Of a DNA stretch of 34,802 bases, positions 1-34,802 are shown one piece after another (within the stretch, counting starts at the first letter, position 1; every line of letters starts with the position of its first letter). Source of the stretch: Anaerolinea sp. (GTDB taxonomy: Bacteria; Chloroflexota; Anaerolineae; Anaerolineales; Villigracilaceae); contig DYPU01000006.1 in the NCBI GenBank assembly GCA_020719725.1, positions 1 to 34,802 of the forward strand. The letters are read 5' to 3'. The translations under genes and the position numbers were made by a program. The notes below the pieces were generated by a model. It was given only the letters and a program-made list of their open reading frames with translations, was not told the DNA's origin and searched no databases.

Positions 1-191
1 ACAAACTCGATACCCCCGTCCCCGAAACCAAAATCCGCCTGCGCCTGCCCGTCGGCAAAAAAGTGACCCGCGCCAGCCTGCTGACCTACCCCCCCGACTC
101 CGAAATCGAAATCCCCTACTCGCAAACGGGAGTCACCCTCAAAGTCACGCTTCCCGCCTTTGAACGCTACGCCCTGCTCATCCTCGAATAA
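1..191 (+). CDS. C-terminal end of an unrecognised protein (partial)
   Basis: An open frame enters from the left edge (codons in phase with base 3) and stops with TAA at 189-191, giving about 62 residues. The peptide alternates charged and hydrophobic residues in a beta-strand pattern and ends VTLPAFERYALLILE. Such an ending resembles the C-terminal all-beta domain of many glycoside hydrolases, but the fragment is too short to name a family. It ends 8 bases before the amidohydrolase start, so the two are probably co-transcribed. The reading frame is supported by C/G-rich third positions like those of the neighbours. Confidence 0.5.
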   Translation, partial: KLDTPVPETKIRLRLPVGKKVTRASLLTYPPDSEIEIPYSQTGVTLKVTLPAFERYALLILE

Positions 192-199
192 CCTTCAAC

Positions 200-1234
200 A
201 TGGAACTTAAAGATTACCGCCCCCTCCCTCAACTCGTCACCCAAACCACCCGCATCGAAAAACCGCGCTTCCCCGTGATTGACGCGCACAACCATCTCGC
301 CGCGCCCTATGGCGGCGCATGGGATGAAAAGCCGCTGTCTGAATTATTGGATGTTTTCGATGAAGCCAACCTCCGCAAATTTGTAGATTTAGACGGCGGC
401 TGGGGCGAAACGCTCCTGCAAAAACATCTGGATTTATTCAAAGCCAAAGAGCCAGACCGCTTTCAGATTTTCGGCGGCGTGGATTGGGCGCAGTGGCAAA
501 CTCTCGGCGCGAAATTCCCCGAATGGGCGGCGAAACGCCTGGAAGTGCAAAAAGGCTGGGGCGCGCAGGGGCTGAAGATTTGGAAACCGTTCGGGCTGAA
601 TGTCCGCGATGAAAAGGATGAACTGGTCAAAATTGACGACCCACGCCTGAATCCGCTCTGGCAGGCGGCGGGCGAGTTGGGCTTGCCCGTCATGATTCAC
701 ATCGCCGACCCTGTTGCATTTTTCACCCCGCTGGATGAACGCAACGAACGCTGGGACGAATTGAGCGCCCATCCCGAAGCGCACTTTCCCAGCCCGCCGT
801 TTCCCACTTTTGACGCGCTCATCAGCGCCTTTGCCAATCTCGTCACCCGTCACTCGTCCACGACCTTTATCGGCGCGCATGTCGGCTGTTACGCGGAGAA
901 TCTCGGCTGGGTGACAAGTCTCATTCAGCGCACGCAAAATTTCTACGTGGACATCTCCGCCCGCATCCCCGAACTGGGACGCCAACCCTACAGCGCTCAG
1001 CGCTTCTTCATCGAAAATCAAGACCGCATTCTGTTCGGCACCGACCACCCTGCCAATGCCGAAACCTACCGCGCCCATTACCGCTTCCTCGAAAGCGCTG
1101 ACGAATACTTCGCCTACGACGCTGACCCCGAAGCCGTCCCCGGCCAGGGACGTTGGCGCATCTACGGTTTGCACCTGCCGGAGAATGTGCTCAAGAAAGT
1201 GTATTTTAAGAATGCGGCAAAAGTGCTCAAATAA
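200..1234 (+). CDS. Amidohydrolase family protein (Amidohydro_2-like TIM barrel)
   Basis: This 344-aa protein has the layout of a metal-dependent amidohydrolase of the Amidohydro_2 group. The N-terminal metal-binding HxH is seen in VIDAHNHLAAP (about residues 26-36). A mid-barrel histidine lies in VMIHIADP, another in FIGAHVGCYAEN, and the late aspartate in ILFGTDHPAN. All expected metal ligands are therefore present and the enzyme should be active. Relatives hydrolyse or decarboxylate small cyclic or aromatic acids and lactones; the substrate here cannot be read from sequence. There is no signal peptide, so it should be cytoplasmic. It follows an upstream partial gene by 8 bases and is followed by a strong hairpin at 1257-1306. 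Confidence 0.85.
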   Translation: MELKDYRPLPQLVTQTTRIEKPRFPVIDAHNHLAAPYGGAWDEKPLSELLDVFDEANLRKFVDLDGGWGETLLQKHLDLFKAKEPDRFQIFGGVDWAQWQTLGAKFPEWAAKRLEVQKGWGAQGLKIWKPFGLNVRDEKDELVKIDDPRLNPLWQAAGELGLPVMIHIADPVAFFTPLDERNERWDELSAHPEAHFPSPPFPTFDALISAFANLVTRHSSTTFIGAHVGCYAENLGWVTSLIQRTQNFYVDISARIPELGRQPYSAQRFFIENQDRILFGTDHPANAETYRAHYRFLESADEYFAYDADPEAVPGQGRWRIYGLHLPENVLKKVYFKNAAKVLK

Positions 1235-1256
1235 AACAATACCCCTTTGTTAAATC

Positions 1257-1306
1257 GCACAAAAAAGAGAAGCTCAGGAAAATCCTGAACATCTCTTTTT
1301 TTGTGC
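1257..1306 (+). terminator. Long stem terminator after the amidohydrolase gene
   Basis: GCACAAAAAAGAGA at 1257-1270 pairs with the region TCTCTTTTTTTGTGC at about 1292-1306, with an inner CAGGA/TCCTG stem. The right arm carries its own T-run, as in an intrinsic terminator. It lies about 20 bases after the amidohydrolase stop. Its right end touches the tRNA remnant. Confidence 0.75.
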
Positions 1307-1361
1307 GCTGGAGAGGGCTTGAAACTCCACGACTTTCGTCACATGGACCTCAACCATGCGC
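1304..1361 (-). pseudogene. 3'-half remnant of tRNA-Leu (anticodon GAG)
   Basis: Read on the minus strand, 1342-1358 forms a perfect 5-bp anticodon stem (CATGG/CCATG) around the loop TTGAGGT, giving anticodon GAG (leucine). A long variable arm follows (GAC-GAAA-GTC stem), as expected of a class II tRNA. Next comes a T arm with loop TTCAAGC at about 1312-1328, with one unpaired position, and a 7-base acceptor 3' strand at 1305-1311. The D arm and the acceptor 5' strand are missing: beyond 1361 the sequence bears no resemblance to a tRNA-Leu 5' half. The piece kept, from anticodon stem to 3' end, is exactly the segment that tyrosine-recombinase elements commonly duplicate at tRNA attachment sites. 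It could equally be plain decay. It should not yield a working tRNA. Confidence 0.7.
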
Positions 1362-1797
1362 TATTTTTTGCAAAAGCTAGGCACACGACTAAGAAATTCT
1401 GGTTTACTATGCGCTACGCTCTCTGTTCGCTGAAAAATTTTTAACATCCAGGATTCTTTTCCGCTCATTCTGGATGTTTTTGGACAAGATTTCAGCCCAC
1501 AAACACGAAACCGGTCTCAGCACTTGCATTTTTATCAAAACAAGAGCACGAATTATGTGAAAAAGTGTATTGGTCAAGCCAAGGCTAAACAACCGTTTGT
1601 CACTCATTTCACCACGGAGACGCGGAAAACACCGAGAATGTGCAGAAAAAAAGCAAAACCCGCAAAATTTTCACCTTTTCATGAACTATGCCCAAGAAAT
1701 CTTAGCGTTCTCGGCACTCTCCAGCGTGCAATAACCCTTTTGAAGAAGAGACAATCTTGCATTTGGAATTGCGGCCGCCCCAGCCAGGGCGATTATC
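1362..1797. other. Gene-poor spacer with a decayed dispersed repeat
   Basis: No convincing gene is seen here. Open frames exist on both strands, but they lack ribosome sites, coding-like composition and recognisable peptides. Around 1610-1636 is ACCACGGAGACGCGG followed by a related ACCGAG segment. I recognise this as a degraded form of an intergenic repeat common in many environmental genomes. A loosely inverted partner (TTCTCGGCACTCTCC) lies near 1708-1722. AT-rich composition contrasts with the flanking genes. Confidence 0.4.
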
Positions 1798-1822
1798 TTT
1801 TAGCACCAGATTGTGCTAAAAT
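1798..1822 (+). promoter_or_regulatory. Inverted repeat overlapping an extended -10 promoter element
   Basis: TTTTAGCAC (1798-1806) and GTGCTAAAA (1813-1821) form a perfect 9-bp inverted repeat with a 6-base spacer. Its right arm includes TG-C-TAAAAT (1814-1822), which fits an extended -10 element. Transcription would then begin near 1829, about 55 bases before the microprotein start at 1885. The dyad could be a repressor site controlling the 1885-6560 cassette. No matching -35 hexamer is evident. Confidence 0.4.
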
Positions 1823-1884
1823 GGCTTCTGCTTTGCGCAGCTAGGCAAATCAAGTAAAAAAATCAAGAATTCAGGATAGCAAAA

Positions 1885-2031
1885 ATGTATATTGACCCCA
1901 ATTCTGGTGGAATATTATTCCAAGCGCTTGCTGCCTTGCTGACCGTAGTCAGTGGCTTTTTTTGGTTTTTTTTATGGGCGAATTCGGGCCACAATTGGAA
2001 AAATGCGCCGACGCGCTCAGGAAAACAATAA
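1885..2031 (+). CDS. Short membrane microprotein with MYIDPNSGG start (48 aa)
   Basis: ATG at 1885 is preceded by AGGA at 1873-1876. The 48-residue product begins MYIDPNSGGILFQALAALL, continues through one hydrophobic segment (about residues 10-32, ending FFWFFLWA) and ends in a short basic tail. Small proteins starting MYIDP-(G/N)-(T/S)-G with one membrane segment are, from memory, frequent next to alkaline-phosphatase-superfamily and glycan genes; the function is unknown to me. The placement just before such a phosphodiesterase gene (34 bases away) fits this. It is probably an inner-membrane accessory subunit of the cassette, which is inference. Confidence 0.65.
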   Translation: MYIDPNSGGILFQALAALLTVVSGFFWFFLWANSGHNWKNAPTRSGKQ

Positions 2032-2064
2032 AAAAGATACCAAACAAGAATAAGAAACAATACT

Positions 2065-3897
2065 ATGCGCATATTAATTATCGGGTTCGATTCTTTCGAC
2101 CCCGGCATCTATGAAACTTTGTCTGCTCAGGGATTGTTGCCTAATTTAAAAAACCTAGCCTCGCAAGGAGGCTATTCTCCACTTAAAGTAAGTACCCCAC
2201 CGCAAACTGAAGTATCCTGGACAAGCATTGCCACCGGGGCCGACCCTGGCGAGCATGGCATTTTTGATTTCGTCCATCGTAACCCTGCCAATTATGCGCC
2301 CTTTGTCTCCATTTTAGTCACCCAACAAAGCGCCTTTGGGACTCAATTCGTACGCCCTTACAAAGCCCACACCTTGTTTGATGAAGCCATCGACCAGGGC
2401 TATCCTGCAACGGTCTTGTGGTGGCCCGCCATGTTCCCATCCAAACCCGATTCGGCAGTGCAGGTACTTCCAGGGCTGGGAACTCCCGATATTCGCGGCC
2501 AGTTAGGAGTGGGGATGTTTTTCTCAAGCGAGGCCGAAACCTTGCCAGGCATCCCCAAAACACCGATCTTCCAACTTGACGGCCAATATCCGGCATACCG
2601 CGGCCACCTTAACGGTCCATTTACGAAACAAAAAAATGGGGTAATGCCAGCCCAAGCGGAATTTAGCTTGGAAATTTTGAAAAACGAAACAGTACAGCTA
2701 AAATTTGAGCGTCAGATAACAGAAATGACCGTGGGCCAATGGAGCCCAGTTTTAGAAGTACGCTTCAAAACCGGGTTTTTATTCAATGTGCAGGCGATTA
2801 CCCGCGCAATCGTCACATCATTAAACCCTGTACGGCTTTATTTTCTTCCTATACAAATTCACCCGCTCAATTCTGTTTGGCGATATGGCACGCCTCCCTC
2901 ATTTGTAAAAGAAACCTGGAAAACATCCGGCCCCTTCCTTTCTTTGGGCTGGCCGCAAGACACCACCGGCCTGGAAGATGGCTGTATCAGCGATGAACAA
3001 TTTTTGGCTTTATGTGATGATATCTTTAGCACCCGCGAACAGATACTGATTAACCAACTCAAAAAATTCAACGAGGGCATCCTGGCGTCCATTTTTGATG
3101 ATCTCGACCGAGTTCAACACATGTTCCGCCGCACTCACCCCGAAGTCGTAAATGAATGGTACATCAAACTCGATCAATTTGTAGGACGCGTTTTGGCCCT
3201 CATCAACAAAATGAGCGGCCAGGCAGTTCATCTATTGGTTTTGTCCGATCATGGCTTTGCCGACTTTAATTACAAAGTACACATCAATCGCTGGCTTTTA
3301 GAACATAATTATCTCGTATTGCAAGAAAACACCACCGAAAACTCACTGGCGGCAGTCGATTGGAGTCGCAGCATTGCTTACGCTGTCGGATTGAACAGCC
3401 TCTACTTAAACCTGGCCGGACGCGAAGGGCAGGGTATTCTGCAACTCGCAGAATTAGAAGCCACCACCCAAAAACTTCAAACTGAACTACAAGCCTGGCT
3501 TGGCCCCGATGGAAAACCCGTTTTTAGCAAGGTTTACTTGCGCCACGAAGCCTTTAGCGGGCCACTCATCAAATATGGCCCAGACCTGGTGCTAGGATAT
3601 GCCTCCGGCTACCGCGCATCGTCAGAAACCGGCCTGGGAAAATGGGCCAACCAAACAATCACAGAAAACACAGGACACTGGGAAGCCGACCATTGCATCG
3701 ACTCACAGCTTGTGCCAGGCGTCATCTTCTCCAATCAGTCTCTGGAAGATTTCCCCAAACCCAGCTTCCGCGATATTCCAGCCCTAACTGTTGGAAAATA
3801 TCTCGACCACTCCAATACCAATACCCCGCCGGTTGTCTCTAGCGGAGAAGACCAAAAAACAATGGAAGAAAGGATGAAGGGGCTTGGCTACCTTTAA
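2065..3897 (+). CDS. Alkaline-phosphatase-superfamily phosphodiesterase/nucleotide pyrophosphatase-like protein
   Basis: The 610-aa protein starts MRILIIGFDSFDP, the first metal-binding strand of the type I phosphodiesterase/nucleotide pyrophosphatase group. A likely threonine nucleophile follows in EVSWTSIATGADPGEHGIFD. Later metal ligands appear in LLVLSDHGFADFNYKVH and in NTGHWEADHC. The C-terminus EERMKGLGYL matches a tail I have seen on many members of this superfamily. No signal peptide is visible, so it may act in the cytoplasm or be tethered by the membrane protein encoded next. The downstream gene overlaps by 14 bases, implying translational coupling. Substrate is not readable; phosphate or phospho-alcohol groups of a surface glycan are plausible given the sulfotransferase and sulfatase-fold genes that follow. 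Confidence 0.85.
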   Translation: MRILIIGFDSFDPGIYETLSAQGLLPNLKNLASQGGYSPLKVSTPPQTEVSWTSIATGADPGEHGIFDFVHRNPANYAPFVSILVTQQSAFGTQFVRPYKAHTLFDEAIDQGYPATVLWWPAMFPSKPDSAVQVLPGLGTPDIRGQLGVGMFFSSEAETLPGIPKTPIFQLDGQYPAYRGHLNGPFTKQKNGVMPAQAEFSLEILKNETVQLKFERQITEMTVGQWSPVLEVRFKTGFLFNVQAITRAIVTSLNPVRLYFLPIQIHPLNSVWRYGTPPSFVKETWKTSGPFLSLGWPQDTTGLEDGCISDEQFLALCDDIFSTREQILINQLKKFNEGILASIFDDLDRVQHMFRRTHPEVVNEWYIKLDQFVGRVLALINKMSGQAVHLLVLSDHGFADFNYKVHINRWLLEHNYLVLQENTTENSLAAVDWSRSIAYAVGLNSLYLNLAGREGQGILQLAELEATTQKLQTELQAWLGPDGKPVFSKVYLRHEAFSGPLIKYGPDLVLGYASGYRASSETGLGKWANQTITENTGHWEADHCIDSQLVPGVIFSNQSLEDFPKPSFRDIPALTVGKYLDHSNTNTPPVVSSGEDQKTMEERMKGLGYL

Positions 3898-4420
3898 GAA
3901 ATTTTTTCCGGCCCGCCACGAAATTTTACTGGTACTGGGCGCTGCTCTTTTTGTCATCCACAGTTGGTCACTGAATACTTTTATCTACAAAGTACCATCC
4001 TTCCTGCTTTACATGAATCTGGGACAGATTAGCACAGTTTTTGCCTATATGATGGCTTTCGCTTTTTTAGAAAGTTTACTGGTGACAAGTGGCTTGGTCG
4101 TGACAAGCGCTCTGCTGCCACGCAGCTGGTATCGAGATGGTTTCCACTACAAAGGGTTCTTGACCCTTTTGGTGGGAACCATCTCTGCCATTTTTCTACA
4201 AGATTCGCTAAATAACCAATACCCTGGGGCAACTTCCCTCCTGATCTGGGTATCGCTTACCCTGTTGAGTTTGATCGCCCTGCTTCTGCTCGTACATTTT
4301 GTAGAATCTCTACGCAAGTTTATTATATTCATCGCCGAACAAGTCTCAGTAATGCTCTATCTCTACCTGCCCATTGGCCTGGTCTCGCTGCTCATCATTA
4401 TTTGGCGGATTTTCTTATAA
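3884..4420 (+). CDS. Integral membrane protein of the phosphodiesterase/sulfatase cassette
   Basis: This frame begins with TTG at 3884, inside the end of the phosphodiesterase gene, with AGGA at 3871-3874 giving about 9 bases of spacing. The next in-frame ATG would remove the first membrane helix. The 178 residues contain four or five hydrophobic segments (roughly 14-32, 38-72, 90-108, 118-140 and 150-177), with few charged residues. I do not recognise a family. Its tight position between two alkaline-phosphatase-fold enzymes suggests a membrane partner or anchor. It ends 5 bases before the preferred start of the next gene. Confidence 0.75.
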   Translation: MATFKKFFPARHEILLVLGAALFVIHSWSLNTFIYKVPSFLLYMNLGQISTVFAYMMAFAFLESLLVTSGLVVTSALLPRSWYRDGFHYKGFLTLLVGTISAIFLQDSLNNQYPGATSLLIWVSLTLLSLIALLLLVHFVESLRKFIIFIAEQVSVMLYLYLPIGLVSLLIIIWRIFL

Positions 4421-4425
4421 ACATC

Positions 4426-5958
4426 ATGACTCATCAATCATTTTCTCGCCGCGATTTTCTAAAACTTCTGGCTCTGCTCCCGGCCAGTATTGCTTTTGAG
4501 CCACTCTCTAAATATGCATCTTCGCTGGTAAATAACACCAACCACATTATCATCATCGTTTTCGACGCGTGGTCAGCCAACAACCTGGCTCTGCACGGCT
4601 ACCCGCGGTTAACAATGCCCAATCTGGAAAAATTTGCCCAAAAATCAACCGTTTATCACCGGCATTACTCGCCAGGAACTTTTACTGTTCCAGGAACAGC
4701 GTCCCTGCTAACAGGCTTATCCCCCTGGACACATCGCGCCATTAACCTGGGAGGGGCAATCGCCAAAGAACATCAGCAAAAACAAATTTTTTCCGCTCTT
4801 TCCAGCAGTCACAACAGCCTCGCATACGCCCAAAATGTTTACGCCGATCAGCTTTTGTATCAAGCAGGCCCTTTTTTAAAAAATCACATTCCCTTTGGCG
4901 AATACAACCAAAACAATACCATCTCATACGATCTCCCAGGCCTCAAAAATGATGCCTATCTAGCCTTTTCCAGTTTCGAGGACGGCATTTTTCAACACGG
5001 AAAAGGGAGGGATGGGTCTCTCTTTCTAGGGCCTTTAGCGCGCCTCCTCTCCCTTCGCAAAAAACTAATTGTCGAAAACTCCCGAGGAGATGACTACGCG
5101 ATAGGTTTACCGAACTGCGATGAAGTTTTCCTACTGTCAGACCTAATTGATGGCTTCATCCAGGCTCTTAAACAACTGAGCGAGCCGTCACTGGTCTATT
5201 TTCATTTTCACCCACCCCACGATCCTTATCGCCCTACCCATAAATTTTATAGTCAATTCTCCAAAGACAGTTGGACGCCTCCGCTCAAAAAAGTTCACCC
5301 ACTGGCCGAAGAACCTCAATCTTTTCAACAGATTAAATCTTCTCTCAATCTCTACGATGCTTACCTGGCCAGTTGGGACGAAGAACTAGCCCGTCTCTTT
5401 CAATTTTTTGAAGATTCCGGTCTGCGTCAAAAAAGCCATATCTTCATTACATCAGATCATGGTGAAATGCACGAGCGTGGACTATCTGGACATAGCACTC
5501 CACTCATGTATGAACCCCTCATCCATGTTCCCCTGATTGTCTCCTCCCCTGGGCAGGAACAACAGACAAATATTTACAGCCCTACCCTCAGCCTTGACAT
5601 CCTCCCAACCATTGCCAACCTGACGGGCAACTCCATTCCAAGCTGGGCTGAAGGACAACTACTCCCCGCTTTAGGCGGAGTAGAAAACTCAGCCCGCAGT
5701 CTATTCAGCATGGATGCAAAAACTAACGCCTCCTTTGCGCCTCTAAAAAAATATACTCTTGCTCTGACCCGTGATAATTATCGTTTAACTCAATATCAAT
5801 ACCCCACCTACCAGCAGTTTGAGTTTTATAACCTGACCGAAGACCCAGGCGAAACCAACAACATCTATCCGCAGCAACCAGCCAAAGCAAAAGAAATGGA
5901 AGCAGAGTTACTGCAAAAAATTACCGAAGTAAATGCCAAATTTGAGGAAAAGCAATGA
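4426..5958 (+). CDS. Tat-exported sulfatase-fold protein with threonine at the nucleophile position
   Basis: I start at ATG 4426 rather than the in-frame TTG at 4402, because a Tat-type signal peptide (SFSRRDFLKLLALLP) then begins at residue 5. The 510-aa product has the sulfatase/alkaline-phosphatase fold: first metal strand IIIIVFDAWSANNLALHGYP, later ligands in FITSDHGEMHERGLSGHS and a family-typical C-terminal region. The active-site loop, C/S-x-P-S-R-A-x-L-L-T-G in formylglycine sulfatases, reads T-V-P-G-T-A-S-L-L-T-G here. The cysteine or serine converted to formylglycine is absent and the arginine is replaced. Threonine is the nucleophile in phosphoethanolamine and phosphoglycerol transferases of this superfamily, so a transferase or phosphatase role is more likely than sulfate-ester hydrolysis. 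It overlaps the sulfotransferase gene by 4 bases. Confidence 0.85.
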   Translation: MTHQSFSRRDFLKLLALLPASIAFEPLSKYASSLVNNTNHIIIIVFDAWSANNLALHGYPRLTMPNLEKFAQKSTVYHRHYSPGTFTVPGTASLLTGLSPWTHRAINLGGAIAKEHQQKQIFSALSSSHNSLAYAQNVYADQLLYQAGPFLKNHIPFGEYNQNNTISYDLPGLKNDAYLAFSSFEDGIFQHGKGRDGSLFLGPLARLLSLRKKLIVENSRGDDYAIGLPNCDEVFLLSDLIDGFIQALKQLSEPSLVYFHFHPPHDPYRPTHKFYSQFSKDSWTPPLKKVHPLAEEPQSFQQIKSSLNLYDAYLASWDEELARLFQFFEDSGLRQKSHIFITSDHGEMHERGLSGHSTPLMYEPLIHVPLIVSSPGQEQQTNIYSPTLSLDILPTIANLTGNSIPSWAEGQLLPALGGVENSARSLFSMDAKTNASFAPLKKYTLALTRDNYRLTQYQYPTYQQFEFYNLTEDPGETNNIYPQQPAKAKEMEAELLQKITEVNAKFEEKQ

Positions 5959-6560
5959 AATTCTTCAAATTCAACGTTATCCAAGCCCCAAAACGCCCCA
6001 TAATCATCGTCTCTGGGCTACCACGCTCAGGCACATCAATGATGATGAAAATTCTAGAAGCAGGCGGCCTCGAAATTTTGACAGATCATCAGCGCACCGC
6101 CGACGATGACAACCCCAAAGGCTACTACGAGTTTGAGCGTGTCAAACAACTCCCAGATAGGGATACTGAGTGGGTTGCCCAGGCGCAAGGGAAAGTTGTC
6201 AAAATCATCTCATTCTTATTGCAACACTTACCAACACAGTATTCCTATAAAATCATCTTTATGCGCCGAAACATCGCTGAAATTCTGGCTTCGCAACGTC
6301 AAATGCTGCTGCGGCGCGGCGAAACAGCGGGTCTAGAAGACCAACAAATGGCAGAAACCTTTCAGGAACACCTCAAACGAGTGCGGGTTTGGCTAAAAAA
6401 TCAAACCAATATGCAAGTTTTATATGTAGACTATAACAACCTGATAAAAGCGCCTGCCGGGCAAATCCAATCGGTGTATGATTTCTTAGAAATTCCGCTA
6501 GATTTACAAAAAATGCTGGCAGTCCCCGATGCCAGCCTCTATCGTCAACGCAAAGGATAA
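5955..6560 (+). CDS. Sulfotransferase-family protein
   Basis: The 201-aa protein carries the 5'-phosphosulfate-binding P-loop IIVSGLPRSGTSMMMKILEA at about residues 16-35. A second conserved stretch, KIIFMRRNIAEILASQRQML, matches the 3'-phosphate-binding region (R-x-x-x-x-x-x-x-S). It is shorter than many PAPS sulfotransferases, mainly at the C-terminus, where it ends after a helix typical of the fold. ATGA overlap with the sulfatase-fold gene and only 3 bases to metF place it in one transcript. The likely role is transfer of sulfate from PAPS to a sugar or other acceptor; the acceptor is unknown. No signal peptide is present, so it should be cytoplasmic. Confidence 0.8.
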   Translation: MKFFKFNVIQAPKRPIIIVSGLPRSGTSMMMKILEAGGLEILTDHQRTADDDNPKGYYEFERVKQLPDRDTEWVAQAQGKVVKIISFLLQHLPTQYSYKIIFMRRNIAEILASQRQMLLRRGETAGLEDQQMAETFQEHLKRVRVWLKNQTNMQVLYVDYNNLIKAPAGQIQSVYDFLEIPLDLQKMLAVPDASLYRQRKG

Positions 6561-6563
6561 AAA

Positions 6564-7463
6564 ATGCACGTCTCTCAAATTTTAAGCCAACCGGGAGCTC
6601 ATTTTAGCTTCGAATTTTTCCCGCCGAAGACATCGGAAACATCTTTGGCGCTATTTGAGACAATTAAAGTTCTCTCGCCTATTCAGCCCTCATTTGTCAG
6701 CGTCACCTACGGGGCCGGAGGTTCCACCCGCGAGCTAACCAAAAATCTGATCGTGCGCTTACAACAGCAAACCGGGCTGTCCATCGTAGCCCATCTGACA
6801 GCAGTTGGTGCCAGCCGCGCTGAAATTCACACCCTGCTCGAAGATTACCGCAAAGCCAAAATCGAAAATCTGATGGTTCTGCGCGGCGACCCGCCCAAAG
6901 ACAACAAAGATTTTACGCCTGCCCCAGATGGTTTTAAATATGCGGCTGAAATGGTGGACTACATCAAAAAAAACTTCCCGCATTTCGGAATTGGCGTAGC
7001 TGGTTTTCCCGAAGGCCACCCCGAAACCCCCAACCGACTGAAAGAAATGGACTATTTGAAGGCCAAAGTGGACGCAGGCGCAGATTATATTTGCACTCAA
7101 CTCTTTTTTGATAACCGCGACTACTACGATTTTTGCGAACGTTGCGATTTTGCTGGTATAAAAATTCCGATTATTGCCGGCATCATGCCCGTGACTTCCG
7201 CAAAAAGCATGAACCGCATGGCAGAACTGGCGCTGGGAGCGCGGATTCCAGCCAAATTATTACGCGCAGTACTGCGCGCCGAAAACGATGAGGCGGTTGA
7301 GCGCATTGGCATTCACTGGGCTACCGAACAAGTCTTCGATTTGTACGACCATAACGCCGCCGGGATTCATTTTTATACCCTCAATCGCTCCAAAGCCACC
7401 TTGAAAATTTACGAAACCCTGGGCATGAGCCTGGGGGAAAGCTGGCGAATCCAAGAAAAATAA
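6564..7463 (+). CDS. metF: 5,10-methylenetetrahydrofolate reductase
   Basis: The 299-aa product is collinear with bacterial MetF, an FAD-containing TIM barrel. Signatures include FSFEFFPPKTSE near the N-terminus, FVSVTYGAGGSTRE, the flavin-binding loop LMVLRGDPPKD, GVAGFPEGHPE, and DAGADYICTQLFFDN followed by IPIIAGIMPV. It reduces methylenetetrahydrofolate to methyltetrahydrofolate for methionine synthesis or the methyl branch of acetyl-CoA metabolism. It starts 3 bases after the sulfotransferase gene and is followed by a strong terminator, so it is the last gene of the transcript that begins near 1829. Its link to the cassette may be purely positional. Confidence 0.95.
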   Translation: MHVSQILSQPGAHFSFEFFPPKTSETSLALFETIKVLSPIQPSFVSVTYGAGGSTRELTKNLIVRLQQQTGLSIVAHLTAVGASRAEIHTLLEDYRKAKIENLMVLRGDPPKDNKDFTPAPDGFKYAAEMVDYIKKNFPHFGIGVAGFPEGHPETPNRLKEMDYLKAKVDAGADYICTQLFFDNRDYYDFCERCDFAGIKIPIIAGIMPVTSAKSMNRMAELALGARIPAKLLRAVLRAENDEAVERIGIHWATEQVFDLYDHNAAGIHFYTLNRSKATLKIYETLGMSLGESWRIQEK

Positions 7464-7551
7464 GGCTCCGCCGAATACCCGTAGCGCAATAAGCCAAAAC
7501 ACAAAAAACTTCACGACCTTCCTACCCAATACCCCAATACCCCAATCCCAC

Positions 7552-7600
7552 AAACCTGCGAGAGATTGTCCGAATATATATGACAACTCGCAGGTTTTTT
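7552..7600 (+). terminator. Rho-independent terminator after metF
   Basis: AAACCTGCGAG (7552-7562) pairs perfectly with CTCGCAGGTTT (7587-7597). An inner TTGTC/GACAA stem continues the helix, and T residues run on through 7600. This closes the metF transcript ahead of nifJ. The preceding bases (7528-7550) hold a short run of CCCAATAC-like units. Confidence 0.85.
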
Positions 7601-7630
7601 ATATGCAGAATATTACTATTCTGATTTAGC

Positions 7631-7659
7631 TTGCAGGACTAAACTTGTACGGATATTTG
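7631..7659 (+). promoter_or_regulatory. Possible nifJ promoter
   Basis: TTGCAG at 7631-7636 and TATTTG at 7654-7659 are separated by 17 bases, upstream of a 40-base leader and the strong site AAGGAG before ATG 7703. The -10 match is weak. The strong terminator just upstream makes a new promoter here necessary. Confidence 0.3.
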
Positions 7660-7702
7660 GAAATTCTTAGCTCTTATTCTCTTCTCTCAAGGAGTTTTTA
7701 CA

Positions 7703-10700
7703 ATGGCAAAACGAAAAATGATTACCATTGACGGCAACGAGGCCGCCGCCTCGATTGCTCACCGCGCCAGCGAAGTTATCGCCATTTACCCCATCACCCC
7801 CTCCTCGGGCATGGGCGAACTGTCTGATGAATGGTCGGCCAAGGGTAAAAAGAACATCTGGGGAACCGTCCCCCTGGTTGCCGAATTGCAATCTGAAGGC
7901 GGCGCAGCGGGTTCTGTGCATGGTGCTCTCCAAACCGGGGCTTTAACCACCACCTTCACTGCCTCGCAAGGCCTTTTATTGATGATTCCCAATATGTACA
8001 AAATCGCGGGCGAGCTAACCAGCACAGTCTTTCACATCGCCGCCCGCGCCATTGCAGCCCAGTCGCTTTCGATTTTTGGCGACCATCAGGATGTAATGGC
8101 CTGCCGTCAAACCGGCTGGGCCATGCTCAGCTCTGGCTCGGTGCAAGAAGCGCACGACATCGCGCTGATTGCGCACGCCACCACGCTGCGAACCCGCATC
8201 CCATTCCTGCATTTTTTTGATGGCTTCCGCACTTCGCACGAAGTTGCCAAAATTGAATATCTCGAAGATGACGATCTACGCGCCATGATCGACGATGACC
8301 TGGTGCGCGAACATCGCGCCCGCGCACTGACCCCCGACAAACCCGTTTTACGCGGCACCGCCATGAACCCGGATGTCTACTTTCAGGGCCGAGAAAGCGT
8401 CAACCAATACTACGAAGCCGTCCCCGGCGCAGTTCAGGCCGAAATGGATAAATTTGCCAAGCTGACCGGCCGTCAGTACAAACTGTTCGACTATGTCGGC
8501 CACCCCGCCGCCGAGCGCGTCATCGTGCTTATGGGTTCGGGCGGAGAAACTGTCGAAGCAACGGTCAAACACCTGGTCGAGCAAGGCGAAAAAGTCGGCG
8601 CAATCCGCATTCGCCTGTATCGTCCCTTCTCCATCGAATACTTTATCAAGGCCCTGCCCGCCAGCGTCAAAACCCTGGCAGTGCTCGACCGAACCAAAGA
8701 ACCCGGCTCGGCAGGCGAACCCCTCTATTTAGATATTGTCAATGCCGTTTCCGAAAGCGAAATGGCGATTAAAGTCTTCGGCGGGCGCTATGGCCTATCT
8801 TCTAAAGAATTCACCCCGGCCATGGTCAAAACCATCTTTGACGAAGCTGCCAAACCCCAGCCTAAAAAACACTTTACGATTGGTATCAAAGATGATGTCT
8901 CGAACACCAGTCTGGAGTACGATCCAACCTTCTCGGTGGAATACCCCGAAACGGTGCGCTGCCTGTTCTTTGGCCTGGGCGCCGATGGCACGGTAGGAGC
9001 CAACAAAAACTCCATCAAAATTATTGGTGAAGAAACTGAAAACAATGCTCAGGGCTACTTCGTATACGACTCGAAGAAATCTGGCTCGCTGACCATCTCG
9101 CACCTGCGTTTTGGCCCCAAACCCCTGCAAGCCCCCTACTTGATTTCCCCCAACACCGCCAACTTTGTGGCTTGCCACCAATTCAGCTTTTTGGAGCGCT
9201 TCGATGTGCTCAAATATGCCCAAAACGGAGCAACCTTCCTGATTAACAGCACCTTTGGCCCCGATCAAGTCTGGGATGAACTGCCCGTAGAAGTTCAACA
9301 GGTCATCATTGAGAAGAAACTAAAGTTCTACAATATCAACGCCTACGAAGTGGCCGAAAAAACCGGCATGGGAACCCGCATCAATACCATTATGCAGACC
9401 TGCTTCTTCGCCATCTCTGGCGTTCTGCCCCGCGAACAGGCCATCGCCGAAATCAAACACGCTATCGAAAAAACCTATGGCAAACGCGGCGAAGCTGTCG
9501 TGCGTAAAAACTTTGAAGCAGTAGACCAAACCCTGGCCCACCTGAGCGAAGTCAAAGTACCCGCCAGCGCCAGCAGTACCGTCAAAATGCGCAGCGCCGT
9601 CCCCGATGCCGCTCCCGATTTCGTCAAAAGCGTGCTCGGCCCGATGATCGTCTTTGAAGGAGATAATATCCCCGTCTCGGCCATGCCCATTGATGGAACT
9701 TTCCCAACCGGCACAACGCAATGGGAAAAACGCAACATCTCACTCGAAATTCCGGTTTGGGACCCCAACCTGTGCATCCAATGCGGCAAATGCGTCTTTG
9801 TCTGCCCGCACGCCGTCATCCGCCACAAGGTTTACGACAAGGCCGCCCTGGCCGAAGCGCCAGAAACCTTCAAAAGCATGGAATCCAAGTTCAAAGAATT
9901 CCCTGGCATGGCCTACAGCATTCAGGTTGCGCCCGAAGATTGCACCGGCTGCACCTTATGCGTCGAAGCCTGCCCCGCCAAAGACAAAACCCAGGTGGGC
10001 CGCAAAGCCATCAACATGGCCGCTCAGCCGCCCCTGCGCGAAACCGAAGCCGCCAACTGGGACTTCTTCCTTAACCTGCCAGAGGTTGACCGCACCGCCA
10101 TTAACCCCAACACCATCAAGAACTCACAATTGCTCCAACCGCTATTTGAATTCTCTGGCGCTTGCACCGGCTGCGGCGAAACACCCTACGTCAAACTCGT
10201 CTCACAGCTCTTCGGCGACCGGGCTGTCATCGCCAACGCCACCGGTTGCTCCTCCATTTATGGCGGCAACCTGCCCACCACCCCTTGGGCCAAAAACAAA
10301 GAGGGCCGCGGCCCAGCCTGGAGCAACTCACTCTTTGAAGACAACGCAGAATTTGGCCTGGGTATGCGCCTGACCATTGACAAACAAACCGAATATGCCC
10401 GCGAACTGCTACCGCACTTCACCCCCGAACTCGGCCAGGAACTAATCGACGGCCTGCTCAACGCCGACCAAAGCAACGAACTCGGCATCAAACAACAACG
10501 CGAGCGCGTCGCAGCCGTCAAAGAAAAACTCTCCGGCCTGAAAAACGACAGCAAAGCCAAAGACCTGATCTCACTGGCCGATATGCTCGTCAAAAAATCA
10601 GTCTGGATCATGGGCGGCGACGGCTGGGCCTACGATATTGGCTACGGCGGCCTCGACCATGTGATGGCCTCCGGGCGCAATGTCAACATCCTGGTACTCG

Positions 10701-11269
10701 ATACCGAAGTCTACTCGAACACCGGCGGCCAGGCCTCCAAATCCACCCCGCGCGGCGCAGTTGCCAAATTCGCCATGGCCGGAAAAGGCATCGCCAAGAA
10801 AGACCTCGGCCTAATCGCCATGTCCTACGGCTACGTCTACGTCGCCCGCGTTGCCATGGGCGCCAGCGACCAACAAACCCTAAAAGCCATCCTCGAAGCC
10901 GAAGCCTTCAACGGCCCCTCCATCGTCATCGCCTACAGCCACTGCATCGCCCACGGCATCGACATGGCCAAAGGCCTCGACCAACAAAAACTGGCCGTCC
11001 AATCTGGTCATTGGCCGCTCTTCCGCTACAACCCCGAAATGGCCCTCAACGGCCAAAACCCGCTCCAAATCGACTCCAAAGAACCGAGCATCCCACTCGA
11101 ACAATACATCTACAACGAAACCCGCTACCGGATGTTGACCCAAAGCGACGAAGAACGCGCCGAAATGTTGCTCAAATCTGCCCAGGCCGATGTAAAAAAC
11201 CGTTGGCAATATTATCAACAAATGGCCGCCATGAATTTCGCCAAAGTCAGCGACAAACCAGAAAGCTAA
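7703..11269 (+). CDS. nifJ: Pyruvate:ferredoxin (flavodoxin) oxidoreductase, single-chain
   Basis: This 1188-aa protein has the full domain order of a homodimeric NifJ-type enzyme. The N-terminal pyrimidine-binding domain shows IDGNEAAASIAHRASEV and AIYPITPSS. Next come the CoA-binding and gamma-type domains (FFGLGADGTVGANKNSIKII). Two ferredoxin clusters follow: CIQCGKCVFVCP near residue 691 and CTGCTLCVEACP near 749. The C-terminal TPP-binding domain has CTGCGETPYVKL near 820 and GGDGWAYDIGYGGLDHV. It oxidatively decarboxylates pyruvate to acetyl-CoA and reduces ferredoxin or flavodoxin, which fits anaerobic metabolism. Start and strong Shine-Dalgarno (AAGGAG, 7689-7694 region) agree. Length is typical of the family. 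Confidence 0.97.
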   Translation: MAKRKMITIDGNEAAASIAHRASEVIAIYPITPSSGMGELSDEWSAKGKKNIWGTVPLVAELQSEGGAAGSVHGALQTGALTTTFTASQGLLLMIPNMYKIAGELTSTVFHIAARAIAAQSLSIFGDHQDVMACRQTGWAMLSSGSVQEAHDIALIAHATTLRTRIPFLHFFDGFRTSHEVAKIEYLEDDDLRAMIDDDLVREHRARALTPDKPVLRGTAMNPDVYFQGRESVNQYYEAVPGAVQAEMDKFAKLTGRQYKLFDYVGHPAAERVIVLMGSGGETVEATVKHLVEQGEKVGAIRIRLYRPFSIEYFIKALPASVKTLAVLDRTKEPGSAGEPLYLDIVNAVSESEMAIKVFGGRYGLSSKEFTPAMVKTIFDEAAKPQPKKHFTIGIKDDVSNTSLEYDPTFSVEYPETVRCLFFGLGADGTVGANKNSIKIIGEETENNAQGYFVYDSKKSGSLTISHLRFGPKPLQAPYLISPNTANFVACHQFSFLERFDVLKYAQNGATFLINSTFGPDQVWDELPVEVQQVIIEKKLKFYNINAYEVAEKTGMGTRINTIMQTCFFAISGVLPREQAIAEIKHAIEKTYGKRGEAVVRKNFEAVDQTLAHLSEVKVPASASSTVKMRSAVPDAAPDFVKSVLGPMIVFEGDNIPVSAMPIDGTFPTGTTQWEKRNISLEIPVWDPNLCIQCGKCVFVCPHAVIRHKVYDKAALAEAPETFKSMESKFKEFPGMAYSIQVAPEDCTGCTLCVEACPAKDKTQVGRKAINMAAQPPLRETEAANWDFFLNLPEVDRTAINPNTIKNSQLLQPLFEFSGACTGCGETPYVKLVSQLFGDRAVIANATGCSSIYGGNLPTTPWAKNKEGRGPAWSNSLFEDNAEFGLGMRLTIDKQTEYARELLPHFTPELGQELIDGLLNADQSNELGIKQQRERVAAVKEKLSGLKNDSKAKDLISLADMLVKKSVWIMGGDGWAYDIGYGGLDHVMASGRNVNILVLDTEVYSNTGGQASKSTPRGAVAKFAMAGKGIAKKDLGLIAMSYGYVYVARVAMGASDQQTLKAILEAEAFNGPSIVIAYSHCIAHGIDMAKGLDQQKLAVQSGHWPLFRYNPEMALNGQNPLQIDSKEPSIPLEQYIYNETRYRMLTQSDEERAEMLLKSAQADVKNRWQYYQQMAAMNFAKVSDKPES

Positions 11270-11283
11270 GCGAAATAGGAAAG

Positions 11284-11315
11284 GGTGGAGAGGCCACTGA
11301 AAGCGCCTCTCCACC
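11284..11315 (+). terminator. Hairpin between nifJ and the DHOD-like gene
   Basis: GGTGGAGAGGC (11284-11294) pairs with GCCTCTCCACC (11305-11315). There is no T-run after it, so it may be a Rho-entry or mRNA-stabilising hairpin rather than an intrinsic terminator. It may set the ratio between nifJ and the following gene. Confidence 0.5.
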
Positions 11316-11399
11316 TCACAACTGCCCACCCGCAGCCTGTCTACCCGTTTACTCAATCTGTCCAACCCTTATCTTCTAAACCCACCCGGAGCCTTAGTC

Positions 11400-12401
11400 A
11401 TGACCGATCTTACGACAACTTACCTAGGCCTGAACCTGAAAAACCCCATCGTCGCCTCGGCCTCCCCCCTTAGCAAAAAACTCGATTCCGCCCAAAAACT
11501 GGATGAAGCCGGCGTTGGCGCAATCGTCATGTATTCCCTTTTTGAAGAACAAATCATCCACGAAAGCCTGGAACTCGACCACTTCCTGACCCGCGGCACC
11601 GATTCGTTTGCCGAAGCCATGTCTTACCTGCCCGAAAGCAGTAGCTACGCCACCGGCCCCGGAAAATACCTCGACCACATCACCGCCATAAAAAAAACAG
11701 TCAGCGTCCCCGTCATCGGCTCCCTTAACGGCGTCTCCAAAGGCGGCTGGACCAGCTACGCCCGTCATATTCAAGATGCCGGAGCTGATGCGCTCGAACT
11801 CAACCTGTACTACGTTGCATCCGACCCGAACCTGACCTCAAACGAGTTGGAAAACGCCTATGTCGAACTTGTGGCCGATGTTAAAAGCAATATCTCCATC
11901 CCACTGGCTGTCAAACTCAGCCCGTTCTTCAGCTCCATCCCCAATGTCTGCCAAAAACTGGTCGAAGCCGGAGCCGATGGCCTGGTGCTCTTCAACCGCT
12001 TCTATCAACCCGATTTTGACCTGGATGATCTGGATGTTATCCACACCCTGCACCTGAGCACATCCGCAGAACTCAACCTGCCGCTACGTTGGATTTCGAT
12101 CCTGTACGGCAAAATCAAAGCCGACCTGGCCCTGACCAGCGGCGTCCACACTGCGCAAGATGTCATCAAATCGATGATGGCCGGTGCGCAAGTGACCATG
12201 CTGGCGTCAGAATTGCTCACCAATGGCCCGCGCCGCATCCCAGATATTCTAAGTGTTGTAGAATCCTGGATGCAGGAACGCGACTATGCTTCCATCAAAC
12301 AGATGCAAGGTAGCATGAGCCAAAACGCCGTGCGCGAACCAGCCGCCTTTGAACGAGCCAATTACATGAAAGTACTCAGTTCCTGGAAAGAACAACTCTA
12401 G
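11400..12401 (+). CDS. Dihydroorotate dehydrogenase-like flavoprotein
   Basis: The 333-aa TIM-barrel protein begins [20 protein letters not shown], the start typical of class 1 dihydroorotate dehydrogenases and relatives. It continues with [19 protein letters not shown], the motif [20 protein letters not shown] for substrate and flavin contacts, [14 protein letters not shown], and a phosphate-binding C-terminal part ([19 protein letters not shown]). The usual catalytic-loop cysteine or serine region of true PyrD is not obvious, and no other pyr gene is near. In Anaerolineae and some other anaerobes this subfamily follows PFOR genes (recalled), so a role in electron transfer or in 2-oxoacid metabolism is possible. 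Function is not established. The gene lies 130 bases after nifJ with an intervening hairpin. Confidence 0.85.
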
Positions 12402-12509
12402 CCGAAACTTGATCAGACAAAACCCGGAAGTGGGCAGCCATTTCCTGGTTTTGCTTAAAAGACGACCAAAGAGCCATCGTATTTTGCAGCCGGGCTCCTT
12501 TTTAGCGGT

Positions 12510-12515
12510 TATAAT
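12510..12515 (+). promoter_or_regulatory. Consensus -10 hexamer upstream of the histidine kinase
   Basis: A perfect TATAAT lies 34 bases before ATG 12550. The nearest -35-like hexamer, TTGCAG at 12484-12489, has a 20-base spacer, longer than ideal. A weak GAGCC/GGCTC hairpin with a T-run ends just upstream (about 12472-12503) and may terminate the DHOD-like transcript. Confidence 0.35.
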
Positions 12516-12549
12516 GCCCAAAGGTTATCAGACTGCAAAAGAGGTAACA

Positions 12550-13608
12550 ATGAACTGGAACAAGTGGTTAATCAAACTAGGAATTGCAGGCAGCACAGCC
12601 GCCCTTTCCATTACCGGAATATTACTGGCGGTGCTCATTACCGCCCTGGCCCAACTTATTAGTCAGGCCGAATTTCAACTTATTAATTACATCCTGGCCT
12701 TATTCATTCCATTTTTGCTAATCACTCCACTGGCCTATCTATTCACAATCATGCTCTTTCAGATTGAAGAAGCAGATATTAACCTGAGCCGCAAAGAAGC
12801 TCAAATTGATTACCTCAAACGGGTTGTTTCTGAGCGGGATGGCTCCGAAAAAGACCAACTCATCCGTGACTTAAACTCATTTGCCCAAACCGTAGCCCAC
12901 GACCTGAAAAATCCGTTAACCAGCATCTTAGGGTTTGCCAGCATGTTGGCCGACCATCAGGCCAAACTGCCACCCGAACAACAAAAAGAAGCCCTGTTAA
13001 CCATTGTCAGAACCAGCCTGAAAATGAACAACATCATTCAGGAACTCTTACTGCTAGCAGCCGTGCGTCAATCCTCCGTCAAAACCGGCCCAATTCAAAT
13101 GACAGGAATCATCAGCCAGGTCAAACAGCGCTTGCAAAGCGCCATCAACGATAATAACGTTGAGTTAATCATCCCCGATACCAACACCTGGCCCAAAGTG
13201 ATTGGATACGCAGCCTGGATCGAAGAAGTATGGATTAACTACATCGGAAACGCCATCAAGTATGGCGGAAGCCCGGCCAAAGTGGAACTTGGATTGGATA
13301 AAGACTATCAAAAATCTGCTTCTGGGCGGCCAATGGCACGTTTTTGGGTACACGATAATGGCAAAGGCCTTAGCCCCGAAGAGCAAAAACAATTATTTAT
13401 CCAATTTACCCGCCTGGATCAAGTCCGCGCAGAGGGACACGGATTGGGCCTTTCGATTGTAGCGCGTGTCATCGAAAAGCTAGGCGGAGAGGTGAGCGTG
13501 GAAAGCCAACCCAACCAGGGCAGCACGTTTTTCTTTACCCTGCCAATGTTGATGGTTGAACCACCCACCCGCGCCCGGCCTCAACTGCTACCCAAAAATA
13601 AAAAATGA
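12550..13608 (+). CDS. Membrane sensor histidine kinase, orphan
   Basis: I choose ATG 12550 (GAGGT at 12541-12545) over the longer in-frame TTG at 12409, which would add a non-coding-like stretch and cross the promoter. The 352-aa protein has two N-terminal membrane helices (about 8-30 and 41-66) with almost no external loop. A short coiled linker follows, then the HisKA box FAQTVAHDLKNPLTSILGFA with the phospho-accepting His. The ATPase has an N box (WINYIGNAIKYGG), a G1 box (WVHDNGKGLSPEEQ), an F box (FIQFTRL) and a G2 box (GHGLGLSIVARV). No response regulator gene is adjacent. The minimal sensor suggests detection within the membrane or through an unlinked partner. Confidence 0.9.
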   Translation: MNWNKWLIKLGIAGSTAALSITGILLAVLITALAQLISQAEFQLINYILALFIPFLLITPLAYLFTIMLFQIEEADINLSRKEAQIDYLKRVVSERDGSEKDQLIRDLNSFAQTVAHDLKNPLTSILGFASMLADHQAKLPPEQQKEALLTIVRTSLKMNNIIQELLLLAAVRQSSVKTGPIQMTGIISQVKQRLQSAINDNNVELIIPDTNTWPKVIGYAAWIEEVWINYIGNAIKYGGSPAKVELGLDKDYQKSASGRPMARFWVHDNGKGLSPEEQKQLFIQFTRLDQVRAEGHGLGLSIVARVIEKLGGEVSVESQPNQGSTFFFTLPMLMVEPPTRARPQLLPKNKK

Positions 13609-13677
13609 CAAAAAGCGCAAGTAAAACTAACCCGAAACGTACCTAACATCCATTCTCATTCAACAGACCACAACCCC

Positions 13678-13709
13678 AAGCCTCTATCTTTAAAGACAGA
13701 GGCTTTCTT
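13678..13709 (+). terminator. Rho-independent terminator after the histidine kinase
   Basis: AAGCCTCT (13678-13685) pairs with AGAGGCTT (13698-13705), with a TCTTT/AAAGA inner pairing and a T-rich tail TTCTT. It lies about 70 bases after the kinase stop. Confidence 0.75.
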
Positions 13710-13806
13710 GATACCTGCAATCATTCAGAAACCAAAAGCAAAAAGACCCAATAATTCCCCAGCCAGGCTGGATGCCACGTTACATCAAAACTACTTTCTA
13801 AACCCA

Positions 13807-13835
13807 TTACGCACTTTTGAAAATTATGATATGCT
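13807..13835 (+). promoter_or_regulatory. Candidate promoter of the GH3 beta-glucosidase gene
   Basis: TTACGC (13807-13812) and TATGCT (13830-13835) are 17 bases apart and fit a housekeeping promoter. Transcription would begin near 13842, inside the palindromic operator just downstream, so a bound repressor would block initiation. Confidence 0.45.
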
Positions 13836-13838
13836 TAA

Positions 13839-13850
13839 GTAAGCGCTTAC
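13839..13850. promoter_or_regulatory. LacI-family operator, 12-bp perfect palindrome
   Basis: GTAAGCGCTTAC is a perfect palindrome with the central CG step and the TAAGCGCTTA core typical of LacI/GalR-family operators. It overlaps the predicted start of transcription of the beta-glucosidase gene, which suggests sugar-responsive repression. No LacI-type gene lies in the window. Confidence 0.7.
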
Positions 13851-13873
13851 ATGCGAGCGAAACTCGCATTTTT
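13851..13873 (+). terminator. Terminator-like hairpin in the leader of the GH3 gene
   Basis: ATGCGAG (13851-13857) and CTCGCAT (13863-13869) enclose the loop CGAAA and are followed by a T-run through 13873. It directly abuts the operator and ends about 15 bases before the GH3 ribosome site. It may attenuate transcription of the gene or end a very short transcript. Confidence 0.55.
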
Positions 13874-13900
13874 CGTAACAACTTTCAAAAGGACAGCATC

Positions 13901-16543
13901 ATGAGCGAAAAACTCGAACAATTAATTCAACAAATGAGCCTGGAAGAAAAAGTCAGCTTGCTGGCAGGCACCGATATGTGGCACACCGTCCCGGTCGAGC
14001 GGCTGGGCGTGCCCGTCATCAAAGTCACCGACGGCCCAAACGGCGCACGCGGCGCAGCCGGGAGTACCGGCCCCACCTCGGCTTGCGCGCCCTGCGGCGC
14101 AGCCCTGGGTGCCACCTGGAACCTCGAACTGGTCGAAGCTGTTGGAAAAGTGCTGGCCGATGAAGTGAAAGCCAAAGGCGCACATATTTTACTAGCCCCC
14201 ACCATCAACATCCACCGCACCCCCACAGCCGGGCGCAACTTTGAATGCTACTCCGAAGACCCCTATCACACCGGCCAAATCGCCAGCGCCTACATCGACG
14301 GCCTGCAAAAAAACGGAGCCGGAGCCTGCATCAAACACTTCGTCACCAACGACCAGGAATTTGAACGCAACTCCATCAGTTCCGAAATCGACGAACGCCC
14401 ACTGCACGAAATATACCTGGAACCTTTCCGCCTCGCCATCGAAAAAGCTAAACCCTGGGCAGTCATGTCGGCCTACAACCGCATCAATGGCATTTACGCA
14501 GCCGACAACGACTACACACTATATAAAATCCTCAAAGAACGCTGGGGCTTCGACGGCATCGTCATGTCAGACTGGTTCGGCACTTACGGCCCAGAAGCCG
14601 CCCAAAGCGGACTCGACTTGGAAATGCCCGGCCCGGCCCGTTGGGCCAGCCTGGAGCACGTCCAAAAAGCGCTCGAAATGGGCCGCATGACCGAAGAAAA
14701 GCTCAACGACAAAGTCCGGCGCATGTTACGCACCATCGAACGCGTTGGCGCCTTCGAAAACCCCGTCCTCCAACCCGAAACCAATAGCAATAACCCGGCT
14801 CACCGTCCCGTTCTACGCCGCGCCAGCGCCGAAAGCATCGTCCTGCTCAAAAATGACGGCAGCCTACCACTTGCCGAAGCCCAAAGCATTTTAGTCCTCG
14901 GCGAAAACGCCGTTTTTGCCCAAATCGTCGGTGGCGGAAGCGCCCATGTCAATGTCCCCTATGTGGTCACACCGCTGGATGGAATCAAATCCCGCGCAAA
15001 GGGCGCAGTCCGTTACGCAATCGGGACACCAACTCACCGCAACCTGCCAACTGCCCAAGCCGCCTGGTTCAAAGCCGAAGACGGCCAGGCTGGGCTGACA
15101 ATGAGCGCCTACACTAACGCCGACCTGCTCGGAGAACCTTTCTCGGTGGTGAACTGTGACCGGTTAAACTTCTCATGGTTCAACACCGAAACCGCCGCCC
15201 CCAACCCCGCAGCCTTTTCCGTTAAATTCACCGGCACGCTTACCGTTCCAGAAACCGGCAGCTACGACTTTGGCCTGACCAGCCTCGGCCTAAGCCGCCT
15301 GACTCTAGACGGCAGCCTGCTGCTCGACCACTGGGCGGGCCGCACCGACAAAGAAATGCGCCAAAAAGTGACTGCCACCCAACTTCAGGCCGGACGGGCC
15401 TACCCCATCCTGATCGAATACTCCTTTGCAGGCAAAGAAATGTGGCGCGGATTACGCATCAGCCTGATGCCCAGCCTGCCCGCCGACCCGATTGCTGAAG
15501 CCGTCGAACTGGCCGCCCAATCTGACGCTGTGGTACTCGTAGCAGGGCTAACCAACGAGTGGGAAAGCGAAGGCTTCGACCGCCCCAACATGGATTTGCC
15601 CCGCCAGCAAGACGAACTCATTCGGCGCGTGGCGGCAGCCAACCCCAAAACCATCGTGGTCGTCAATGCCGGTTCACCGGTCTCCATGCCCTGGGCCGAT
15701 GAAGTGGCCGCTATCCTGCAATACTGGCTGCCCGGTCAGGAAGGCGGTAACGCCCTGGCAGATGTACTCTTTGGCGATGTGAACCCCTCCGGCAAACTGG
15801 CAACCACCCACCCCTATCGCCTGCAAGATTGCCCATCCTACGTCAACTTCCCCGGCGAAAACGGCAAATCCTTCTACGGCGAGGGCATTTTCGTCGGATA
15901 TCGCTATTATGAAAAGAAAGCAATGGACGTGCGCTTCCCGTTTGGCTACGGCCTGTCGTACACCCGCTTTGAATACAGCAACCTGAGCCTGGACAAAACC
16001 TCCTACAACCCCGGCGACGAAATTCACGCCACGCTGACGGTGCAAAACATCGGCCAACGCGCCGGGCAAGAAGTCGTTCAGGTTTACCTGCGCGATGAGC
16101 AAGCCAGCCTGGCCCGCCCAGAAAAAGAGCTGAAAGCCTTTAGCAAAGTGGCGCTCCAGCCCGGCGAAAGTAAAACCCTCACCCTCACCCTCACCCGTCA
16201 ATCACTGGCCTACTACGACCCATCTGTGCCAGGCTGGGTCGCCGAAGCGGGAGCATTCGAGGTGCTGGTCGGCGCATCCTCGGCAGACATCCGCCTGCGA
16301 GCCGGGTTCCACTGGACTGGCGACACCGCTACCGAACACAACTTTGGCATCGGATCCAAACTAAAAAGCCTGCTAGATAACCCTAAAACCAAAGCCATTC
16401 TCGAAAAACACATCCCCGAAATATTGGCCGCGCCAGAGATCAGCATGGCAATAGGCATGAGCCTGGAGCAAATCGCACCCTTTGCCCCACAGGTACTTAC
16501 CGCAGAGAAGTTAAAAGCCATCGAAACCGATCTGAAGGCTTAA
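13901..16543 (+). CDS. GH3 beta-glucosidase with PA14 insert and fibronectin III-like domain
   Basis: I take ATG 13901, preceded by AAAGGAC at about 13887-13893. The longer in-frame TTG at 13817 would run through the promoter, operator and leader hairpin. The 880-aa product has the GH3 N-terminal barrel with KVTDGPNGARG, HFVTNDQEFERN and the nucleophile Asp224 in IVMSDWFGTYG. The GH3 C-domain (VLLKNDGSLPL onward) is interrupted by a PA14-like beta domain at about 375-530 (TGSYDFGLTSLGLSRLTLDG). The likely acid/base region is TNEWESEGFDRPNMDLP. A fibronectin III-like domain (about 690-770) and a 90-residue helical tail end the protein. There is no signal peptide, so it should cleave imported beta-glucosides or oligosaccharides in the cytoplasm. 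Confidence 0.95.
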   Translation: MSEKLEQLIQQMSLEEKVSLLAGTDMWHTVPVERLGVPVIKVTDGPNGARGAAGSTGPTSACAPCGAALGATWNLELVEAVGKVLADEVKAKGAHILLAPTINIHRTPTAGRNFECYSEDPYHTGQIASAYIDGLQKNGAGACIKHFVTNDQEFERNSISSEIDERPLHEIYLEPFRLAIEKAKPWAVMSAYNRINGIYAADNDYTLYKILKERWGFDGIVMSDWFGTYGPEAAQSGLDLEMPGPARWASLEHVQKALEMGRMTEEKLNDKVRRMLRTIERVGAFENPVLQPETNSNNPAHRPVLRRASAESIVLLKNDGSLPLAEAQSILVLGENAVFAQIVGGGSAHVNVPYVVTPLDGIKSRAKGAVRYAIGTPTHRNLPTAQAAWFKAEDGQAGLTMSAYTNADLLGEPFSVVNCDRLNFSWFNTETAAPNPAAFSVKFTGTLTVPETGSYDFGLTSLGLSRLTLDGSLLLDHWAGRTDKEMRQKVTATQLQAGRAYPILIEYSFAGKEMWRGLRISLMPSLPADPIAEAVELAAQSDAVVLVAGLTNEWESEGFDRPNMDLPRQQDELIRRVAAANPKTIVVVNAGSPVSMPWADEVAAILQYWLPGQEGGNALADVLFGDVNPSGKLATTHPYRLQDCPSYVNFPGENGKSFYGEGIFVGYRYYEKKAMDVRFPFGYGLSYTRFEYSNLSLDKTSYNPGDEIHATLTVQNIGQRAGQEVVQVYLRDEQASLARPEKELKAFSKVALQPGESKTLTLTLTRQSLAYYDPSVPGWVAEAGAFEVLVGASSADIRLRAGFHWTGDTATEHNFGIGSKLKSLLDNPKTKAILEKHIPEILAAPEISMAIGMSLEQIAPFAPQVLTAEKLKAIETDLKA

Positions 16544-16550
16544 TCTTCCA

Positions 16551-16600
16551 CCACTAGAAACTTTCCCCAAACGAATTCGTTTGGGGAAAGTTTCTAGTGG
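16551..16600. repeat. 50-bp perfect palindrome
   Basis: Bases 16551-16575 (starting CCACTAGAAACTTTCC) are the exact reverse complement of 16576-16600, with GAATTC at the centre and no spacer. It begins 7 bases after the GH3 stop codon. As RNA it would form a hairpin of about 23 bp, but no T-run follows. It may serve as a 3'-end stabiliser or a non-canonical terminator. Confidence 0.9.
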
Positions 16601-16748
16601 CTATGCGTCCGCTCGCTGAAACCCTCCGTTTACGAGAAAAAGCAGACCAATCCACTGCGTCAATTCATTTTTAAGGCTTAAAACCCTGGTCACAAAACGT
16701 TACATAGTAGCCGGTGGGATTTATGGCTAAAGCGCGTTTTTTTCATTC

Positions 16749-16777
16749 TTGCCAAAATAGAAAAAACTCGGTAAACT
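16749..16777 (+). promoter_or_regulatory. Promoter of the arsR-CDF operon
   Basis: TTGCCA (16749-16754) and TAAACT (16772-16777) are spaced by exactly 17 bases. The expected transcription start near 16784 falls within the inverted-repeat operator that follows. Confidence 0.65.
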
Positions 16778-16815
16778 AGCTCTTATAGTTGAACAATCAC
16801 TCAACAATAAGAGCT
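16778..16815. promoter_or_regulatory. ArsR/SmtB-type operator
   Basis: The left arm AGCTCTTATAGTTGA and the right arm TCAACAATAAGAGCT match as inverted repeats at 14 of 15 positions, with an 8-base spacer. The inner GTTGA...TCAAC core, in the promoter just ahead of a SmtB-like gene, fits autorepression relieved by metal binding. Confidence 0.7.
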
Positions 16816-16820
16816 AAAAT

Positions 16821-17120
16821 ATGCCCACAAAAATTCTGGATGAACTGACAGCTTCACGGGTTGCCAGCCTTTTCGAAGCCCTAAGCGACCCAACCCGTGT
16901 GCGGATTCTCTCGGCCTTGATGGCGGGCGAAACCAGCGTCGGCGACCTGGTTTCGCATATCGGCCCAACAAAATCGGCCATCTCGCACCAACTGCGCGGA
17001 CTAAAAGAAAAGCGCCTGGTGCGCTCGCGCAAACAGGGCCGTCAGGCCTACATCAGCATTGATGATGAGCATATCGCCGAACTCTTCCAACGCGGTCTCG
17101 ACCACGTCCAACATGGATAA
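16821..17120 (+). CDS. ArsR/SmtB-family metal-responsive repressor
   Basis: The 99-aa protein is a winged-helix regulator: RVASLFEALSDPTRVRILSA, then a recognition helix region in VGDLVSHIGPTKSAISHQLR and the wing LVRSRKQGRQAYISIDDEH. It has no cysteine in the alpha-3 helix (position of the CxC in ArsR or CadC). The C-terminal helix carries histidines (DDEHIAELFQRGLDHVQH), which matches the alpha-5 zinc site of SmtB/CzrA-type sensors. It should therefore repress its operon and release DNA on binding zinc or a similar ion. The CDF exporter gene begins 3 bases after its stop. Confidence 0.9.
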   Translation: MPTKILDELTASRVASLFEALSDPTRVRILSALMAGETSVGDLVSHIGPTKSAISHQLRGLKEKRLVRSRKQGRQAYISIDDEHIAELFQRGLDHVQHG

Positions 17121-17123
17121 CGC

Positions 17124-18074
17124 ATGTCTGATACCTCACACCCCCCTCACCGCCATGCCCCTAGCGGGAAAACCCCCATTTTCCGAATCGGTCTTGCCCT
17201 CGGCCTCACCTTGGCCTTTGTCGCCGTAGAAATCATCGCCGGGCTGGTTGGCAACAGTCTGGCCCTGCTCACCGATGCCGCCCATAATCTTACCGATGTT
17301 TTGGCCCTCGGCCTAAGCTGGTACGCCATTCGACTCGCGGCCCGCCCCGCTCATGCCAGCAAAACCTTTGGCTATCACCGCAGCGGGATTTTAGTGGCAC
17401 TCTTCAACGCCACAAGCCTGACTTTCATTTCATTGGGCATTTTCTCCGAAGCCTGGCAGCGCCTCCAAACCCCGCCCGAAGTTCAACCCGCCATCCTGAT
17501 TGGCGTCGGACTGCTAGCCCTGCTCGTGAACCTTGGCACAGCCTGGCTTGTCAAAGAAGGCAGCGAACACGATCTAAATCTGCGCTCAACCTTTCTACAC
17601 CTGATGGGCGATGTTATCTCCACCCTGGGCGCAGTCCTCGCCGGAGCAATCATCCTGTTCACCGGCTGGAACTGGCTCGACCCGCTGGTCAGCGCACTGA
17701 TTGGCGCACTCATTTTGTGGAACGCTTGGGGAATTTTGCGCCAGGCCATTAACATCCTGCTCGAAAGCACCCCGCCAGATGTCAACATCGAAACCATGTT
17801 GCAAGATTTACAAACCCTGCCCGGCGTACAAGGCATTCACGATCTGCATGTTTGGAGCATCACCGAAGAAATGAGAATGCTCTCGGCCCACATCGTAACC
17901 AATGACCAGAACCTCAGCGCCGTGACCGGCCTCCAGCGCCAAATCAGCCAACTTCTGGCCGAGCGCTACCAGATTGAGCATACCACCCTGCAATTGGAAT
18001 GCGCCGAATGTAAACAGGCCGAGTTGTTTTGCACCTGGCCGCAAAAATCTCCCAGCCCTGAAACATCTCACTAA
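17124..18074 (+). CDS. Cation diffusion facilitator (zinc efflux, CzcD/ZitB-like)
   Basis: The 316-aa protein has six membrane helices and the CDF metal site. Helix 2 contains LLTDAAHNLTDVLAL (HxxxD), and helix 5 contains FLHLMGDVISTLGAV (HxxxD). The loop KTFGYHRSGILVALFN and a histidine-containing N-terminus (HPPHRHAP) are typical of the zinc-transporting branch. The cytoplasmic C-domain follows (about 210-300). It ends with an unusual cysteine cluster (ECAECKQAELFC), perhaps an additional metal-sensing site. It exports zinc or a related divalent ion in exchange for protons. It is in one operon with the ArsR-type repressor and is followed by a terminator at 18128-18156. Confidence 0.93.
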   Translation: MSDTSHPPHRHAPSGKTPIFRIGLALGLTLAFVAVEIIAGLVGNSLALLTDAAHNLTDVLALGLSWYAIRLAARPAHASKTFGYHRSGILVALFNATSLTFISLGIFSEAWQRLQTPPEVQPAILIGVGLLALLVNLGTAWLVKEGSEHDLNLRSTFLHLMGDVISTLGAVLAGAIILFTGWNWLDPLVSALIGALILWNAWGILRQAINILLESTPPDVNIETMLQDLQTLPGVQGIHDLHVWSITEEMRMLSAHIVTNDQNLSAVTGLQRQISQLLAERYQIEHTTLQLECAECKQAELFCTWPQKSPSPETSH

Positions 18075-18127
18075 GGAACGAAAAAAGCATTCTCTTCTTC
18101 AAGCCGATATTTCCGACAGCCTATCTT

Positions 18128-18156
18128 GAAAAAACGCGGCCCATTTCGTTTTTTTC
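18128..18156 (+). terminator. Terminator after the CDF gene
   Basis: GAAAAAACG (18128-18136) pairs with CGTTTTTTTC (18147-18156), leaving a 10-base loop. The T-rich right arm would act as the release tract. Confidence 0.65.
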
Positions 18157-18207
18157 AGTCATTCCTAAAATTTAGACGCTTTTTGACCTTTTTTTTTTGC
18201 AAAACCC

Positions 18208-18236
18208 TTGTCAAATATAACCACATCATCTACAAT
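18208..18236 (+). promoter_or_regulatory. Promoter of the zur-like gene
   Basis: TTGTCA (18208-18213) and TACAAT (18231-18236) are spaced by 17 bases, a near-consensus promoter. The predicted start near 18243 leaves a leader of about 11 bases before ATG 18254, so the mRNA has almost no leader and no ribosome site. Confidence 0.75.
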
Positions 18237-18252
18237 TGAAAAACGTTTTCAA
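18234..18252. promoter_or_regulatory. Candidate Zur/Fur operator
   Basis: ATTGAAAA and TTTTCAAT are exact inverted repeats separated by ACG. The dyad overlaps the -10 element and the start of transcription and ends just before the ATG, the ideal place for autorepression by the Fur-family protein encoded here. Confidence 0.6.
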
Positions 18253-18253
18253 T

Positions 18254-18697
18254 ATGAGCGAAGAAACCCAAACATCCCTGTGTGACCAGTGGCTTGCCAA
18301 TCTCGCTGCCAGCGGCTACCGCGTAACGGCGCCACGCCGCGCGATTGTCGAACTTATGGCAAGCAGCACCCACGCCCTGGAACCGCTCGCAATTTACGAT
18401 CAGGGCCGCAAAGATTATCCCGGCCTGGGCCTGGTGACGGTCTACCGCACCCTCGAAAAACTCGAAGAACTGGGCCTCGTCCAGCGCGTACATCATCATC
18501 AGGGCTGCCACATGTACCTGCGCGCCGCGCACGGGCACGAGCACCTGGTCCTGTGTACCCGCTGCGGTCACGCCGAATACTTTAGCGGTGACGACATTGG
18601 TGGGCTAATTAACAAAGTGACTCAAAGCACCGGCTTTGAAATCCGCGAACACTGGCTACAACTGTTTGGGTTGTGCCCCGCTTGTAAAAATCAATAA
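18254..18697 (+). CDS. zur: Fur-family regulator, probably Zur
   Basis: ATG 18254 is preferred over the in-frame TTG at 18236, because the TTG overlaps the -10 box and would lie before the transcription start. The 147-aa protein has the Fur winged helix (GYRVTAPRRAIVELMASS, then LGLVTVYRTLEKLEELGLVQ) and the metal-binding hinge (VHHHQGCHMYLRAAHGHEHLV). Two CxxC pairs of the structural zinc site follow (VLCTRCGHAEYF and GLCPACKNQ). Fur, Zur and PerR cannot be told apart by motif alone, but the adjacent znuA, znuC and znuB genes point to zinc. It should repress zinc uptake when zinc is plentiful. Confidence 0.85.
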   Translation: MSEETQTSLCDQWLANLAASGYRVTAPRRAIVELMASSTHALEPLAIYDQGRKDYPGLGLVTVYRTLEKLEELGLVQRVHHHQGCHMYLRAAHGHEHLVLCTRCGHAEYFSGDDIGGLINKVTQSTGFEIREHWLQLFGLCPACKNQ

Positions 18698-18707
18698 CCA
18701 TAATCAA

Positions 18708-18736
18708 AACCCCCATTCCAAAGCAGGATGGGGGTT
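18708..18736 (+). terminator. GC-rich hairpin between zur and znuA
   Basis: AACCCCCAT (18708-18716) with CC pairs with GG and ATGGGGGTT up to 18736, with one bulged T. An A-run and the ribosome site AAGGAG of znuA follow at once, with no T-run on the + strand. It may lower read-through or translation of znuA rather than terminate. Confidence 0.5.
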
Positions 18737-18751
18737 AAAAAAGGAGAATAA

Positions 18752-20167
18752 ATGAAAAAGATTATCATTACCATTACGACGTTTTTCACTTTGATGACGC
18801 TGGCCCTGGCAGCCTGCGCCCCTCAGCCTGAATCCAGTCCCAGCAACGTAAACCAGGCTGAGGGTCTGAGAGTTCTCGCGGCAAACAGCTTTTTAGCAGA
18901 TATTGCTCAAAATGTGGCGGGCGAGCGGGTCACGGTAGACTCTCTCATCCCGATTGGTATCGACCCGCACGCCTTTGAACCAACCCCGCAGGATGTTGCC
19001 AAAATTGCCGAAAGCCAGGTGCTAATTGTCAATGGCGCCGGTTTTGAAGAATGGCTGGCAGAAACTATCGCCAACGCAGGCGGAGAACGCCTGGTACTAG
19101 AGGCTTCTGCCGGTCTGACAATGCGTGAGCCAACTGCCAGCGAATCCAGCCACGAGCACGAAGCCGAAACTGCGGCAGATGACCACTCAGTTGAATCACA
19201 CTCGGCAATGGTTTGCGAACAATTGGACGGAAAAACAGCCGAAGAAGAGATTGCGAGCGGGGCCGACGCTGCCAGCGCAGTTGAACTGCACAGCGCGGAA
19301 GAACATGCCGCCGCTGAACATGCCCACGAACGCGAAATTTTAACCCTGAAGCTGAACCCGCAAGCAGATGGCACTTTTGCCGGTTTTGTGCTATTCGATG
19401 CTGAAGCCGAGGAGGGCTACGCCTTCACCGCCGGGTCAGGCACTATTAAAGTAAGCAATGCTCAAGGCGAAGCCTTGGAAGCAGCCCAAACTTTAGCGCT
19501 GGAATGCGGCGGAATGAGCCAGGGTGTAATTTTCAAGCTGGCCGCCGGAGAGTATACCGTTGAATTTAGCGGATCTGCCAACGCAACCAGCCTGTTTAGC
19601 GCCGGACCGGTTCACAGTGAGCACGCCCACAGCCACGAAGGCGATCCACATTTTTGGCTTGACCCAAATCAGGTCATGATGTATGTTGAAAATATCCGCG
19701 CTGGTCTGAGCCAGGCCGACCCAGCCGGGGCCGAAACCTATGCCAAAAATGCCGAGACCTATTTGGCCGAGCTAAAAACGCTAGACGGTTGGATGCGCGA
19801 ACAGGTTGAACAAATTCCCGCTGAACGGCGCATTCTGGTGACAGACCACGACACCCTGGGCTACTTCGCCGATCAGTATGGCTTCAGCGTGATTGGAGCC
19901 ATCATCCCCAGTTTTAGTACCGGGGCCAGCCCCAGCGCCCAGGAGCTAGCCCAGCTAATTGACCAAATTAAAACCACCGGCGCACCTGCTATCTTTTTGG
20001 ATGTGGCTACAAACCCCAAACTAGCTGAACAAATTGCCAGCGAAACCGGCGTTAAAGTTGTAGCCGATTTATACACACACTCTGTGACCGAAGCAAGCGG
20101 CCCGGCTCCCAGCTATGTCGAAATGATGCGCCAAAACACAACCAAGATTGTGGATGCCTTGAAGTAA
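18752..20167 (+). CDS. znuA: Zinc ABC transporter substrate-binding lipoprotein with an inserted domain
   Basis: The 471-aa protein has a lipoprotein signal ending LALAAC (Cys22) and the cluster A-I metal-binding fold. Zinc ligands are expected at His73 in IGIDPHAFEPTP, His299 in DPHFWLDPNQVM and the His in TDHDTLGYFADQYG, with a late acid in IFLDVATNP. Usual ZnuA proteins are about 300-330 residues. The extra length lies between the first two ligands (about residues 127-296), where the His-rich loop normally sits. It holds two His/Glu-rich stretches flanking a segment at about 193-275 that looks like a beta-sandwich (ILTLKLNPQADG to AAGEYTVEFSGSAN). The protein captures zinc at the outer face of the membrane and hands it to ZnuB. 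RBS is AAGGAG at 18741. Confidence 0.92.
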   Translation: MKKIIITITTFFTLMTLALAACAPQPESSPSNVNQAEGLRVLAANSFLADIAQNVAGERVTVDSLIPIGIDPHAFEPTPQDVAKIAESQVLIVNGAGFEEWLAETIANAGGERLVLEASAGLTMREPTASESSHEHEAETAADDHSVESHSAMVCEQLDGKTAEEEIASGADAASAVELHSAEEHAAAEHAHEREILTLKLNPQADGTFAGFVLFDAEAEEGYAFTAGSGTIKVSNAQGEALEAAQTLALECGGMSQGVIFKLAAGEYTVEFSGSANATSLFSAGPVHSEHAHSHEGDPHFWLDPNQVMMYVENIRAGLSQADPAGAETYAKNAETYLAELKTLDGWMREQVEQIPAERRILVTDHDTLGYFADQYGFSVIGAIIPSFSTGASPSAQELAQLIDQIKTTGAPAIFLDVATNPKLAEQIASETGVKVVADLYTHSVTEASGPAPSYVEMMRQNTTKIVDALK

Positions 20168-20236
20168 AATAGATGGGATGTTTGCGAGTCTGATAAATCG
20201 GAAAATCTGGCTCACAAGGCGCTAAAAACCAACTCT

Positions 20237-20313
20237 GGACACGAATTTCGTGGATGAAACGGATTTTCGCTATTTTTAAGAAAAATCCGTGATATTTTGC
20301 ATCATTCGTGTCC
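20237..20313. repeat. 77-bp imperfect palindromic intergenic repeat
   Basis: GGACACGAAT (20237-20246) pairs with ATTCGTGTCC (20304-20313). Inside, ACGGATTTT pairs with AAAATCCGT and GATG with CATC. I recognise the words as those of a dispersed intergenic repeat seen in several bacterial phyla. It fills the middle of the 285-base gap between znuA and znuC, where no gene is seen. It could fold as a long hairpin and separate expression of the two. Confidence 0.6.
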
Positions 20314-20452
20314 TAAAAGGTTTCACCCAAGTTGGGCGCTAAACTCAAGCAAAAAAAGTCAACTGAAAAATACGCTATGCTAACGGTCCAAGCTAAAACT
20401 CTTTTCACCAGAATAGCAAGAATCGGCTTGTCCGTCACAAAAACAATGTGAG

Positions 20453-21274
20453 ATGCCTGTGAGTCAATCCCTTGAAACCAAACAACCCGCCCGGCTGGAG
20501 ATGGAAAACGTCAGCGCTGGCTACGACGGGCAAATGATTTTACAAAACTTATCAATCCAGGTTCAGCACGGCGCGCAAGTGGCCGTGGTCGGCCCCAACG
20601 GAGCCGGAAAATCGACCCTGTTCAAAGCCCTGGTCGGCCTGCTGCCTCTACGCAGTGGGCGGATTTTTATTCACGGCGAACCGCTCGGCCACCATAAAGA
20701 TTGCGTGGCGTATGTGCCACAACGCGAAGATGTCGATTGGCGTTTTCCCGTCAGCGTAGCCGAAGTAGTGTTAATGGGCCGCTTTGCCCGCCTGGGCTGG
20801 ACCCGCCGCCCCGACAAAAACGACCATGCCGCCGTGGCCCAAGCCCTGGAACAAATGAACATAACCAACCTTGCCAAACAGCCCATCGGAGACCTTTCAG
20901 GCGGCCAGCAGCAGCGCGTTTTTCTGGCGCGCGCCCTGGCCCAGGAACCGCACATCCTGCTAATGGATGAACCATTTACCGGCGTAGACGCTTCGACGCA
21001 GGAGGCCACCCTAAACCTGCTCGACCGGCTTAAAAGCCAGGGCGTCACCGTCATGGTTTCAACTCACGATCTGAACATGGCCGCCCAACGCTTTGAAACC
21101 GTGCTGCTGTTGAACAAAGGCCTGGTAGCCTATGGCCCACCGGCCAGCGCCCTCTCAGCCGCCTCCATCCAACGCGCCTTTGGCGGACAAGTGCTCTTCT
21201 TAAATGACGTGGCCGCCATCGTCGATGATTGCTGCCCCGGCGAAGACCACCACCACCCCACGGAGATTGCATGA
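20453..21274 (+). CDS. znuC: Zinc/manganese ABC transporter ATP-binding protein
   Basis: The 273-aa protein has Walker A VVGPNGAGKSTLFKALVG, a Q-loop in VAYVPQREDVDW (which includes the PQR form common in metal importers), the signature DLSGGQQQRVFLARAL, Walker B HILLMDEPFTGVD and the switch STHDLN. It energises the ZnuB channel. The C-terminus is rich in Asp, Cys and His (VDDCCPGEDHHHPTE), as is frequent in zinc-handling proteins. The stop overlaps the znuB start by 4 bases (ATGA). No clear ribosome site precedes ATG 20453, and a promoter was not identified in the repeat-containing gap upstream. Confidence 0.93.
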   Translation: MPVSQSLETKQPARLEMENVSAGYDGQMILQNLSIQVQHGAQVAVVGPNGAGKSTLFKALVGLLPLRSGRIFIHGEPLGHHKDCVAYVPQREDVDWRFPVSVAEVVLMGRFARLGWTRRPDKNDHAAVAQALEQMNITNLAKQPIGDLSGGQQQRVFLARALAQEPHILLMDEPFTGVDASTQEATLNLLDRLKSQGVTVMVSTHDLNMAAQRFETVLLLNKGLVAYGPPASALSAASIQRAFGGQVLFLNDVAAIVDDCCPGEDHHHPTEIA

Positions 21275-22098
21275 ACTGGCTGCTCGATCCCCTCACTTAT
21301 GTTTTCATGCAACGCGGCCTGGTCGCCTCGGTCATTGTCGGGATGGTCTGCGCCGTCATTGGTAGCTACGTCGTCCTGCGCGGCATGGCCTTTTTGGGTG
21401 ACGCGCTGGCCCACGCCATTCTGCCAGGCGTGGCAATCGCCTATATCACAGGAGGCAACCTGACGATAGGCGCATTGGTGGCGGCGGTCATAGTGGCCCT
21501 GCTGATTGGCCTTTTCTCGCGCCAGGGAACCATCCGCGAAGATACCGCCATCGGAATTCTGTTCGCGGCAGCGCTGGCGCTGGGCGTGGCCCTCATCAGC
21601 ACCATCCGCAGTTCAGCCCAAGACCTGAGTCACATTTTATTTGGCAATATTTTGGGGGTTTCTGCCACCGATTTATGGATGGTAGGGATTCTGGGACTAC
21701 TGGTTTTAACCATTATCACCTGGTTCTACCGACCCTTTTTGGTAATCTCCTTCGACCCAACCCTGGCCGCCACCCTGCGCTGGCCAGGGGAATTTTTCCG
21801 CATCCTATTGCTGGTTCTGCTCGCGCTGACAGTAGTCATCTCGCTTCAAACGGTTGGAATCGGGCTGGTAGCCGCCATGTTGGTGACACCCGCCGCCACT
21901 GCCTACCTGCTAACCCGCCGCCTTTCAACGATGATGTTCCTTTCGGCAGGAATTGGAGCGGTTTCGAGTATCATCGGCTTATACATCAGCTACTACGCCA
22001 GCATAGCTTCGGGGGCAGTGGTGGTATTGGTGGCAACCGGGTTCTTCTTGCTGGCTTTTCTCTTTGCCCCCCAACGCGGCTTACTCTGGAAAAAATAA
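21271..22098 (+). CDS. znuB: Zinc/manganese ABC transporter permease
   Basis: ATG 21271, overlapping the znuC stop, is chosen over the longer frame from 21229, whose extra residues are read from another gene's His-codon tract. The 275-aa ABC-3 family permease has seven or eight membrane helices. Typical segments are YVVLRGMAFLGDALAHAILPGVA, REDTAIGILFAAALALGVAL and SLQTVGIGLVAAMLVTPAATAYLL. The GDALAHAILPG loop is a hallmark of the family. It forms the channel through which zinc delivered by ZnuA crosses the membrane. Confidence 0.93.
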   Translation: MNWLLDPLTYVFMQRGLVASVIVGMVCAVIGSYVVLRGMAFLGDALAHAILPGVAIAYITGGNLTIGALVAAVIVALLIGLFSRQGTIREDTAIGILFAAALALGVALISTIRSSAQDLSHILFGNILGVSATDLWMVGILGLLVLTIITWFYRPFLVISFDPTLAATLRWPGEFFRILLLVLLALTVVISLQTVGIGLVAAMLVTPAATAYLLTRRLSTMMFLSAGIGAVSSIIGLYISYYASIASGAVVVLVATGFFLLAFLFAPQRGLLWKK

Positions 22099-22168
22099 CC
22101 AACAGCTCTTGCCACTCTGGTCTACTATCAGGTAAGATAGCATCCATCTCTGCTCAACCAGGTAAAAC

Positions 22169-23254
22169 ATGAGTTATGTAATTGCCATCTCAAATGTCAA
22201 AGGCGGCGTGGCAAAAACCAGTACGGCCATCGCCCTAGGACGAGGACTGTCCAAAATGGGATATCGCGTCTTATTGGTAGACCTTGACCCACAGGCCGAC
22301 CTGACCTTGAGCGTGGGCATCAACCTGGAGGCCGTTTCGTATTCATCCAAAGATTTTTTCATCCCCGGAATCCTAAAAAAAATTAATATCTCCCACTTCC
22401 TACTAAAAACCAGCTACGAAAACCTGGATATTTTGCCATCCAATGGCGAAGTGCTTTGGAACGACCAGCGCCTGGCCGACTTTGACGGTTCAAAACACGT
22501 CCTGAAAGCCGCACTCAAGATTGAAGACGAAGCTGCCTACAACTTTGTCGTGATCGACTGCCCGCCCGCCATCAGCACATCCACCATCAGCGCCCTGATG
22601 GCCGCCAATTTACTCATCATCCCCACCCAGGCCGAATATTTCTCGGCCAACTCGCTCATGAAAATGATTTCGGTCATCCGCCATGTGCGCGAAGACGGCA
22701 ACCCGGAGCTAAAATACAAAGTACTGGTCACAATGCTAGATTTGCGCAACCGCATTCAGCGTACTGCGCTGGAAGAATTCCGCAAAGGCTTTAAAGAGAA
22801 CCTGCTAAAAACCGTGATCGTCATCGATACCAAAATCCGCGAATCGCACACTTTCCGCGTCCCTATCGTCGATTACAAGCCCAATTCACGCGGCGCAACC
22901 CAATATATGGCCCTGGTTGCCGAAATAATTGAAACCCAGGCAGAAATCCAGCACCCAACACCAGCTACCACCCTGGAACTACTCGAAGAAGTACAAACAG
23001 AAGAAACAAATAAAGTACGTTGTCCTTTTTTGGGTCTAAAAGACGACCTAAATAGCATGACCGATTATCCCAGCCCGGAAAATTACTGTCACCGCGCCAA
23101 GCCAAACGCCAGCCCAAAACTGGACTATCAACGCGAAAATTGTCTGAGCGGCATCTATCTGGCCTGCCCAATGCTGAAAACCAGAGCCGAACAGCCGCTT
23201 CCGGCCCATTTGCAAGAACATTCGCCAAATATATGGCAAAAATTAGGCTTCTAA
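22169..23254 (+). CDS. ParA-family ATPase with a four-cysteine C-terminal tail
   Basis: The N-terminal 260 residues form a ParA/MinD-type ATPase: deviant Walker A NVKGGVAKTSTAIALGRGL with Lys11 and Lys16, Walker A' in LLVDLDPQADLTLSVGI, and a Walker B-like strand FVVIDCPPAISTSTISAL. No ParB gene or parS site is seen beside it, so this is an orphan, not a plain partition system. The last 80 residues are atypical. They contain RCPFLGLKDD, YPSPENYCHRAKP, RENCLSGIYLACPML, with cysteines at about 285, 307, 325 and 333. I recall this cysteine pattern in other Chloroflexota proteins. It may bind zinc or an iron-sulfur cluster. The role may be positioning of a protein or complex in the cell. Confidence 0.88.
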   Translation: MSYVIAISNVKGGVAKTSTAIALGRGLSKMGYRVLLVDLDPQADLTLSVGINLEAVSYSSKDFFIPGILKKINISHFLLKTSYENLDILPSNGEVLWNDQRLADFDGSKHVLKAALKIEDEAAYNFVVIDCPPAISTSTISALMAANLLIIPTQAEYFSANSLMKMISVIRHVREDGNPELKYKVLVTMLDLRNRIQRTALEEFRKGFKENLLKTVIVIDTKIRESHTFRVPIVDYKPNSRGATQYMALVAEIIETQAEIQHPTPATTLELLEEVQTEETNKVRCPFLGLKDDLNSMTDYPSPENYCHRAKPNASPKLDYQRENCLSGIYLACPMLKTRAEQPLPAHLQEHSPNIWQKLGF

Positions 23255-23275
23255 CTCGCCAAAAAGGACACACGC

Positions 23276-24043
23276 ATGATTGAAGGATGGGATTATTTCT
23301 TAATCGGGCTGGCAGCCCTGGCGGCTGGGGCCATCAACGCCCTGGCCGGTGGCGGAACGCTGCTCACCTTTCCGGTACTAATGGCGGCGGGCATCCCCAG
23401 TGTGGCCGCCAATGTCACCAACACCGTCGCACTCTTGCCCGGCTATCTGGGCGGGACCTTTGCCCAATGGAACGATATCAAAAGCCAGACCAAACGCCTA
23501 TGGCTCATTTTACCCGCCAGCCTGGTCGGCGGGTTGACAGGCGGCATTTTACTGTTAATTAGCGGCGAAAAATTTTTTCGACAAGCGATTCCATTTTTAA
23601 TCTTACTGGCCTCACTCCTGCTGGCCGTTCAGGACCCGCTGCGAGCCTGGCTTGTGCGTCGCGCCGCCCAACACAGCGGCGGCCAGGTTTCAGAATTTTG
23701 GAGCATCATTCCTATCGGGCTGGCCGCCGTCTATGGCGGCTATTTTGGAGCCGGGCTAAGTGTGATTGTGTTGGCCGCCCTCGGGTTAACAGTAGACGAA
23801 TCTCTCACAAAGCTAAACGCACTCAAACAAGCCATTGCCTTTAGCGTTAATGTGGCTGCCGCCCTATTTTTTGTCTTTTCGGGGCAAGTCGTCTGGAATG
23901 CAGTTCTGGTGATGGCTGTTTGCGCCCTGTTTGGCGGCTGGCTGGGCGGAAAGCTGGCCGGAAAAGTCCAACCCGCCACCCTGCGCTGGCTGGTGGTTGG
24001 GGTTGGAATAATCGTTGCAATTCTCTACCTGATACGCGGATAA
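23276..24043 (+). CDS. TSUP-family (TauE/SafE-like) membrane transporter
   Basis: The 255-aa protein has about eight hydrophobic helices in two similar halves. The first contains [22 protein letters not shown], and the second begins [20 protein letters not shown]. Both contain the glycine-rich TSUP repeat motif. Members export or take up sulfur-containing anions such as sulfite, sulfoacetate or thiosulfate; the substrate here is not evident. It starts 21 bases after the ParA gene with GGACA upstream and may be co-transcribed with it. A strong terminator follows at 24067-24100. Confidence 0.88.
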
Positions 24044-24066
24044 ATTTTCGAGAGGATCACTCACAT

Positions 24067-24100
24067 AAAAAGGTTCACAGGCTGCGCTGTGAACCTTTTT
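24067..24100 (+). terminator. Rho-independent terminator after the TSUP gene
   Basis: AAAAAGGTTCACAG (24067-24080) pairs perfectly with CTGTGAACCTTTTT (24087-24100) around the loop GCTGCG. The T-run is in the right arm, and the A-run in the left arm makes it active in both directions. Confidence 0.85.
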
Positions 24101-24232
24101 ATTACAGTACAGCCTAAACGACCTGCGCAAACGCATCCGTTCACAGGCGTAACCTTCCATCTCGACACAGCTCCACAAAAGGGTACAATCTTGATCGTCC
24201 GCATTCCAATTACCCAATCACGAAATCACCCA

Positions 24233-24367
24233 ATGACCTGCATCTCAATTTTCGACGACCCCATCATCCCCCGCCAGGGCTTGCGCCTGACCCTCGAAAC
24301 CGAGGCCGATTTATCCACCTCGCGCGCCGGGGCAATTGCCGTGGCCGCCCACAAAGGATTGTTGTAA
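24233..24367 (+). CDS. Short uncharacterised ORF (44 aa) or gene fragment
   Basis: ATG 24233 opens 44 codons ending TAA just before the YigZ start. The peptide begins MTCISIFDDPIIPRQGLRL and ends VAAHKGLL. Third codon positions are mostly C or G, as in neighbouring genes, which argues against chance. There is no ribosome site and I do not recognise the peptide. It could be a small protein translated with YigZ or the remnant of a larger gene. The upstream 24101-24232 shows only a possible TACAAT at 24184-24189. Confidence 0.35.
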   Translation: MTCISIFDDPIIPRQGLRLTLETEADLSTSRAGAIAVAAHKGLL

Positions 24368-24373
24368 CCGTCC

Positions 24374-25012
24374 ATGCCCAGCCCCTACCTGATTCCCTCC
24401 GAAGAAACCCGCCGCGAGCTGATCGTGATCAACTCGCGCTTTATTGCGAATCTCGCACCGGTTGCCAGCACGGACGAGGCCCGAGCCTTTATCAAACGCA
24501 TTCGCGCTGAATTCCCCGCTGCCAGCCACAACGTCCCAGCCTATATTCTCGGCGGGGGCAACACCGTCACCGAATATTTTTCAGATGACGGTGAACCTTC
24601 TGGGACGGCAGGCCGCCCGGCACTGACGGTTTTGCGCGGCTCTGGCCTGGGAGATGTGGTCGTGGTTGTCACCCGCTACTTTGGCGGGACCCTGCTCGGG
24701 ACTGGGGGCCTGGTCAAAGCCTATACCGAGGCAACCCAGGCTGTCGTTCAGGCAGTGCCGCGCGCACAGCGCATCCCGGTACAAATCGCCATGACAGCCA
24801 TCCCCTATCATTTATTTGAACGGGTTAAGTTATTGACTACACGCCAAAAAGGGGCGATTCTTGATGAAACATTTGGCGCAGATATAACCCTGACCCTGCG
24901 TTTCCCGGTTGAAAGTTTTCAGGGATTTCAAACTGGCCTGCGCGAACTTTCGGCAGGCCAGGTACAGGCGGAAATTATCGAAACGAGTGAAATGCTGGTT
25001 CCGGTCAGTTAA
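24374..25012 (+). CDS. yigZ: YigZ/IMPACT family protein
   Basis: The 212-aa product has the UPF0029/IMPACT N-domain: INSRFIANLAPVASTDEARAF, then SHNVPAYILGGG, the conserved SDDGEPSGTAGRPALTVL and VVVTRYFGGTLLGTGGLVKAY. A ferredoxin-like C-domain with ITLTLRFPVES follows. Bacterial YigZ is a widespread protein of uncertain role, thought to bind nucleic acid or ribosomes. The start at ATG 24374 lacks an evident ribosome site. Its stop overlaps by a few bases with the stop of the convergent gene on the minus strand, and no terminator lies between them. Confidence 0.92.
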   Translation: MPSPYLIPSEETRRELIVINSRFIANLAPVASTDEARAFIKRIRAEFPAASHNVPAYILGGGNTVTEYFSDDGEPSGTAGRPALTVLRGSGLGDVVVVVTRYFGGTLLGTGGLVKAYTEATQAVVQAVPRAQRIPVQIAMTAIPYHLFERVKLLTTRQKGAILDETFGADITLTLRFPVESFQGFQTGLRELSAGQVQAEIIETSEMLVPVS

Positions 25013-26094
25013 CTCCCGGCCCAAACTTGCCCCGCAGGAACAATGGTTTTATCTGGCACATCCGCGTAAACGACCGCCCCATTGCCGATTCGCACTCCAT
25101 CCCCAATTTTGATTCCAATTGCAGTGGTAACGCCCATCCCTACCAGGCTGCGCGCACCGACATGAACATGCCCGGCCAGCATTGCGCCAGGGGCGATATG
25201 GGTATATTCGCCGATTTCGCAATCGTGTGAAACAATCGCGCCAGTATTGACCATGCAGCGCGGATGTAAAACCACAGAAGAACCAACGTACGCATTCGCA
25301 AAAACCTGCACGCCCTCGCCCAGAAGCGTGCTTGGCTCAACCGTTGCGCGTGGATGCGCCAGGGATGGCAGGTCAAACCCGGCAGAAGACAGTCTCTCGA
25401 ACAGACGAACACGCACGGCGATGTCCAAAATTCCACCGACGCCGTTGGCCGCCAGCGCTAAACCTTTTGCACGCAAAGCCGGGAGCAATTCACGCCCGCC
25501 CAAAACAGGGATGCCCAGCACCGTTTTTCCCTTCAAGGCCGGGTTATCGTCCAGAATCCCGGCAATTGGATGTGCGCCAATGGCCTGCGCCATCTCCATG
25601 ACCGCCTTGGCATGACCGCCAGCCCCGTAGATCAGCAGGTGGCCGGAGTCAAAATCTGGCAGTGCGATTGGGAACAGAGACGCGGCAATTTCACGAATGG
25701 CCGCTTCGGTCAGCAGCCGGTCGGTCGGCAGGGAATCGAGCTCGAGACCCAGTTCTTCGGCCAGGGCGCGGGCGGGGTTGGTGATGCGCAAGCCACCGGG
25801 AGTGGAAACAGCCGGTTTAACGGTATCCTGCGGGCGGGGCGGGAGTGCTTGGTCGGCGGTGTCAGTCAGGTAAGCCAGCAAATCCCCCACAGAAAGGGTA
25901 TCGCCTTCAGCGGCAACCATCCGCACAAAGCCAGCGGCGGGCGCTTCAACATCGCTGGCGGCTTTGGTGGTTTCAATCGTAAAAAGGATTGCGCCAGGGT
26001 TAACTTGCTGACCGTCTTTGACATGCACATCGACCAGGCGGGCTTCGGGTTCGTTGGCGTTTAGCAGGGGGACGATGATGGGAATTTGGGACAT
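25009..26094 (-). CDS. Lipoyl domain - E3-binding domain - NeuD/PglD-type acyltransferase fusion
   Basis: The 361-aa protein combines three modules. Residues 1-78 form a lipoyl domain with Lys44 in FTIETTKAASDVEAPAAG. Residues about 102-138 match the peripheral subunit (E3)-binding domain of 2-oxoacid dehydrogenase E2 chains (ITNPARALAEELGLELDSL). From about 150, where an E2 catalytic domain would begin, stands a NeuD/PglD-type acyltransferase. It has the Rossmann-like start LLIYGAGGHAKAVMEMAQ and then a left-handed beta-helix (about 245-355) with hexapeptide turns and the catalytic histidine motif IVSHDCEIGEYTHIAPGA (His290). The HxxxDG motif of normal E2 is absent. The E1 genes lie on the same strand upstream. 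The likely role is transfer of an acyl group from the lipoyl arm to an amino sugar or other acceptor (inference). Confidence 0.88.
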   Translation of the reverse strand: MSQIPIIVPLLNANEPEARLVDVHVKDGQQVNPGAILFTIETTKAASDVEAPAAGFVRMVAAEGDTLSVGDLLAYLTDTADQALPPRPQDTVKPAVSTPGGLRITNPARALAEELGLELDSLPTDRLLTEAAIREIAASLFPIALPDFDSGHLLIYGAGGHAKAVMEMAQAIGAHPIAGILDDNPALKGKTVLGIPVLGGRELLPALRAKGLALAANGVGGILDIAVRVRLFERLSSAGFDLPSLAHPRATVEPSTLLGEGVQVFANAYVGSSVVLHPRCMVNTGAIVSHDCEIGEYTHIAPGAMLAGHVHVGARSLVGMGVTTAIGIKIGDGVRIGNGAVVYADVPDKTIVPAGQVWAGS

Positions 26095-26107
26095 GAGAAT
26101 CCTATTC

Positions 26108-26138
26108 TTAACAATTTTGTTGGGTTTTGGTCTATAAT
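26108..26138 (+). promoter_or_regulatory. Promoter of the DUF4013-like gene in a 73-base divergent spacer
   Basis: TATAAT at 26133-26138 is a consensus -10. TTAACA at 26108-26113 is a candidate -35, with a long 19-base spacer. On the other strand TTGTCA (reading down from 26155) is a candidate for the fusion gene, with a shorter spacer to TATAGA. Both genes must be driven from this small interval, so their promoters overlap. Confidence 0.45.
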
Positions 26139-26167
26139 TCTAGTATCTATTTGACAAGGAGAATAAT

Positions 26168-26839
26168 ATGGATTTTGGACGTGCTTTTTCTTATGTTTTT
26201 GAAGACTCGGATTGGCTAAAGAAGGTTGGCATTGCGGCGCTAGTCTTTCTAATTCCGTTGGTTGGGCCAATTACGGTGTTGGGATGGAGTCTTGCAATCA
26301 CCAAACGTGTGATTGAAGGCCAAACGACCGATTTGCTGCCAGCGTGGGACAATTTTAGCGACCACATGACGCTGGGCTTTAAGGTGTTTGTGGTTGGGTT
26401 TGCTTACAGCCTGCCGGTGACGATCTCTTCAACTTGCAGCAATGTGATTCCATTGCTGGAGCAAAACGTCAGCGGAGACACCGCCGATCTGCTGATGGGG
26501 CTTGGCTGGATTGTTGCGATTTGTTTTGGCTGCTTGACGATGATTTATAGCATCTTTTTGGGCCTGGCTTTACCTGCCGCTTATGCAAAAGTGGCCGTAA
26601 CCGGCGAAATTGGAGCGGGTTTCCGTTTTGCTGATATTGCGGCGCTGGTGAAGGCTGCTCCTGGAGCGTATGTGTTAACCCTGGTGGGCAGCATTGCCGC
26701 TGGTTTGGTGGCCTCGCTCGGTTTAATCGCTTGCTTTGTGGGTATCTTTTTCACCGCTGCGCTGTCGTATGCTATTATGGGCCATTTTTACGGCCAGGCC
26801 TACAACGCGGCCACGGCAGTCCTTGAGCCAAGCCTCTAA
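26168..26839 (+). CDS. DUF4013-like integral membrane protein
   Basis: The 223-aa protein starts MDFGRAFSYVFEDSDWLKK, the opening typical of DUF4013 proteins, and has about five membrane segments in two similar halves. Residues such as IPLVGPITVLGWSLAITKRV and ALPAAYAKVAVTGEIGAGF fit this family, whose function is not known. The ribosome site AAGGAG at 26156 is strong. It lies on the + strand between two minus-strand genes that seem functionally linked (E1-beta and the lipoyl fusion), so it is either an insertion into their operon or a regulated partner. It is followed by a bidirectional terminator. Confidence 0.8.
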   Translation: MDFGRAFSYVFEDSDWLKKVGIAALVFLIPLVGPITVLGWSLAITKRVIEGQTTDLLPAWDNFSDHMTLGFKVFVVGFAYSLPVTISSTCSNVIPLLEQNVSGDTADLLMGLGWIVAICFGCLTMIYSIFLGLALPAAYAKVAVTGEIGAGFRFADIAALVKAAPGAYVLTLVGSIAAGLVASLGLIACFVGIFFTAALSYAIMGHFYGQAYNAATAVLEPSL

Positions 26840-26851
26840 TTCAATTTTTAG

Positions 26852-26899
26852 TGAAACCAGCTCGCCAGGTTTTTACAAAAACCTGGCGAGCTGGTTTCA
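26852..26899. terminator. Bidirectional hairpin between convergent genes
   Basis: TGAAACCAGCTCGCCAGG with TTTTT (26852-26874) is the exact reverse complement of 26877-26899, with only AC between. T-runs occur at the inner end of each arm. It lies 12 bases after the DUF4013 stop, and its right end contains the TGA stop of the E1-beta gene (26897-26899). It should end transcription from both sides. Confidence 0.85.
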
Positions 26900-27883
26900 T
26901 TGCAATAATTTCAAAGCGGACTGGACGATTTTTGCGACGGAGGGCAGAATCTCATCTTCGAGGGACTTTGCGTTGGCGATGGGCAGGTCGAGCGCCCCCA
27001 AGCGCTGAACGCGGATACCCGGAACCTGCTCAGCGCTGCGAGCAGCCACCTCCGCGCCCCAGCCGAGGGTTTGCGGGCCTTCTTCGAGGGTCAGCAGATG
27101 CCCGGTGCGGCGCAGCGAGTCGAAAAGCGGATTCAGTTCAAAAGGGCTGAGTTGGCTGAACAAGACGATCTCGCTGAAAATCTCGTACTCGTACATCAGT
27201 TCGCGGGCGGCTTCACGCGCCAGTTCGAAGTTATAGCCGTAGGTGGCGATGGTAATTTGGGATTGGTAATCGGTTTTTAAGGTAAATGTGGGGTATGGGC
27301 CGCCAGAAGAAGAGACTTCCCAATCGAGCAAATCCTTCGCTTCAAGGATGGGGCGGGTGTAGAGCAGTTTGTGTTCGACAAAGAGAACAGGATCATCGTC
27401 AGCGATGGCCGAGAGCAGCAAATCGGCGGGGCTGCCGAGGCTGTTGGGGGCGACCGCTTTCAGGCCGGGCGCGCCGAGCAGGTGTTTTTCAAGCGACTGG
27501 GAATGGGTTGGGCCGTAGCCGCGCCGTCCGCCCATCGGCAGGCGCAGAACGAGCGGGACGCGCACCTGGTCGTTGTACATCCAACGGAATTTGGCGGCGT
27601 GATTGATGAGTTGGTCGGCCATCAGGGTCACAAAATCGCCAAACATGACTTCGGCCACCGGGCGCAACCCGCGCAGGGCCATGCCGTTGCAGATGCCCAT
27701 AATGGCCGCCTCAGAGATGGGCGTGGTCAGAACGCGCTCCGGGAAGCGGGTCGAAAGTCCGCGGGTGACTTTGAACGCGCCGCCATACGGGTCGAGGATG
27801 TCTTCGCCGAGAACGTAGACGCGTGGGTCGGTTTCGAGGGCAGTGTGCAGGGCGGAATTGAGTGATTCGAGAATTGTAGACAT
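26897..27883 (-). CDS. 2-oxoacid dehydrogenase E1 component, beta subunit
   Basis: The 328-aa protein matches the beta subunit of heterotetrameric pyruvate, acetoin or branched-chain 2-oxoacid dehydrogenases. It begins ILESLNSALHTALETDPRV and continues with YVLGEDILDPYGGAFKVT, TPISEAAIMGICNGMALRG, the segment AEVMFGDFVTLMADQLINHAAKF, GYGPTHSQSLEKHLLGAPGL and a transketolase C-terminal domain with LLTLEEGPQTLGWGAEVAA. With the alpha subunit it forms the TPP site and transfers the acyl group to a lipoyl arm. The 2-oxoacid cannot be told from sequence. It is 120 bases after the alpha gene, separated by heptamer repeats. No E3 gene is in the window. Confidence 0.92.
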   Translation of the reverse strand: MSTILESLNSALHTALETDPRVYVLGEDILDPYGGAFKVTRGLSTRFPERVLTTPISEAAIMGICNGMALRGLRPVAEVMFGDFVTLMADQLINHAAKFRWMYNDQVRVPLVLRLPMGGRRGYGPTHSQSLEKHLLGAPGLKAVAPNSLGSPADLLLSAIADDDPVLFVEHKLLYTRPILEAKDLLDWEVSSSGGPYPTFTLKTDYQSQITIATYGYNFELAREAARELMYEYEIFSEIVLFSQLSPFELNPLFDSLRRTGHLLTLEEGPQTLGWGAEVAARSAEQVPGIRVQRLGALDLPIANAKSLEDEILPSVAKIVQSALKLLQ

Positions 27884-27959
27884 TTTTTATAATTCAGAAT
27901 GCAGGATGATGAATGATGAATTGGGGTTGGGAATGCTGTGGGTGGGATGAAAAATGCTT

Positions 27960-28019
27960 ATTCTGCATTCTTCATTTTGCATTCTTCGTTCTTCCCGCAT
28001 TCTTCATTCTCCATTCAGC
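27960..28019. repeat. Heptamer tandem repeat, consensus ATTCTTC
   Basis: Units in order are ATTCTGC, ATTCTTC, ATTTTGC, ATTCTTC, GTTCTTC, then CCGC, then ATTCTTC, ATTCTCC and ATTCAGC. Related units on the opposite strand (GAATGCAG, GATGAATGATGAAT) occur at 27896-27921, so the spacer is also a loose inverted repeat. The tandem runs into the last codons of the E1-alpha gene and separates it from E1-beta. Confidence 0.75.
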
Positions 28020-28897
28020 AGTGGAAAGGGGTCGTTGGCGGCGCGAGTGAAGGCGTAGTCGATGAGGGCATCAATTTCGGTTTCGAGGGAGGCCCGTTGA
28101 GCGGAATCGATTCGCGGGGCGTGGATGGTGAGCGGGTCGTGTGCGGCCCGGATTTTTGCAACCTGCTCCGGGTCGCGCGGGTCGTCGCCTTTGCTGTGGG
28201 CAGAGAAGCGGTAGGTGTGCAGGATACAGGCTGCGGGGCCTCTGCTCCGAACGTGGTCAACTGCCTCGCGCGCAATCGGCAAAAGGGTCAGGACATCGCT
28301 CGAAGCGGCTTCAAAAGTCTCGATTCCAAAAGCCTGAAAACGAGCGGGGATGGAACCTGCGATGCCAAGTTCATTTGGAGTGGTTTGGGCGTAGCGGTTG
28401 TTTTCGACAACATACAGAACGGGCAAGCTCCATAATGCGGCGATGTTCAGGCTTTCGTAGAGCACACCCTGCCCAAGGGTGCCATCGCCGATGAAGACAA
28501 CCGCAATTTTGCCGGTTTTTTGGGCTTTTTCGGCCAGGGCCATGCCAGTGGCGACGGGAACAATGCCGCCCTGGATGCCGTTGGAGTAGAAGTTGCGCCA
28601 GTGGATGTGCTGGCTGCCACCGCGCCCGCCGACGAGACCGGTGGCGCGTCCCATCAGTTCGGCGGCCAGGCGGTAGGGGTCGCCGCCGTAGGCCAAAAAG
28701 TGACCGTGGCAACGATGGTTGCTAAAAACTAAATCACCTGGATCGAGAACTGAAAAGAGGGCGGCGGCATCGGCTTCTTGGCCGATGTAGGCGTGGGTGG
28801 TGCCAAATAGTTTGCCGGTGGAGAATTCGGCCAGGGCGCGTTCTTCAAAACAGCGAATGAGGTACAAGATGCGGTATAGGTCGAGGTCGGTGGTCAT
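28004..28897 (-). CDS. 2-oxoacid dehydrogenase E1 component, alpha subunit
   Basis: I take ATG 28897 instead of the TTG at 28918, because TATAAT at 28907-28912 lies between them and would be the -10 box; transcription would begin about 3 bases before the ATG, making the message nearly leaderless. The 297-aa protein has LYRILYLIRCFEERALAEF, THAYIGQEADAAALFSVL, the loop HRCHGHFLAYGGDPYRL, GRGGSQHIHW, and the TPP/Mg motif GDGTLGQGVLYESLNIAALW to VVENN (Gly137 to Asn167). It is slightly shorter at the C-terminus than pyruvate dehydrogenase alpha chains and closest in layout to acetoin-type or small E1 alpha proteins. Its final codons are built from heptamer repeat units. Confidence 0.9.
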   Translation of the reverse strand: MTTDLDLYRILYLIRCFEERALAEFSTGKLFGTTHAYIGQEADAAALFSVLDPGDLVFSNHRCHGHFLAYGGDPYRLAAELMGRATGLVGGRGGSQHIHWRNFYSNGIQGGIVPVATGMALAEKAQKTGKIAVVFIGDGTLGQGVLYESLNIAALWSLPVLYVVENNRYAQTTPNELGIAGSIPARFQAFGIETFEAASSDVLTLLPIAREAVDHVRSRGPAACILHTYRFSAHSKGDDPRDPEQVAKIRAAHDPLTIHAPRIDSAQRASLETEIDALIDYAFTRAANDPFPLLNGE

Positions 28898-29006
28898 AGC
28901 TGGATGATTATAATGCAAGTATGAAGGTTAATTTTCTAATGGAAAGTGCGCCATTTTTTGCATTACAGGCTGCTTTGCGCGCAATGAGAAATTGCTCTTT
29001 AAAAGG

Positions 29007-29035
29007 TTGTCGAAATATTTTTTTTGACTTATACT
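29007..29035 (+). promoter_or_regulatory. Promoter of the glycan-assembly operon
   Basis: TTGTCG (29007-29012) and TATACT (29030-29035) have a 17-base spacer rich in T. It lies 59 bases before ATG 29095, diverging from the E1-alpha gene. Confidence 0.6.
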
Positions 29036-29094
29036 CTTTTTTGGTGGTTTTAAAATCTCGCAACAGCAGGGCAGGAGACTGAAAGGATAAGACA

Positions 29095-31050
29095 ATGGAA
29101 AATACCCCCAATACCCCAAAGAATCTGCCAGAAAACAAACAGCGGTGGTTCATTTTTATTGCATTATTTTTAATTCTGCTTGGTCAAATCTTTCTGTATA
29201 GCACGCCCATTGATAATACCGTTGTTTTGCCTAAAGCAATGTTCATCACAATCGGTGGGATTGCTCTTTTTGGGCTTGCTCTTATTTTTCCAAAGTTTTT
29301 TCAAAAGCTGCCGCTTCCAGCGCCTGGCAAAACCCAGGCTTGTATTTTGGCTGCCCTGGCGCTCTCAATTTTAGCAACCATCGCCATGGTCAACTTTCAG
29401 CAGAGAGGGCTTGTCAATTACATCCCGATTGTAACCTTGTGGCTGATAGGCGGGCTATGCTATGTTAGCGCATTTAGCAACATCCACCTGGAGAAAGAGG
29501 CTATTTTGGGCTGGCTAAAAGCCCATCGCGCTGAAATTATCGAAATTGGATTGGTGGTTGGGCTGGGCGCATTTCTGCGATTTTACTTGCTGGGGGATTT
29601 ACCACGCGTCATCAACGGCGATGAAGCGCTGATGGGCATGACAGCTCTCACCAGCTATTCTCCAGAGCAGGCCAATCCCTTTTCGTTTTGGGAAAATATT
29701 GGCAATCTCTACATGCACACCATCAATCTGTCCATCTTCTGGCTGGGAGCGACCCCGCTCGGCCTGCGAATTTTACCCGCCATCGGCGGCACCTTCGCCA
29801 TTCCGGCCACATACCTGTTAGCCAGGCAAATCAGCGGCCACAGAGTTGCGCTCATCGCGGCCATCTTACTTTCCATCACCCATACTCATCTCCATTTCAG
29901 CCGCACGGTTGCCGTCAGCTACATTCAAGGAACCTGGCTCATCCCCTTGGAACTGTATTTTCTTATAAGCGGCCTACGAAAACAAAGTTCGTGGCGGGCC
30001 GGGCTGGGCGGAATGGTGCTTGCCATTCACACCTCCGTCTATCTGGATGCCCAAATCATGGCGGGCATTATCCTGGCCTATATGCTGGCAGCCTGGCTGA
30101 TTTTACGACCCTGGTTCAAAACGGTCTACAAACAAGCGCTGGCCTTCTGGGGCGGATTTGGCATTCTCGCCATTCCAAGCATAACTTATTTTTTAAGCAA
30201 ACCCTCCGAGCTGCTCAATCGCCTGAATGCCGACGGAACTTTCCAATCGGGCTGGCTAACAAATGAAATGGCGCTCACCGGCCAAAACGCCATTCAAATT
30301 CTGGCAGGCCGCCTGATTCACGCCTTCTTATCTCTTATCTATTACCCAGCTATCGATTTTTACGGCTCCCCAGCCCCGATCCTCAGCCTAATATCTGCCA
30401 GCCTGCTTTTAATTGGCCTGGCCGTTGCGCTTTGGAAAACCCGTTCAGAAGCCACCTTGCTGCTCAATGGCTACTTTTGGGGCGCAACATTTGCCATAGC
30501 CATTTTTTCCGTGCCTCCCACCGCCGATACCTACCGCATGTTAATTACACTCCCCCCCGCGCTCATTCTCGTCGCTATGGGGCTGGATAAATTACTCGAA
30601 ATTTTCGGAATCAACTGGAGCACTTCGCGTCAGAGCTATCTTTTCGCCGTTTCCGTCCTCATAACAAGCCTGTTCATATATAACATGTGGACCTATTTCT
30701 TTGAGTTTGCCAGTCGCTGCCGCTATGGCAACGACCCACAAACCCGCTTCGCTTCCTACCTGGGTAACTACGCCCGCACCGTCAACCGCGAATCAGATAT
30801 CTACCTGCTCTCTGATGATGTCTTCATCTATGGTTCACACGCCAGCGTCGATTTTCTGAGCCGCAAAAGAAAAATCATCAACGTGCCCGACGCCGCCAAT
30901 ACGCTCGACCTCATCTCTGGTGAAACAATCATCGCCAACCCCAATCGCGTTGTAGAACTGGAGGCCTGGATTCGCACCACCCCTGGCGGAGAAATACACT
31001 ACCTGTACGACTGCGAAAATATCATCCTCCTGGCCTACCAACTGCCCTGA
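29095..31050 (+). CDS. GT39/ArnT-like membrane glycosyltransferase
   Basis: The 651-aa protein has about eleven membrane helices and the PMT/ArnT architecture. The first extracytoplasmic loop contains the acidic motif FYLLGDLPRVINGDEALMGM. After it come GNLYMHTINLSIFWLGATPL and LRILPAIGGTFAIPATYLLAR, the most conserved part of glycosyltransferase family 39 and related enzymes. These use polyprenyl-phosphate sugars to glycosylate proteins or lipids at the outer membrane face. A soluble C-terminal portion of about 100 residues follows the last helix. The acceptor is unknown. The ribosome site (AGGA near 29083) is good. It is the first of five linked glycan genes. Confidence 0.85.
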   Translation: MENTPNTPKNLPENKQRWFIFIALFLILLGQIFLYSTPIDNTVVLPKAMFITIGGIALFGLALIFPKFFQKLPLPAPGKTQACILAALALSILATIAMVNFQQRGLVNYIPIVTLWLIGGLCYVSAFSNIHLEKEAILGWLKAHRAEIIEIGLVVGLGAFLRFYLLGDLPRVINGDEALMGMTALTSYSPEQANPFSFWENIGNLYMHTINLSIFWLGATPLGLRILPAIGGTFAIPATYLLARQISGHRVALIAAILLSITHTHLHFSRTVAVSYIQGTWLIPLELYFLISGLRKQSSWRAGLGGMVLAIHTSVYLDAQIMAGIILAYMLAAWLILRPWFKTVYKQALAFWGGFGILAIPSITYFLSKPSELLNRLNADGTFQSGWLTNEMALTGQNAIQILAGRLIHAFLSLIYYPAIDFYGSPAPILSLISASLLLIGLAVALWKTRSEATLLLNGYFWGATFAIAIFSVPPTADTYRMLITLPPALILVAMGLDKLLEIFGINWSTSRQSYLFAVSVLITSLFIYNMWTYFFEFASRCRYGNDPQTRFASYLGNYARTVNRESDIYLLSDDVFIYGSHASVDFLSRKRKIINVPDAANTLDLISGETIIANPNRVVELEAWIRTTPGGEIHYLYDCENIILLAYQLP

Positions 31051-31059
31051 GATAGCAAA

Positions 31060-31333
31060 TTGAGACCTGAAGAATACGCGCCAATGTATGCAGTAGAAAA
31101 AAGACATTGGTGGTATGCCGAAATGCCAGCCATTACGCGCAGCCTGCTTACCCCAATCCATTTGCGCCGTAGCCAAACAAAAATTCTCGATGCAGGCGGT
31201 GGAACCGGGGCCGCCATGCGCAGATATCTTTCAGAATATGGACAAGTAACCGGCTGGCTCACCCCCTCTTGACCAAAACCTGCCCTTCGGTCTCAGCATT
31301 GTGGCCCTGGCCCAAAAAATAGCCGATGAATAA
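31060..31333 (+). pseudogene. Class I SAM-dependent methyltransferase, internal deletion and frameshift
   Basis: From TTG 31060 a frame encodes EEYAPMYAVEKRHWWYAEMP and the SAM-binding motif ILDAGGGTGAAMRRYL, the first third of a class I methyltransferase. It stops at TGA 31270-31272. In the +1 frame the next bases encode LDQNLPFGLSIVALAQK-IADE and TAA at 31331-31333, which looks like the C-terminal end of the same enzyme. About two thirds of the protein, including the remaining fold, is missing. The GT2 gene start (31326) overlaps the old stop, as in a translationally coupled gene pair, so the remnant marks the original gene end. It is not functional. Confidence 0.75.
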
Positions 31334-32051
31334 AAGAAAAATCTCCAGCATAAGCGCAATCTTCCCCGCCTATAACGACGGCGGAACCATTCCGAGCATG
31401 GCCCTGACGGCTCTGCTCGCTTTGCACAACCTGACCGACGATTTTGAAATCATCATTATCAATGATGGCAGCCGCGACTACACCGCCCAGGTACTTGATG
31501 AATTAGCCAAACGCATTCCAGAATTACACATCATCCACCATGCGACCAACCAGGGCTACGGCGCAACGCTACGCCAAGGCTTCGCCGCCGCCCGCAAAGA
31601 ATGGATTTTCTACACCGACGGCGACGCCCAATACAACCCGCTCGAACTGGAAACGCTGGTCGAGGCGCTGCGCCCTGAAATTGACATCGTCAATGGCTAC
31701 AAAATCAGCCGCAACGACCCTTGGCACCGCAAAATTATCGGACGCATCTACCACCACCTCACCCGGCTGGCCTTCGGCTTTCGCCTGCGCGATGTAGATT
31801 GTGACTTTCGTCTTCTACGGCGTTCTGTCTTCGAGCGCGTCACGCTAACCAGCCAAGACGGCGCAATTTGTGTCGAAATGGTTAAAAAATTTCAAGATGC
31901 CGGCTTCCAATTCGCAGAAGTCCCTGTTCACCATTACCATCGCCAATATGGCAAATCACAATTTTTCAATTGGCGGCCCATCTTGCGCTCGCTTTGGCAT
32001 CTGGCACAGCTTTGGTGGAAACTTATCATCCAAAAAGAGCGCCAAAGATGA
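31326..32051 (+). CDS. Glycosyltransferase family 2
   Basis: The 241-aa GT-A enzyme has ISAIFPAYNDGGTIPSMAL, the UDP-binding strand FEIIIINDGSRDYTAQVLDE, then NQGYGATLRQGFAAARKEW and the DxD-like motif FYTDGDAQYNP. The acceptor part carries RDVDCDFRLLRRSVFERVTL and VHHYHRQYGKSQFF. It resembles dolichol/polyprenyl-phosphate sugar synthases, which would supply a lipid-linked donor for the GT39-like enzyme upstream. There is no C-terminal membrane domain. It starts within the stop of the methyltransferase remnant and overlaps the epimerase start by 4 bases. Confidence 0.92.
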   Translation: MNKRKISSISAIFPAYNDGGTIPSMALTALLALHNLTDDFEIIIINDGSRDYTAQVLDELAKRIPELHIIHHATNQGYGATLRQGFAAARKEWIFYTDGDAQYNPLELETLVEALRPEIDIVNGYKISRNDPWHRKIIGRIYHHLTRLAFGFRLRDVDCDFRLLRRSVFERVTLTSQDGAICVEMVKKFQDAGFQFAEVPVHHYHRQYGKSQFFNWRPILRSLWHLAQLWWKLIIQKERQR

Positions 32052-33043
32052 ATTTTGCGACAACTTTTTTGGGGAAACAAGCGCTAATCACCGGGGGATT
32101 GGGCTTTATCGGCAGCAACTTGGCCCGGCGTCTGCTCGCGCTGGGCGCAAATGTCACTTTGGTAGACACCCTGCACCCCGAATATGGCGGTAACCCCTAT
32201 AACCTTGACGGAATCGCCAGCCAGGTTCAGTTCATCCAGGCCGATCAGGGCGATAAAAAACAAATTACCCCGCTTCTGGCGCGCCAAAATTACATCTTCA
32301 ATCTGGCCGGGCAAGTCAGCCACACTGCCAGCATGGAAAACCCCCAACACGACCTGCAAACAAACGCATCCAGCCACCTGGCGCTGGTTGAAATGTGCCG
32401 CCAATATAACCCACAGGTCAAAATCATCTACAGCGGCACCCGCCAGGTTTACGGCATTCCCAACTATCTACCGGTAGATGAAAAACACCCGGTTGCCCCC
32501 ATCGACTATAACGGCATCAGCAAACTAGCCGGAGAGTCCTATCATCTGGTGGCTCAACGCGTCTACCAGCTACGCGTCACCAGTCTGCGCCTGACCAACG
32601 TCTACGGCCCACGCATGTATCTGCGAGACGCCAGCAAAAACTTCATCGGCGATTGGTTCAGGCGGCTGTGCCAGGGCCAGCCCTTACACATTTTCGGCGA
32701 TGGCAGCCAACTCCGCGACCTGAATTACATCGATGACGCGCTCAACGCGCTCCTACTGGCGGCGGCTAATCCGCTCAGTGACGGAAAAATCTACAATCTC
32801 GGCGGAAAAAAGCCCATCAGCCTGCTCAACCTGGCAAAATTGATGATCAAAATCAACGGCAGCGGCCACTATCACCTGACACCCTTTCCGCCCGAACGCA
32901 AACGCATCGACATCGGCGATTACTACGGAGACTATACAAAAATTTATCGGGAACTCGGTTGGCAGCCCAACACCAGCTTGTCCGAAGGCCTTCGGCAAAC
33001 CCTGGACTATTGCCGCGAACACAAATCGCACGACTACAGCTAA
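32048..33043 (+). CDS. NAD-dependent epimerase/dehydratase (extended SDR)
   Basis: ATG 32048 overlaps the preceding stop and is preferred over the longer frame from 31970, which only reads the GT2 gene out of phase. The 331-aa protein has a Rossmann start QALITGGLGFIGSNLARRLL, the strand NYIFNLAGQVSH, KIIYSGTRQVYG with Ser129 and the C-terminal substrate domain with LRLTNVYGPRM. At the active site DYNGISKLAGE, the residue four before Lys159 is Asn155, not the usual catalytic Tyr; a Tyr is one position earlier. A conserved subfamily with D-x-N-G-I-(S/N)-K is known to me, so the enzyme may still be active in a modified way. It probably makes a nucleotide sugar for the adjacent aminotransferase. 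Confidence 0.9.
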   Translation: MNFATTFLGKQALITGGLGFIGSNLARRLLALGANVTLVDTLHPEYGGNPYNLDGIASQVQFIQADQGDKKQITPLLARQNYIFNLAGQVSHTASMENPQHDLQTNASSHLALVEMCRQYNPQVKIIYSGTRQVYGIPNYLPVDEKHPVAPIDYNGISKLAGESYHLVAQRVYQLRVTSLRLTNVYGPRMYLRDASKNFIGDWFRRLCQGQPLHIFGDGSQLRDLNYIDDALNALLLAAANPLSDGKIYNLGGKKPISLLNLAKLMIKINGSGHYHLTPFPPERKRIDIGDYYGDYTKIYRELGWQPNTSLSEGLRQTLDYCREHKSHDYS

Positions 33044-33044
33044 C

Positions 33045-34154
33045 GTGGATATTCTCCCCACCATAAACCTGAAAGCCCAATATGAAAGCCTGCGCCCTGA
33101 GGTGGAAGCCGCCATCGCGCGCGTTTTTGCGCGTGGAAATTTTGTACTGGGCGAAGAAACCCAGGCCTTCGAGCAGGAATTTGCCGACTTCTGCCAGGTT
33201 TCCCACGCCATTGGAGTTGATTCGGGCACTTCGGCCCTACACCTGGCCCTGCGTGCCTGCGGCATCGGCCCCGGCGACGAAGTCATCAGCGTCGCCCATA
33301 CCGCCGTCGCCAGCATCGCCGCCATCGAAATGAGCGGCGCTCGCCCAATTTTGGTGGATATTGACCCGCAACAAATGACCCTCGACCCGCACCAACTCGA
33401 ACAAGCCCTCAGCCCGCGCAGCCGCGCCATCCTACCTGTTCATCTCTACGGCTGCCCGGCCAATCTAACCGAAATTGTGGCTTTTGCCCGCGCCCATGGG
33501 CTATTTGTCATCGAAGATTGCGCCCAAGCCCACGGCGCGACCTGGCAAGACCAACCGGTCGGCGGTTGGGGCGATCTGGCCGCCTTCAGCTTTTACCCCA
33601 CCAAAAACCTGGGAGCCTATGGCGATGGCGGCGCAATCGTGACAAACAACCTGGCCCTGGCCGAAAAAACGCGCTTATTGCGCCAATATGGCTGGCAGGA
33701 GCGCTACATCAGCGCCAGCAAAGGCTTCAACAGCCGCCTCGACGAGCTGCAAGCGGCTATTTTGCGCGTCAAACTGCGCCACTTACCGGCCTGGAACAAA
33801 AAACGCCAACAGCAAGCAGCCCGCTATGACAGCCTGCTTGCCACAAGCGGGCTGATTTTGCCGGTTCAGCCCGCCGCCGCCAGCCATGTCTACCATCAAT
33901 ACGTCATCCGCCACACAGCCCGCGCCGCCCTGCGTGACTTTCTGGCGCAACACGGCATCCAAAGCCAGATCCATTATCCCGTTCCCATCCACCTCCAACC
34001 AGCCTATCACGACCTGGGGTACAGCCCCGGCAGCCTGCCACACAGCGAACAGGCCGCCCATCAAGTGCTCAGCCTGCCACTCTATCCCGAACTCTCGGAA
34101 GAAGCTCTGCAAAAAGTTTGCCAGACTCTTTTGGATTTCTTAGCAGACAACTGA
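33045..34154 (+). CDS. DegT/DnrJ/EryC1/StrS-family sugar aminotransferase
   Basis: A GTG start at 33045, 1 base after the epimerase stop, gives a 369-aa PLP enzyme. Signatures include LPTINLKAQYESLRPEVEAA, NFVLGEETQAFEQEFADF, GVDSGTSALHLALRACGI, VFVIEDCAQAHGA-like FVIEDCAQAHGATW and the PLP-lysine in FSFYPTKNLGAYGDGG. This family adds an amino group to a keto-sugar nucleotide, typically for amino sugars of surface glycans. Its presence next to a NeuD/PglD-type acyltransferase is notable, because those act on such amino sugars. The last codons and the stop form one arm of a 25-bp hairpin stem. Confidence 0.93.
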   Translation: MDILPTINLKAQYESLRPEVEAAIARVFARGNFVLGEETQAFEQEFADFCQVSHAIGVDSGTSALHLALRACGIGPGDEVISVAHTAVASIAAIEMSGARPILVDIDPQQMTLDPHQLEQALSPRSRAILPVHLYGCPANLTEIVAFARAHGLFVIEDCAQAHGATWQDQPVGGWGDLAAFSFYPTKNLGAYGDGGAIVTNNLALAEKTRLLRQYGWQERYISASKGFNSRLDELQAAILRVKLRHLPAWNKKRQQQAARYDSLLATSGLILPVQPAAASHVYHQYVIRHTARAALRDFLAQHGIQSQIHYPVPIHLQPAYHDLGYSPGSLPHSEQAAHQVLSLPLYPELSEEALQKVCQTLLDFLADN

Positions 34155-34194
34155 GCGCCATCTTGTTTAGCGCTCAATTGTCTGCTAAGAAATC
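34134..34194 (+). terminator. 25-bp hairpin that includes the aminotransferase stop codon
   Basis: GATTTCTTAGCAGACAACTG and AGCGC (34134-34158) match the reverse complement of 34170-34194 at 24 of 25 positions; the loop has 11 bases. The left arm encodes the final residues DFLADN and TGA. A T-run (34210-34216) follows after a gap. Confidence 0.75.
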
Positions 34195-34311
34195 AATTTG
34201 AGTAAAAACCTTTTTTCACCCAAAATCCGTTCCCAAAGATTGTTTTTTTACACTTCTTTAATCGGGGTTCCTGCCTTGCCAGACTCATAAAAACGAACGC
34301 TAAAATCAATT

Positions 34312-34802
34312 GGGGCGCGTTTTTATCCAGCCTTTGAAAGCATCCCCGGCTGGAGTTTTGCCGTTATGCTAACCGGCCTGGTTTCAGCGCTGATAACGGC
34401 CTTCATGGCCCTGACCGCAATGGACTTGAAACGCGCCTTGGCCTACTCTACCGTCAGCCAATTGGGCTACATGGTTTATGCCATCGGCGCGGGGGGCATT
34501 GTTGCCAGCCAGTTTCACTTGCTCAGTCACGCCGTATTTAAGGCGCTGCTCTTTTTGGCGGCGGGTTCTGTCATTCACAGTGTTGGCACGCGTGATATAC
34601 GCAAAATGGGCGGACTTGGCAAACAAATGCCCTTTGTACGCAATGTTTTTATTTTGGGTGCGCTGGCCCTGGCCGGGCTGCCTATTTTAAATGGCTTTTG
34701 GAGCAAAGAACTTATTCTGGAAGCAGGCCTGCAACATACTCCACTGTGGGCCTATCTCGGAATGCTATTGGGCGCAAGTCTGACCGCTTTTTATACCCTG
34801 CG
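34312..34802 (+). pseudogene. nuoL: NuoL-like proton-pumping subunit, 5'-truncated, runs off the right edge
   Basis: The open frame after the stop at 34288 reads ARFYPAFESIPGW, then a membrane helix and the highly conserved DLKRALAYSTVSQLGYMVYA, followed by FHLLSHAVFKALLFLAAGSV and KMGGLGKQMPFV, GALALAGLPILNGFWSKELIL. This is the middle of a NuoL/Mrp-type antiporter subunit of complex I. In full-length proteins about 250 residues precede this point. None of them is found in the 150 bases between here and the aminotransferase gene in any frame. The first usable ATG is 34366, inside the homologous region. The gene is probably disrupted, although its 3' part is out of view. Confidence 0.65.

Follow-up and report, generated by a model that had tools for sequence, protein, structure and literature searches.

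The lipoyl arm of the known 2-oxo acid dehydrogenase complexes gives its acyl group to CoA. The NeuD/PglD enzymes that have been studied biochemically all, to our knowledge, use acetyl-CoA, and LpxA and LpxD, which are also beta-helix acyltransferases, obtain from a carrier protein the acyl group that they place on a UDP-sugar. Homologues of PDH E1-alpha and E1-beta are known from sugar pathways as well: the E1-like pair Plm8/Plm9 acts on deoxysugars in paulomycin biosynthesis, and avilamycin has such pairs too (PMC4802897). Here we describe a family of loci in Chloroflexota that combines an E1 pair, a lipoyl arm and a NeuD-type sugar acyltransferase; we found no description of such a lipoyl-to-NeuD route in the openly licensed literature.

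Our window, the whole stretch of DNA that was analysed, covers 34,802 nucleotides of contig DYPU01000006.1 from Anaerolinea sp. The genes at its centre are the following.

28004 to 28918, minus strand: E1-alpha, the alpha subunit of a ThDP 2-oxoacid dehydrogenase (304 aa; probable ATG at 28897; Pfam E1_dh, 6.7e-50)
26897 to 27883, minus strand: E1-beta (328 aa; Pfam Transket_pyr, 4.5e-31, and Transketolase_C, 3.2e-14)
26168 to 26839, plus strand: DUF4013 membrane protein, between the E1-beta and fusion genes (Pfam DUF4013, 2.7e-24)
25009 to 26094, minus strand: fusion of lipoyl, PSBD-like and NeuD/PglD parts (361 aa; Pfam, NCBIfam and homologues of the same architecture)

The first-pass annotation had seen three minus-strand genes for E1-alpha, E1-beta and a fusion protein, and we confirm this trio, which spans 25009 to 28918. 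Because the DUF4013 gene on the opposite strand separates E1-beta from the fusion, the trio in the window is not one uninterrupted operon. The DUF4013 gene occupies the same position in seven relatives, and in most relatives the three genes are adjacent.

Within the fusion we distinguish three domains, all encoded on the minus strand.

25855 to 26094, minus strand: lipoyl domain, residues 1-80 (Pfam Biotin_lipoyl, 5e-11, residues 18-76)
25672 to 25794, minus strand: PSBD (E3_binding-like) domain, residues 101-141, with a shortened GTGxxGR loop (HHalign)
25012 to 25638, minus strand: NeuD/PglD-type acyltransferase domain, residues 153-361 (PglD_N, 3.1e-11, residues 153-235; Hexapep, 9.4e-16)

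Pfam finds the lipoyl and NeuD/PglD parts directly. In the lipoyl domain, Lys44 (codon 25963-25965) sits in a lipoylation-type loop, IETTKAA, and is kept in 51 of 51 fusion homologues, so that the loop looks lipoylatable throughout these homologues. A biotin carrier is ruled out, as the loop reads ETTKA, ETTKS or ETDKV and not MKM. The structural model of this domain has pLDDT values mostly above 90, and Foldseek matches it to lipoyl domains, 1ghj and 3crk among them. The E3-binding domain that had been claimed beside it lies below Pfam detection: E3_binding (PF02817) gives no match in the fusion at E<1, and a genome-wide search with it matches at only two other places. HHalign alone recovers the domain, with a profile-profile comparison of the family linker against canonical PSBDs yielding a probability of 96% (E 2.6e-9), compared with a maximum of 8.4% among 20 column-shuffled linkers. 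Judged by these alignments, the linker domain appears to be a genuine PSBD relative with its GTGxxGR loop shortened; its predicted structure contains two helices, at 106-114 and 130-140.

The C-terminal half scores 188.6 bits against NCBIfam NeuD_NnaD (TIGR03570), above the cut-off of 160.8, and the E2 catalytic domain (PF00198, 2-oxoacid_dh) has no match anywhere in the fusion; the E2 motif HxxxDG is absent, as had been observed earlier. The catalytic His290 (codon 25225-25227) aligns with PerB His141, in a column where the H141N chain 4eaa carries Asn, and is kept in 50 of 51 homologues; L073 keeps Lys44 but has Gln at this position and no family-type E1. The nucleotide-site pair Asp182-Asp183 is invariant in 47 family members. 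Confidence in the modelled beta-helix is low (pLDDT about 50-65).

Both E1 subunits have intact active sites; in relatives such as L054 and L058 the E1 is a single chain. The GDG...ENN ThDP motif and the His residues of E1-alpha are invariant in 52 family members, active-site Glu58 and His127 of E1-beta are kept and invariant in 55, and the nearest solved chains to E1-beta are those of PDH and BCKDH E1-beta. The trio resembles PDH, BCKDH and acetoin dehydrogenase, with their alpha2beta2 E1, in its intact ThDP sites, its lipoyl and PSBD-like domains and its gene order of E1-alpha, E1-beta and carrier. It differs from them in that a sugar acyltransferase beta-helix replaces the E2 catalytic domain, no E3 is linked, the PSBD loop is shortened, and the active-site region of E1-alpha has Thr for Phe and His for Tyr (all family members share T40, H68 and Q103, positions at which Phe, Tyr and Met predominate in canonical E1s). 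With the N-acetyltransferases NeuD, PglD, PerB and VioB (TIGR03570) the fusion shares PglD_N with its Asp-Asp pair, the left-handed beta-helix, the catalytic His, and frequent DegT aminotransferase and PglC-type transferase neighbours; unlike them, it has N-terminal lipoyl and PSBD-like domains and E1 partners, and in its main clade it lacks the GxPA[KR] tail.

How firmly do the E1 genes belong to the fusion? We find the fusion in about 55 Chloroflexota loci, and 49 of 55 have both E1 genes no more than 5 kb from it, against 0 of 23 lipoyl-less NeuD loci from the same phylum (Fisher p=1.4e-14), which rules out chance juxtaposition. Unlinked homologues, which would have spoken against the first reading, are thus a small minority, and the E1 pair and the fusion form a conserved system. 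The losses are informative as well. Three relatives (G104, G176 and G216) fall within the fusion clade of the NeuD tree; the lipoyl part is missing in G104 and G176, G216 keeps a lipoyl remnant without the Lys, and family-type E1 is absent from all three. The G216 site keeps its syntenic flanking genes and lacks precisely the E1 pair. That E1 disappears along with the lipoyl Lys suggests that the arm itself is the donor.

The topology of the NeuD tree requires two or more origins of the fusion, whose repeated emergence is therefore probable; in the E1-alpha tree, which has long branches, a common origin of the two main E1 groups appears in 14% of bootstraps. A mobile plasmid cassette was considered and set aside, with no fusion on 72,556 plasmids searched by tblastn and megablast. 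We also find no fusion in 398 Bacillota genomes at E<=1e-33, a set that carries no positive control.

The C-terminal tail bears on the question of CoA. The window fusion ends in VPAGQVWAGS in place of GxPA[KR], and the GxPA[KR] tail is found in 0 of 49 main-clade fusions as opposed to 18 of 18 unrelated lipoyl-less NeuDs. In Pcryo_0637 a conserved proline near the C-terminus goes from trans to cis upon CoA binding (PMC8040287), and in this analysis we identify it with the proline of GxPA[KR]. A second group of fusions (L044 and L078) retains the tail as GVPAK, and the lipoyl-less or Lys-less relatives G104, G176 and G216, which have lost the donor, lack it too, so that tail loss is no proof of CoA independence.

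Other genes of the window enter the argument at this point.

33045 to 34154, plus strand: DegT/DnrJ aminotransferase, a candidate for amino-sugar supply, not operon-linked (DegT_DnrJ_EryC1, 1.3e-117)
31970 to 33043, plus strand: NAD-dependent epimerase/dehydratase, a sugar-pathway candidate, not operon-linked (Epimerase, 2.9e-47; dTDP-glucose 4,6-dehydratase-like)
7703 to 11266: PFOR gene

The suggestion that the neighbouring aminotransferase and epimerase supply an amino sugar is weak for the window taken by itself; across the family, gene order favours acyl transfer to an amino sugar. A PseC/LegC-like sugar aminotransferase follows downstream in 19 loci, within 60 bp in 15 of them (including four 4-bp overlaps), and an initiating sugar transferase of the PglC/WcaJ type is present in 21 loci. 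In L044 the order is a UDP-GlcNAc-3-dehydrogenase-like gene, the fusion, E1-alpha, E1-beta and a DegT, to which the window's DegT is 50% identical. The window's own subclade (17 fusions) has no aminotransferase beside the trio, only one on the opposite strand at a distance of about 4-8 kb, and a third group of fusions (L183-L185) has none alongside.

The remaining parts of a lipoyl cycle are encoded elsewhere. E3 (lipoamide dehydrogenase) is present in 50 of 50 genomes, over cut-off in 48, and is not linked to the trio (in G000 it is on contig C17), which agrees with the proposed reliance on a shared E3. LipA is over cut-off in 44 of 50. In 47 of 50 genomes a canonical E2 is kept together with an E1 of its own (G000 has two PF00198 places, on the other contigs C68 and C17), so for most genomes the fusion is no stand-in for a missing E2.

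Putting these observations together, we find it fairly likely that the trio is an acyl-transfer machine, assembled from 2-oxoacid dehydrogenase parts, that acylates a nucleotide-activated amino sugar through its lipoyl arm. In such a machine, E1 (alpha2beta2, ThDP) would decarboxylate a 2-oxo acid and reductively acylate the lipoyl group on Lys44, with the PSBD-like domain docking E1, the shared E3 or both. On the swinging arm, the acyl-dihydrolipoyl thioester would reach the trimeric NeuD/PglD beta-helix of the same chain. There His290 would deprotonate the amino group of a nucleotide-activated amino sugar that a PseC/LegC/DegT aminotransferase has produced. The product would be an N-acylated NDP-amino sugar destined for a surface glycan, and the E3 encoded elsewhere would re-oxidise the dihydrolipoyl arm. 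The domain content, conserved active-site residues, linkage, co-loss and presence of E3 and LipA are observed, and gene order, the invariant nucleotide-site Asp and the catalytic His favour the amino-sugar acceptor that had been proposed; complex formation, direct CoA-free transfer and the kinds of 2-oxo acid and acceptor involved are inferred. LpxA/LpxD differ in that their carrier is a phosphopantetheinyl ACP acting in trans, where the fusion's is a lipoyl domain in cis, proposed to be loaded by E1.

The beta-helix could instead replace the E2 catalytic domain in function, passing lipoyl-bound acyl groups to CoA for central metabolism. About ten loci, mostly in the window's subclade, do have malate dehydrogenase and citrate synthase genes nearby, solved structures show CoA bound to NeuD folds (4ea7, 4m99, 2vhe), and the L044/L078 group keeps its GVPAK tail. 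Against this, the canonical E2s and the window's PFOR mean that acetyl-CoA supply is already covered, and the tail loss throughout the main clade, the invariant Asp pair and the 19 aminotransferase operons fit it poorly; we consider it unlikely. A related idea, that the NeuD domain uses ordinary acyl-CoA while E1 and the lipoyl domain serve only to enrich acyl groups locally and CoA is a short-lived intermediate passed on inside the complex, draws on acetyl-CoA being the donor of the studied enzymes (e.g. PMC8040287) and on the lipoyl-less members of the clade. The fusion has no E2 catalytic domain with which to load CoA, however, its tail is lost, and E1 genes disappear together with the lipoyl Lys, making this quite unlikely; the donor is probably acyl-lipoyl and not the acetyl-CoA of NeuD/PglD.

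The acceptor may also be questioned. Acylation of a non-sugar amine or alcohol (on a protein, lipid or metabolite), with the glycan genes secondary, would suit the window subclade and L183-L185, where no aminotransferase adjoins, but the conserved PglD_N nucleotide-sugar site and the recurrence of aminotransferase and initiating sugar transferase in the sister clade make it very improbable. Even less probable, to the point of being remote, is that the E1 pair attaches a two-carbon unit, acyl or ketol, to a keto sugar as a branch, as happens in the paulomycin, avilamycin and kosinostatin pathways, with the lipoyl domain incidental. Plm8/Plm9 is a precedent in a similar sugar-gene context (PMC4802897), but such pairs have and need no lipoyl carrier and form a C-C bond to the keto sugar instead of transferring an acyl group, whereas here E1 presence tracks the fully conserved Lys44 and the partner is an N-acyltransferase beside an aminotransferase, not a 4-keto-sugar branch.

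Whether the favoured lipoyl-arm machine amounts to a CoA-independent sugar N-acyltransferase, with a dedicated E1, an in-cis lipoyl arm, an acyl group possibly other than acetyl and more than one evolutionary origin, we rate at even chances. If true, it would add a third type of acyl carrier in glycan acylation to the two in use, acyl-CoA and acyl-ACP, it would make glycan modification dependent on the 2-oxo acid and NAD+ status of the cell, and it would be a modular route that places 2-oxo-acid-derived acyl groups on amino sugars.

We find that the arrangement read in the first-pass annotation, three minus-strand genes encoding E1-alpha, E1-beta and a lipoyl/acyltransferase fusion, is borne out by Pfam and NCBIfam, neither of which detects an E2 catalytic domain in the fusion:

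28004-28918, minus strand: E1-alpha (Pfam/NCBIfam: E1_dh)
26897-27883, minus strand: E1-beta (Pfam/NCBIfam: Transket_pyr/Transketolase_C)
25009-26094, minus strand: fusion, 361 residues (Biotin_lipoyl, 18-76; PglD_N, 153-235; Hexapep)

The NeuD_NnaD match of the fusion exceeds the NCBIfam trusted cut-off. In its AlphaFold model the lipoyl domain and PglD_N are confident and the beta-helix, modelled as a monomer, is of low confidence; Foldseek matches the N-terminal part to lipoyl domains and the C-terminal part to PerB, PglB, VioB and PglD. The proposed E3-binding domain (PSBD) gives no Pfam match, but profile-profile comparison of the family's linker with canonical PSBDs of the same phylum does recover it (probability 96%, E 2.6e-9), and none of 20 shuffled controls exceeds 8.4%. 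The model places two PSBD helices at residues 106-114 and 130-140, and the family motif, LRITxPAxxLAxxxGLDLxxLP...LVTExxVR, reads as a putative PSBD with a shortened GTGxxGR loop. The openly licensed papers searched contain no description that we could find of a lipoyl-PSBD-NeuD protein with E1.

Searching 400 Chloroflexota genomes and scanning 84,980 genomes yields about 55 fusion loci, almost all in Anaerolineae and relatives. Both E1 genes lie within 5 kb of the fusion in 49/55, compared with no E1 gene at 23 lipoyl-less NeuD loci (Fisher p=1.4e-14); the six exceptions include L072 and L080, short contigs on which E1-beta is still visible. The suspected E1 linkage thus extends to the homologues, as does the lipoylatable Lys44 (51/51 fusions), and E1 plus lipoyl-NeuD fusion is a conserved system. 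Four loci encode E1-alpha/E1-beta as a single chain of 649-712 aa:

L054:7233-9182, single-chain E1-alpha/E1-beta
L058:682-2820, single-chain E1-alpha/E1-beta
L062:7098-9176, single-chain E1-alpha/E1-beta
L084:6609-8636, single-chain E1-alpha/E1-beta

At two further loci (L070:6984-8966; L103:4381-6285) E1-alpha and E1-beta are separated by a histidine kinase-type gene.

His290, which aligns with PerB His141, is kept in 50/51 fusions, and the nucleotide-site aspartates 182 and 183 and, within the family, the E1 active-site residues are invariant. E1-alpha T40, H68 and Q103 are fixed family-wide in place of the Phe, Tyr and Met of most canonical E1s, a hint that the 2-oxo acid pocket may be different or wider. 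The L073 fusion, with Gln for the catalytic His290 in a genome (G423) without the E1 type of this family, is either a decaying copy or one of changed function.

Natural losses are informative here. Nested within the fusion clade of the NeuD tree are proteins of three genomes, two without the lipoyl part (G104, G176) and one whose lipoyl remnant has lost the Lys motif (G216; LISGTEEH). A family-type E1 is absent from all three (the best matches reach 35-36% identity, as for canonical E1s, or less), and LipA over cut-off is also missing from G176 and G104. The G216 locus (L041, 6042-10503) is the syntenic counterpart of L051 (6446-11549) minus exactly the two E1 genes, with flanks syntenic with L049, L051 and L063 (SDR, 3-methyladenine glycosylase, fusion, bactofilin); it is a natural deletion of the E1 genes that left a degenerate lipoyl domain on the NeuD gene. 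Gains and losses of E1, lipoyl Lys and fusion are thus coupled. The tree requires at least two independent fusion origins, the main clade and L044/L078, and perhaps a third in L183-L185 (G763, G634, G736), a very divergent lipoyl-PSBD-NeuD group (27% identity) whose long branches advise caution; two of these three have E1 genes upstream, and none has an aminotransferase nearby.

Could the fusion simply be an unusual E2 that makes acyl-CoA? We consider this rather unlikely. A canonical E2 occurs in 47/50 genomes and the window carries a pyruvate:ferredoxin oxidoreductase (7703-11266, 1188 aa), a separate route from pyruvate to acetyl-CoA, so that the fusion system is not the cell's sole source. 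The shared E3 on which reoxidation would depend is available (50/50 genomes, 48 over cut-off), as is lipoylation (LipA over cut-off in 44/50). G158 has two LipA genes of equal score (C2:1025503-1026345 and C1:106806-107648), of which one lies some 20 kb away from the trio. Elsewhere in the window lie a zinc-uptake type set (18752-22098: ZnuA-like binding protein, ABC ATPase, membrane permease) and, ahead of it, a short ORF (18236-18697) resembling a putative Fur-type regulator. Acylation via CoA within the complex we also judge unlikely. In the PglD relative Pcryo_0637 a conserved C-terminal-region proline flips from trans to cis upon CoA binding (PMC8040287); we identify it with the proline of GxPA[KR]. 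Of the unrelated lipoyl-less NeuDs, 18/18 carry this motif; the main-clade fusions (0/49) instead have AGxxW, or a near variant of it, at their C-terminus. The L183-L185 tails likewise have no GxPA[KR]. The main-clade loss is consistent with a donor that is not free CoA but does not prove one, because L044/L078 retain the motif and the lipoyl-less relatives in G104, G176 and G216 also do without it.

As to the acceptor, a PseC/LegC-like aminotransferase gene follows in 19 loci of the sister clade of the window's subclade (spacing at most 60 bp in 15/19, a 4-bp overlap in four), and 21 loci have a short PglC/WcaJ-type initiating sugar transferase gene. The distant locus L044 runs UDP-GlcNAc-3-dehydrogenase-like, fusion, E1-alpha, E1-beta, DegT; in G302 the E1-alpha, E1-beta and DegT set is intact, with the fusion on a different contig. 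The idea that neighbouring genes supply an amino sugar is thus supported by these 19 loci but weak for the window taken by itself, whose DegT and epimerase genes (31970-34154), on the opposite strand 4 to 8 kb from the trio, we discount as same-operon evidence. No aminotransferase adjoins the trio among the 17 fusions of the window's subclade, and malate dehydrogenase and citrate synthase genes lie near about 10 loci, mostly of that subclade; at L069:3069-5380 and similar loci they stand upstream of the trio with a methylglyoxal-synthase-like gene. An acceptor other than a sugar seems quite improbable to us, and paulomycin-like C-branching of a keto sugar (PMC4802897) very remote. Bacillosamine-type amino-sugar pathways share the gene layout of the aminotransferase-linked fusion loci, except that in the latter the acetyltransferase step has been exchanged. 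We therefore think it probable that the trio is an E1-fed, lipoyl-carried acyltransferase working on an amino sugar, with about an even chance that the acyl group would pass directly, CoA-free, from the lipoyl arm.
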